Program-made: the position numbers and the translations under genes
The notes under the pieces: model-generated
The model's input: only the letters and a program-made list of their open reading frames with translations
Databases searched by the model: none
Told to the model about the DNA's origin: nothing
Shown here: in pieces, positions 1-64,000 of the stretch
Layout of the letters: the number at the start of each line of letters is the position of its first letter
Position numbering within the stretch: position 1 is the first letter of the stretch
From: Diadema setosum
Lineage: Eukaryota; Echinodermata; Echinoidea; Diadematoida; Diadematidae
Assembly (NCBI GenBank): GCA_033980235.1
Contig: CM067069.1
Coordinates: forward strand, 17,123,650 to 17,187,649
DNA: 64,000 nucleotides
Reading direction: 5' to 3'

Positions 1-554
1 TTTACTGAGGGGAAAAATCCTCTGCCAAAGTGGCAGTCATTACTGCACAAAGCTACAGACGAATTGAGCGCAAACAGGCGGGAATCTCCTTTATTAACGA
101 ACGTTACGAGGTAATTTAAGCAAATTCAACCCTGTGTCAAAGTAAATTAGCTTGGTTAATTACCCCAATCGGACCCTGTTTTATGAAGAGTTAAAATGAA
201 TTATACAGTGTATAGTTTATTTTAACTGTAACTCTCTGGCTTCCTGTATGGTAGAAAATCTATAAAAAGAAAAAAAAATCGATTTTTTTTTTTTTGATAA
301 AATGGGGCCCATGCTAATATCCTTTCCTTACATTCCAAGCTGACAGGCAATCCAATCGTTTTAGTTATGTAGGGCCTACATAACAGGGAAGTCACCTCCC
401 TGTTAATTTATAACCTTATCTTATTTAAACATCGTCATCACTCTGCAAGGTTGTAGGTAGCATCGAGAATCATGACGACAGATTATGAAATGCAAACTTG
501 GCAACAGCTCTAGCTTGCGAGCACATTTCAAAGACCATTACACCTAAACACACA

Positions 555-587
<33 letters not shown>

Positions 588-929
588 AATCACATGACAT
601 GGTTACACAAACACATAATTGTACGCAGATGCAGATAGTTAATCAGCCAATAGTTGTGTTAATCATGAATATCTTATATCTCAACTTGTGCATGAACGTC
701 TTAAATACATGTTTGCAAGGGTATGTTGGAATGTACGCATGTTTGTGTATGCATACATAAAGGTATTTCTGTTATCTTTATTGTTTTTCTAGCACTATAT
801 TGTATAACTGTAGAATACTGACTTTGTAACAGATTGGGCCTAATTTCGGAGACATTCGTGTGAAACCGCCTCTCTTTGTATGGTTGATCAGTGGTCTCAG
901 AATGTAGATCACTGATACGTAAATGGTGT
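1..929. other. non-coding flank with CA microsatellite
   Basis: I see no gene here. A CA dinucleotide run lies at about 548-585. Short open frames on the minus strand at 701-972 have no domain character. Confidence 0.6.
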
Positions 930-942
930 TGCATTTATTGAC

Positions 943-1698
943 ATGAGAAAAGCCTTTGATGCAGTGAACCACGAAATATTGTTACGGAAATTGAAGTCTG
1001 TAGGTTGCACAAATAAAAGTGTACGATGGTTTACTTCATATTTGAAAGGTAGAAATCAATTTGTATCTGTAAAAGGGAAAAAATCATCCATTAGAGCAAT
1101 ACGAGTTCCAAAAGGTTCAGTGTTAGCGCCATTACTTTTCTCCATATTCATTAATGATTTACCCATGAGTATCCACAATGGAGAAATGTTTCTTTTTGCA
1201 GACGACGCGACTTTATCTGTGCGAGGTAGAAGCATGGATGAAATTCAGTCAAAACTGAACCATGCTCTTGAGGAGGTTTATATATGGACCCCCCCCCCCT
1301 CCCCCCCCCCAAAAAAAAAAATGCTTCTGAATATTGATAAAACTAAAGTAATGGTAATTTGGTCTAGGCAAAAAGTTCAAACTTTAAATGTCAGCAGATT
1401 ATTTGTACAGATAAGATCAACCCCAATCGAATGTGTTTCTCAGTATAAATGTCTTGGAATTATGATAGACGATAATTTACAGTTTAACAAGCATGCTGAT
1501 AGAGTCGCCCTGCAAGTAAAGCAAAAATTAGGTATTCTTAGAGGCTCAAGGGAGCGTTCAACACTCATTATCTCAGCCTATTATACTGGGGTTATATCCT
1601 CCCACATGCCTTGTATTGTTGCAATGTATGGACCAACAGGTCACAACAAAACTATGAAACCATCAACAGCTTACACAAGCGAGCCGCTTACATTATAG
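943..1698 (+). pseudogene. LINE reverse transcriptase fragment, first frame
   Basis: About 250 residues of a non-LTR reverse transcriptase. The palm-domain FADDATL motif supplies the two catalytic aspartates. A proline/lysine-rich stretch encoded by C and A homopolymers sits where the domain should be continuous. The downstream thumb (DKTKVMV, then YKCLGIMIDD) is recognisable. The sequence then leaves this frame and resumes in another, marking a frameshift. There is no real start codon context: the first Met lies within the conserved domain because the element is truncated. Not functional. Confidence 0.8.
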
Positions 1699-2030
1699 CT
1701 GGCTGTTCATGGGAAACCCCATCCGCGCAAGTGCCCAATCAACTTAATCGGCCAACGTTACAAACATTGTATTCAAAAGCAATGGCATGCATGACATTTA
1801 AATGTGTGCACCATCTTGCACCCTTTTTACTCGCAAATAAGTTTGTTATGCATGATGCAGTAGCCCAACACGTTACACGCAACTCGGGGCAGTGCAAACT
1901 TGAGATCCCGAGATGTAATACCGAATTTTACAGGAGATCATTTGTGTGCACAGCGGTATCTCACTGGAATAATTTGCCATTAGAGACACGATGTTCGCCC
2001 AACTTAGGTTTGTTCAAAAGCAGATTATGA
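1611..2030 (+). pseudogene. LINE ORF2 C-terminal fragment, shifted frame
   Basis: About 140 residues continue the LINE coding sequence in a second frame and overlap the first by some 90 bases. The end resembles the WNxLP...FKxxL terminus common to invertebrate LINE ORF2 proteins. The need for two frames shows an indel near the overlap. No independent function is implied. Confidence 0.65.
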
Positions 2031-2619
2031 TATGTGTGAATCTAGAGACACGATGTTCCCCCAACTTAGAATTGTTCAAAAGGAGCCTATGATATGTCTG
2101 TTTTAATATCGAGATTTTTTTTTAAATCAATGACTAACACGGTCTTGCACAGTTTTATCGGTTGTTTGAATCGTGCAATAAATGCTATTGTTGTAGTTTT
2201 TCCCAATTCATTTTTGTTCATTTAGAAACGTTGCAGTATTTACATGTCTTTGAAATTGTTCTATAAGCGTTATATGTTTGATTTTGATTGCATTGAATGT
2301 ATATAATATTTTTTTTCTTTTTTGTGCTTGTTAGTGACTGTAATTCTGGAATGTTTTATGTGTTGTGTTTCTAAAGGGTCCCGATGAAATTCAGTCAGTG
2401 CTGACTTGGGCTACCCTTTTTAAATATGTGAAATAAATAAATAAATAAAAATAAACATTAACCATGTTAATGGAAAAAATAAGACGTCTTCAGTGCATCA
2501 ACTGCAAGGTTTTGTTTGGACGTAGGTATGCGTATACACATTAATTTGTATATACAATAAACAATAGTATACAATATATTTATGTGTGCATTTCAGTATA
2601 TAATACTTTATATTAAATT

Positions 2620-3310
2620 GTGACCGTGCACCACAAAACTAACACAAAGTCGCACACACTGATTTTGCGTGAGGACTGAAAATAAGTGAAATGGTTCAAC
2701 CTAGCCGATCTTGACTTTTTCATATTTTCTGAAAGAGCAGGTCTTCTTTTACATTATGCTAAAATTTGGTATCATAAAACGGGCGGGAAAGTGTGTTTTT
2801 TAGCAGTTTATCTCAACCATTTTTGGTAGAATAGTGTGATTACGTGTGTCTTTAGAGTCCCTTTTTCATTTCTGAAAAAACCTTGTACACACTCTTCACT
2901 TTCAACTCTAATAACTTTTGAATGAATAGTGCTACTGCTTTGAAAGTTGGCATTAATTATGGACAGAAGGTGTTAATGAGACATGCTTAATTTCAGTTTA
3001 ATCTGATAATCCCCCTTCATTGTTGTTACTCTGGTGGTTTACTTCCTGTTTTTTGTCCCATTCATCGCACAGCCAGCACGGTTTGGTAAAGATTAAGCGC
3101 TTGAATAGACACTGTACTTCAAAGCCTCTTTTCTTAGTTCACACTTTTCCTGAGTTTGTGCTTTCTTTCCAAAATTTAGATAGGTTAGGAAAGTCCATTT
3201 GATTTGAGTTATACATCATTTTGAAGCTTAAAGTCTGCTCTTTCAAAATATGGTCTTAACTAAAAATTCATGTCTGGCGACTTTTTGTTTGTTTTGTGGT
3301 GCAGGGTCAC
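2620..3310. mobile_element. GTGACC-ended TIR element, copy 1
   Basis: About 690 bp with inverted ends of roughly 35 bp. The left end begins GTGACCGTGCACCACAAAAC and the right end is its near reverse complement ending GGTCAC. There is no convincing transposase ORF. Three more copies occur at 3312, 19922 and, inverted, 44570. Copy 2 follows directly, so the pair is head to tail. Confidence 0.75.
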
Positions 3311-3311
3311 A

Positions 3312-4011
3312 TTTGATCGTGCATCACGAAACAAAAAAAAAAAGTTGCACCCCTTGATTTTACATGAGGACTCAAGAAAGGTGAAATGGGTCAACCAAGT
3401 CAATTTTGAGTTTCCATATTTTGATAAAAGAGCTTTCCTTCTATATTATTCTAGTTGGGATCATAAATTGAATGGGAAAGTGGGTTTTCAGCAGTTTTTC
3501 TACAACCTCTTTTTAGGTAGAGTAGTGTGAGCAGGTTTTTCTTTGAGGCCCCTGTTTATTTCTCGAAAATACTTTACACACTCTTCACTATAAAGTCTAA
3601 TAACTTTTTGAAAGGATAATGCGACTATTTTGAAAGCTAGCATTTAAAATGGCGGAAATGTGTTCATAAAGAATGCTAAATTTCAGCTTAATCTAATAAT
3701 TCCTTCATTGTTGTTACAGTGATTTACATCACGTTTTTGTTGTTTTTGTTTTTGTTCCATTCATGGGACAGGTAGCACGGCTTAGTCAAGATTAAGCGCT
3801 TGAATAGACGCTGTACTTCAGAGCCTCTTTTCTCAGTTCAATCAAACCGTTCCAAAGTGTGGGCTTTCTTCCCAATATTTATATAGGTTAAAATCCGTTT
3901 GAATTGAGTTATACATCATTTCCAAGCTTAGAGTCTGCTCTTTCAAAATCTGCCCTAAACTAAAAATTCCTGTCTGGCGATTTTATGTTGGGTTTTGTGG
4001 TGCAAGGTCAC
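3312..4011. mobile_element. GTGACC-ended TIR element, copy 2
   Basis: About 700 bp in the same orientation as copy 1 and abutting it. The left terminus is decayed (GATCGTGCATCACGAAAC), while the right terminus retains GGTCAC. Internal text parallels copy 1 and copy 3. Non-coding. Confidence 0.7.
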
Positions 4012-5352
4012 ATATATTCTGTACATATATTTTTTTATTCATTCACACGCCGGGTAACAAAGTGGTCATTGAAGTCATCATTTCAGGTATTCCTATCTTT
4101 TAATTTGATCACGAATAAGAAACTACCGCAAATCTGCCACAAGATTTATTTCTGTAATCAATGAAAAAGAAAATGTGCATGCACATATTTGCATGCGAAA
4201 CAATCTAACTATACTAAATGCAAGTCTCTCCTGCAAGTCTCTCACATGATCAAATTCTGCTTTGCAGCGAGGAAACATACAGAGTTTACCGTCAGCTCAA
4301 ATTGCCATTCATCATGTTGAATTACTGGATTATTTTGACGATTTGTATTTCGTTTGATTTCTATTCCCCATGGGAAGATAGTACACATTCATAATTTTTC
4401 TAAATATAGTGACAACACAAACTGATTAACGATTAACTGCAAATATTATATATAATATTTCACAAAGGGATGGTAAGATTGCAACTTAAACAATTTTATT
4501 AAAGCCTTGGATATTATTCACATGAACAACAAAATCTTTATGAAATACAAAATGATGACAAAACAGAAGCCAAAAAAAAAACCATTGTGTGAAAACATGT
4601 TATCAACTACAATTGGCACTACATTCTGACATTATATCAATATTCTATTGTCTAATACATTGGCATAATTGGGGTACTCCGTGAACAAAATATATGAACT
4701 TGAATCTGCATAATCCTTGCTTTATGTAGCAAGGTATCAAAAGATTGTGATCCCTTTGAACAAAATGAAATGCATATTACCTCCTTGGATTAGCGTCCAT
4801 GTTCTACAATGCACTTACTCTGCCGTTTGTCATGTACTGGAATGTGGTATGAGCTGCATCATATTCAAGTAGTTATGAGCATTCATTGTTTGATTGACAA
4901 AGCCACAAAAAAGAGCTTTCCAAACATGTGCCTTTACAGTGCACACTAATATTCTCCATTTCACACTTAGACTGATAACGTGATAGAAAACAGGTGATTT
5001 CCTACAAGTACAGAATTTCACAAATATGTTGCCCTGTTTTTAGAAAGATATTTATGATAAAAAGGATGTTTTTGCGTGTAACTGTAAGCAACTAACAGAA
5101 TTCCATCTGCGTAAAACAGAATAAAACACTCTCTTTAGTTAAGTTTCTAGATGATGTTATGCAATTGCCAAATGCATATTTTTTTCTTTTTATGCAGTTT
5201 ATCTAAATACCTCAGCACTGGTACACAATATCATGCTGCACAAAACAGATTTCACAGGACATGTGCTAACTATAGGCAATGCAAAAGAAAAAGAAAAAGA
5301 AAAGGACACGGCTCTTTCATATGTAATGGAAGCAAGTCAGATCATCTGGAGC
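4012..5352. other. probable 3' flank or 3' UTR of the minus-strand gene
   Basis: No gene is visible. If the CUB exon ending at 5353 is terminal, a minus-strand AATAAA at 4495-4500 (TTTATT on the plus strand) could be its polyadenylation signal, about 855 bases past the stop. This is an inference from one hexamer only. Confidence 0.3.
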
Positions 5353-5690
5353 TCACGGAATGCACACTGGTCGGACGAAGGCCTTAAACCCACCCATATT
5401 GAATGAATAATCGGATGCAAATTGCACCCAGGCGGACTCATCATTAACATGGAAGATCTCTCCGTCACGTGACCCAGAGAGCGTTTCCTGAGCAACCTCT
5501 GAAGAGCCTCTTCCAATTTTGACGGTATCAAAGATCCTCTCAGTTTCAAACTTTTGGAATTCAATCTCCACCGTACAGCCTGCATCAACACTAAACCGCC
5601 AAATCCGCAGTGCTAAGCTTACATAGGCCTCTGGAAAGTTGGGGGAAGCGATGACCATTTCATCGCCCTGAGCAAGTGTGAATGAGCCTC
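5353..5690 (-). CDS. terminal CUB-domain exon of mosaic gene
   Basis: The exon opens after a consensus acceptor (CCTTTCAG at 5691 upward) in phase 1 and encodes about 111 residues with the CUB signature. SPNFP is near residue 22, followed by an aromatic-rich strand, an AGC motif, F..FETE, FDTVKIG, and a GF strand ending in VCIP before TGA at 5353-5355. Only two cysteines are present (AGC and the last one), matching the other CUB exons here rather than the classical four. CUB domains are extracellular beta-sandwich binding modules. The stop makes this the likely last exon. However, GTGAGC, a possible donor, overlaps the stop in phase 2, so continuation is not excluded. Confidence 0.75.
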
Positions 5691-5711
5691 CTGAAAGGCA
5701 ACATGTGAATA

Positions 5712-5896
5712 CAGTGGAACCTCATTATATTGAGGTCGGATATAGCAAGATTTCTGATGTAACAATGTAAGTTCGCAGGTCCAGTTCTTTTTATGTTCTT
5801 TTGTTGTTATTCCTGATGTAACAAGCTATCCAATAAAATGAGGACATTTCTGTTGTCCTATTAAAGCAGCCAGCTCAATATAACGGGGTTCCCCTA
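5712..5896. mobile_element. small pogo/Tigger-like MITE
   Basis: The left end reads CAGTGGAACCTCATTATATT after a TA. The right end, AATATAACGGGGTTCCCCT, is a decayed inverted copy. The ~185 bp size, CAGT terminus and TA flank fit non-autonomous pogo/Tigger elements. The right boundary is uncertain. Confidence 0.5.
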
Positions 5897-6583
5897 GATG
5901 TAACGTGATCTAATACCATATTGAAAACTATAAGACCCTCAGTATTAAGTACAGTACTTCTCTTCAAACAAAAGTTGGCAATTTCCGTCCTATCAAACAC
6001 GGCGAAGATAAAAACATTTATTACTAGATCAACTGGAAGCAGTTTATTTTTCTCTAAAAGTGACTGACCGACAAAATTTGCACAAATACAATCACAATGA
6101 AATATTTCACATAAAATACAACAGTATCAAAAAGTATGTATGAACTCAGCAGAGGGATATTTTGTAATACCTATCAGAAACAGAGAAGGACTATCACAGG
6201 CAAAGGCATTAGAAAGTTTTAACGTGTAGTACTAGTTTGATGTCTTATGATTGATTTTTCTATGCTACGATATAATGTATAATATTGCAGGAATATCAGC
6301 ATGAGCTAAACGAAGTTTTGTTGCTTTAATTAATGACGTAACTTCATGCCGCATTTTCTTTTGGAACAGTTTAATTACTTTCAACCAACTCTGAACTACT
6401 CACTGAAATCAGTGGAATAGCAAATATTAGATTCAGGTGTATTACAGCCATCAATGTTGCCAAAGATATCATCTCCAAAATGAGAGAACATTTTAATCGT
6501 TTTACAATTCATAATGATCTGTTCTTGCTAAATCAGGGAGAATTGGTAGTTTTAAAAGATAACGTTTCATCACACTCACATAC
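5897..6583. other. intron, nothing recognised
   Basis: AT-rich intronic sequence between the terminal CUB exon and the 6.6 kb micro-exon. I see no gene or clear repeat boundaries. Confidence 0.5.
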
Positions 6584-6616
6584 CTTCTTCGTTTGGAACC
6601 ACTGTAGTGCCAGCAC
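6584..6616 (-). CDS. micro-exon, Thr/Val-rich linker (33 nt)
   Basis: The acceptor TTTCTTAG and donor GTATGTGAG bracket 33 nt in phase 1-1, giving AGTTVVPNEE plus split codons. It belongs to a family of ten similar linker micro-exons in this gene, with AxTT at its start as at 7766 and 11368. It probably forms a short flexible spacer between CUB domains. Confidence 0.6.
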
Positions 6617-7765
6617 CTAAGAAATACATACCAAAATATATGCACAATAAATTACACACACTGTTCATTGCTATTTGTGACCCTCGAAACGCAAAACCCC
6701 AGAAATATCACCAATTAAATTCTAAATTCTCAGTGGAGAGTTATGATGTTACAATCAATGTATAATTCTACTAATGGTATTTCAAAACATATATACATAT
6801 ATATATAAATATGCAGAGTCCTTATGAGAAAATCAAACATCAAAGTTCTGAGGGTATTGTTACACAAAGCAGAACGTGCATTGACTTTGCACATGATTTA
6901 GCAGGTGATGAAAATATAAATTGGTGGTGTCATTAAGGGGCAGTCTTGAATTAATTCACACACACAAAAAAATAACAGGGCAGTTTCGATTCGAGTATCA
7001 TTCATGTGTGCATCAAACATCATTTTATCTATTAATCATTTCAATTTTCTTTTCGAGGGATATTCCTTTCATAGGTTAACAGATAATCTACCACGGGTCT
7101 TTGCTCACTTATACAGATAAAAATGTCACGAACAGCAAAACAAAAATACTGTACATACAATGAAATAACATTATACTAAAAAAATAACCTCAGACACTCA
7201 AACAAGAAAACCTACAAAGTAACAAATTATTACAATTACAACTTGGTGTAGCAATCAGGAAAGTATTGCCATTTCACCTCCCCCTCCTTTTCTTTTTTTT
7301 TTTTTTACTATTGTTATTATTCATTGCCTTCAGACTCTAGACTTCAAGTCAGTCCTTGATGTTGATTGGAAAAAGGAACAAAAGTAATATGGACAAATCA
7401 ATATAAAACATAAAAAAGATATATTATATCAAGACAGTAATCAATTCAGTTTAATACTTTTGGACATTCCAGGGCATTACGTGGAACCTGTGATTATTAA
7501 AGTCGACTGTAACATATGTAAGTGATCATATTCTAGGTTGTACTGGTGGTGATTTGAAGCTGCAATATTACTGTTAATAAATTGAGTGAACATTAATTCA
7601 TTGATTCTTTTGTGCAATCATTCTCAGCGTTATTTGGTCGTGACAAGTTCAAGAACATAGTTTTCTTTTATCGGGGCATTTTTTTTTTCCCACAGGGATT
7701 TTGCCTGTTGAGAAAAGGGTACCTAGAAGCTCTTATAGACAAAATAGTTCATCACTGACGCTTAC
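6617..7765. other. intron, nothing recognised
   Basis: AT-rich intron with poly-T and short AT repeats. I see no gene. Confidence 0.5.
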
Positions 7766-7807
7766 CTTCAGTGTTTGTTACCACTGTCTGCTGTGTCGTG
7801 GCAGCAC
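7766..7807 (-). CDS. micro-exon, Thr/Gln-rich linker (42 nt)
   Basis: The acceptor CTGTAG and donor GTAAG enclose 42 nt in phase 1-1, encoding AATTQQTVVTNTE plus split codons. The upstream intron text (an AGATTAAACACCAA string on the plus strand) is shared with the micro-exon at 11368, so the two were duplicated together with intron sequence. Confidence 0.65.
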
Positions 7808-8553
7808 CTACAGATTAAACACCAACAATTTGATATAACGCACATACTGTCATGTCCCTTGCGTTACAATAAAAAATACAGCCCCCTCCCCCCCCCCCCC
7901 CCCAAAAAAAAAAAAAAAATCTCGGTTTAAAGGTTGGATATTGAACACACCAGAGATATTCTGCTTTTAAAAGTAAAATCCAAGGAATGTTATTTTTTTA
8001 ATGATTCTGGCTGGAACACATTGACATTTAATTGTATAGCACATAAGATTAAACACGTACTCGTATTCCGTTGCCAAGGCAGCTGCTACAAAACACTCTT
8101 CATCTCTAAAATTGCTAGTAGAAACTTATCTTGTTATTGTAACTTTATAAAGTTGTGAATATTTCCACAGGCATAAGCAATCTCATTTTCAAAACGTAGA
8201 GTCTAGAATCTTTTGTTTCTATCTTCTCACGTGGCAATTTACATTTGACTTCTCAGGCATTATCTTCATGTACCATCATGATTTGTGTTTAGTACAATCT
8301 GATAATATTTCAACAAATGGGGCATGTAACCCCCAAGTATTGTGTTCATGGAGTTTATTATTATTATTTTTTTTTTTTGGGGGGGGGGTGTTCTATTCAC
8401 AAGTATGATAACGTATACGGAATATGACAACGTCATAACATGAGTAAATTAATGTTAAAGGCCATTCACCTTTCAGGATACGTGTCAAGCAGATGATAAT
8501 TATTCATGATTGTTTAATAGTCTGGGGACATGGTGATGTTATCTTAAACTTAC
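7808..8553. other. intron with C/A and T/G homopolymers
   Basis: Contains a poly-C/poly-A block at about 7881-7919 and a T/G homopolymer near 8363-8388. I see no gene. Confidence 0.5.
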
Positions 8554-8856
8554 CCTGCATGCAAACTGCCTGTACTGTTAGATTGAATCCCAAGCGAGCG
8601 ATACTGTCATCAGAAACGAATCGAATCAACGTGTGCTCGGAGATGACGTCGATGTCATCGGGCCCGCGCGGACCAAAATAGGAATGGCCGATTTGAAGCC
8701 AGTCCCCAATACCAATGTAGAAAGTTACGAAGTGGACGTGGAGCTGACACCCTGATGGCACCGTGACATTCCACGACACGTCAGTATTGTCGGGATAGTC
8801 CATCGGGAAGTTCGGAGAGGTGATGACTGCAACAGCACCATCTGACTCCAAGTTCA
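8554..8856 (-). CDS. CUB-domain exon
   Basis: A 303 nt exon, phase 1-1, with acceptor TTGGAACAG and donor GTAAGT. It encodes about 100 residues: SPNFP near residue 15, DVSW, the PSGC motif at the second strand, FVTF, and a GF.LTV strand ending in VCMQG. It has the two-cysteine pattern of this gene's CUBs and is about 15 residues shorter than the CUBs at 10.5 and 34-36 kb. The DYVKV-type segment is replaced by GDWLQIG, so ligand binding may differ. It is flanked by linker micro-exons at 9841 and 7766. Confidence 0.8.
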
Positions 8857-9840
8857 CTGTTCCAAGGAAAGGATTGAAGCACAATTCAAAACATAATCAT
8901 ACAACTGTCTACATCCCCGGAATGTAATCTCCATAACCTTTCTAATGAGAAGAGAATATCAGAAAGTAAACTGATCAGAGAAGAAGACAATCAAATGCTT
9001 TTAAAACACTGTAAGAAAAAAAATGGCACCATTGAAAAGCTACAAAATACAGTTTATTGAAGGCAAAAAAAAAAATAACTTGCTCTTAAAAACGGACCAT
9101 GTGATAGTCTCTTATTCGCTGGCACACAGAAATGGTGAAGGATGAACCTGCCATAAAATGAGCCAAAAGAACTTTTCCCTCGAAATAATTTGTTGTTGAT
9201 GATCAGCGTCATCATTTCTCGTCAAGTAGTCGTTTAATGTACATACATACTTCATTTATGTGATGGAATTGAAAGAAGATGTGTGTCACGTTCATCACTA
9301 AAAGCCCATAACCATAATTCTGTAAGATTAGTACCAAATTTGACTGACTATTGCTAAACTGTCAAGCAAAAATGATAATTGTACAGTCCATTTGTGCACA
9401 CATTAAATAATCTTATACAGACAAGATAAGATGTAACAGATATTTGATTTTATTGGTGTGGTCTACTGGCATAAAACATGAATCACTACCCATCTATGCA
9501 GTTATATCTGGGTAGTTTATTATGTGCACATGGTCGTCAGGTATGTTATACTTTTCTTGTGATTTTGTCGTCTCGCAACTATCGTCTCATCTACACTAGG
9601 ACAAATTTTTGTGCAGTCAGCCAATTTGAATAACACTTCTCCAATTCTCTGGTAAGTACAATGCTTCATTACAATTACCTTTCTGACAACTTATACTGAA
9701 TATTAAAATGTCATGTAGAATGTTATGTGAGAGAATGAAGAGATAATAATGGATTGATCATTTATGTAGTCGTGTGCAGGAATTGAACAAGTGAGATTTT
9801 GGATATGCTTGTCAGTCATGAAATCTTAAATCTTACTTAC
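8857..9840. other. intron, nothing recognised
   Basis: Ordinary AT-rich intron. The last ~120 bases before 9840 are near-duplicated upstream of the micro-exon at 11666. Confidence 0.5.
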
Positions 9841-9882
9841 CCTGACTGTGCGAGCTTTGGGTAGTTGGAGCCATAGTTGAAC
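9841..9882 (-). CDS. micro-exon, Ser/Thr/Gln linker (42 nt)
   Basis: The acceptor TTTAG and donor GTAAGT enclose 42 nt in phase 1-1, encoding STMAPTTQSSHSQ plus split codons. It is nearly identical to the exon at 11666, including about 120 bases of flanking intron, so it is a tandem duplicate. Confidence 0.7.
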
Positions 9883-10542
9883 CTAAACAAGAATCATATA
9901 ACAGTATAAAGGTTTGCTATCGGGTGAGTATGCCAACCAATTCACAACTCAAACATGATAAAGCTTGCAAGACTAAATCACTCTCAAAAACAAGTTGCTG
10001 TGTTGAAGTATAGTGTCATGACATCTCAAATCATAATTTTAATTTATTACAAAACTCAGATATCGACCATTCTTTATGTCTTCTCTGTATTTGATTCAAT
10101 GTGACGGTTTTTGTAATGCCCTTTTTTAAGACATTAGTCTTTTCCAGAGATTTGGTCTATTACACTTGTTCCCAACAGAAGCTGTTATGGGGGCTATGAA
10201 ACAGAAAGGAAATAACAATAATGCAGCTTTGTAAAAATATTGAATCACAGGTAAGAGAGAGAGGAGAATAATTGTTTTTTTATATTGTTAATGCAATTAG
10301 GGGATTTTTCTCCCACATGAAGCTCTGGACAGATATTGCACTTGAGTTACAGATTACGCCTACATCAATATTTGCGGTATAGTTCCTTGCCCACATTTGA
10401 TCTCTAGACGGAATTCAGATGGGTCGAGATATCAAACTGCGTGACTGCGGGTGATGATATTGTTCAGAAATCCGATAAACCTTTAATATTTCCTATGTTT
10501 TCCATGTCACATCCGTTGGCAACTGTTGTAATCAAAACTCAC
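9883..10542. other. intron, nothing recognised
   Basis: AT-rich intron. I see no gene or defined repeat. Confidence 0.5.
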
Positions 10543-10893
10543 CGTCTTGGCATTCAAGTGTCAAGTCAGCCCTGAAACCAGAGTATCTTACGGACCCATC
10601 ACTGTGGAGGTACACAAAGGCTGACGGTGAATTCACCATAACATCAAACGGCGTCTCACGGTCTCCCGTTATTTTCCTTTCCTCTGCTGTTGCATCTGCC
10701 TGAGTCGAACCTGGTCCTACTTTCACATAATCATAGGGACTTTCCGTTCGGAAACTGAGAAATTCCACGTTGAGTGAGCATCCAGCAGGAGAATTGATTG
10801 ACCACAGGACATCTGAACTATCATCATAGTCGTCTGGGAAATTTGGTGAGGCGATGCGGTAGGTCAATCCGGGAACAAGACTGACGTTTCCAC
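10543..10893 (-). CDS. CUB-domain exon
   Basis: A 351 nt exon, phase 1-1, with a strong acceptor (CATCTTTTCAG) and donor GTGAGT. It encodes about 116 residues with CUB landmarks in order: GLTYRIASPNFP, DVLWSI, PAGC, F.SFRTE, YDYVKVG, a YLHSDGS strand, and GF..DLTLEC near the end. YDYVKV and the SDGS loop are at the positions where calcium-binding CUBs coordinate Ca2+, but I cannot confirm binding. Only two cysteines are present. It follows micro-exons at 11666 and 11368 and precedes the one at 9841. The protein is expected to be extracellular. Confidence 0.85.
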
Positions 10894-11367
10894 CTGAAAA
10901 GATGAAAAACAGCATTCAAACGTTTCAAAGAATTGACATTACATTACAAGATCAATACAACTTATCTAACTTTATATTAATCTTGAAAAGACTTTTGACT
11001 TTCTGAGACGTCTAAAGCACTGAATGCAAAGGGTATTCGACTAGAATGCAAAGTGGGGCTCATAGAAGGGTTCCTTTACAACACCACAACAGACAAGTCG
11101 CATATCAAGAGAAATGTGATTGGCTACAATAACAAAACATCCGACAGAATATGTTATATTTGACAGCACCACCGAAAGGATATTTTTAACCTTTTGGGTT
11201 CAATGCTGAGTTGCTTTATTGATTCTATTTCTGCATTTCTTTTTCATGGAAAACTGTAACACAATATCAATAGTGTAATTAAGTTCTTGAGTACTGTTCG
11301 AACGTTATTAAGAGACATAAGTGAATGCTTAATTCCATGAATATATATTTCAAAAAAATGTATTTAC
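10894..11367. other. intron, nothing recognised
   Basis: AT-rich intron without recognisable features. Confidence 0.5.
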
Positions 11368-11409
11368 CGTCTGTGTCCAGGAGCAAAGGTTGCTCGGTTG
11401 TGCCTGCAC
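11368..11409 (-). CDS. micro-exon, linker (42 nt)
   Basis: The acceptor CTGCAG and donor GTAAAT enclose 42 nt in phase 1-1, encoding AGTTEQPLLLDTD plus split codons. It is a paralogue of the 7766 exon by shared intron flank and AxTT start. Confidence 0.6.
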
Positions 11410-11665
11410 CTGCAGATTAAACACCAAAATGTCCTATAAAACATAATCACACAAAATATGACCCTCATATTCAAAATCAACAAATGTTTCAAAAAAGAAG
11501 GTTTGCAGGGAAGTTTAGGTTGAATTTCAAAAGCATAGGTTTTTTGTCATGTTCCAGAATGAATAAATAATGATGGATTGAGCTTTTATGTAGTCGTTTG
11601 CAGTACTTGAACAAGTGAGCTTTTGGATATTTTTTGTCAGTCGTGAAATCACAAATCTTACTTAC

Positions 11666-11707
11666 CGTGACTGTGCGAGCTTTGAGTATTTGGACCCATA
11701 GCAGAAC
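11666..11707 (-). CDS. micro-exon, Ser-rich linker (42 nt)
   Basis: The acceptor TTTAG and donor GTAAG enclose 42 nt in phase 1-1, encoding SAMGPNTQSSHSH plus split codons. It is a near copy of the 9841 exon and its flanks. Confidence 0.7.
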
Positions 11708-12065
11708 CTAAACCAGAATTATGTAACAATACAGATGTTTGCTAGTGATGAAGTATGGCAACCAATATAATTCAAAACTATGATCTTGCTTGAAAGACCT
11801 AGTCAATCTCAAAACACGTGGGTAAGTTGAAATACAGCGTTATGAAATATTAAATCTTAACGCCATTTTATTGAAAAAAAAAATCATACATCAGCAATTT
11901 CGTATTTTCTTTTTTCCTAGTATTTGCTATTTTTATTCAAATTCATGAAAATTTTCAGTCGAGATGTTTTTATTGCAACTGATTGACAAATTGCCCAACA
12001 TCACATCGACATAAATAAGCACTAGCCGCTGCATAATATAAGGAGTAGAACCACCACTTGCTGTC

Positions 12066-12215
12066 GGGCGGAAGCTCGGTGGTCTAGTGAAGATGACGCC
12101 TGTCCAGAGATCAGGAAGTCGTAGGTTCGAATCCTGTCGTGAATGTACGCCCATCATTTCTTTTATCATGGCTACTACTACTACTTAAACAAACAAACAA
12201 ACAGACAAATTTTGC
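12066..12215 (+). mobile_element. tRNA-derived SINE-like element
   Basis: A Pol III A-box-like TGGTCTAGTGAAG near 12079-12091 and a perfect B-box-like GGTTCGAATCC at 12124-12134 sit about 35 bases apart inside a tRNA-shaped head. The head is followed by a short body, then CTA repeats and a CAAA-type tail (12171-12205). The same kind of head is common in marine invertebrate SINEs. It is not a functional tRNA, because the acceptor and anticodon stems do not pair cleanly. Confidence 0.6.
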
Positions 12216-12314
12216 ATTTTCAGATATGAAATTGACAGCTTTTAGACAAGAAGAGTGCCTGTATTGTTCATTTGGGTCTTTAAATAATTGAGTAATTATT
12301 TGTTACTGGGAACA

Positions 12315-12785
12315 TCCCCCCCCCCCGCTTCCGGGGCTCATGGACCATAAAAATATTGTACCATTTGAGAGATATGGAGAAAAATGAAATCTTAACATTT
12401 TTTCTTCACCTTTGACTTTGACCTTTGACCTCATGACCCGAATTTCTCGATGGAGAATTTGTATTTTGTAGTAGGGCCTACATATATAGGCCTATACTAA
12501 GTTTCAAGAAAATACATTCGGGCACTGCATTGATATGGGGAAAACAGAAAATTTTTGAGTATTTGACCTTGACTTTTTGATCTTTGACCTTCAGCATGTG
12601 CATCCAAAAATTAGATAGGCACAACTTCACTCACTCAAACGTACACATGCCAAGTTTCATCTGGATACCTCAAAATATTCTTAAGTTACGCTGTCCACAA
12701 AATTGATTAGGGATGGAAGGACCGAAGGACGGACAACCCGAAAACATAATGCCTCCGGTGACACTTCGTGGCGGAGGCATAAAAC
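12315..12785. repeat. dispersed repeat with TGACCT direct repeats
   Basis: This stretch has the look of a dispersed invertebrate repeat: repeated TTTGACCTTTGACCT-type phrases (12410-12430 and 12560-12592), a CCAAGTTTCATCTGGAT phrase (12650-12668), and an end rich in ACGGACAACCCGAAAAC followed by GCCTCCG...CGGAGGC inverted arms (12751-12778). I recognise the text style but cannot name the family. Non-coding. Confidence 0.5.
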
Positions 12786-13131
12786 GTTTCGCAATTTCAG
12801 AGTTTCGGTAATCTGACAACGAAATAAGGTGCGTACAATCAAACCTTCAGAATTGTGAACTTTATGTTGCTGATTTTTTTCTTCAATTAACAAGCCTTCG
12901 TATCAACAAATCTTTTATCATGTTTTGAAATAACAAGCCTTATTTTGTTTAAACAAATCTTTGGAATGACAAACTTTATTTGATTTATAATATCATTACA
13001 GTAACCTTCAGAGTAACAAGCATTACTTCATCTTCAGATTATGATACCTTCGGATCATCAAACGAACCAGAATGATAATCCAACCTTCGGAATAACAAAC
13101 CGTAGGCCTAATCACAAGCAACATGTGTTAA

Positions 13132-13736
13132 AGAGGAAATCCGGTCCATATATAGGTTAGTCTGATAAGAAAGAGTAAAATATAACGAGTGCAACGGTTA
13201 AATTTTGATCGAAATCGAGTGAAAAATAAGGAATTTATGACATTTTGAAGTTTCACTAATTTTTCAGGAAACACTTCTTGAACGGTCAATATGAAAATGC
13301 AAATGGAAAAGTGAGCATGTCATACCCTCACAACTTGCCGTATAGTTTGTACATAAAATTTTGGAATTTCCATTTTTTCATTCAAACACAATTATGCCCT
13401 AGGCTCAAATCCTGATATATCTAACTGATCTCTATTCTGAAGTTATTCAACCAAGAATAATATCATGTTGTAGACTTCAATGACAGAAACATTAAATTTT
13501 CGTCATTTTTTGTACACGATCAGTGGAAAATTGTGAGTGTATGACATGGTCAGCTCACTCATTTGCATATTCATATCCATTGTACAAGAACTGTTTTGTA
13601 GAAATAAGCACAACTTCAATATGTCATAACTTCCTTATTTTTCATCCGATTTCAGTCCAATAATTTTTACCGTTGAATTCCTAAGATTTTACTCTTTTTT
13701 ATCAGACTAACTTATTTTTGGAGTGGATTTTCCCCT
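13132..13736. mobile_element. TTAA-flanked MITE
   Basis: 605 bp between TTAA at 13128-13131 and TTAA at 13737-13740. The ends are inverted: AGAGGAAATCC with GTTAGTCTGATAAG on the left, and CTTTTTTATCAGACTAAC with GGATTTTCCCCT on the right. There is no ORF. Relatives occur once in each duplicated kringle unit (43961, 48955, 52907, 57989). The TTAA duplication is the piggyBac-type target choice, but no transposase is present to prove affiliation. Confidence 0.7.
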
Positions 13737-13789
13737 TTAAGTGCTTGGAAGTGACTTCCTGCTTTGGCCTCATCAATCTCTCTACTCAC

Positions 13790-14080
13790 CTGTTGGAAGC
13801 ACCACGGTGGTACTGGCGGTCCTTGACACTATCTCCCTCCCAAGGGGCGTTACATCGATCACATACTCCGTGTCAGCCATGAGATTATTGACTAGAAGGC
13901 TATGTTCGCCCGGCAGTTCGACACTGTAGCTAATCAGTTGTCCCGTGGCCACATCCCAGATGAGGATGACGTACGCAGTGACGAGGTCTTCGCTCTCAGC
14001 GGGGGGTTCCCATGAGGCACTTACAGATGACGCTGAGAGGGGAACAGCTTGGAGATTGCGCACTTCGATCTCTCCTGTTA
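13790..14080 (-). CDS. fibronectin type III domain exon
   Basis: A 291 nt exon, phase 1-1 (acceptor ATTTTCTCAG, donor GTGAGT), encoding 97 residues. It shows the FN3 pattern: a start like IEVRNLQAVPLS, ASWEPP with the conserved Trp near residue 25, TAYVILIWD, LPGEHSLLVNNL, the TEYVIDVTPL strand with the conserved Tyr, and a final ASTTVVLPT linker. FN3 is an extracellular adhesion or spacer module. The length equals a standard FN3 domain in one exon. The ASTTVV tail looks like the micro-exon linkers, as if one had fused to the domain. It lies between the micro-exons at 15905 and 11666. Confidence 0.85.
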
Positions 14081-14699
14081 CTGAGAAAATCAAAACATAT
14101 ACAACATATAATTATCAACTTGTCGTAATCACCACACTAACGTACGTTGTCTTTTCACTACACACCTGCTACAGGAGGACTTCGGAAATTCCGGAGTAAT
14201 AATGGGTGCACATAATTATTTCGTCGCCTCACTTAAAATAAAAAAAAAAAAGAGAGACACCTCGATCTGTGTGGGTCACACCTGCTTTTTCAGTCTCTTT
14301 GGCAATTTAGGTCAGTGCGGATGCATGGCACTGCCACATTCACGAACACGTAGGGGTTACAGGCCTACACTTGTGGTTCTGGACAAGCAATGTCCTTATG
14401 GCGTTTTCAGCGCCCCACCCTTGTGCCCAACTTTATTGGGAGGGAGACATTGCATCTGCACCATGTGAATAAAATATCATGTATTCCTTACAACCCTTCA
14501 GAATGACTCCTGTCATGTTTGGTTGAAATCGAACAGTGATGGGTTTGAGAAAAGAAACGAGTCTGTGAACAGTTAAAGGGATGATCGATGAGCAGTAATG
14601 CATGAGCGACGGCACCTGATGCATGATGGCACCTAAAGTGTGATAGACGATGGATCACAAGAGTTCATTTGTATGAGTCTTATCATCATTTGGCTCAAA

Positions 14700-15235
14700 A
14701 TGAGCTAAACATACACTGCCAACACATCAGTGTTAGATTAGACACCATGGGTGTTAAATCTAACACCGATCAAGTGTCAAACGAGCACCACACCCACAGG
14801 TGTTGAAAGATGTTCACCTGGCACTTCGTGGAGTTCATTTGACATTGTAGCTGGTGATATTTTTGACACTGCTCTGGTGTTAATTCAACAAGTACACCGC
14901 ATGATGTTGATTTGATATTGCTGGTAAATGTCGATGGTACAACACCCATCCAGCTTCAATACGAGACCACACCAAATGGTGTAACTGTGGTGTAAATGTG
15001 TTGACACCTTTTTTTTTTCCAAAATTCAAGTACTTTACTGGAAAATTTTTGACCGTCTTGTTGAAGTTCAAAATCAACAAGAACAGTAACTATATTTAAG
15101 AAACTACTCAAAAAATTATTTTCATATTTTGAAATGACACCCGGAGATGTTGATCATACATCATAAATGAGCACGGGAAACTTAACACTAGCTCGGTGTT
15201 TCATATTTAACATCAGACTGTCTGCAGTGTAATAT
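14700..15235. mobile_element. foldback repeat rich in (A)ACAC(C/A) motifs
   Basis: The region begins with TACACTGCCAACACATCAG and ends with an inverted partner near 15190-15233 (TTAACATCAGACTGTCTGCAGTGTAA). Between these are many GTGTTA/TAACAC and GGTGT motifs, partly palindromic. It reads as a non-autonomous foldback or MITE. Boundaries are approximate. No coding potential. Confidence 0.45.
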
Positions 15236-15242
15236 GCATAGT

Positions 15243-15285
15243 ACCTGAGCTCGCTGCTGGTGTTGTTGCACCCACGTCCAGTGGT
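15243..15285 (-). pseudogene. possible relic of LU-domain exon tail
   Basis: The minus strand reads PLDVGATTPAASS before a GTAC donor-like site. This parallels PLGVVATTSAATT at the end of the LU exon at 18096. The upstream cysteine-rich part is missing and the available AG gives the wrong phase. It may be a truncated duplicate of that exon, or chance. Confidence 0.3.
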
Positions 15286-15904
15286 CTTTTCATTAAAAAA
15301 AAAAACAGTAAAACACCAGGATGAAATCTCCATTTAAGTTCTATCGATATATTTACGTGTACGCCCTGAATTATAGTTGTGGTCACGGCAAAAATGTAAG
15401 AAAACTGTGCAATGGCAATATAACATTGGCAAATAAGCCAAATCGTGGACTTTTGGCATACGAAGTTATTGGATCAAACTGTATGAAATTGAGTAATATT
15501 TGATTTTTTTTTCTTGTTCATCCTACAGAGATTGTGAAGAAATGGGGAAAAATTAGCATCAAGAAAGAGAGTTCCCCTTAATGCACCACAACAAGTTCAA
15601 AATGGCTGGTAAATATTTAAATTTTTGAAATAACTATAATTACTTAGCGGAGTCTTTACTTAAAGAAAAAATATATGTCTTTCATAAAACTTATTTCTCA
15701 TCAACCAAGGACATTAAAATCCAAAATGAATAAATAATAATTTATGAACAAAGAGAATTTTTCCATGAACAAATAAAAAATCAAGCCACAATCTCTACTT
15801 TCTCTTCATTTCTAACAAATGTGAGTGATATATCCATACCATCAGGCCTAATGACTATTGCAGAAACTTTAAATAAAAAGTATCCATATAAAAGTTGTTC
15901 TTAC

Positions 15905-15943
15905 CAACACTCTCTGTTGGCATCACTTCAGTCACAGGTGTTT
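15905..15943 (-). CDS. micro-exon, TPV..VMPTES linker (39 nt)
   Basis: The acceptor TTTTTAG and donor GTAAGAAC enclose 39 nt in phase 1-1, encoding TPVTEVMPTESV plus split codons. It is clearly paralogous to the exons at 19694 and 21005, which share the VMPT core and the donor context. Confidence 0.7.
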
Positions 15944-16800
15944 CTAAAAAGTAAAATTTACAGACATGTGTACAATAACAACAAGAAAGTGCACCTCTGC
16001 ATACAACCTGCACCATCTGATCTGCCATCAAATTCCTAGGTATTTTTTTTTTTTTTGGGGGGGGGGGGGGTGTGATCCCCCACAAAAAAAAAAAGCTACA
16101 ACTATACACTGCTTATCAGGGGTACCTCTATCAACCCTGCCATGAAAATAAAAATAAAAAAAATGTCAATTTCTTTCAAAATACATTCGTTTTGACAAAT
16201 AGATGAGTGATATTCAGAGCTTCGGGAACGTTTGTATGACAATGTCCGTGCTACAAAAAAAAAGAAAAATGACATCGAGCATACAACAGTTTACTGTATT
16301 TTTTTTTCATCCTCGTCAATAATATATTTTAGATCCCTTTTAATTAATTCGCTCCGATTTTTTTTTTATAAACACTGCCTGCACATCTGTAAAGACAAAT
16401 ACACATTCATGACACGAGAGTTTATGTTGTGTATGTGTTGTTGTTTTTTTTCACACTCAGTACGCATATTAGAGAATGGCATTTACAAGCACTGAGAAAC
16501 AAATGCGCATGAAATTGATTACGACTAACGACCCTTTCAAACAGTTTTGTATGATCCAATATCAAAGCACATTTTCTGCTATCAATCTTCTTCCACGTGT
16601 AAGAAAACATGGCGTCTGTGTAGTATCAAACCGAAGACAATTGTCTCCTCTTCAAAGTCTCCATCTGAGAAGCATATTGAGTGCACGTTGCTTTGAGGAT
16701 GCGTGCTTAAAATTGACGCAACTGATATTTTCAAGCCTTCAAAAATAGTGGAAAAAAATAATCATGCACCAACATTAGGGAATTTAAGGTATGTTCTTAC
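15944..16800. other. intron with T/G and A homopolymers
   Basis: Poly-T/poly-G block at about 16042-16070 and poly-A nearby. Several open frames of 60-90 codons here have no domain features. The last ~35 bases are duplicated at 34260-34296. Confidence 0.5.
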
Positions 16801-17160
16801 CATCTGTACATCTTGCTGAAATGACTGCCTCGAATCCAGATGAGGTTATTGAGGAGTCGGAGTGAAACCTGATCCAGGCAGAGCTGAAGTCATAGTCATA
16901 GCTGGTGGGATCAAGTGCCCCTGAGAACTCACCAGCTGCTCCTGAGAAGTCAGGGTTGTCGGCAATTGTCAGCTCGTCAAAAGTGCACTCAGTACTAAAA
17001 CTGACTAAGCGCAAAGTCATTCCACAACCCTCTGGAACAGATACCATCCAGGTAATGTCAGTGCTGCTGTCGTATGGTTGGGGATAATTGGGGGAGAAGA
17101 TAGTGACACTGTCTCCAGATTCCAGGTTAAATGTTCGTCCATCAGAGATTTCTGTGGTAA
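16801..17160 (-). CDS. CUB-domain exon (CUB-A subgroup)
   Basis: A 360 nt exon, phase 1-1 (acceptor CATGTTTAG, donor GTAAGA), encoding about 119 residues. It carries LTFNLESG-type opening text, ISSPNYP-like and SVPEGCGMTL motifs, a FSTE segment, DELTIADNPDFSG, an AWIRFHSDSSI strand and a terminal SARC. It is one of four near-identical CUB-A exons (with 34297, 35615 and 42255) that differ from those at 5.4-10.9 kb. Two cysteines only. The 3' flank also matches that of the 34297 exon, so exon and intron were duplicated together. Confidence 0.85.
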
Positions 17161-18095
17161 CTAAACATGAGAAAGAAATATATCAATATATAAAAAGAAA
17201 AATCAAACTGGACTGTCGCAACCACTAAAATCATCTTGTAGGTGGGCCTATAAAGTATATACAGATTAACTTTTTTGACATGGAGTCGGAATCACTGCAT
17301 ACACATAAATTATGTGTGTGTGCGAATGTGAGAGCGTGTGTATGAGTGTATGCATATAATTAAGACGAAGACGCCTATGTTCACTATATGTACATGGTCG
17401 TTTCACTATCAATCCAGGCTTTAGATCCCTCACTTAAATGTTTGATGGCTTGCGAGCATGCAAAGAACAAACAAAGTAAGAAAAAAAAATATTCAGATAT
17501 TCAATCGCCGACATATTCCTAGAACACATGCACTAAGCACAGACAGCTGAATGTGCAATGCTGGTTAAAATATTTCCCCCACTTAAAAAAAAAATACACA
17601 CACTTCTTTCTTTCTTTCTTTCTTTGCGCACTATATGTAATTTCCTGGGGGTCTGTGGATCCGCCAAATAGTAGAAGTTTCGTAAGAAGATGGCCTGCTT
17701 GCCCCGCTATGGAACAGGAAGCTGTCTTTGTATGGACATCGGACACGCCGTTTAAAACATCCCTATTCAGATGATAGTAAGAGAGGTACCAGCTGAAGGG
17801 AAGGCCAGGCCAAAAACAGCAGGAAGTGGACGAATTGTGGAATGGCAGTAGCAGGAGCAAACGCACGCAATCGAATGCCGACGGTTCTATGAGGACTACG
17901 GCAATATGCAGCAGCAGCTGTGGAATCACTAATGCTCACTTTGGAAAAGAGTAACTACACAGATACTAGGTCATCAAAACACCTGCGCATATATTCTTTC
18001 TGCAGGATGATCGAAGAGAAGACTTCATGTACATTGTATGACATGATACAGATGGGAATAAAAACAGTAGTACAATCAAACAAAATACACGATAC
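17161..18095. other. intron, unidentified sequence at 17640-17930
   Basis: Contains a (TTTC)n run near 17605-17625. A higher-GC stretch at 17640-17930 looks like old transposon sequence, but I cannot assign it. The long frames here show no domains. Confidence 0.4.
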
Positions 18096-18332
18096 CTGTA
18101 GTGGCTGCCGACGTTGTTGCAACAACGCCAAGTGGTACTTCATTGCAGAAGTCGCCTGTGTTGCAGGTGCAGAGCTGCCCCTCCAATCCCTGGAAGGTCA
18201 GTCCACTGGCCTCCAGAGAACCCCTGATTCCCTCCATCACCCCAGGCAAGTCTGCTGTAGTGAGGCATATGTTAGGGGGCATGCCCTCATCGCTGCACCC
18301 TCTCTCCAGTTGAGTAATTGTTACATTGCCAA
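18096..18332 (-). CDS. LU (Ly6/uPAR-type) domain, second exon
   Basis: A 237 nt exon, phase 1-1, with acceptor TTCACAG and donor GTATCG. It encodes about 78 residues: NVTITQLERGCSDEG, a central NICL segment, and the diagnostic C-terminal CTCNTGDFCN (CxC...CN), which closes three-finger-fold LU domains. A Thr-rich tail (ATTSAATT) follows and resembles the linker micro-exons. LU domains are disulfide-rich extracellular binding modules found in uPAR, Ly6 proteins and activin-type receptor ectodomains. The first half is the exon at 19069. The acceptor was chosen because it keeps phase 1 and precedes the conserved RGCS. Confidence 0.7.
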
Positions 18333-19068
18333 CTGTGAACGTACCCAGCATATCACAGAAGAGAGGGGAAAGACGACACAAATCAATAAGCACTTCCACG
18401 CGTACTGCAGCTGTTATCTGATGAGGTATACCTCCATAGCACTATACATGCAGTTTCACGACCTGGAAAATTGGACTTAATTGAGAGACAAATTCTACCA
18501 AAGACACATTCTTTTTTAAATACAATACTAGAGTGAAACGCAACATGCTGCAAGTTTCATACGAAATCGACCCCCCCCCCAAAAAAAAAAGAAGAAAGTT
18601 TAGACACTTTCACCTAAATTTAACACAATAATTATACTATTCACAGCTACATGTGCCAATGAGATATGGTAATAATGTCATCACGTCACAGGTTTATCCC
18701 GTACTCAAAAATATTTTAAAAACAGCTGATGCAACCACTAGTTCTCAACCTTACTGACATCATTGATTAGAAAGAAAAGGTTCAATTCCTCATTTTCTTT
18801 TAATCACTTGCAACGAAAAAAAGGAGGTAAGAGTCTGTGCATAAAGGTTAAAAAACGGTAATACAGTGCCATTGCAACCGCATCCAAGACGTGGTCACAT
18901 CTAATCTTATCAAATATGTTTTTTTTTTTTCATATCGCTCATATAAATCTCTTAATCATGTCGACTATTTAAGCTGTTGACTAAAATAGACTGTTCATAT
19001 CAATTGCATTTAAGCATCAGCAGAATCAACAATAAGAATTAAAGCCCACTTAAAACATCAAAACTTAC
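18333..19068. other. intron inside the LU domain
   Basis: AT-rich with a C/A homopolymer at about 18571-18590 and poly-T at 18920. I see no gene. Confidence 0.5.
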
Positions 19069-19236
19069 ATATTGGGTGGGACAGATAACTTGTAATATTC
19101 ATAAGCTTGCAGCTTCCAGACTGAGGACAGCTGACGGAGTCTCGCGATGGGAAGTTCACACAAGGTGGGCCGACTCCGAATCCTGGCATATTTGACCTCA
19201 TTTCTATGCACCGTGAGCACATGATGTCACTATCTG
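19069..19236 (-). CDS. LU (Ly6/uPAR-type) domain, first exon
   Basis: A 168 nt exon, phase 1-1, with acceptor GTTTAG and donor GTAAGT. It encodes about 55 residues starting ADSDIMCSRC, then a glycine/proline segment with PPCVNF, and SCPQSGSCKLM. The CxxC opening and the later C...C pair match the first loops of a three-finger LU domain. The conserved second half, with CTCNTGDFCN, is in the next exon at 18096. An intron within the domain is usual for this family. Together the two exons give about 134 residues, somewhat longer than a typical ~90-residue LU domain because of the linker tail. Confidence 0.7.
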
Positions 19237-19693
19237 CTAAACAATAAATAAAGAGAGAGGGGAGCGCAAGAGAATACCCAAAACTAATAAGATATTACAT
19301 ACAGTATACCTCCCAACATCACGACATAGTTCGTAAACGCAACAACTATAGAAACGCGACCCGAAAGACGTTTGCAATCGCGTTTTGACAGTGGGTATTG
19401 AAACGCGTTTTAAATGAAAGGCGTTTTATGGGAAAGTTCATAGACGCAACGCATCCTTTGATTATTCTTTAAATTCATTCTGGTCACTTGAATAATTATG
19501 CATTCTGATATCATTTGAAGATTTGTGCATTCTTTATCAATCATAACATCACAGTGATCGAATTAAGCAGTCTAGTAATCACATTGCACATTTCATAGTG
19601 GATGAGAACATAACAAACAATGATATATTAATTTGTGCAACTATTAAAAATAAGACAGCAGCTACAGAGTTTCCACATTAAAGCAGTTCTTAC
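19237..19693. other. intron with AACGC(G)-rich patch
   Basis: A patch at 19335-19450 is rich in AACGCG/CGCGTTTT words reminiscent of the repeats at 22.1-23.5 kb. I see no gene. Confidence 0.4.
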
Positions 19694-19732
19694 CAACACT
19701 TGCTGTGGGCATCACTATAGTCACATCGGTTT
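19694..19732 (-). CDS. micro-exon, VMPTASV linker (39 nt)
   Basis: The acceptor CTTTCAG and donor GTAAGAA enclose 39 nt in phase 1-1, encoding TDVTIVMPTASV plus split codons. It is a paralogue of 15905 and 21005. Confidence 0.7.
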
Positions 19733-19921
19733 CTGAAAGTGAAATTTATAGAATTCATTAGATATTCATGGCGTGGTGAATGTCTTCATGCATGGAACTA
19801 TAAAAACGCAGCCTTTGATAGTTCTGTAACTGCAATATGCTGTCGCTTGAAGTCGTGTGCACTGTATTCGTTAATTTTGAAATAGTGTGGTGGTAATACA
19901 AAGATCACAAGAAAACAATTT

Positions 19922-20592
19922 GTGACCGTGCATCACAAAACGCACAAAAAGTTGCACCCCTTGATTTTACCTGAGGACTCAAAAAAGGTAAACCGGGGTC
20001 AACTGAGTCACTATTGAGTTTTTCATATTTTCTGACAGACCTATCCTTCTTCTATATTCTTTAGTTTGAGATCATAACATGAATGGGAAAGTGTGTTTTC
20101 AGCAGATTTTCTACAACCCTTTTTGGGTGGAGAGTAGAATGATAAGGTGTGTCTCAGAGGCCCCTTTTCATTTCTTGAAATCCTTTGCATACTCTTCACT
20201 TTGAACTCTAATAACTTTTGAAAGTTGGCATTAATCATGGACAGAATGTGGTAATAGAGCATAGTCAATTTCAGCTTAATCTAATAATCTTTTCATTGTT
20301 GTTGCTCCAGTGGTTTACATCCTAGTGTTTTGTCCCTTTCATCACACACCCCGCACGGCTTGGTAAAGATTAAGTGCTTGAATAGACCCTGTACTTCAGA
20401 GCCTCTTTCCTCAGTTCACACTATCCCAGAGTGTGTGCGTTCTTTCCAGTATTTGATAGATAGGTTAGGGGAGTCCATATGACTTGAGTTATTCATCATT
20501 TTAAAGCTTATAGAGTCAGCTCTTTCAGAATCTGCTCTCAACTAAAAATCCATGTCTGGCGACGTTTTGTTCGTTTTGTGATGCAGGGTCAC
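19922..20592. mobile_element. GTGACC-ended TIR element, copy 3
   Basis: 671 bp with inverted ends GTGACCGTGCATCACAAAAC...GTTTTGTGATGCAGGGTCAC, flanked by a perfect 4 bp ATTT duplication (19918-19921 and 20593-20596). Same orientation as copies 1 and 2. Non-coding. Confidence 0.75.
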
Positions 20593-21004
20593 ATTTAGTG
20601 ACACAAATAGACCGAATCATTACTTTCCCCTTTTTAATTCCAAGGCTTGATTATGAAAAGTAGGCCTACACAAAAGATAAATGAATGTCCAGTGGTCCAA
20701 TTTGTTTAATCAATTGTTTAATTTGTTACGAGGAAAAAAAATCATAATGATGAAATGAATTATTAAATCAATCAAGATAAAAACTCAAAAACCGTGTTTC
20801 ACATTCCTCATGAAATGAGAGATTCATAACGAGCCTTAACAATATAGCATGCACTTATCAGTCATTACTTTATGTAGTTTTCGAATTAAGCAGCTATAGC
20901 CATCACATTACAAGTCTTTGTAGTTGATGGAAATGACATTTGATTATACAACTATAAAAACCAAACAAATAGATACAGGATCTCAACATCAAAGAAGTTC
21001 TTAC
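20593..21004. other. intron, nothing recognised
   Basis: AT-rich, no gene seen. Confidence 0.5.
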
Positions 21005-21034
21005 CAACAGTTTCTGTGGGCATCACAGTTTTTT
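21005..21034 (-). CDS. micro-exon, VMPTETV linker (30 nt)
   Basis: The acceptor CTTTCAG and donor GTAAGAA enclose 30 nt in phase 1-1, encoding KTVMPTETV plus split codons. It is the shortest of the VMPT group and lies at the 3' end of the 13 kb transposon-filled intron. Confidence 0.65.
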
Positions 21035-21545
21035 CTGAAAGGAAATTTCAAGAGAATTCATGAGATATTCACATGGGGAACTAATCGTTATTCTGTTCTA
21101 ACCTATTTAAACCTTTTATTCCCAAAATAGTTATGGATTATTACCAAATAATTGCATGCATAATCTAGTAGTAACCACAACCACAAAGCCACTTCCTGTA
21201 AGAGCACTACAAAATGGCGATGTGTCTCTTAACTGTATCAACTGTGGCTGCAATATGCTGAAGCTAATAATATTAGTATAGAGTCAATCTTAATGTTAAT
21301 TGAAGAGGTAAAATCACGAGAATGCTGTGCTTGATACAAAAGGTACAATAGAGTGCGTATATACATGTATAATTTATATCTAATATTATCAATCAATTCA
21401 ATTCAATTTAATCTGGTTTATTCACAATACTGCCATGGCAGCCAAGTGGCTGAATTGCGGAGTGACATAAAATTGTGTACACAATAAAATATAAAAAGTC
21501 ATTATTGCATGAAAACAATACATAATAATCAAAGATACACAAGTA
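21035..21545. other. intron with LINE-tail-like fragment
   Basis: At 21395-21535 the plus strand carries TTCAATT repeats followed by AATCTGGTTTATTCACAATA. This looks like the reverse complement of a LINE 3' end with a pentamer tail. The rest is unremarkable. Confidence 0.35.
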
Positions 21546-24341
21546 CAGTAGACCTCGCCTAAGTCGACATCGCATAAGTCGACGACAACTCGCTTAAGTC
21601 GACACAATAAAAAAGTCCCGATTTTTGCCTTTGTTATTCCTTGAAAATTTTCTCGTCTTAGTCGACATTTATAAGTCGACAACTCGCGTAAGTCGACCTG
21701 ATTTTTCAGTGCCAACTGAGCTGAAATACGTGTTAATTCCCTCGTCTAAGTCGACATAATTTTTCGCTCAAAATCTTATCGCCATTCTCTGAAAAAGAAT
21801 TGTTTTCCCGCTCCGATTCGCTGCGTTTCTACTCGGTAATTCGCTAGTGTACGGCGCGGTAGCGTTCGCGCCATGCGTCCATTGTCTTGTATGCCAGAAT
21901 ACAGAAAGGACATACACTCATTTACACCGGAGCATCACATGTAGTACCCAAGACAGTTCACTTTACCCCTTTTCTCCCTCGCGTTTTTCTTAAAACGCAC
22001 AAATTTTGTACACTTATATGTCCCAGTAGGTATTCATTATCCGAGCATGAAATAGGTGTTTTTGTAAATCCGAATATTCTAATGTTGATTATTCCGAAGC
22101 GGTATTAAAACCAGGGCCCTTTCTAAAAAGATTTATTACAATGCAACTAATAATGCAACTTAAAAAAAAAAAAAAAATCAAATGCAGGTGTATCAAATCA
22201 CACGCAACTTTTCCATTTCAACGCAAGTGCGTTGCTGAAAAGACTTGCGTTTGATAATCATATGTAACTAGAAAATAATTGTTACGAACCTGAAACTCAA
22301 TTGCGTTTAAACGCAACTCTAAAAATCAAATGCAAGTCCATCAAATCACACGCAACGGTGTATTTAAACGCAAGAGCATTGCAGAGAAGACTTGCGGTTT
22401 TTGTACGAAACTAGAAACTGCGTTTAAATAAATCTCTATACATCTACGGAAGTGCGTTATTGTTGAAAAGACTTGCATTACTTTTTTCATTTCGTAAGCA
22501 AAATTAAAAATTAAACGCAACTCTAAAAATCAAATGCAAGTCCATCAAATCACACATAACCCTGTATTCAAACGCAAGAGCGTTGCAGAAAAGACTTGCG
22601 GTGTTTGTACGAAACTATAAGAAACTGCGTTTAAACGCATCTCTAAACATCTGCGGAAGTGTGTTATTGTTTAAAAGACGCATTATTTTTCATTTCGTAA
22701 GCAAAATTAAAAATTAAACGCAGTTCTGAAAATCAAATGCAAGTCCATCAAATCACATGGCACGCTGAAAAGACTCGCGTTTGATTATCACACGAAACTA
22801 GAAAATTGTAGGAAACTTAAACTCAATTGCGTTTAAACGCAACACTAAAAATCAAATGCAAGTCCATCAAATCGCACGGAACGCTGAAAGACTTGCATTT
22901 GATAATCATACGAAACTAGAAAATTGTAGGGAACTTTTTTTTTTAAACTCAATTGCGTTTAAACGGAACTCTAAAAATCAAATGCAAGTCCATCATATCA
23001 CACGTAACGCTGTATTTAAAAGCAAGTGCGTTGCAGAGAAGACTTGCGATTTTTGTACGAAACTATAAGAAACTGTGATTAAACGCATCTCTATACATCT
23101 ACGGAAGTGTGTTATTGTTTAAAGACTTATCGTAAGCAAAATTAAAAATTAAACGCAATTCTGAAATTCAAATACAAGTCCATCAAATCACACGGAACGC
23201 TGAAAAGACTTGCGTTTGATAATAACACAAAACTAGAAAATTGTATGAAATTTAAACTCAATTGCGTTTAAACGCAACTCTGAAAATCAAATGCAAGTCC
23301 GTCAAATCACAAGCAACGCTGTTTTTAAAACGCAAGAGCGTTGCAGAAAAGACTTGCGGTTCTTGTCCGAAACTAGAAAATGCGTTTAAACGCATAAAAA
23401 TGTACGGAAGTGCGTTATTGTTGAAAAGGCTCGCATTATTTTTTATTTCGTAACGTAACTTTCGCCGTGACCGAACTTAGTCTGCACTTGCAGGGGAAAG
23501 ACATCGCAACATTTACACGTTTCAAACTACCGAAACGCATGCTGCTATACAAAATGTCAATGAATAAAATAACAACGAATTATTGTTAAAGTTCGCTATG
23601 CCGAAGTTTTAAATCTCAGTCCAAAGTTAAATTAGTCCGACATTGGTAAGAGATTTGTTTTTACGAAGGTTATAGTAGTCCGAAAGATGTCGTTTTCGGA
23701 TGAACAAACTTTTCTTCTTCTTTTTATATCAGACAGGCCCGCGCCGTACAGAGCGGTAATGTTGCGAATCGGAGCGCGAGAACAATTCATTTTCAGAGTA
23801 TGGCATTACAAATTTAAGCAGAACAAATATGGCAACTTAGGGAAGGAAAATCACACATATTTCAACTCAGTCGGCACTGAAAAATAATCTCGACAGAATC
23901 ATGCGAAATCACACGCATATCTTCCTAGCAACGCACTTGAATTTAAATCGCAAAGTTTAATGCAATTTTGGGGAATTTGCCTTTGATATTTCAAATCAAG
24001 TTTAAAACGTTAAGTGTCTAGAAACAGGCCTAGGTTTCCGATCCCGCTCTCTCAAAATCTCTCTAGAGATTTGGGCATTGTGCGTTGTCGTTACTAACCC
24101 GCGCAAGATTTATGCATGAACTAAAACATTATTGTTGCTCATGTCAGTAGGCATGTTTTGGTGGCAAAAGGAGTAAGATATGGGTAGCGATCCGCATCGT
24201 GATCCAAATCTTACTCTGTACAGGGGAAATTAATTTTCATTTATAAGTCGACAAAATGTCGACTTACGCGTAAGTCGACATTCGCGTAAGTCGACGTGTT
24301 TTGCTCAGTCCCGATTATGTCGACTTACGCGAGGTTGACTG
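21546..24341. mobile_element. pogo/Tigger-like TIR element, non-autonomous, 2.8 kb
   Basis: The left end is CAGTAGACCTCGCCTAAGTC and the right end is the reverse complement of CAGTCAACCTCGCGTAAGTC. Each end continues with several TAAGTCGAC/GTCGACTTA repeats, so the sub-terminal inverted repeats extend beyond 60 bp. A TA precedes the left end. The interior holds the repeat block at 22130-23460 and no transposase. The CAGT terminus and TA flank suggest pogo/Tigger (Tc1/mariner superfamily), but affiliation is inferred from the ends alone. Confidence 0.65.
22130..23460 (+). repeat. higher-order tandem repeat of AAACGCAA-type words
   Basis: The phrase AATCAAATGCAAGTCCATC recurs with variation near 22162, 22324, 22527, 22730, 22848, 22975, 23165 and 23285. 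Spacing alternates between about 120 and about 200 bases. Each copy includes AAACGCAA and GCGTTGCAGAAAAGACTTGCG, which is partly self-complementary. The block sits wholly inside the 21546-24341 element. Confidence 0.7.
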
Positions 24342-24444
24342 TGCATATATTCATAGTTATTTGATAAAACTGTGAATGGTATATAGGGGTAGTACCTGTT
24401 GTATCTAGGATTTCATTCTTTCCATTTTAAGGTTCAATTTGCCT

Positions 24445-24486
<42 letters not shown>

Positions 24487-24552
24487 CTCACTATTTTACC
24501 ATGTCATGGCAGTGGCTCACTTCCTCATTTTGCACTGCCATGATGTCAACAC

Positions 24553-25607
24553 TGAAGCAGACGTTAATTTATGCCAGTGATGTCATAGGCGAGAGCCTAG
24601 CTCTGATTAGTCAAAACATAGCTTGGGCAGTAGAGGGCGCTTGCATTTCGCAGCCTCAAGACACGTGAAACGAGAGAGTTGTGTCGCCACCACAATTACG
24701 GTTGGATATGAAAATTTGATGTTTAATACGTTGTTTAATTATAGTCATGGTAAAAATGCTGTATCTAAAGTTCTAAAATATTTGGCTGAAAATTGATATA
24801 CAAATGTGACTGAATAATGTGCAGTGGTAAAGTATATGCAATGCACAGGAGTCAATGAGAGATGTGTATAGGTTACGGTGCAGTGCGGTTTTCGGTGTAG
24901 TTAACTTATTGAAGTTGTTGACATGATTATGTACGAGAGTCGTAGCACCTTTGGGCTTGACTGAGAAAGAAATTTAGTAACAAATGAAAGATATATGAAT
25001 GACAAAGGTGTGAAAGTATTAAGTAGGTCGACAAAGGGTCACTGAGTTAAAGGGTTTCATGATAAGAGTGAGCTCGGTACAGTGGAACCTCTATAGAACA
25101 AATAGGACAAAATGCCTGATATGGCAAACTCTTTTCTCCGGACACGGCCAGGTTGATTTCCTTTCTTAGATATTGTTTATTTATCATAGATGCAGAAAGA
25201 TATTCGAACTGACAAACAATAATTGTGGTTCAAAGGACCTGGTTAGAAAGAATTGTTTTGTCTTTAGTTTATGTGCAATTCAGCCATGTGTAATTTAATT
25301 ACGCATTTATTAGTTCAGTGCAATATCTTATATTTCATGACCAAATAAGTAGAGTTAGTTGTCCCTTTGGTCAGGCTGCTAATTTATACACAAGACAAAA
25401 TAAGCATACACGTGAGTTTATTTCACACATGGCACGTTATGTTGTTGTCTGTCATTGTCAAACTTATTTATTTGATGAAATGCAGATGCTCATTATCGTT
25501 TTATTTCTGTCATTAAATCAAAGGTTGAACCTTGCCTGATTGGACATGGTAACAGCACTTTGGGTGTCAGCAGTGATTTTGGTACTGGTTAAATAGCGTC
25601 ACCTACA
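24553..25607 (+). repeat. BEL/Pao 5' LTR
   Basis: 1055 bp. Compared with the 3' LTR it lacks about 45 bases after GTGTCGCCACC (near 24691) and about 60 bases after GGTTAGAAAG (near 25249). The second deletion removed the right end of a resident pogo-like MITE. It has a single copy of the ~720 bp core that is doubled in the 3' LTR. The intact TTAA at 25589-25592 is the empty site for the MITE found in the 3' LTR. Confidence 0.8.
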
Positions 25608-25621
25608 TTAGTTCAACAACA

Positions 25622-26473
25622 GTGGCCTGGACTTTTGTTTGGTTCCGTCAACTCAAGCCGTCTACCGTCATGAGTGCTGTACAAGACGTCAAGCCTGGGA
25701 AATTGGCTAGAAGCATCAAGTCTGAGGATTCGGCTAGTAGCATCAAGCCCGAAGACTCGGCTAGCAATGTCAAGTCAGGAGCCAAAAAAGAAATGAGTTG
25801 GAGATTAGGACTAAATTGGACATCGCCAAAGCTGAGGAGAAGGCGTATACCAGCTTCTACGAGGAAGAACACAAGTCACAGTCACAGTCAAGCCTCCCAA
25901 AGGCCACCCAGAGGGTGCAGAGTCAGAGGAAAATCAGACATTGGCCTGATTGCCCAGCAGGATGTCAGATCTCACAGTCAGGAGCAGGAGGATACCATCC
26001 CTTATCCAGCAGGGTCAGGCCTAGTAGCATCCAGTCCTCCAGTTAAGGAACAGTCTCAACCAGATATTCATCTCCAGAGTCAGCGTTTGCTCGAAGCAAT
26101 AAATTTGAATAACGTGGAAGTTGTCAAATTCAATGGTGACCCTCTTCGTTACTATGAATTTGTCACATCATTTGAGAACCTCATCGGATCATCATCCCTT
26201 GATGATGGCTCCAAGCTTTTGAGACTGTTCCATTGCTGTGAGGGTGAACCCAAACAAATCATTCAGAGCTGCCTTGTGATGGAACCTTTACTAGGATATG
26301 CCAAGGCAAGGTCTTTGCTGGAGGAACGCTTTGGAAACAAGTTCAAGATTTGTGAAGCCTGGGTCAGAAGGCTTACAACAGGTCCACCTTTGAGAAGCAA
26401 TGACACTTCGAGAGGGAGCTACAGAAAGCCATGCTTGCTCGAATTTAAACTCGCAGGACTTGAAGCTAGATGA
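25622..26473 (+). pseudogene. BEL/Pao gag-like region
   Basis: About 284 codons. The N-terminal third is Ser/Lys-rich with repeated SIKxEDSAS phrases. The C-terminal half has VEVVKFNGDPLRYYEF, then FENLIG and the LLEERFG motif, matching the Pao gag-like domain. A usable initiator may be the Met near 25670 (MSAVQD). The frame is lost after LRSNDTSR, and the zinc-knuckle and aspartic-protease regions that should follow are absent. So gag is truncated and run together with degraded pol. Confidence 0.75.
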
Positions 26474-26590
26474 CCAAGTGAGGAAATTTTGGGCAATGCA
26501 GTCAACAGATAGTTTACATGACAATATTAGAGTATGTCCATCAACGACCAGAAGGATATGCAGAGATGGGAGGAAACTGTATGTTTGAAA

Positions 26591-28276
26591 GATGGGCACT
26601 ATGAACTCGCCATTCCATTTAAAGAGAGTCCTCCAGATTTACCCGACAGTCGTCATATGGCGCAGACAAGACTCCAGTCTCTAGGACGGAGATTAGCAAA
26701 GGAATGAGCAGCTTCTTCCAAGATATGCACAAGGCATTCAAGATCTACTTCATGAAGGATATGCTGAGAGAGTTCCAGATGATGAACTTGACACAAATGG
26801 TCCAGTGTGGTACCTGCCGCATCACCCTGTGATGAATCCCAACAAGCCAGACAAGACACGAATTGTCTTCGACTGCTCAGCTGTATTCAGGGAGAAGTCA
26901 TTGAATACTGAAGTGTTATCAGGGCCTGATCTGACAAGCATGCTGGTTGGTGTATTGCTGAGATTTAGGCAACATCCAGTGGCAGTGATGTCCGACATAA
27001 AGGCAATGTTTCACCAAGTACGAGTGCCACCCCTTCAGCGTGACGTATTAAAGTCCTTATGGTGGACTGATGGTAACTTATCGCACCCCCTGATGTGTAT
27101 AGAATGTGTGTGCACCTCTTCGGCAGGACTTGGAGCCCTAGTGCATGTAGTTTCGCTCTCAGGAGGACAGCTGACGACAATCAAGATGAATCCAGCCACG
27201 ATGCAGTGCAAACAGTTAAACACAATTTCTATGTGGACGATTGTTTGTTTTCCACTGAGGATGAACAACATGCAATCCAGTTGACTGCCGAGTTGAAAGG
27301 ACTGTTGGAAAAAAGAGGTTTCAATCTGACGAAATGGACCAGCAATAATCCACGAGTCATTGAGTCGGTTCCAGCTGTAGACAGAGCAAAGGAAGTAAAA
27401 GGACTTGATCTGAACCATGGAGCCATGCCTATTGAAAGGGCACTCGGTGTCAGCTGAAACATTGAGATGGATTGTTTCATCTACACACTATCACCAAAGG
27501 TCAAGCCTATGACCAGGCGTGGAATGCTGAGTATATCTTCCATATATGATCCATGTGGGTATGCAGCCCCATATATTTTGCAGGCGAAGTTGATTCTTCA
27601 AGATGTCACAGCCATGAAATTACCCTGGGATGGCCCTATCCCTGAGTGTATAAGGAACAGATGGCAGCGATGGCTGGATGAGTTACCCTTGATGAAGGAT
27701 TTCAAGATCAACAGATGTCTCAAGCCGCATGATTTTGGTGAAGTGACTAATGCAGAGCTTCATCACTTCTCCGATGCGTCTGAGAGAGCGTATGCGGCCG
27801 CATCATATCTTCGTCTAACAAACCGTGAAGGGCAAATCTACACCAGCTTGGTATTTGGCAAGTCTCGGGTAGCACCACTCAAGAAGATCACCATCCCTAG
27901 GTTAGAGTTGATGGCGGCAACACTGTCCATACGTCTCGATCAGATGATCCGACGTGAATTGGGTCTTCCTATAGCCAACTCTGTGTTTTGGACTGATAGC
28001 ACCATCGTACGCCAGTACATAACAAGGGATGACAAGCGCTTTCAGACCTTCGTCGCTAACAGGGTAGCCATCATTCGTGGGAGTTCAGAACCACACCAGT
28101 GGCTACATGTGGAGTCTAAGTGCAATCCAGCTGATGACTTGTCTAGGGGCCTGTCAGCTAGTAAAATTGTAACCAACCAAAGATGGCAAGAAGGCCCAGA
28201 ATTTCTTCAAGAAAATGAAGAGTGTTGGCCTGTGCAACCAGAAATGAATGCCCCCAATCTAGATGACGACAAATAA
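26591..28276 (+). pseudogene. BEL/Pao reverse transcriptase and RNase H, broken
   Basis: The order matches BEL pol: GHYELAIPFK opening near 26594; LPHHPVMNP; TRIVFDCSA; ADIK-like SDIKAMFHQV; the catalytic FYVDDC near 27227; KWTSN; YDPCGYAAP; the RNase H segment FSDASERAYAA; and FWTDST with CNPADDLSRG. At least two frameshifts occur (26700-26810 and 27085-27130). There is an in-frame TGA at 27455-27457 where GVxWN is usual in the family, so a Trp codon has become a stop. The RT catalytic motif itself is intact, but the polyprotein cannot be made. Confidence 0.8.
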
Positions 28277-28303
28277 ATCAAGCACGATAAAGCCAAGGTC
28301 TTT

Positions 28304-29355
28304 ATGGCATTTGAATGTAATGATGGTGACGAAAACAAAATGGAAGAACTACTGACGAGATATTCTTCTTGGTACCAGTTGAGGAAGGCAGTAGAAATCC
28401 TTCGCAGAGTCAGAACTTTCCTGAGATTCAAAGCAGGACATGATGTGTCGTTTGATCCTTCAGACATGAAGAAACCTATCTCAGTGATGGAAATGAAAGA
28501 GGCTGAAAGAGACGTAATACGTTATGTGCAGGCTAAGTACTTTAAGGATGAGATTGCACTCCTGAGGCAGTCTGCAGAGGGCGACAAACGGCATAGAGTG
28601 AAGAAAGACAGCCGTTTATCACGACTAGATCCAAGACTCACAGAACACGGTCTTATTTGTGTTAAAATAATTTGGTCGGACAATGGTAGAGGGAGTTAAA
28701 GGAAGGTATCAGACAGTGGAACCAGCAAGCCATTCATCAGCATCTTCTTCAGAAGGAGATACAATGGAAGTTTAACCCCCCTGCTGCATCACATATGGGA
28801 GGGTCATGGGAGCGCATGATTCGGACTGTCCGCAAAGTACTGAACGCCTTGCTGAAGCAGCAGTGTCTTCATGACGAGGCCCTAGCGACGTTGATGTGCA
28901 AGGTTGAGGGCATCGTTAACGGTAGGCCATTGACTGTGGTTTCAACAGACGTGACTGATGCCGAGCCGTTAACACCCAATCACCTTCTGTTGTTAAGGTC
29001 AAACTGTGCATTGCCACCCGGTGTCTTCGATGAAAAGGACATGTTCTGCCATAGGAGGTGGAAACAAGTTCAATACATGGCAGATATCTTTTGGAAAAGA
29101 TGGACCAGGGAATATTTGCCAGCCCTGCAGGAGAGGCAAAAATGGACCAACGCAAAGAGAAATGTTGCAGTCGGCGATATTGTGCTAGTGGTAGAAGATG
29201 CACCTAGGAGCAAATGGAAGATGGGGAGAGTCGTGGAGACACATTTTGGCAGGGACAAGTTCGTTCGTTCAGCAGTAGTGAAGCTTAGCACAGGATTGAT
29301 CACTCGCCCCATCAGTAAGCTGTGTTTACTGGAGTCAGTGGAGAAATTAGCATGA
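28304..29355 (+). pseudogene. BEL/Pao integrase remnant with core deleted
   Basis: The first part (28304-28640) ends RLSRLDPRLTEHGLICV, normally followed by the H2C2 zinc-binding and catalytic integrase core. Here it jumps directly to IIWSDNG and a stop at about 28697. The remainder resumes at 28795 as [14 protein letters not shown] and continues to the C-terminal domain ([15 protein letters not shown], near 29175-29225), ending at 29355. Most of the DDE core is therefore missing, and integration would require another element's enzyme. Confidence 0.8.
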
Positions 29356-31209
29356 ATAATTGTGGCAACATTTACAGCTATTACATTAAGCACTTTGTAG
29401 AGGTGCAAGCCAAGCGCCGCCTCATGTGCTTCACTTGCGTAGATTCATTTGTGATTTATTAGAAAGGTTTATAGAGGTGCGAGCCAAGCGCCGCCTCTTT
29501 GTTTTAAAGAAATGTGGATAATTTGCATGGAAACTTCATGAGGAAGCAGTTTGGAAACTCAGCCGCAACAGCAATGTTTCATTACCTGTAATGGATGACA
29601 TAAAGACGCCACAATGATTTATCGGAAGATTGAAAATTGACAACTATCAAACCTTAGTGCTGAACATAAACTACGAACACTGACATTGAAAAATCGAGAT
29701 TCAGCATAAAATGATAACGCATCAAACTTTATGGACAATGAATTTGCCATTTATTTGCAATTCATGTGTTTTTGACACCACAGTGAACTCTTGTTATAGT
29801 GAGGTCCTGGGGCCAGAGAGGTGTTATATTGAGGTCACCAGTTGGGGTTGCAAAGATAGTGCAACTCAGACGAAACCGTAATTTGGAACTACCAGAATTG
29901 CTTTGTTCTAATGAAACCTCGTTATATCGGTGTTCATTTAACGATTGCCCACTTTATTAAGGTTGAAACGAATATTCAAGTACTTCGGATAACTGCTGAA
30001 AATAAATAAAATGTGAAACCTATGTACGATTTATGTGTACACGAGTCAAGGATGAGCACATGGAGTTCTATATGAATTTTTATTACAGAACAGAAAATTT
30101 CATGAAAATGAATTTGGTAACGAATACTGTTTGTTATTCAAGAACGGTGTTTTTCTTTTGGATGATAAGGATGTTAGAGTGCAAAATTCATCTTTAGCAA
30201 ACATTCATTTGTATGAATCCATTGGTTTGAACTGGATTTTCAGATAAGCAATCGATAATTCAGAAAATTGTTTAAATTCATGAGTACAGTGTTTGTATCG
30301 TACATGAAATGAGTCAAATCATGGCCATTTTGGCATTTGAGTATACGCAGCTATCAGAAAGGTTTAATTTAGAAAGCTTGTACACTGAAAGTCAACTTTG
30401 GTTATCATTACGACAGAGTTGTGGTTATAAGAGCCCTTGTTGACATTTGTCTAAGAAAGGTCATTTATTATATCAGCTGTAGAATTTCAAAGGGAAATGC
30501 TTGACATTTGGTTGATAGGAAACATTTGTGAAATGTACATTTTGCAAAGGTTGCATATCTGTTAATTATTGTTGATAACAAGCATAGATTAGTAAAATAG
30601 AGGTGTATCCATAAGTTAATTTATATTTGTTGTTTGGCAAAACAAAACAAACAAAAACAAAAACAAAAACGAACAAACAAAAAAAGGGTAAATGTTCGTT
30701 GAGGCTCACATTTACAGGGACATTCCAGACGATTTTCATAATTTCACATCATGTAGTACATACATCGACAACTCCATGTATAGATTTGTGGAATTTATTG
30801 TGGTTCTTGATCAGAGAAACAATACTTTGAAAAACCTGAAACAAATTACACTGAACAAGGATGATGACATAGGAGGTTCACATATTTCAGAAATGCAGCA
30901 GTGTACATGTAATTCCATTACAATGCCGTTTGCTTGCGAGTTCACCTGTGTATAATCTATGCATGCCTTCTTCTTTTGTTCTGCTTCCTTGAGCCCCAAC
31001 TCTTGCATTCTTATGGTGACTCTGCCATGTCATCATCCTTGTTCATTGCAATTTGTTCTAAATTTTGAAAATATTCTTATTCTTCATCCCAGTTATCATA
31101 AATTCTGAAACTCTGTCCTCAGTATAACTAATTCATAGTTGTTCAAATGCAAAAATCTGAAAATCATCTGGAGGTCTCCTTTAAAGGGGGCGGGTGCGAA
31201 TATAGAGGA
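29356..31209 (+). other. BEL/Pao 3' non-coding region
   Basis: No coding signal. Contains two copies of a 26 nt partly palindromic motif beginning TAGAGGTGC (29398-29423 and 29472-29497), a pogo-like patch near 29778-29945, an AAAC/CAAA run at 30640-30690, and a purine-rich stretch just before the 3' LTR that could serve as the polypurine tract. Confidence 0.5.
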
Positions 31210-31876
31210 TGAAGCAGACGTTAATTTATGCCAGTAGTGATGTCATAGGCGAGAGCCTAGCTCTGATTAGTCAAAACATAGCTTGGGCAGTAGAGGGCGC
31301 TTGCATTTCGCAGCCTCAAGACACGTGAAACGAGAGAGTTGTGTCGCCACCAGAAGTTACTGTTAATTCGCTGTTTTTACGTCAGCCCAATGTTGTAAGT
31401 AGACAATTACGGTTGGATATGAAAATTTGATGTTTAATACGTTGTTTAATATAGTCATGGTAAAAATGCTGTATCTTAAGTTTTAAAATATTTGGCTGAA
31501 AATTGATATACAAATGTGGCTGGATAATGTGCAGTGGTAAAGTATATGCAATGCACAGGAGTCAAAGAGAGATGTGTATAGGTTACGGTGCAGTGCGGTT
31601 TTCGGTGTAGTTAACTTATTGAAGTTGTTGACATGATTATGTACGAGAGTCGTGGCACCTTTGGGCTTGACTGAGAAAGAAATTTAGTAACAAATGAAAG
31701 ATATATGAATGACAAATGGTGTGAAAGTATTAAGTAGGTCAAAGGGTCACTGGGCTTGACTGAGAAAGAAATTTAGTAACAAATGAAAGATATATGAATG
31801 ACAAAGGTGTGAAAGTATTAAGTAGGTCGACAAAGGGTCACTGAGTTAAAGGGTTTCATGATAAGAGTGAGCTCGG

Positions 31877-32063
31877 TACAGTGGAACCTCTATAGAACAA
31901 ATAGGACAAAATGCCTGATATGGCAAACTCTTTTCTCCGGACACGGCCAGGTTGATTTCCTTTCTTAGATATTGTTTATTTATCATAGATGCAGAAAGAT
32001 ATTCGAACTGACAAACAATAATTGTGGTTCAAAGGACCTGGTTAGAAAGAGCTTCCACTGTAT
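31877..32063. mobile_element. pogo-like MITE inside LTR (first 3'-LTR copy)
   Basis: About 185 bp with ends CAGTGGAACCTCTATAGAAC and, inverted, CAGTGGAAGCTCTTTCTAAC, flanked by TA. The same insert is at about 32616-32803 in the second LTR block. A right-truncated copy is in the 5' LTR from about 25079. It therefore entered the LTR before this copy of the element transposed. Confidence 0.7.
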
Positions 32064-33182
32064 ACAAAGATCACTTGGATTTGCAAGGATGACATTACAT
32101 TGTTTTGTCTTTTGTTTTTACGTCAGCCCAATGTTGTAAGTAGACAATTACGGTTGGATATGAAAATTTGATGTTTAATACGTTGTTTAATATAGTCATG
32201 GTAAAAATGCTGTATCTTAAGTTTTAAAATATTTGGCTGAAAATTGATATACAAATGTGACTGGATAATGTGCAGTGGTAAAGTATATGCAATGCACAGG
32301 AGTCAATCAGAGATGTGTATAGGTTACGGTGCAGTGCGGTTTTCGGTGTAGTTATTTAACTTATTGAAGTTGTTGACATGATTATGTACGAGAGTCGTGG
32401 CACCTTTGGGCTTGACTGAGAAAGAAATTTAGTAACAAATGAAAGATATATGAATGACAAATGGTGTGAAAGTATTAAGTAGGTCAAAGGGTCACTGGGC
32501 TTGACTGAGAAAGAAATTTAGTAACAAATGAAAGATATATGAATGACAAAGGTGTGAAAGTATTAAGTAGGTCAAAGGGTCACTGAGTTAAAGGGTTTCA
32601 TGATAAGAGTGAGCTCGGTACAGTGGAACCTCTATAGAACAAATAGGACAAAATGCCTGATATGGCAAACTCTTTTCTCCGGACACGGCCAGGTTGATTT
32701 CCTTTCTTAGATATTGTTTATTTATCATAGATGCAGAAAGATATTCGAACTGACAAACAATAATTGTGGTTCAAAGGACCTGGTTAGAAAGAGCTTCCAC
32801 TGTATACAAAGATCACTTGGATTTGCAAGGATGACATTACATTGTTTTGTCTTTAGTTTATGTGCAATTCAGCCATGTGTAATTTAATTACGCATTTATT
32901 GGTTCAGTGCAATATCTTATATTTCATGACCAAATAAGTAGAGTTAGTTGTCCCTGTGGTCAGGCTGCTACTTTATACACAAGACAAAATAAGCATACAT
33001 GTGAGTTTATTTCACACATGACATGTTATGTTGTTGTCTGTCATTGTCAAACTTATTTATTTGATGAAATGCAGATGCTCATTATCGTTTTATTTCTGTC
33101 ATTAAATCCAAGGTTGAACCTTGCTCGATTGGACATGGTAACAGCACTTTGGGTGTCAGCAGTGATTTTTGGTACTGGTTAA

Positions 33183-33556
33183 AGGGTGTGTACAGTTCTG
33201 GTCGAGGTGAAGATTTAGCTTTTAACATTTTGTGAGATATTCAGAAACCACTCTATGAGATGTCAAGGAGCATGCAGTTCTAAAGGGTATCAAAAGTTTA
33301 TTCGATGAAAATCGGTTTTGAAATGGCTGAGATATCCAAAAACAAAGTGAAACAAAGAGATACTAATAAAGTTGGGGCATGTCGCCTTTTATTATTAGCA
33401 CTTTTTTGGATATCTCAGCCATTTGAAAACCAATTTTCATCTTGAATCCTTCTTAAAATTACATGCTCTTTCATATTTCATAAGAGGCTTTTCATTATCT
33501 CACTTAGGAATGTTCAAAACATGAAACCCTACCTCAACCAGTACTGTACAGTCCCT
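33183..33556. mobile_element. TTAA-targeting MITE in BEL 3' LTR
   Basis: 374 bp between TTAA at 33179-33182 and 33557-33560. The ends are AGGGTGTGTACAGTTCTGG and the inverted partner AGGGACTGTACAGTACTGG. The 5' LTR shows the uninterrupted site (GGTTAAATAG at about 25588), which proves the boundaries and the 4 bp duplication. No ORF. Confidence 0.85.
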
Positions 33557-33575
33557 TTAAATAGCGTCACCTACA

Positions 33576-34296
33576 CACACCAACACAACTTGATTTAACA
33601 TGAGCTTTGAATATCAAAATTTCAATAAGTCAATTTGGAAAATAAAGTCAGTCAGTCCCATCCGGTTATTCATCTGGTCATTAATTGTAATCTCCTGTCA
33701 TTTGAAAAATATGGCATCTTTGGCATCATAAATAATTACGGCATCACATCTACACTGACAAAATTTGAAGTAAATTACATTTGAATAATCTTAATGATTT
33801 GAATTTGGTAATTATAGTCCATCCATCCCATTTGTTCATTTTATATGAAGGCACTTTTGTTTGTAATGTATCCCGCCACCAACACAAGAGATAGAAATGG
33901 ATAAAATTGTAGGTACAGGGCAAGTGGAAGGTGGCCTAACCTGATACAACATAGAGTAGTCAATTCGATCATGGAAACATGATCTCAACCTCAAATTACG
34001 AAATCAATAGTTTCAAAACTTAAAAAAACTTTCTCAGTCTAGGTCAGGATTTGCTGTGTTTTTTACTGTGCGATCCATTTAATTTTGTGGCTTCTATTCA
34101 CATACACTAACTAATTTCACCATCTCTCTTTAAATTGACTCGCCGGTTGACTCCCCATGCAAAATGCCATAATGGTCAGTCAAAGGAAGCATGGTAAACT
34201 GCAAAGATTAACGGTGGCAAATTCTGATCGGGTTTGTTTTAAAACCATTGGTTAACATTATACACCAACATTATACAATCTAAAGTATGTTCTTAC
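33576..34296. other. intron, nothing recognised
   Basis: AT-rich. Only the last ~35 bases are notable, being shared with the flank of the CUB exon at 16801. Confidence 0.5.
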
Positions 34297-34656
34297 CATC
34301 TGTACATCTTGCTGAAATGACTGCCTCGAATCCAGATGAGGTTATTGAGGAGTCAGAGTGAAACCTGATCCAGGCAGAGCTGAAGTCATAGTCAGTGCTG
34401 GTGGGAACAGATGACCCTGAGAACTCGTCAGCTACGCCTGAGAAGTCCCGGTTGTCTGCGATTGTGAGCCTGTCAAAATTACTCTCAGTACTGAAACTGG
34501 AAAAGTCCAAAGTCATGCCACACCCCTCTGGAACAGACACGATCCAGGTAATGTCAGTGTTGCTGTCGTATGGTTGGGGATAATTGGGGGATGAGATGGT
34601 GACATTCTCTCCAGATTCCAGGTTAAATGTTTGTCCGTCAAAGGCAACCGTTGTGA
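34297..34656 (-). CDS. CUB-domain exon (CUB-A subgroup)
   Basis: A 360 nt exon, phase 1-1 (acceptor ATTTCTAG, donor GTAAGA), 119 residues: FNLESGENVTISSPNYP, DITWIVSVPEGC, LDFSSFSTE, RLTIADNRDFSG, AWIRFHSDSS, then SARCTDG. It is very close to the CUB at 16801, including intron flank, with substitutions concentrated in the loop after DFSG (SSVPTST versus ALDPTSY). Two cysteines. Its upstream neighbour is the CUB at 35615. The next exon downstream is 13 kb away past the BEL element. Confidence 0.85.
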
Positions 34657-35196
34657 CTAGAAATGAGAAAGGGGGCAACATATTATCAATGGTAATAGTC
34701 TTGTGCAAAAGGTAGACACATGCAATTATGCATACATGCACGAATACTCATACGAATATTCATAACCACACCCACACATACACATACACACACACACGCA
34801 CACACACACACACTGGCAAATACAACATTTCTGCGAATGATAGGGATATTCATAAGGCAATGCAGTAGCTGTCTTGGATGAAATTTGGATGAAATAATAG
34901 ATGGGAGAAAAGCAAACAAAAAGAAAGTAAAAACAACAATATCTTAGATATTCCAAAATAGGGCTAGATTACAAACTTAAAAATAATCTTTGAAATTAGT
35001 AATCTTTTGACATTCTGCAGCCAAAAAAAGTACTTATGAAGAATAGAGGCCTCTGATGAAAATGGATTTCATTCCAACAAAATATAACAATAAAATGGTG
35101 AATATTATGAGAACCTCCCTAAAAAAGGGAAATATGTAGTTTCTGCAAAGACAAAAAAAAAAAAAGAAGGGAACACTGATTTGTTAAAAGGTCCGC
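34657..35196. other. intron with CA microsatellite
   Basis: CA repeats at about 34764-34813. No gene seen. Confidence 0.5.
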
Positions 35197-35226
35197 CAGA
35201 ATCTATGGTTGTTGACATTTCGTTTC
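35197..35226 (-). pseudogene. decayed linker micro-exon (30 nt)
   Basis: Same length and phase as the micro-exon at 38043 and alignable codon for codon (NEMSTTIDS against TEMPTTTDS), with an acceptor AG. The donor is GC followed by GGAC instead of GTGAG. A GC donor needs a strong consensus, which is absent, so the exon is probably no longer spliced in. Confidence 0.55.
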
Positions 35227-35614
35227 CTAACATTTGTGAAAGCAAGCCATGAAAGTCGCATAATGACGACATTTTGGCATATCATGTAATTCATGATTAT
35301 GTGCTTTTAATTCACACCAACCATAAGACACATATCAATTTGGTATCTTAATTGTGACTGCTATGATAATTCAAAACTGTGATTCAAGTTCTCCAAATCA
35401 TGAGTGAACACATTGTATGAAGTAGTTCTTTTTGGAAGGCGTCATTTATATTTTAGAAGTCTGTTGGTTGGAGTGATGCTGCACACTAATCACCCAAAAA
35501 CGCAGAAACTAAACCGACCGTTAGAAAAATCAATGATAAAAAAACACAAATCAATTAAATGCAGTTATCAGAAAGACATACTTGCAGAAATCTTTTAAAG
35601 AGAAATATTCTCAC
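35227..35614. other. intron, nothing recognised
   Basis: AT-rich sequence between the decayed micro-exon and the CUB exon at 35615. No gene. Confidence 0.4.
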
Positions 35615-35974
35615 CTTCTTGGCATCTTGCAGAAATGACTGCCTGAAATCCATCTGAGGTTATCGACAAGTCAGATCGAAACTTGATCCAGGCAGAGCTG
35701 AAGTCATAGTCATAGCTAGTGGGATCAAGTGCCCCTGAGAACTCACCAGCTGCTCCTGAGAAGTCAGGGTTGTCGGCAATTGTCAGCTTGTCAAAAGTAC
35801 TCTCAGTACTAAAACTGTCAAAGTCCAAAGTCATGCCACAGCCCTCTGGAACAGACACCATCCAGGTAATTTCAGTGTTGCTGTCGTAATGCAGGGGATA
35901 ATTGGGGGATGAGATGGTGACACTCTCTCCAGATTCCAGGTTAAACGTTAGTCCGTCAGAGGCAGCCGTAGTGA
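35615..35974 (-). CDS. CUB-domain exon (CUB-A subgroup)
   Basis: A 360 nt exon, phase 1-1 (acceptor ATTTCTAG, donor GTGAGA), 119 residues. It has FNLESGESVTISSPNYP, ITWMVSVPEGC, LDFDSFSTE, DKLTIADNPDFSG, then AWIKFRSDLSI and SARCQEG. The loop ALDPTSYDYDF is identical to the CUB at 16801, while the end differs, so the CUB-A exons may have exchanged segments by gene conversion. Two cysteines only. It is preceded in transcription by the micro-exon at 38043. Confidence 0.85.
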
Positions 35975-38042
35975 CTAGAAATGAGAAATTGGGGAAAAAA
36001 ACACATATCAATGATGACTGTATGGTGTAAGGCAGACACACACGCACACCTTTCATTCTGACATATTATATTTTCATAAGATATTATAATCACACACAAA
36101 ATGATATAATCACACAAACACACATGTTCGCGTACACACACACACACAATGTGTGCCTATACTGGTGCCGCAGTTTCGAGTAAATATACCGGAATGAAAG
36201 GGAAAAGCACACACACATACGAAAGAAGTTTGCATACTAAGATACTTAGCACCAAGTCACTGATACTACTCATGTTTTCGTAAATTGACTATAACTACAT
36301 CATGTTAACATCAACCTCGTCCATGCTTTATTCAACTAGTTCGTAAACATGTTAACTAAAATGAAAACAAAAACAGACACACCTAACCATTGATACACAA
36401 ATGCAATACACCCAACGAGCATCAACGGATACATGCACAATACTGCTGAAATGTTTCCTCCATTTAAAATAATGATAGCTTTGCTGAGCTATGTAAACTT
36501 TTATGTTTTACATACAATTTCATGCAAGTCTTAGAAGAGTGACCATGTTATGACTGTCGAACAGCGAACATGCAAATCCTCATTGACAGAAGAATAGAAG
36601 TAAAGACAAATTTTACTTGAAGATGGCAATTCGTTTTAGGACAAAATTGCGAGAGGATGACCCCTTCAATTCTCTTCATGATTATTTAAAAAGAAACTGA
36701 GGAATATTTTCTTTTATCTCTCCACAGATGAAAGCAAAGGAGTCGTATAATCATGGTGGAAATGATATTTTTGAAAAAATGGTCTGTCGACCCTATCATC
36801 AGGTGTGAAACAAGTTGACAAGACCTATTTTGACTCATCGAGCCCCCCCCCCCCAAAAAAAAAAAAAAAAAACACTTCTGTGCTCTGCTGTAGTAGGATA
36901 TATTTCACTATAATTATATTTATTGATTTTCGATGTTTCATTAGGTACATTCAAAAGTTACACTTTTTTTGACGGAACAGTTGCTTATTTGGTTGCAGAA
37001 TTTAATAATGCCTATTGTTTGCTTGATTTATAATCAATCCTTAAACTTGCAACATATTGCACTGTGTCTATTTTGAATATTTTTTTTCTAATATATTTCT
37101 GATTTTGTGAAGTTTTTTGAAGCTATAATAATCTCAATCTAGGTTTTCTGCAGTAAAAAATTACTACATGTAAATCTTAATGAACAAAATTACCTCAGGA
37201 CTCTGATCGATGTTTTCTGTAAGATAGTAGAAGGTTTACGAATGTAACCCTATATGTTTCTTTACACATACAACACGTATTCCTCTTGCCATTGTCAAGT
37301 GCAATTCCTCATTGTTTTAATTTTATTTTGATAAATAGATAAAATAAGATTAACAGAAATATTGAAGTGTCATAAAATAAATGTGAAACAAGAACGTACG
37401 CAATGGTACAATTTCAAATAATTTTACAGAAGAGTCACTGAGAGTGGTTGCTCTCTTCCGATTTGCATCTGAGGTTACTCCAAATACCACAGTATCTTCA
37501 AGTTATGCGAAACTTATTGAATTTGTGTTATCTTATGATTTTGGTCGAATTTTAATGAGTCCTCTACAATTTGGTCCAACCAATTTTACTACGTTATTAA
37601 AAAAACAAACAAAAGTGATGTAACCTTGTAAAACAGAGCAAGCATAACCCCTAAATATTGATCTGTCTTAGGGAAACGGCTGCAGAAATTTAACAAATTT
37701 AACAAATTGACACGTCTCAATTTCACTCCACACTTACTACTGGAGAAACACGACAGAAACTTATCAAATCAATAAAAGGATATTTGCAAAAAAAAAAATA
37801 ATTATAATGATAGTAATAATAAATTGGGTTATAGGACCTAAAAGCAGTCTTTGAAAATTCTAAAACTAAAAACAAACAACATAAAAAAAAAATTAGGGGA
37901 GAGTAGGAAGTGAAAATATCATTCAAGAAGATTGAATCGAATATGAATATTATAAAAGATCAATAGAAAAAAAAAACTAGATTAATTAAATTGCACAACA
38001 AAAAAGGGATAGCAGCACGTATACTTATGTAAATACACTCAC
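35975..38042. other. 2.07 kb intron
   Basis: CA repeats near 36094-36148 and a C/A homopolymer at 36844-36870. Otherwise AT-rich with no gene or bounded repeat that I can support. Confidence 0.5.
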
Positions 38043-38072
38043 CAGAATCTGTGGTTGTTGGCATTTCCGTGC
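38043..38072 (-). CDS. micro-exon, Thr-rich linker (30 nt)
   Basis: The acceptor ATAATAG and donor GTGAG enclose 30 nt in phase 1-1, encoding TEMPTTTDS plus split codons. It links the kringle at 38657 to the CUB at 35615. Confidence 0.65.
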
Positions 38073-38656
38073 CTATTATGGGTAAAAGCAAGCCATTAAG
38101 ATTGCTTGGCAAACAGCATTTAGCAAATCAAATATTTCATGATTCCGTATATCAAAAATCAACCATGTTTAGCCATATGAATTTTTGTATCATGTAGCTT
38201 CCACGATAATTTGAATCTGTTAACTTTTTAAATCACATCTTATTTGACCATATAAATGTGCATTTTAAATCCGTTGCATTAAGAATAACTACTATAAAGA
38301 ACAACATTTACACAGAATAATTTTTTTCTTCAAAACAATAATAGTGGAAGTGCACCAGATTGCTCAATAATTCTGAAAATGCAAAATCTCCCTCTTGTTT
38401 GAGGGGGATACGGTGTACCAATACCGCAGTCTGCCCCGTCTAGGTAGGCCCTACTACTTTCTGATAGGAAAAAAAAAATCAGCGGAAATGTGCACCAGAT
38501 CGCTGATTTTCAGAACTGAAAATGCAAAATCTCCCTCGTGCTGGAGGACGCTCTCCCCCAGCTCGCTCCATCGCACAGATCGTCCCACTCCAAGTTTTAC
38601 CACCACTCATTATATTATTCCCCTCCTCTTGAGCTATATGTATAAGATATACTCAC
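38073..38656. other. intron, nothing recognised
   Basis: Contains an imperfect direct repeat: AATGCAAAATCTCCCTC at 38377 and 38520. No gene. Confidence 0.4.
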
Positions 38657-38935
38657 TAGGTGTTTCTGCACATTGCGACTGAGATGGGTAGCCTATGTCA
38701 CAGTACTCCCATCGCGTCTCATCACTCGTTGTGTAGCACCAGGCCATGTCTGACTGATCCGGGTTTCGACACAGGTTGTGGTCCCCCAACCCGGCATCTG
38801 GGTAGTTTTCTAGTGTTCGGGTGTGCTCTTGAGGCGACTGGGAGGTCCACATTTGGCAAGGAAGACCGCTGCGGGTGTAATTGCGGTTCCCTCTGTAATC
38901 AGTCCCACTTGGATCAACATAGCATTCTCTGGGAT
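38657..38935 (-). CDS. kringle-domain exon
   Basis: A 279 nt exon, phase 1-1 (acceptor ACTGATCAG, donor GTGAGT), 93 residues. It contains one full kringle with all six cysteines: ECYVDP, GTDYRGN, TRSGLPCQMW, QEHTR, DHNLCRNPDQSD, AWCYTT, RWEYCDIG and QCAE. Kringles are triple-disulfide binding modules of plasminogen, HGF and apolipoprotein(a). The aspartates in NPDQSD and the Trp of RWEYC are near lysine-binding-site positions, but spacing is shorter than in plasminogen, so lysine binding is uncertain. The whole domain lies in one symmetric exon, unlike the vertebrate two-exon kringle, and is the ancestral type for the tandem copies at 43-57 kb. Confidence 0.9.
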
Positions 38936-39106
38936 CTGATCAGTATAGGAAACAGTCAACATAAGAAAAAAGTCTTGGTGATAGGTACTCTGGGTCTTTA
39001 AAAACAAAAAAAAAACTTATAGTGCTTTGTTTTTGTGGTGATGTGTACCCCATCAAGCTTCAGGAATAATAGAAAGCTTACTTTCCAATATGATATAGGG
39101 CAGCTA

Positions 39107-40932
39107 CCCAGCTAACATTTGGACGTTTTCTGAACGTTCTTGAAACGTTCCAAGTTTGTTATTTGGACGTTTTGTCAAACGTTTTAAGAACATCTTTTTA
39201 TGGAAGGTTTCGACGTATTTAAAACGTTTCAAATGGATGTTATAAAAACGTGTTTAAAACGTTTAAAAAAACCAATATAGAACCTCTCAGAATTTTTAAG
39301 GACCTGCAGAAAACCTTTTGGATGTTATGGACGTCAGTAAAACCTTTTAAGAATATTTAAAACGTTCTGCGGCCGTTCTGCGGACGGCCAAAAAACCCTT
39401 TGAAAACCGTCTAGAACGTTCAAAAAACATTTTAAGTACGTCTTAAAAGTCTTATGACCCGTTCCAGAACGTTTAGGGAGAAACTTTCATATCCATCTAG
39501 AACGTCCAAGCAACCTTTTAAATTTTTAAATTAAAAAAATAATTAAATATTTAAAATATATATGTAATAATTATGAGAGTATACAGGCACAATCTGGGAT
39601 TAATGTGTCCTTATCCTAACCCTATCCTAACCTGTTCCTAATGTCCTAACACCTATACCTATACTACATCATATTCCCACCTGATGAATCTATTTCACAT
39701 TCATTTATATACCAGCAAAATGCTGTAATGCAAAATGCTGTAATGCATGAAGACATAAGACCCCGTTTACAGTGCGGGGCCGGGCCCGGCCTCAATTGCG
39801 CGGCCGAGCCTCGCAATTTTGTCCGTTTACACTGCTGGGCTCGGCCGCGCTTTCGATTCAAACCTTTCATTATTTGGTCGTAGTGGCGCTCTGCTTGTAA
39901 CTCTAACGCAATTTGGTATTGTCTGGTTTTCAGACCCTATGCCAACTGAATTCCGTGGCGACGAAGTCGCCGTTCGGGCAAAGGCCTTTGCCGAAGGAAA
40001 AAATCCTTTGCAGGACAAAACCATCTTAAACTATACTAGTTTTCGACGTTGAGGGGGTTAATATCCTGAACAGCGAAAGATACAGGCAGAGGGTTTGGAA
40101 GCCAGACTAAAACTGGCCGCGCAATTGGCCGCGCATTTGGCCCAGTTTGCGTTTAGACCAAGGTTTACACCAAGAAAAGGCCGGGCTCGGCCGCCGCGGC
40201 TCGGCCGCCGCGGCTCGGCCGCCGCGGCTCGGCCGCGGCCGAGACCACCTCCAGAGCGAGGCCAAATGCGAGGCCAATTTTGGCCTCGCATTTGGCTTTT
40301 TGCGCGTTTACACTGATGCGGGGCTGGACTCGGCCGCGGCCGAGCCGCGGCCGAGCCTCGCACTGTAAACGGGGTCTAAGATTGAATCACACACGCCTTA
40401 ATTAGGCCTATTAACATACATATGAAAATACCTCTTCATAACACAATTTGAAATTGTGAAAACTGAACAATAACGTACACAGAAAGTTTGAACCCAGCAT
40501 AAATCTTTAGATTTCAATGTTTTTTAGCTCTTTCCACTAGTTTTCAAATCTTATATTTGCTTATTTGAATATTCATAAATAGGCATGAATATTCCTGATA
40601 AAGGAATCAAAGACGAACACGTAGCGGACCAAATAAAAATGTTTTTTTAAACGTTCATTAAAGACGAAGTCGACGTAGCAGACCTTATAAAAACGTTTTG
40701 TGTACGTTTATAAAGGACGAAGACGTAGCAGACATGATAAAATAACGTTTTGTAACGTCTACTGACGTTTTCAAAACGTTTTCCAAAAAACCTGTACTTT
40801 GCGGTAAATGCTAAGTCCCAGTTTTGACGTTGTATGTACGTTTTAAAAACGTCCATTTTATACGAAGACGTATGGAACCTCAAAAAAAAAAACGTTTAGG
40901 AAACGTTCTGAAAACGTTAAGTGTTTGCTGGG
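39107..40932. mobile_element. TIR element rich in AACGTT, with nested insertion
   Basis: Ends CCCAGCTAACATTTGGACG and, inverted, CCCAGCAAACACTTAACG, flanked by TA on both sides. Inside are dozens of AACGTT/AAACGTTTT words in both orientations. The 39759-40376 element is inserted in the middle, leaving about 1.2 kb of host element. No ORF with domain character. The TA flank suggests a Tc1/mariner-type target, but the family is not identified. Confidence 0.65.
39759..40376. mobile_element. GC-rich TIR element nested in AACGTT element
   Basis: 618 bp with ends GACCCCGTTTACAGTGCGGG and the inverted GCACTGTAAACGGGGTC, flanked by TAA on both sides (39756-39758 and 40377-40379). The 3 bp TAA duplication fits PIF/Harbinger-type insertion. 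The interior is built of CGGCCGCGG-type words (about 40180-40350), far above the local GC content. The open frames in it reflect composition only. Confidence 0.7.
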
Positions 40933-41178
40933 TATTTTGCAAGCACTTAAAACAACATTAATCAAAACAAACTAAGACACAAAAAGTAAGAGACAGTGAA
41001 AAATTAGTTAAAACCACCATACAATCAACTTTTGGATCTACCAAGGTCTGTACAGCTCAATGGCCAAACTTTTGTATATCCCTTTCCTCAATCCCCCCCC
41101 CCTTCCTCCGCAAATAGTAATGATAGAATAAAAGCAAACACACAAGTGAGGAGGGGAGATGAGATGCATCTGATTCAC

Positions 41179-41457
41179 CTGTTGATCCGCTATCCATACA
41201 GGCAGGGTCGAAATCCCCAATTGGGCAATACTCCCAACGCTTCTCAGGATCGGTGGTGTAGCACCATGCAGTGAAGTAGGTCCCACCAACATTACGGCAG
41301 TAATTATGGTCACCAAGTCCGCTGGTGGGATATCGGCCAGGCGACCTGTTGTGCTCGTGGGGTTCCTGGGCCGTCCACACTTGACATGTGCGTCCCGATA
41401 TCGTGGCATCCATGGTACCTCTGTACGAAGTGCCAGACGGATCCTCGTCATTGCACG
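41179..41457 (-). CDS. kringle-domain exon (divergent type)
   Basis: A 279 nt exon, phase 1-1 (acceptor CTTGTTTCAG, donor GTGAAT), 93 residues with six kringle cysteines: ACNDEDPSGTSYRG, SGRTCQVW, EPHEHNR, GDHNYCRN, AWCYTTDPEKRWEYC and PACMDS. It differs from the other kringles throughout and loses the NPD...D acidic pair (CRNVGGTYF instead), so a lysine-binding site is unlikely here. TTDPEKRWEYC is very plasminogen-like. It sits between the damaged CUB exon and the 38657 kringle, so it represents an older kringle lineage not drawn into the recent expansion. Confidence 0.9.
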
Positions 41458-42254
41458 CTGAAACAAGTGTATGGAACATTATTCATGAGCACCGAATACT
41501 GCCCAAAATGTAATATCGAGCAGCAGATGCAGCGTGCATGTGCTAAAACTATAGCAGTTAGCTCGGAGTATAGGTCTACCTCCTTTACGCCTGATTACTT
41601 AATCTGCATTGCATGTTGGCACTCCTGCAAATTATTAACATTCAGACATTCAAAAATGAAGTACATGATCTTGACCTTAAACCTTGGGGATTGACATTTT
41701 TATACCTCCCTCTGAACAAGCAGAAACAAAACCGACTGACTGTCTTCTCATTTACGATGACACAATGTGTCTGTGGTTGACACTGACAGGTGACTGTTGC
41801 CTATGGCTAGTCACCTGCGCATTGAGCAAGGGTTTGACATCTTTCACCTGTTTTCTGTTTGGGTATACTAGTGGGTGGACCAATTCACCGTGTTACAGCA
41901 CTCCGTTCTTTGCGATGATTGAATTAAGTGGGTTCTTTTACATGCAGAAGTCATGATTCCCTAATATATGTAGCTTATACACTGGACCTAGCTCCATTTG
42001 ACGTCACATCCGAGGAACAGAGTGTGTTTCCATCTTATTAGAGGAGAAGACAGCATTATTAAACACAGCATTGCTCATTAGACTCCGTAGGAATCACATC
42101 AAAGCCGTTTGGATTGTGAGGCAAACTCTCCACCAACCGAGCCAAATCGCCACCGCCCTCTGCTCTAAAATCACGACACAGATTAACATCATGCAGCATT
42201 CAGAAAGATAAACTTACAGACACTAGCTTTTGAAAGCGAAAATGAAGTTCAAAC
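41458..42254. other. intron, nothing recognised
   Basis: Open frames at 41386-41956 on the plus strand have no domain features. No bounded repeat seen. Confidence 0.45.
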
Positions 42255-42611
42255 CTGTGCATCTTGCTGAAATGATTGCTTCAAATCCATCTGAGTTTAT
42301 TGACGAGTCAGAGCGAAACCTGATCCAGGCAGAGCTGAAGTCATAGTTTGCGCTAGGTGGGACCAGTTGCCCTGAGTACTCATCGGGTACGTCTGAGAAG
42401 TCCGGGTTGTCGCTGATTGTGAACTTGTCATAATTACTCTCTGTACTGAAACTGTCAAAGCGCAAAGTCATGCCACATCCCTCTGGAACAGACACCATCC
42501 AGGTAATGTCAGTATTGCTGTCGTATGGTTGGGGATAATTAGGGGATGAGATGGTCGCGCTCTCTCCAGATGCCAGGTTGAATGTTAGTCCTCCAGATGT
42601 TTCCATGGTAA
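42255..42611 (-). pseudogene. CUB-A exon with damaged splice sites
   Basis: The 119-codon CUB reading frame is fully open: FNLASGESATISSPNYP, DITWMVSVPEGC, LRFDSFSTE, DKFTISDNPDFS, AWIRFRSDSS, ISARC. At the position where paralogues have TTTAG or TCTAG before the exon, this one reads CTTTAA, so the acceptor AG is lost. The donor is GTTTGA, much weaker than GTAAGA or GTGAGA in the paralogues. The exon is therefore probably skipped, which keeps the frame because the neighbours are phase 1. A rescue acceptor inside the exon, use as an alternative first exon from its internal ATG, or a sequencing error are alternatives. Confidence 0.65.
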
Positions 42612-42975
42612 TTAAAGGTGAGAAAGGAAGAGTTAACTTCCAAAATATTCATGACGTAAAAAGAGAGTCACATATACATGTTTTCTTTTTCATTTTGATG
42701 TTCATGTCAGGGGAAGAGTGGTCATATTGCAGAAATTAAACACTACAATAATTAAAACACTACAATAATCACACACTCAATATTACTCAAGTTATTGCAT
42801 TTAAGTTTTGATATATAATGCATGATCAATATGCATTATTTTCATTTTGCTCTATCAATAAAAAACAACATTACGTCAAGTTCTTTCAAAACCGATGTCT
42901 GGCACCACCTCAAGAATGACGTTTAATCTTTTTCAGTCAGGCCTTTTATATTCTTAACGTCTCTTTGCGATAGTT
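42612..42975. other. intron up to the duplication breakpoint
   Basis: Unique AT-rich sequence ending where similarity to the tandem units begins (GAAAATATGC at 42976). Confidence 0.5.
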
Positions 42976-43333
42976 GAAAATATGCAAGCAAATACGTAAG
43001 TTTGTATAGAATACAGCAACAAACTTACACACAACCACGCATAAAAGATACATATATTCATGCATACGTTGCTTAGGCCGTTCCTCCTTACAAGAAAAAA
43101 AAATCGACAATAAACACTGTTTGCACATCTCCAAGACAAACTCGCAATCACCTGAATCAAGATAATATAATATTATTGGCTGTTGTTTTATTTCACAGTT
43201 CCAAGGAAACCACACTTAATCAGAATTAAGTAGAATAAAGGGAAAGACATGCAGTAGAAACTCGACTATCACACCACACAACAGTACATGTATACCCACT
43301 TTTTCTGAGCTATATGTTTTAGATATCACTAAC

Positions 43334-43612
43334 CAGTTGTTTCTGCACACTGCGACTGAGATGGGTAGCCTATGTCACAGTACTCCCATCGCGTCTCATC
43401 ACTCGTTGTGTAGCACCAGGCCATGTCTGACTGATCCGGGTTACGACACAGGTTGTGGTCCCCCAACCCGGCATCTGGGTATCTTTCTGGTGTTCGACTG
43501 TGCTCATGAGGAGACTGGGAGGACCACACCTGGCAAGGGAGACCACTGCGGGTGTAATTGCGGTTCCCTCTGTAATCAGTCCCGTATGGATCAGCGTAGC
43601 ATTCTCTGGGAT
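43334..43612 (-). CDS. kringle-domain exon, tandem unit 1
   Basis: A 279 nt exon, phase 1-1 (acceptor CTAACCAG, donor GTTAGT), 93 residues. All six cysteines are present: ECYADPYGTDYRG, TRSGLPCQVW, PHEHSR, GDHNLCRNPDQSD, MAWCYTT, RWEYCDIG and QCAE. It differs from units 2-4 by SGLP for SGLS, SDMA for SDTA, and SQSQC for SQPHC, and from the single-copy kringle at 38657 by about ten residues. It therefore looks intermediate between the single-copy kringle and the expanded ones. Confidence 0.88.
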
Positions 43613-43960
43613 CTGGTTAGTACAAGAAATGAAACAGTCAGCGTAAAAAAGTTCACAATATATTAGTGTCAATGGATAGCATCAGCGCTTGATTTTCCAA
43701 TGACAGCACCACAGTGAATCTTCAAAAGATGTGTTTACTTAGCCGTGGCATAACGGTTATGACTACCGGCATACTTTTGTTTTGATTGTTTATTTGTTTG
43801 TTTGGCTGCAGTCATCTGTATGTCTCTGTCTATCTGACTGCCTGTCTGTATTTAAGCTACCTGCTAAACTTGAGTTAAATATTCCAGTTAACAATATTTT
43901 TTCCAGATCAGGTTCTGCTAAGGTCTGTTTAGTCCGTTTCTCAAACTTCCTGTTATTACA

Positions 43961-44537
43961 AGGGAATTCCAGTGCAGTTGAGAGTTAGTTTGCAAAAGGA
44001 GTAAAATTCGTTTGTACAACAAGGAAAATTTGATCAAAATTTGCTGAAAAATAAGGCAGTTATGACATTTTGAAGGTTTTTTTTTTTTTTTTTTTTACTA
44101 TTTTCAGGAAACAGCTAGTTCTTGATTATTCAGAATGAATCTGCAAATAGTGAAGTGATGTCATCCCCCACAACTTGTCATATAGTTTGTACATAAGAGG
44201 TTGAAATTTCCATTTTTCCAATCACACTCAAATACACCCCAGTCTCAATTTTATTCTGAAGTTATTCAACTGTGAATTATATCCTGCTTTACGCTTTGAT
44301 AACAGAAATTGAATTTTTACTCTTTGTCCACGATCGATTGAAAATTGTGAGATGATCACATCACGGTATCTCTGACTCATTGGCATATTCATATCAGCTG
44401 GATGACAACTGTTCTGCAGAAATCATTACTTCATTAATTTTTACTCCATTTTTTTTTTAATCAAAATTTTACTTTTGTACTCATAAGATGTTATTCTTTC
44501 TTCTCAGACTAACCTACAACTTTACTGGAATTTCTCT
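43961..44537. mobile_element. TTAA-type MITE, unit 1 copy
   Basis: Ends AGGGAATTCCAGTGCAG and the inverted partner ending GGAATTTCTCT before TTAA. Sub-terminal GTTAGT/AGACTAAC arms match the element at 13132. The left flank has decayed from TTAA to TACA in all units, so insertion preceded the duplication. Confidence 0.6.
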
Positions 44538-44569
44538 TTAAACGAAATTGTAAAGTTTCGTCTACATAT

Positions 44570-45249
44570 GTGACCCTGCACCTCAAAATAAACATAAAGT
44601 CGCCAGACATGAATTTCTAGTTAAGACCATATTCTAAAAGAGCAGACTTTAAGCTTTAAAATGATGTATAACTCAAATCAAATTGACTCTCCTAACCTAT
44701 CTAAATATTGGAAAGAAAGCACAAACTCAGGAAAAGTGTGAACTGAGAAAAGAGGCTCTGAAGTACAGTGTCTATTTAAGCGCTTAATCTTTACCAAACC
44801 GTGCTGGCTGTGCGATGAATGGGACAAAAAACAGGAAGTAAACCACCAGAGTAACAACAATGAAGGGATTATCAGATTAAACCTAAATTAAGCATGCCTC
44901 ATTAACACATTCTGTCCATAATTAATGCCAACTTTAAAAGCAGTAGCACTATCCTTTCAAAAGTTATTAGAATTGAAAGTGAAGACTGTGGACAAGGTTT
45001 TTCAGAAATGAAAAGGGGATTCTAAAGACACACCTATTCTACCTAAAATGTTCGAGATAAACTGCTAAAAAAACACACTTTCCTGCCCGTTTTATGATAC
45101 CAAATTTTAGCATAATGTAAAAGAAGACCAGCTCTTTCAGAAAATATGAAAAAGTCAAGTTTGGCTGGGTTGACCCATTTCACTTATTTTCATTCCTCAC
45201 ACAAAATCAGTGTGTGCGACTTTATGTTCGTTTTGAGGTGCACGGTCAC
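44570..45249. mobile_element. GTGACC-ended TIR element, copy 4 (unit 1 only)
   Basis: 680 bp, inverted relative to copies 1-3, between ATAT at 44566-44569 and 45250-45253. Units 2-4 carry the unoccupied site CTACATATACGG (49551, 53506 and 58589 regions), so this copy inserted after unit 1 separated from the others. Confidence 0.85.
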
Positions 45250-45296
45250 ATATACGGTCTATCTGTCTGTATTAAACTATTGTTTTATATATGTGG

Positions 45297-46921
45297 TCGA
45301 GTGGGGGGGGGGGGGGGTGTGGGAGGGGGGTGTCCCCCCTCCCACGGTAAGAACTTTTTTGCATTTGGATGTTGTAAATGGTGCAATTTGATGCATGTTT
45401 TTGCGCGTTTTATCGAGTTGAAACAGTCCCACTTGTTTAAGGTAGCAGTATATTTTAGTGTAGATTATTATTGAACAATTATTTGCCTATAAAATGGTAT
45501 AATTCCAATACACTTCTTGTATTAATTCTTTTCACTGAATATCATGAACGCGACTGAACCCGAGCGAGCGGAGCGAGCGAGGGGGTAGGGGAGGGTGTGG
45601 GAGGGGGGTTTCCCCCCTCCCACGGTGACAACTTTTTACATTTTGATTTTGCAAATGGTGCAATTTGTTGCATGTATTTGAGTGTTTTAACGACGTGAAA
45701 CAGTCCCGCTTGTTTAAGATTCCAGTATATTTTAGTGTAGATTATTATTGAAGAATATTATTTGCCTATAAAATGGTATAATTCCAATACACTTCTTGTA
45801 TTAATTCTTTTCACTGAATATAATGAACGCGACTGAACCCGAGCGGGCGGAGCGAGCGAGAGGGGGAGGGTGTGGGAGGGGGGTGTCCCCCCTCCCACGG
45901 TAAGAACTTTTTGCATTTGGATGTTGTAAATGGTGCAATTTGATGCATGTTTTTGCGCGTTTTATCGAGTTGAAACAGTCCCACTTGTTTAAGGTAGCAG
46001 TATATTTTAGTGTAGATTATTATTGAACAATATTATTTGCCTATCCTAAAATGGTATAATTACAATACACTTCTTGTATTAATTCTTTTCACTGAATATC
46101 ATGAACGCGACTGAACCCGAACGAGCGGAACGAGCGAGGGGGTAGAGGAGGGTGTGGGAGGGCCCCCCCCCCCTCCCACGGTGAGGACTTTTTGCATTTT
46201 GATGTTGCAAATGGTGCAATTTTGATGCACGTTTTTGCGTGTTTTAACGAGTTGAAACAGTCCCACTTGTTTGAGGTTGCAGTATATTTTAGTGTAGATT
46301 ATTATTGAACAATTTGCCTATAAAATGGTATAATTCAAATACACTTCTTGTATTAATTCTTTTCACTGAATATCATGAACGCGACTGAACCCGAGCGAGC
46401 GGAGCGAGCGAGGGGGTAGGGGAGGGTGTGGGAGGGGGGTCTCCCCCCTCCCACGGTGAGAACTTTTTACATTTTGATTTTGCAAATGGTGCAATTTGAT
46501 GCATGTTTTTGCGTGTTTTAACGACGTGAAACAGTCCCACTTGTTTAAGATTGCAGTTTATTTTAGTGTAGATTATTATTGAACAATCGCCTATAAAATG
46601 CTATAATTCCACTACACTTCTTGTATTAATTCTTTTCACTGAATATCATGAACGCGACTGAACCCGAGCGAGCGGAGCGAACGAGGGGGGAGGCGAGGGT
46701 GTGGGAGGGGGGTGTCCACCCCCCCCCCCCCCACTTTAAGAACTTTTTTGCATTTTGATTTTGCAAATGGTGTAATTTGATGCATGTTTTTGCGCGTTTT
46801 ATCGACGTGAAACAGTTCCACTTGTTTAAGGTAGCAGTATATTTTAGTGTAGATTATTATTGAACAATTTGCCTATAAAATGATATAATTTAGATACACT
46901 TCTTGTATTAATTCTTTTCAC
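45297..46921. repeat. ~275 bp satellite array, unit 1
   Basis: About six monomers. The landmark TGAACGCGACTGAACCCGAG recurs at 45545, 45823, 46102, 46376 and 46649, so the period is 273-279. Each monomer has a GC-rich inverted repeat (12-base arms GTGGGAGGGGGG and CCCCCCTCCCAC around TCT at 46428-46454), then an AT-rich half ending CTTCTTGTATTAATTCTTTT. Confidence 0.9.
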
Positions 46922-47969
46922 TGTTGTAAGGAGTTGATTTAAATCTAATTTAAATACCCTCCAGTCTGGGAGGAAGTGAATTTGCATATGAATTTAGTCG
47001 GGTTGGAGGCATCCCACATGCAGGTGTTTGACAGCTATTGTTTCCCGGCATAGTTAAGTTGCAGCAGCCAGCGTAGTATAGGCAGGCTCACAAGAAGTGA
47101 AGCTGCCACACCCTGTCTTGCCACCAGACAGACCAGACGCTGCAGAGCCTTGTCTAGCAGTGATGCCACAACTGGGGTGTCCAAGGCCCAAACGAGACTG
47201 TAGAGGACGTAAAGTTCGGACCAGACGTGGAGGCTAAGCAGCAAGGCCAGATAAAGAGGTTGATGGGTGCGTATAGGGATGTCATGACTGACCTCCCGGG
47301 TAAGACACACCTAGGCAGCCACTCAATCCGGCTGACATCAGATGACCCGGTCAGACAGAAACCATATCCTGTCCCTCATGCCCTCCGCGGCGTGATTGAA
47401 GAGGAAGTTGAGAAGATGGTCGAGTTGGGAGTCATAGAAAAGTCTAACTCCCCATACTCTTCCCCAATTGTGATCGTGAAGAAATCTGACGGCAGTAATC
47501 GCTTCTGCATCGATTTTCGACGGCTGAATCGCGTCACTGTCTTTGACGCCGAACCTCTTCCCAACGCAGAGGAAATATTCGCCGGACTGTCAGGATCACA
47601 CTACTTCTCCAAAGTGGATTTGAGTAAGGGATACTGGCAGATCCCTCTCTCAGATGACGCAAAGGAGAAGACAGCATTTCAGACTACAGGTGGGCTGTAC
47701 CATTTCCGCGTAATGCCTTTTGGGCTAGTCAACGCACCGGCCACGTTCAGCCGAGTGATGCGGAAATTGCTGGCAGGCATGAAGCACGTGACAAACTACT
47801 TGGATGACATCCTCATACACACACGGACATGGGAGGAGCACCTCGATACACTACGCGAGTTGCTTCGACGACTGAGAGCAGCAGGACTGACTGCTCGCCC
47901 CAGCAAGTGTCAACTTGGGTGCAAACAAGTAGAGTTCTTGGGGCACCTCGTGCAACACGGAAAAGTCCA
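46922..47969 (+). mobile_element. truncated Ty3 (gypsy) retrotransposon, unit 1
   Basis: Begins TGTTGTAAGGAG directly after satellite sequence, plausibly an LTR start. It runs without gag or protease into reverse-transcriptase coding sequence and stops at the duplication breakpoint. An internal deletion joining LTR to pol is implied. Confidence 0.75.
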
Positions 47970-48003
47970 GAAAATATGCAAGCAAATACGTAAGTTTGTA
48001 TAG
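47227..48003 (+). pseudogene. Ty3 reverse transcriptase fragment, unit 1
   Basis: An uninterrupted frame that opens upstream of the GTG at 47227 (readable back to a TGA near 47160). Motifs in order: LGVIEKSNSPYSSPIV, CIDFRRLN, KVDLSKGYWQIPL, FGLVNAPATFSR, catalytic YLDDIL near 47800, then EFLGHLV. After GKVQ the frame runs into kringle-intron sequence and stops at 48001-48003. Thumb, RNase H and integrase are missing. The RT palm is intact by eye, but there is no promoter, gag or RNase H, so no activity is expected. Confidence 0.85.
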
Positions 48004-48325
48004 AATACAGTAACAAACTTACACACAACCACGCATAAAAGATACATATATTCATGCATACGTTGCTTAGGCCGTTCCTCCTTACAAGAAAAAAAAAATC
48101 GACAATAAACACTGTTTGCACATCTCCAAGACAAACTCGCAATCACCTGAATCAAGATAATATATTATTGGCTGTTGTTTTATTTCACAGTTCCAAGGAA
48201 ACCACACTTAATCAGAATTAAGTAGAATAAAGGGAAAGACATGCAGTAGAAACTCGACTATCACACCACACAACAGTACATGTATACCCACTTTTTCTGA
48301 GCTATATGTTTTAGATATCACTAAC

Positions 48326-48604
48326 CAGTTGTTTCTGCACAGTGCGGCTGAGATGGGTAGCCTATGTCACAGTACTCCCATCGCGTCTCATCACTCGTTG
48401 TGTAGCACCAGGCCGTGTCTGACTGATCCGGGTTACGACACAGGTTGTGGTCCCCCAACCCGGCATCTGGGTATCTTTCTGGTGTTCGACTGTGCTCATG
48501 AGGAGATTGGGAGGACCACACCTGGCAAGAGAGACCACTGCGGGTGTAATTGCGGTTCCCTCTGTAATCAGTCCCGTATGGATCAGCGTAGCATTCTCTG
48601 GGAT
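48326..48604 (-). CDS. kringle-domain exon, tandem unit 2
   Basis: 279 nt, phase 1-1, with the same splice sites as unit 1. All six cysteines are intact. Carries the expanded-type residues SGLSCQVW, SDTAWCY and PHCAETTG. It differs from units 3 and 4 only at a silent site (CAA for CAG in the Ser-Gln-Ser segment), which indicates very recent duplication or ongoing homogenisation. Confidence 0.88.
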
Positions 48605-48954
48605 CTGGTTAGTACAAGAAATGAAACAGTTAGCGTAAACAAATTCACAATATATTAGTGTCAATGGATAGCGTATCAGCGCTTGATTTTCCAATGACAG
48701 CACCACAGTGAATCTTCAAAAGATGTGTTTACTTAGCCGTGGCATAACGGTTATGACTACCGGCATACTTTTGTTTTGATTGTTTATTTGTTTGTTTGGC
48801 TGCAGTCATCTGTATGTCTCTGTCTATCTGACTGCCTGTCTGTATTTAAGCTACCTGCTAAACTTGAGTTAAATATTCCAGTTAACAATATTTTTTCCAG
48901 ATCAGGTTCTGCTAAGGTCTGTTTAGTCCGTTTCTCAAACTTCCTGTTATTACA

Positions 48955-49526
48955 AGGGAATTCCAGTGCAGTTGAGAGTTAGTTTGCAAAAGGAGTAAAA
49001 TTCGTTTGTACAACAAGGAAAATTTGATCAAAATTGGCTGAAAAATAAGGCAGTTATGACATTTTGAAGTTTTTTTTTTTTGTTTTACTATTTTCAGGAA
49101 ACAGCTAGTTCTTGAATATTCAGAATGAATCTGCAAATAGTGAAGTGATGTCATCCCCCACAACTTGTCATATAGTTTGTACATAAGAGGTTGAAATTTC
49201 CATTTTTCCAATCACACTCAAATACACCCCAGTCTCAATTTTATTCTGAAGTTATTCAACTGTGAATTACATCCTGCTTTACGCATTGATAACAGAAATT
49301 GAATTTTTACTCTTTGTCCACGATCGATTAAAAAAAGGGAGATGATCACATCACGGTATCTCTGACTCATTGGCATATTCATATCAGCTGGATGACAACT
49401 GTTCTGCAGAAATCATTACTTCATTAATTTTTACTCCATTTTTTTTTAATCAAAATTTTACTTTTGTACTCATAAGATGTTATTCTTTCTTATCAGACTA
49501 ACCTAAAACTTTACTGGAATTTCTCT
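48955..49526. mobile_element. TTAA-type MITE, unit 2 copy
   Basis: Near-identical to the unit 1 copy, with a shorter internal poly-T (about 49070-49081). Confidence 0.6.
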
Positions 49527-50035
49527 TTAAACGAAATTGTAAAGTTTCGTCTACATATACGGTCTATCTGTCTGTTTCTTATTAAACTATTGTTTTATAT
49601 ATAGGCTTACTGACAATTATATTGAATATGGTGATCCCCATAAATAATACCAAAGATTTCATTATTGGGCTACCTACTATTTTGACAGCATCTCAGCAAA
49701 CATATTATCCTGATATCGTCTATTTTATGTACCTATGTTGTCTTTTGTCTCTTTAGTAATGAAGTTACCGCCGTAGTCCCTACCCTACATTAATTCTATA
49801 CCACCCCTTCCCCCTAAAAAGACATACAGTCAACTCCCGTTATAACGAAATGCTCGGGACCGGCAGTTTTCTTTCGTTATAACGAAATTTCGTTATAACC
49901 GAACAAATACAATATATAACGAAAACAAGGAACCACGTATATATCATAGTATGTTTGCTGAATACTCATCATACACTGGAAAGCAACGGCGTAGCCAGGA
50001 TTTCAACTTAGGGGGGGGGGGGGGCGGTTAGTCTG

Positions 50036-50867
50036 CGAGGGAGCGAAGCGACCGAGCCCGAGCGAGCGGAGCGAGCGAGAGGGGGAGGGTGTGGGAGGGG
50101 GGTGTCCCCCCTCCCACGGTAAGAACTTTTTTGCATTTGGATGTTGTAAATGGTGCAATTTGATGCATGTTTTTGCGCGTTTTATCGAGTTGAAACAGTC
50201 CCACTTGTTTAAGGTAGCAGTATATTTTAGTGTAGATTATTATTGAACAATATTATTTGCCTATAAAATGGTATAATTACAATACACTTCTTGTATTAAT
50301 TCTTTTCACTGAATATCATGAACGCGACTGAACCCGAGCGAGCGGAACGAGCGAGGGGGTAGGGGAGGGTGTGGGAGGGCCCCCCCCCCCCTCCCACGGT
50401 GAGAAATTTTTGCATTTTGATGTTGCAAATGGTGCAATTTTGATGCACGTTTTTGCGTGTTTTAACGAGTTGAAACAGTCCCACTTGTTTGAGGTTGCAG
50501 TATATTTTAGTGTAGATTATTATTGAACAATTTGCCTATAAAATGGTATAATTCAAATACACTTCTTGTATTAATTCTTTTCACTGAATATCATGAACGC
50601 GACTGAACCCGAGCGAGCGGAGCGAGCGAGGGGGTAGGGGAGGGTGTGGGAGGTTGGTCTCCCCCCCCCCCCCCCCCCCACGGTGAGAACTTTTTACATT
50701 TTGATTTTGCAAATGGTGTAATTTGATGCATGTTTTTGCGCGTTTTATCGACGTGAAACAGTCCCACTTGTTTAAGGTAACAGTATATTTTAGTGTAGAT
50801 TATTATTGAACAATTTGCCTATAAAATGATATAATTTAGATACACTTCTTGTATTAATTCTTTTCAC
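50036..50867. repeat. ~275 bp satellite array, unit 2
   Basis: About three monomers, with the landmark at 50319 and 50594. Introduced by GCGAGGGAGCGAAGCGACCG. One hairpin has decayed to a long C run near 50661-50679. Confidence 0.85.
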
Positions 50868-51918
50868 TGTTGTAAGGAGTTGATTTAAATCTAATTTAAA
50901 TACCCTCCAGTCTGGGAGGAAGTGAATTTGCATATGAATTTAGTCGGGTTGGAGGCATCCCACATGCAGGTGTTTGACAGCTATTGTTTCCCGGCATAGT
51001 TAAGTTGCAGCAGCCAGCGTAGTATAGGCAGGCTCACAAGAAGTGAAGCTGCCACACCCTGTCTTGCCACCAGACAGACCAGACGCTGCAGAGCCTTGTC
51101 TAGCAGTGATGCCACAACTGGGGTGTCCAAGGCCCAAACGAGACTGTAGAGGACGTAAAGTTCGGACCAGACGTGGAGGCTAAGCAGCAAGGCCAGATAA
51201 AGAGGTTGATGGGTGCGTATAGGGATGTCATGACTGACCTCCCGGGTAAGACACACCTAGGCAGCCACTCAATCCGGCTGACATCAGATGACCCGGTCAG
51301 ACAGAAACCATATCCTGTCCCTCATGCCCTCCGCGGCGTGATTGAAGAGGAAGTTGAGAAGATGGTCGAGTTGGGAGTCATAGAAAAGTCTAACTCCCCA
51401 TACTCTTCCCCAATTGTGATCGTGAAGAAATCTGATGGCAGAATCGCTTCTGCATCGATTTTCGACGGCTGAATCGCGTCACTGTCTTTGACGCCGAACC
51501 TCTTCCCAACGCAGAGGAAATATTCGCCGGACTGTCAGGATCACACTACTTCTCCAAAGTGGATTTGAGTAAGGGATACTGGCAGATCCCTCTCTCAGAT
51601 GACGCAAAGGAGAAGACAGCATTTCAGACTACAGGTGGGCTGTACCATTTCCGCGTAATGCCTTTTGGGCTAGTCAACGCACCGGCCACGTTCAGCCGAG
51701 TGATGCGGAAATTGCTGGCAGGCATGAAGCACGTGACAAACTACTTGGATGACATCCTCATACACACACGGACATGGGAGGAGCACCTCGATACACTACG
51801 CGAGTTGCTTCGACGACTGAGAGCAGCAGGACTGACTGCTCGCCCCAGCAAGTGTCAATTAACTTGGGTGCAAACAAGTAGAGTTCTTGGGGCACCTCGT
51901 GCAACACGGAAAAGTCCA
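50868..51918 (+). mobile_element. truncated Ty3 fragment, unit 2 (frameshifted)
   Basis: As in unit 1, but the RT frame has a 1-base loss after SDG (near 51439) and a TTAA insertion near 51858. The open frames are therefore 51173-51472 and 51559-51942. YLDDIL is still present. Confidence 0.8.
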
Positions 51919-52277
51919 GAAAATATGCAAGCAAATACGTAAGTTTGTATAGAATACAGCAACAAACTTACACACAACCACGCATAAAAGATACATATAT
52001 TCATGCATACGTTGCTTAGGCCGTTCCTCCTTACAAGAAAAAAAAAATCGACAATAAACACTGTTTGCACATCTCCAAGACAAACTCGCAATCACCTGAA
52101 TCAAGATAATATAATATTATTGGCTGTTGTTTTATTTCACAGTTCCAAGGAAACCACACTTAATCAGAATTAAGTAGAATAAAGGGAAAGACATGCAGTA
52201 GAAACTCGACTATCACACCACACAACAGTACATGTATACCCACTTTTTCTGAGCTATATGTTTTAGATATCACTAAC

Positions 52278-52556
52278 CAGTTGTTTCTGCACAGTGCGGC
52301 TGAGATGGGTAGCCTATGTCACAGTACTCCCATCGCGTCTCATCACTCGTTGTGTAGCACCAGGCCGTGTCTGACTGATCCGGGTTACGACACAGGTTGT
52401 GGTCCCCCAACCCGGCATCTGGGTATCTTTCTGGTGTTCGACTGTGCTCATGAGGAGACTGGGAGGACCACACCTGGCAAGAGAGACCACTGCGGGTGTA
52501 ATTGCGGTTCCCTCTGTAATCAGTCCCGTATGGATCAGCGTAGCATTCTCTGGGAT
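52278..52556 (-). CDS. kringle-domain exon, tandem unit 3
   Basis: 279 nt, phase 1-1, same splice sites. The protein is identical to units 2 and 4 as far as I can read (SGLSCQVW, SDTAWCY, PHCAETTG) and all six cysteines are intact. A transcript could splice it directly to the unit 2 kringle in frame, with no linker micro-exon between. Confidence 0.88.
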
Positions 52557-52906
52557 CTGGTTAGTACAAGAAATGAAACAGTTAGCGTAAACAAATTCAC
52601 AATATATTAGTGTCAATGGATAGCGTATCAGCGCTTGATTTTCCAATGACAGCACCACAGTGAATCTTCAAAAGATGTGTTTACTTAGCCGTGGCATAAC
52701 GGTTATGACTACCGGCATACTTTTGTTTTGATTGTTTATTTGTTTGTTTGGCTGCAGTCATCTGTATGTCTCTGTCTATCTGACTGCCTGTCTGTATTTA
52801 AGCTACCTGCTAAACTTGAGTTAAATATTCCAGTTAACAATATTTTTTCCAGATCAGGTTCTGCTAAGGTCTGTTTAGTCCGTTTCTCAAACTTCCTGTT
52901 ATTACA

Positions 52907-53480
52907 AGGGAATTCCAGTGCAGTTGAGAGTTAGTTTGCAAAAGGAGTAAAATTCGTTTGTACAACAAGGAAAATTTGATCAAAATTGGCTGAAAAATAA
53001 GGCAGTTATGACATTTTGAAGGTTTTTTTTTTTTTGTTTTACTATTTTCAGGAAACAGCTAGTTCTTGAATATTCAGAATGAATCTGCAAATAGTGAAGT
53101 GATGTCATCCCCCACAACTTGTCATATAGTTTGTACATAAGAGGTTGAAATTTCCATTTTTCCAATCACACTCAAATACACCCCAGTCTCAATTTTATTC
53201 TGAAGTTATTCATCTGTGAATTACATCCTGCTTTACGCTTTGATAACAGAAATTGAATTTTTACTCTTTGTCCACGATCGATTAAAAAATGGGAGATGAT
53301 CACATCACGGTATCTCTGACTCATTGGCATATTCATATCAGCTGGATGACAACTGTTCTGCAGAAATCATTACTTCATTAATTTTTACTCCATTTTTTTT
53401 TAATCAAAATTTTACTTTTGTACTCATAAGATGTTATTCTTTCTTATCAGACTAACCTAAAACTTTACTGGAATTTCTCT
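52907..53480. mobile_element. TTAA-type MITE, unit 3 copy
   Basis: Near-identical to the copies in units 2 and 4. Confidence 0.6.
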
Positions 53481-53992
53481 TTAAACGAAATTGTAAAGTT
53501 TCGTCTACATATACGGTCTATCTGTCTGTTTCTTATTAAACTATTGTTTTATATATAGGCTTACTGACAATTATATTGAATATGGTGATCCCCATAAATA
53601 ATACCAAAGATTTCATTATTGGGCTACCTCCTATTTTGACAGCATCTCAGCAAACATATTATCCTGATATCGTCTATTTTATGTACCTATGTTGTCTTTT
53701 GTCTCTTTAGTAATGAAGTTACCGCCGTAGTCCCTACCCTACATTAATTCTATACCACCCCTTCCCCCTAAAAAGACATACAGTCAACTCCCGTTATAAC
53801 GAAATGCTCGGGACCGGCAGTTTTCTTTCGTTATAACGAAATTTCGTTATAACCGAACAAATACAATATATAACGAAAACAAGGAACCACGTATATATCA
53901 TAGTATGTTTGCTGAATACTCATCATACACTGGAAAGCAACGGCGTAGCCAGGATTTCATCTTAAGGGGGGGGGGGGCGGTTAGTCTGCGAG

Positions 53993-55947
53993 GGAACGAA
54001 GCGACCGAGCCCGAGCGAGCGGAGCGAGCGGAGCGAGCGAGAGGGGGAGGGTGTGGGAGGGGGGTGTCCCCCCTCCCACGGTAAGAACTTTTTTTGCATT
54101 TGGATGTTGTAAATGGTGCAATTTGATGCATGTTTTTGCGCGTTTTATCGACGTGAAACAGTCCCACTTGTTTAAGGTAGCAGTATATTTTAGTGTAGAT
54201 TATTATTGAACAATTATTTGCCTATAAAATGGTATAATTCCAATACACTTCTTGTATTAATTTTTTTTCACTGAATATCATGAACGCGACTGAACCCGAG
54301 CGAGCTGAGCGAGCGGAGCGAGCGAGGGGGTAGGGGAGGGTGTGGGAGGGGGGTTTCCCCCCTCCCACGGTGACAACTTTTTACATTTTGATTTTGCAAA
54401 TGGTGCAATTTGTTGCATGTATTTGCGTGTTTTAACGACGTGAAACAGTCCCACTTGTTTAAGATTGCAGTTTATTTTAGTGTAGATTATTATTGAACAA
54501 TATTATTTGCCTATAAAATGGTACAATTCCAATACACTTCTTGTATTAATTCTTTTCACTGAATATCATGAACGCGACTGAACCCGAGCGAGCGGAGCGA
54601 GCGAGGGGGTAGGGGAGGGTGTGGGAGGCCCCCCCCCCTCCCATGGTGAGAACTTTTTGCATTTTGATGTTGCAAATGGTGCAATTTTGATGCACGTTTT
54701 TGCGTGTTTTAACGAGTTGAAACAGTCCCACTTGTTTGAGGTTGCAGTATATTTTAGTGTAGATTATTATTGAACAATTTGCCTATAAAATGGTATAATT
54801 CAAATACACTTCTTGTATTAATTCTTTTCACTGAATATCATGAACGCGACTGAACCCGAGCCAGCGGAGCGAGCGAGGGGGTAGGGGAGGGTGTGGGAGG
54901 GGGGTCTCCCCCCTCCCACGGTGAGAACTTTTTACATTTTGATTTTGCAAATGGTGCAATTTGATGCATGTTTTTGCGTGTTTTAACGATGTGAAACAGT
55001 CCCACTTGTTTAAGATTGCAGTATATTTTAGTGTAGATTATTATTGAACAATATTATTTGCCTATAAAATGGTATAATTCCAATACACTTCTTGTATTAA
55101 TTCTTTTCACTGAATATCATGAACGCGACTGAACCCGAGCGAGCGGAGCGAGCGAGAGGGTAGGGGAGAGTGTGGGAGGGCCCCCCCCCCCTCCCACGGT
55201 GAGAACTTTTTGCATTTTGATGTAAACTCTTGCAAATGGTGCAATTTTGATGCACGTTTTTGCGTGTTTTAACGAGTTGAAACAGTCCCACTTGTTTGAG
55301 GTTGCAGTATATTTTAGTGTAGATTATTATTGAACAATTTGCCTATAAAATGGTATAATTCCACTACACTTCTTGTATTAATTCTTTTCACTGAATATCA
55401 TGAACGCGACTGAACCCGAGCGAGCGGAGCGAGCGAGGGGGTAGGGGAGGGTGTGGGAGGGGGGTCTCCCCCCTCCCACGGTGAGAACTTTTTTCATTTT
55501 GATTTTGCAAAAGGTGCAATTTGATGCATGTTTTTGCGTGTTTTAACGACGTGAAACAGTCCCACTTGTTTAAGATTGCAGTTTATTTTAGTGTAGATTA
55601 TTATTGAACAATCGCCTATAAAATGCTATAATTCCACTACACTTCTTGTATTAATTCTTTTCACTGAATATCATGAACGCGACTCAACCCGAGCGAGCGG
55701 AGCGAACGAGGGGGGAGGCGAGGGTGTGGGAGGGGGGTGTCCACCCCCCCCCCCCCCCACGGTAAGAACTTTTTTGCATTTTGATTTTGCAAATGGTGTA
55801 ATTTGATGCATGTTTTTGCGCGTTTTATCGACGTGAAACAGTTCCACTTGTTTAAGGTAGCAGTATATTTTAGTGTAGATTATTATTGAACAATTTGCCT
55901 ATAAAATGATATAATTTAGATACACTTCTTGTATTAATTCTTTTCAC
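53993..55947. repeat. ~275 bp satellite array, unit 3
   Basis: About seven monomers: the landmark occurs at 54281, 54569, 54841, 55120, 55401 and 55674 (steps 272-288). Alternating monomer subtypes (GTTTCCC, CCCC and GTCTCCC loop forms) suggest a higher-order arrangement. Confidence 0.85.
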
Positions 55948-56999
55948 TGTTGTAAGGAGTTGATTTAAATCTAATTTAAATACCCTCCAGTCTGGGAGGA
56001 AGTGAATTTGCATATGAATTTAGTCGGGTTGGAGGCATCCCACATGCAGGTGTTTGACAGCTATTGTTTCCCGGCATAGTTAAGTTGCAGCAGCCAGCGT
56101 AGTATAGGCAGGCTCACAAGAAGTGAAGCTGCCACACCCTGTCTTGCCACTAGACAGACCAGACGCTGCAGAGCCTTGTCTAGCAGTGATGCCACAACTG
56201 GGGTGTCCAAGGCCCAAACGAGACTGTAGAGGACGTAAAGTTCGGACCAGACGTGGAGGCTAAGCAGCAAGGCCAGATAAAGAGGTTGATGGGTGCGTAT
56301 AGGGATGTCATGACTGACCTCCCGGGTAAGACACACCTAGGCAGCCACTCAATCCGGCTGACATCAGATGACCCGGTCAGACAGAAACCATATCCTGTCC
56401 CTCATGCCCTCCGCGGCGTGATTGAAGAGGAAGTTGAGAAGATGGTCGAGTTGGGAGTCATAGAAAAGTCTAACTCCCCATACTCTTCCCCAATTGTGAT
56501 CGTGAAGAAATCTGACGGCAGTAATCGCTTCTGCATCGATTTTCGACGGCTGAATCGCGTCACTGTCTTTGACGCCGAACCTCTTCCCAACGCAGAGGAA
56601 ATATTCGCCGGACTGTCAGGATCACACTACTTCTCCAAAGTGGATTTGAGTAAGGGATACTGGCAGATCCCTCTCTCAGATGACGCAAAGGAGAAGACAG
56701 CATTTCAGACTACAGGTGGGCTGTACCATTTCCGCGTAATGCCTTTTGGGCTAGTCAACGCACCGGCCACGTTCAGCCGAGTGATGCGGAAATTGCTGGC
56801 AGGCATGAAGCACGTGACAAACTACTTGGATGACATCCTCATACACACACGGACATGGGAGGAGCACCTCGATACACTACGCGAGTTGCTTCGACGACTG
56901 AGAGCAGCAGGACTGACTGCTCGCCCCAGCAAGTGTCAATTAACTTGGATGCAAACAAGTAGAGTTCTTGGGGCACCTCGTGCAACACGGAAAAGTCCA
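55948..56999 (+). mobile_element. truncated Ty3 fragment, unit 3
   Basis: The RT frame (56253-57023) is open through YLDDIL. It then shifts at the TTAA insertion near 56938, so the EFLGHLV end is lost and a different tail is read. Confidence 0.8.
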
Positions 57000-57359
57000 G
57001 AAAATATGCAAGCAAATACGTAAGTTTGTATAGAATACAGTAACAAACTTACACACAACCACGCATAAAAGATACATATATTCATGCATACGTTGCTTAG
57101 GCCGTTCCTCCTTACAAGAAAAAAAAAAATCGACAATAAACACTGTTTGCACATCTCCAAGACAAACTCGCAATCACCTGAATCAAGATAATATAATATT
57201 ATTGGCTGTTGTTTTATTTCACAGTTCCAAGGAAACCACACTTAATCAGAATTAAGTAGAATAAAGGGAAAGACATGCAGTAGAAACTCGACTATCACAC
57301 CACACAACAGTACATGTATACCCACTTTTTCTGAGCTATATGTTTTAGATATCACTAAC

Positions 57360-57638
57360 CAGTTGTTTCTGCACAGTGCGGCTGAGATGGGTAGCCTATG
57401 TCACAGTACTCCCATCGCGTCTCATCACTCGTTGTGTAGCACCAGGCCGTGTCTGACTGATCCGGGTTACGACACAGGTTGTGGTCCCCCAACCCGGCAT
57501 CTGGGTATCTTTCTGGTGTTCGACTGTGCTCATGAGGAGACTGGGAGGACCACACCTGGCAAGAGAGACCACTGCGGGTGTAATTGCGGTTCCCTCTGTA
57601 ATCAGTCCCGTATGGATCAGCGTAGCATTCTCTGGGAT
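57360..57638 (-). CDS. kringle-domain exon, tandem unit 4
   Basis: 279 nt, phase 1-1, same splice sites, six cysteines, protein as in units 2 and 3. It is the most 5' kringle visible. The next unit starts at 63715, so another kringle exon is expected at about 64073-64351, outside this window. The gene's signal peptide must lie further upstream still. Confidence 0.88.
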
Positions 57639-57988
57639 CTGGTTAGTACAAGAAATGAAACAGTCAGCGTAAACAAATTCACAATATATTAGTGTCAATG
57701 GATACCGTATCAGCGCTTGATTTTCCAATGACAGCACCACAGTGAATCTTCAAAAGATGTGTTTACTTAGCCGTGGCATAACGGTTATGACTACCGGCAT
57801 ACTTTTGTTTTGATTGTTTATTTGTTTGTTTGGCTGCAGTAATCTGTATGTCTCTGTCTATCTGACTGCCTGTCTGTATTTAAGCTACCTGCTAAACTTG
57901 AGTTAAATATTCCAGTTAACAATATTTTTTCCAGATCAGGTTCTGCTAAGGTCTGTTTAGTCCGTTTCTCAAACTTCCTGTTATTACA

Positions 57989-58562
57989 AGGGAATTCCAG
58001 TGCAGTTGAGAGTTAGTTTGCAAAAGGAGTAAAATTCGTTTGTACAACAAGGAAAATTTGATCAAAATTGGCTGAAAAATAAGGCAGTTATGACATTTTG
58101 AAGGTTTTTTTTTTTTTGTTTTACTATTTTCAGGAAACAGCTAGTTCTTGAATATTCAGAATGAATCTGCAAATAGTGAAGTGATGTCATCCCCCACAAC
58201 TTGTCATATAGTTTGTACATAAGAGGTTGAAATTTCCATTTTTCCAATCACACTCAAATACACCCCAGTCTCAATTTTATTCTGAAGTTATTCAACTGTG
58301 AATTACATCCTGCTTTACGCTTTGATAACAGAAATTGAATTTTTACTCTTTGTCCACGATCGATTAAAAAATGGGAGATGATCACATCACGGTATCTCTG
58401 ACTCATTGGCATATTCATATCAGCTGGATGACAACTGTTCTGCAGAAATCATTACTTCATTAATTTTTACTCCATTTTTTTTTAATCAAAATTTTACTTT
58501 TGTACTCATAAGATGTTATTCTTTCTTATCAGACTAACCTAAAACTTTACTGGAATTTCTCT
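57989..58562. mobile_element. TTAA-type MITE, unit 4 copy
   Basis: Near-identical to the copies in units 2 and 3. Confidence 0.6.
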
Positions 58563-59062
58563 TTAAACGAAATTGTAAAGTTTCGTCTACATATACGGTC
58601 TATCTGTCTGTTTCTTATTAAACTATTGTTTTATATATAGGCTTACTGACAATTATATTGAATATGGTGATCCCCATAAATAATACCAAAGATTTCATTA
58701 TTGGGCTACCTACTATTTTGACAGCATCTCAGCAAACATATTATCCTGATATCGTCTATTTTATGTACCTATGTTGTCTTTTGTCTCTTTAGTAATGAAG
58801 TTACCGCCGTAGTCCCTACCCTACATTAATTCTATACCACCCCTTCCCCCTAAAAAGACATACAGTCAACTCCCGTTATAACGAAATGCTCGGGACCGGC
58901 AGTTTTCTTTCGTTATAACGAAATTTCGTTATAACCGAACAAATACAATATATAACGAAAACAAGGAACCACGTATATATCATAGTATGTTTGCTGAATA
59001 CTCATCATACACTGGAAAGCAACGGCGTAGCCAGGATTTCATCTTAAGGGGGGGGGCGGTTA

Positions 59063-60829
59063 GTCTGCGAGGGAGCGAAGCGACCGAGCCCGAGCGAGCG
59101 GAGCGAGCGAGAGGGGGAGGGTGTGGGCCCCCCTCCCACGGTAAGAACTTTTTTGCATTTGGATGTTGTAAATGGTGCAATTTGATGCATGTTTTTGCGC
59201 GTTTTATCGAGTTGAAACAGTCCCACTTGTTTAAGGTAGCAGTATATTTTAGTGTAGATTATTATTGAACAATTATTTGCCTATAAAATGGTATAATTCC
59301 AATACACTTCTTGTATTAATTTTTTTCACTGAATATCATGAACGCGACTGAACCCGAGCGAGCTGAGCGAGCGGAGCGAGCGAGGGGGTAGGGGAGGGTG
59401 TGGGAGGGGGGTTTCCCCCCTCCCACGGTGACAACTTTTTACATTTTGATTTTGCAAATGGTGCAATTTGTTGCATGTATTTGCGTGTTTTAACGACGTG
59501 AAACAGTCCCGCTTGTTTAAGATTGCAGTTTATTTTAGTGTAGATTATTATTGAACAATATTATTTGCCTATAAAATGGTACAATTCCAATACACTTCTT
59601 GTATTAATTCTTTTCACTGAATATCATGAACGCGACTGAACCCGAGCGAGCGGAGCGAGCGAGGGGGTAGGGGAGGGTGTGGGAGGGCCCCCCCCCCCTC
59701 CCATGGTGAGAACTTTTTGCATTTTGATGTTGCAAATGGTGCAATTTTGATGCACGTTTTTGCGTGTTTTAACGAGTTGAAACAGTCCCACTTGTTTGAG
59801 GTTGCAGTATATTTTAGTGTAGATTATTATTGAACAATTTGCCTATAAAATGGTATAATTCAAATACACTTCTTGTATTAATTCTTTTCACTGAATATCA
59901 TGAACGCGACTGAACCCGAGCGAGCGGAGCGAGCGAGGGGGTAGGGGAGGGTGTGGGAGGGGGGTCTCCCCCCTCCCACGGTGAGAACTTTTTACATTTT
60001 GATTTTGCAAATGGTGCAATTTGATGCATGTTTTTGCGTGTTTTAACGATGTGAAACAGTCCCACTTGTTTAAGATTGCAGTATATTTTAGTGCAGATTA
60101 TTATTGAACAATATTATTTGCCTATAAAATGGTATAATTCCAATACACTTCTTGTATTAATTCTTTTAACTGAATATCATGAACGCGACTGAACCCGAGC
60201 GAGCGGAGCGAGCGAGAGGGTAGGTTAGAGTGTGGGAGGGCCCCCCCCCCCCTCCCACGGTGAGAACTTTTTGCATTTTGATGTAAACTCTTGAAAATGG
60301 TGCAATTTTGATGCACGTTTTTGCGTGTTTTAACGAGTTGAAACAGTCCCACTTGTTTGAGGTTGCAGTATATTTTAGTGTAGATTATTATTGAACAATT
60401 TGCCTATAAAATGGTATAATTCCACTACACTTCTTGTATTAATTCTTTTCACTGAATATCATGAACGCGACTCAACCCGAGCGAGCGGAGCGAGCGAGGG
60501 GGTAGGGGAGGGTGTGGGAGGCCCCCCCCCCCCTCCCATGGTGAGAACTTTTTGCATTTTGATGTTGCAAATGTTGCAAGCGAGCGGAGCGAACGAGGGG
60601 GGAGGCGAGGGTGTGGGAGGGGGGTATCCACCCCCCCCCCACGGTAAGAACTTTTTTGCATTTTGATTTTGCAAATGGTGTAATTTGATGCATGTTTTTG
60701 CGCGTTTTATCGACGTGAAACAGTCCCACTTGTTTAAGGTAACAGTATATTTTAGTGTAGATTATTATTGAACAATTTGCCTATAAAATGATATAATTTA
60801 GATACACTTCTTGTATTAATTCTTTTCAC
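59063..60829. repeat. ~275 bp satellite array, unit 4 first block
   Basis: About six full monomers plus one internally deleted at 60570-60590, where GATGTTGCAAATGTTGCAAG runs straight into the CGAGCGGAGCG part of the next. Confidence 0.85.
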
Positions 60830-61386
60830 TGTTGTAAGGAGTTGATTTAAATCTAATTTAAATACCCTCCAGTCTGGGAGGAAGTGAATTTGCATATGAA
60901 TTTAGTCGGGTTGAAGGCATCCCACATGCAGGTGTTTGACAGCTATTGTTTCCCGGCATAGTTAAGTTGCAGCAGCCAGCGTAGTATAGGCATTCTCACA
61001 AGAAGTGAAGCTGCCACACCCTGTCTTGCCACCAGACAGACCAGACGCTGCAGAGCCTTGTCTAGCAGTGATGCCACAACTGGGGTGTCCAAGGCCCAAA
61101 CGAGACTGTAGAGGACGTAAAGTTCGGACCAGACGTGGAGGCTAAGCAGCAAGGCCAGATAAAGAGGTTGATGGGTGCGTATAGGGATGTCATGACTGAC
61201 CTCCCGGGTAAGACACACCTAGGCAGCCACTCAATCCGGCTGACATCAGATGACCCGGTCAGACAGAAACCATATCCTGTCCCTCATGCCCTCCGCGGCG
61301 TGATTGAAGAGGAAGTTGAGAAGATGGTCGAGTTGGGAGTCATAGAAAAGTCTAACTCCCCATACTCTTCCCCAATTGTGATCGTG
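60830..61386 (+). mobile_element. truncated Ty3 fragment, unit 4 first copy
   Basis: Same start as the others, but RT coding stops after SPIVIV at 61386. The open frame 61135-61494 continues into a short inverted insert and satellite, so it is a chimaeric frame with no meaning as protein. Confidence 0.8.
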
Positions 61387-61404
61387 CAAATTCACTTCCT
61401 CCCA

Positions 61405-62666
61405 ATTTTGATGCACGTTTTTGCGTGTTTTAACGAGTTGAAACAGTCCCACTTGTTTGAGGTTGCAGTATATTTTAGTGTAGATTATTATTGAACAATT
61501 TGCCTATAAAATGGTATAATTCAAATACACTTCTTGTATTAATTCTTTTCACTGAATATCATGAACGCGACTGAACCCGAGCGAGCGGAGCGAGCGAGGG
61601 GGTAGGGGAGGGTGTGGGAGGGGGGTCTCCCCCCTCCCACGGTGAGAACTTTTTACATTTTGATTTTGCAAATGGTGCAATTTGATGCATGTTTTTGCGT
61701 GTTTTAACGATGTGAAACAGTCCCACTTGTTTAAGATTGCAGTATATTTTAGTGTAGATTATTATTGAACAATATTATTTGCCTATAAAATGGTATAATT
61801 CCAATACACTTCTTGTATTAATTCTTTTCACTGAATATCATGAACGCGACTGAACCCGAGCGAGCGGAGCGAGCGAGAGGGTAGGGGAGAGTGTGGGAGG
61901 GCCCCCCCCCCCTCCCACGGTGAGAACTTTTTGCATTTTGATGTAAACTCTTGCAAATGGTGCAATTTTGATGCACGTCTTTGCGTGTTTTAACGAGTTG
62001 AAACAGTCCCACTTGTTTGAGGTTGCAGTATATTTTAGTGTAGATTATTATTGAACAATTTGCCTATAAAATGGTATAATTCCACTACACTTCTTGTATT
62101 AATTCTTTTCACTGAATATCATGAACGCGACTGAACCCGAGCGAGCGGAGCGAGCGAGGGGGTAGGGGAGGGTGTGGGAGGGGGGTCTCCCCCCTCCCAC
62201 GGTGAGAACTTTTTTCATTTTGATTTTGCAAAAGGTGCAATTTGATGCATGTTTTTGCGTGTTTTAACGACGTGAAACAGTCCCACTTGTTTAAGATTGC
62301 AGTTTATTTTAGTGTAGATTATTATTGAACAATCGCCTATAAAATGCTATAATTCCACTACACTTCTTGTATTAATTCTTTTCACTGAATATCATGAACG
62401 CGACTCAACCCGAGCGAGCGGAGCGAACGAGGGGGGAGGCGAGGGTGTGGGAGGGGGGTGTCCACCCCCCCCCCCCCCCGGTAAGAACTTTTTTGCATTT
62501 TGATTTTGCAAATGGTGTAATTTGATGCATGTTTTTGCGCGTTTTATCGACGTGAAACAGTCCCACTTGTTTAAGGTAGCAGTATATTTTAGTGTAGATT
62601 ATTATTGAACAATTTGCCTATAAAATGATATAATTTAGATACACTTCTTGTATTAATTCTTTTCAC
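61405..62666. repeat. ~275 bp satellite array, unit 4 second block
   Basis: About four and a half monomers starting mid-monomer (ATTTTGATGCACG), very similar to 59738-60829 and to 55200-55947. Confidence 0.85.
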
Positions 62667-63714
62667 TGTTGTAAGGAGTTGATTTAAATCTAATTTAAAT
62701 ACCCTCCAGTCTGGGAGGAAGTGAATTTGCATATGAATTTAGTCGGGTTGGAGGCATCCCACATGCAGGTGTTTGACAGCTATTGTTTCCCGGCATAGTT
62801 AAGTTGCAGCAGCCAGCGTAGTATAGGCAGGCTCACAAGAAGTGAAGCTGCCACACCCTGTCTTGCCACTAGACAGACCAGACGCTGCAGAGCCTTGTCT
62901 AGCAGTGATGCCACAACTGGGGTGTCCAAGGCCCAAACGAGACTGTAGAGGACGTAAAGTTCGGACCAGACGTGGAGGCTAAGCAGCAAGGCCAGATAAA
63001 GAGGTTGATGGGTGCGTATAGGGATGTCATGACTGACCTCCCGGGTAAGACACACCTAGGCAGCCACTCAATCCGGCTGACATCAGATGACCCGGTCAGA
63101 CAGAAACCATATCCTGTCCCTCATGCCCTCCGCGGCGTGATTGAAGAGGAAGTTGAGAAGATGGTCGAGTTGGGAGTCATAGAAAAGTCTAACTCCCCAT
63201 ACTCTTCCCCAATTGTGATCGTGAAGAAATCTGACGGCAGTAATCGCTTCTGCATCGATTTTCGACGGCTGAATCGCGTCACTGTCTTTGACGCCGAACC
63301 TCTTCCCAACGCAGAGGAAATATTCGCCGGACTGTCAGGATCACACTACTTCTCCAAAGTGGATTTGAGTAAGGGATACTGGCAGATCCCTCTCTCAGAT
63401 GACGCAAAGGAGAAGACAGCATTTCAGACTACAGGTGGGCTGTACCATTTCCGCGTAATGCCTTTTGGGCTAGTCAACGCACCGGCCACGTTCAGCCGAG
63501 TGATGCGGAAATTGCTGGCAGGCATGAAGCACGTGACAAACTACTTGGATGACATCCTCATACACACACGGACATGGGAGGAGCACCTCGATACACTACG
63601 CGAGTTGCTTCGACGACTGACAGCAGCAGGACTGACTGCTCGCCCCAGCAAGTGTCAACTTGGGTGCAAACAAGTAGAGTTCTTGGGGCACCTCGTGCAA
63701 CACGGAAAAGTCCA
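62667..63714 (+). mobile_element. truncated Ty3 fragment, unit 4 second copy
   Basis: The RT frame 62972-63748 is intact to EFLGHLV and the same breakpoint as in unit 1. It lacks the TTAA insertion of units 2 and 3. One residue differs from unit 1 (RLTAAG for RLRAAG). Confidence 0.85.
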
Positions 63715-64000
63715 GAAAATATGCAAGCAAATACGTAAGTTTGTATAGAATACAGTAACAAACTTACACACAACCACGCATAAAAGATACATATATTCAT
63801 GCATACGTTGCTTAGGCCGTTCCTCCTTACAAGAAAAAAAAAATCGACAATAAACACTGTTTGCACATCTCCAAGACAAACTCGCAATCACCTGAATCAA
63901 GATAATATAATATTATTGGCTGTTGTTTTATTTCACAGTTCCAAGGAAACCACACTTAATCAGAATTAAGTAGAATAAAGGGAAAGACATGCAGTAGAAA
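63715..64000. repeat. tandem segmental duplication, unit 5 (start only)
   Basis: 286 bases of intron text matching the beginning of units 1-4, cut by the window edge before its kringle exon. Confidence 0.85.

What the first reader, a model, noticed from the sequence alone, without database searches (positions are those of the whole stretch)
42976..64000. Kringle copy-number array: one kringle exon per tandem 4-6.7 kb unit, apolipoprotein(a)-like, in an invertebrate
Seen: four complete head-to-tail units and the start of a fifth, each with one open 279 nt kringle exon in phase 1-1 with identical splice sites. Units 2-4 encode the same protein. Known: human LPA kringle IV-2 varies in number through a ~5.5 kb one-kringle repeat. 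Inferred: this locus adds or removes whole kringles in frame by unequal exchange, so protein length may vary between individuals. Here the kringle is in one exon and the repeat carries a retroelement and satellite, so it would be an independent origin of the same architecture.
Basis: partly seen in the sequence, partly recalled or inferred. Interest (0 to 1): 0.88.

Follow-up and report, generated by a model that had tools for sequence, protein, structure and literature searches.

The report
Tandem kringle-exon array in sea urchin
A probable sea-urchin gene carries at least four near-identical head-to-tail DNA blocks that each hold one kringle protein module, much like the repeat that varies in number in human lipoprotein(a), but it arose separately and similar repeated kringles are already listed in acorn-worm proteins.

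Summary
On the minus strand at 42976-63714 lie four complete tandem units (4994, 3949, 5081 and 6715 bp) and the start of a fifth. Each has one open 279-nt kringle exon, phase 1-1, with the same splice sites. Units 2-4 encode an identical 93-residue kringle; unit 1 differs at 4 residues. Length differences come mainly from the number of ~275-bp satellite monomers. Unit 4 is best read as two fused units that lost a kringle exon, joined by a 20-nt inverted templated insert. Neighbouring CUB and Ly6-like exons match the sea urchin Diadema, so the host is probably an echinoid. In a poorly resolved kringle tree the array groups with unnamed and acorn-worm kringles, away from plasminogen K4, so the likeness to apo(a) is convergent. 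It is not the first such case: a predicted Ptychodera flava protein holds five fully identical kringles and is already labelled apolipoprotein(a)-like. Copy-number variation between individuals, transcription and splicing were not testable. A stop and a poly(A) signal just after each array exon leave open that these exons end transcripts. Partly supported: a new variant of a known kind.

The parts
42976..47969 (-). Unit 1, the divergent edge unit of the array
   Evidence: Self-comparison; 15 private differences on the kringle side; its middle stretch 44570-45297 gave no match to unit 2's middle (the script stopped there, other middle pairs not run)
47970..51918 (-). Unit 2, shortest, 3 satellite monomers
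51919..56999 (-). Unit 3, 7 satellite monomers
57000..63714 (-). Unit 4, read as two fused units (57000-61386 and 61403-63714) with one kringle exon
63715..64000 (-). Start of unit 5, cut by the window end; its kringle is not seen
43334..43612 (-). Kringle exon K1, 279 nt, phase 1-1
48326..48604 (-). Kringle exon K2, 279 nt
52278..52556 (-). Kringle exon K3, 279 nt
57360..57638 (-). Kringle exon K4, 279 nt
45303..46923 (+). Satellite of unit 1, ~275-bp period, 6 anchored monomers
50048..50869 (+). Satellite of unit 2, 3 anchored monomers
54001..55949 (+). Satellite of unit 3, 7 anchored monomers
59128..60579 (+). Satellite of unit 4, first part (its last anchored monomer starts at 60721, past this TRF row), 6 anchored monomers
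61407..62668 (+). Satellite of unit 4, second part, 5 anchored monomers
47164..47969 (+). Reverse transcriptase fragment of a retroelement, antisense to the kringles; repeated in each unit (ORFs from 51110, 56190, 61072 cut short, 62909)
   Evidence: RVT_1 E 3.4e-33; ORFs; protein relatives
61385..61404 (+). Fusion junction inside unit 4; 20 nt that are an inverted copy of a stretch at the satellite/retroelement border (core at 60877-60892 and in the other units)
42226..42648 (-). CUB exon next to the array, acceptor AG changed to AA and weak donor: probably skipped or dead
41179..41457 (-). Kringle exon Kb, a different kringle type, phase 1-1 (a phase-2 acceptor scores equally)
38657..38935 (-). 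Kringle exon Ka, older relative of the array kringle, 91% identical to K1 in protein

Best explanation
This is part of a multi-kringle gene on the minus strand of a probable sea urchin. A kringle exon that can be added or removed in frame (phase 1-1, 93 codons) was caught, with its introns, in a tandem duplication whose right breakpoint lies inside a retroelement fragment. The 4-5 kb unit was then amplified and kept alike by unequal exchange or gene conversion between units, with the ~275-bp satellite as extra homology. Non-homologous deletion also acted: unit 4 has probably lost one kringle. If all exons are spliced, the visible array gives a protein run of four near-identical kringles followed directly by kringle Kb, and its length would change by 93 residues per unit gained or lost. 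Shown: units, exons, frames, unit relations, junction scar. Inferred: splicing into one mRNA, order of events, variation between individuals.
For: Units and exons. Exchange: U1 is 98.7-98.9% like the others on the kringle side but 99.7-99.8% on the retroelement side; incompatible shared sites on both sides (42 against 666; 5 against 313); mosaic satellite monomers. Loss: the second part of unit 4 is 99.5% identical to unit 3 over 2.3 kb, while its first and second parts differ at 5 sites in about 666 bp where the second part and unit 3 differ at 1, and the joint carries a 20-nt inverted copy. Splicing to Kb: relative P0001 joins an array-type kringle directly to a Kb-type kringle, and the CUB exon between them here has lost its acceptor. 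Coding constraint in the older pair Ka-K1: dN 0.052, dS 0.17, Fisher P 0.018. In my relaxed signal-peptide scan 0 of 166 ATG frames in the four units qualified.
Against: No transcript, no reads, no second individual. Inside the array there is no sign of purifying selection: K1 against K3 and K4 has 4 amino-acid changes and 0 silent ones, K2 adds one silent change, and exon and non-exon divergence of units 1 and 3 are alike (4 of 279 against 13 of 1312, P 0.52). Ka against K3 is not significant (P 0.115). Each array exon is followed by a stop and by AATAAA 141 nt on. The array donor is only moderate (score 2.4). One monomer of unit 4's second part is closer to unit 4's first part (100%) than to unit 3 (99.6%). 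P0001 comes from an unnamed 896-base contig that may or may not be a transcript. The conflicting sites are few and could in part be recurrent mutation.
Confidence: 0.68

Rival explanations
1. The array kringle exons are terminal exons, or each unit is its own small one-kringle gene: the transcript runs past the donor, stops at the next codons and is cut at the AATAAA 141 nt downstream. Copy number would then change gene or isoform number, not protein length.
For: In 4 of 4 units an in-frame TAG lies 3-5 nt past the exon end and AATAAA lies 141 nt after the exon; behind it in unit 3, the one printed, is a G/T-rich stretch. A Lytechinus pictus protein of 115 residues with one kringle is listed as plasminogen-like.
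Against: AATAAA occurs 66 times in 64 kb of this strand, so one within 141 nt is unremarkable. Phase 1-1 and exact 279-nt length suit an internal exon. P0001 shows the array type joined onward to Kb. No signal-peptide-like first exon was found in the units, 0 of 166 frames, but the scan gave only 3 hits of 564 frames in all, so this is a weak test.
Confidence: 0.17
2. A recently amplified stretch of repeats that carries a kringle exon along without function: the array is neutral or decaying.
For: No purifying selection seen within the array; the neighbouring CUB exon has lost its acceptor; satellite and retroelement make up much of each unit.
Against: All 4 exons are open with six cysteines and the same splice sites; Ka-K1 shows constraint. 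The array looks too young for decay to be expected, so openness is weak evidence either way.
Confidence: 0.1
3. Assembly artefact: extra copies from haplotypes or from mis-joined repeats.
For: Units 2-4 are 99.6-99.7% alike on the kringle side, and no reads were available.
Against: Units have different satellite counts (6, 3, 7, 6+5 monomers), private differences and a junction with a 20-nt inverted insert, which a mis-join would not be expected to make. Two haplotypes alone do not give four units.
Confidence: 0.05

Closest known systems
Human LPA kringle IV-2 repeat (apolipoprotein(a))
   Same: Tandem coding repeat with one kringle per unit of about 5.5 kb, near-identical units, retroelements and a short tandem repeat in the introns (PMC7613587 and PMC11462820, passages seen)
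   Different: Here one exon per kringle instead of two (160 and 182 bp), and a different kringle clade. Population variation is known for LPA and untested here. No protease domain was noticed in the window.
Predicted apolipoprotein(a)-like proteins of the acorn worms Ptychodera flava and Saccoglossus kowalevskii (P0156-P0160, P0162)
   Same: Runs of 6-10 kringles by my profile; P0157 has five full-length kringles that are 100% identical, as a young array would give; best-scoring named relatives in the capped list
   Different: 42-61% identity of the full kringles printed (P0156-P0158, P0160, P0162) to the window kringles; gene structure not seen here; their name looks like an automatic label
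Unnamed relatives P0001 and P0003/P0011
   Same: Array-type and Kb-type kringles together: joined in P0001; as two proteins for which contigs of the same length, 7106, are listed, probably one contig, in P0003/P0011
   Different: No array seen; contigs were not readable and the source organism is unknown
Flatworm Tmed-krg1, six kringles, needed for temporary adhesion
   Same: Multi-kringle extracellular protein in an invertebrate (PMC9229212, passages seen)
   Different: No array of identical units mentioned in the passages seen; not compared by sequence

Membership tests
Kringle domain (PF00051) | Profile match above cut-off with six cysteines | tested here: met
   85.2 bits against 34.3 for unit 1's ORF; of the six cysteine columns five are invariant and one nearly so in 17 aligned proteins
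Apolipoprotein(a) / plasminogen kringle IV lineage | Kringles that group with plasminogen K4 | tested here: not met
   Rabbit plasminogen k4 and three kringles of macaque P0226 form their own clade (SH-aLRT 98); the window kringles lie outside (91 columns, many forks unresolved)
Apolipoprotein(a) / plasminogen kringle IV lineage | Each kringle in two exons of about 160 and 182 bp | tested here: not met
   One 279-nt exon in 4 of 4 units
Apolipoprotein(a) / plasminogen kringle IV lineage | Protease-like domain at the C-terminal end | tested here: inconclusive
   None noticed in the minus-strand ORFs looked at by eye (one search was cut); only 10 ORFs were given to Pfam, and the gene's ends are not known
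Kringle copy-number repeat (LPA KIV-2 kind) | Head-to-tail units with one kringle each and nearly identical sequence | tested here: met
Kringle copy-number repeat (LPA KIV-2 kind) | Copy number differs between individuals | not testable with these tools
   No reads or second assembly; the search of the window's own genome did not complete (14 tries)
Kringle copy-number repeat (LPA KIV-2 kind) | Repeated kringles spliced into one protein | not testable with these tools
   Frames allow it; indirect support only
Lysine-binding kringle | Both acidic residues of the plasminogen K4 site (55 and 57, numbering and role recalled) | tested here: not met
   In the alignment NPDAD of K4 is NPDQS here: the second acid is Ser. 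Binding itself was not tested

The most novel reading that the evidence does not exclude
A live, length-polymorphic multi-kringle protein in an echinoderm: individuals carry different numbers of the 4-5 kb unit, so the secreted protein differs by whole kringles, an independent repeat of the apo(a) design outside vertebrates and one with visible scars of both gain and loss.
Probability: 0.45. Interest if true: 0.68.

Novelty: new variant of a known kind. Interest (0 to 1): 0.48.

Why it matters
LPA kringle number is a famous coding copy-number repeat in humans, and convergence with hedgehog was already known (title seen in a reference list). An array in an invertebrate deuterostome, together with the identical kringles of Ptychodera, would suggest that kringle exons flanked by phase-1 introns are prone to this again and again. 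It would offer a system without the medical context in which to test how such repeats grow, shrink and stay alike.

Tried and rejected
Mutually exclusive splicing (as in Dscam) was considered and set aside: units 2-4 encode the same protein, so a choice among them would change nothing.

A local duplication inside unit 4, instead of a fusion of two units, was considered. It is less likely because the two retroelement parts differ at 5 sites in about 666 bp while the second part is 99.5% like unit 3. One satellite monomer points the other way.

The first signal-peptide scan was too strict: it found nothing anywhere. The relaxed scan found 0 of 166 ATG frames in the units, 3 of 67 at 35974-42975 (two of them nested) and 0 of 331 at 1-34000. 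It has no positive control and is weak.

Rfam on the window, at gathering thresholds, gave nothing. The six further CUB exons, the FN3 exon and the Ly6-like exons along the strand may belong wholly or partly to a second gene that starts near 36.4 kb; this was not settled.

In the tree I used 90 kringles. P0034 and P0035 gave no domain long enough, for most multi-kringle proteins I kept only chosen kringles, and identical sequences were dropped. The label macaque LPA is mine: the source calls P0226 a hypothetical protein.

Corrected on checking: unit 4 ends at 63714, not 63719 as set; the CUB identities to Diadema range wider than I first wrote.
Full report
What is there. Self-comparison of the window shows four complete tandem units from 42976 to 63714 and the start of a fifth. 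Each of the 4 units has one open 279-nt exon on the minus strand, with the same acceptor and donor and phase 1-1. Unit 1's kringle ORF matches Pfam Kringle at 85.2 bits, and the unit 2-4 sequence matches plasminogen, HGF, prothrombin and apo(a) kringles of the PDB. Units 2, 3 and 4 encode the same 93 residues. Unit 1 differs at 4 residues, and at all four it has the residue of the older kringle Ka.

Unit anatomy. Read on the plus strand, a unit is kringle side (about 1.6 kb), a middle stretch, a satellite of about 275-bp monomers, and a retroelement fragment with a reverse transcriptase domain, antisense to the kringle. Satellite anchors number 6, 3, 7 and 11 (6+5) in units 1 to 4, 27 in all; with the fusion in unit 4 this is the main cause of the length differences. 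At the borders seen (starts of units 2, 3, 4 and 5) the retroelement joins the same kringle-side start, while the left edge of unit 1 has a different flank. So the first duplication probably broke inside the retroelement.

Exchange between units. Unit 1 is the odd one on the kringle side (15 of 23 variable ungapped sites are private to it), but not on the retroelement side. Among the other variable sites, one pair on each side conflicts with any single tree of units, and satellite monomers are mosaic. Recurrent mutation could explain a few such sites; together they favour exchange or conversion.

A probable lost kringle. Unit 4 holds two satellite-plus-retroelement parts. The second (61403 on) is 99.5% identical to unit 3 over 2.3 kb, but the two parts of unit 4 differ at 5 sites in about 666 bp. 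The joint carries 20 nt that copy, inverted, a stretch at the satellite/retroelement border. Short inverted templated inserts are reported at repaired breaks in yeast (PMC11724301, start of abstract seen in the listing). If the second part came from a unit like unit 3, about 3.26 kb with one kringle exon is missing. One satellite monomer fits a local duplication better.

Selection. Ka against K1 gives dN 0.052 and dS 0.17 (Fisher P 0.018), but Ka against K3 is not significant (P 0.115). The introns of Ka and the array do not align beyond some 60 nt, while a 324-bp stretch around the exon is 90% alike. Inside the array I see no constraint: K1 against K3 and K4 has 4 amino-acid changes and no silent one (chance 0.38 if neutral), and exon divergence does not differ from non-exon divergence (P 0.52).

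Neighbours and gene limits. Downstream on the minus strand follow a CUB exon with acceptor AG changed to AA, kringle Kb, kringle Ka, CUB exons, Ly6-like exons, an FN3 exon and more CUB exons. Of 15 ORFs scored, 12 have a best acceptor of positive score in phase 1; Kb ties between phases 1 and 2, and the Ly6-like ORF and the damaged CUB have no positive acceptor; the best donor is phase 1 in 15 of 15. The relative P0001 joins an array-type kringle directly to a Kb-type kringle (score 621 for K1+Kb, 614 for Ka+Kb, 538 for K1+Ka, 486 for Kb+Ka), which fits skipping of the damaged CUB exon. The CUB and Ly6-like exons match Diadema proteins P0166 and P0208, in which my kringle profile found none. 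So they may form a second gene; a weak signal-like exon lies at 36434-36383.

Host. The four alike CUB exons are 49-76% identical to the CUB domains of the two Diadema antillarum proteins (70-76% at best per exon), the other three 23-38%; the two Ly6-like exons are 63% and 81%. Diadema is an echinoid. The kringle is 63% identical to a Lytechinus pictus protein. An echinoid host is likely but not proven.

Comparison with what is known. LPA KIV-2: about 5.55 kb per unit, two exons per kringle, L1 elements in the introns, about 40 alleles (PMC7613587 passages; PMC11462820 passages). The unit size and one-kringle design agree; the exon layout and kringle clade do not. Hence: works like it, perhaps; not a member. 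In the tree the array kringles group with P0001 and P0003 (SH-aLRT 85) and then with two Saccoglossus kringles (85); Kb groups with P0001, P0011, P0012 and P0015 (86). The acorn worm Ptychodera flava has predicted proteins named apolipoprotein(a)-like, one with five identical kringles. [quoted passage not shown]

In print. My searches for kringle with sea urchin and plasminogen (5 papers), hemichordate (8), echinoderm (16), Ptychodera (0) and tandem exon duplication (0), and the wider ones (capped lists), showed no title or abstract start that describes such an array. I saw passages of four papers only, and subscription papers are not held.

What speaks against one long protein. In 4 of 4 units an in-frame stop lies just past the donor and AATAAA follows 141 nt after the exon. 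The motif occurs about once per kb on this strand, so it may mean nothing, but it is not excluded that these exons end transcripts.

Verdict. Its reading as an apo(a)-like length-variable protein is plausible, not shown, and not without precedent among invertebrates.

Noticed in passing
window 42226-42648 (-): CUB exon whose acceptor AG is AA, with a codon missing near a weak donor; three sister CUB exons at 36, 34.7 and 17.2 kb keep the AG.
   Followed up: yes
window 5356-19243 and 34283-36065 (-): CUB exons, two Ly6-like exons and one FN3 exon; order CUB-Ly6-CUB resembles the Diadema protein P0208.
   Followed up: partly
window 25577-29355 (+): Broken retroelement frames, by eye of a BEL/Pao kind; one fragment gave no Pfam match.
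   Followed up: no
window 916-2030 (+): Reverse-transcriptase-like frames of a non-LTR element, judged by eye.
   Followed up: no
window 31385-32868: A stretch of about 740-750 bp seems present twice in tandem (several identical frames in the ORF list), with a third, partial copy near 24659-25229; not aligned.
   Followed up: no
window 22714-23012: Tandem repeat with 126-bp period, 2.5 copies.
   Followed up: no
window 40180-40236: G+C-rich 14-bp tandem repeat, about 4 copies, between Kb and Ka.
   Followed up: no
P0156-P0158: Ptychodera flava predicted proteins with similar, near-identical or fully identical kringle runs; worth a gene-structure check as possible copy-number arrays.
   Followed up: partly
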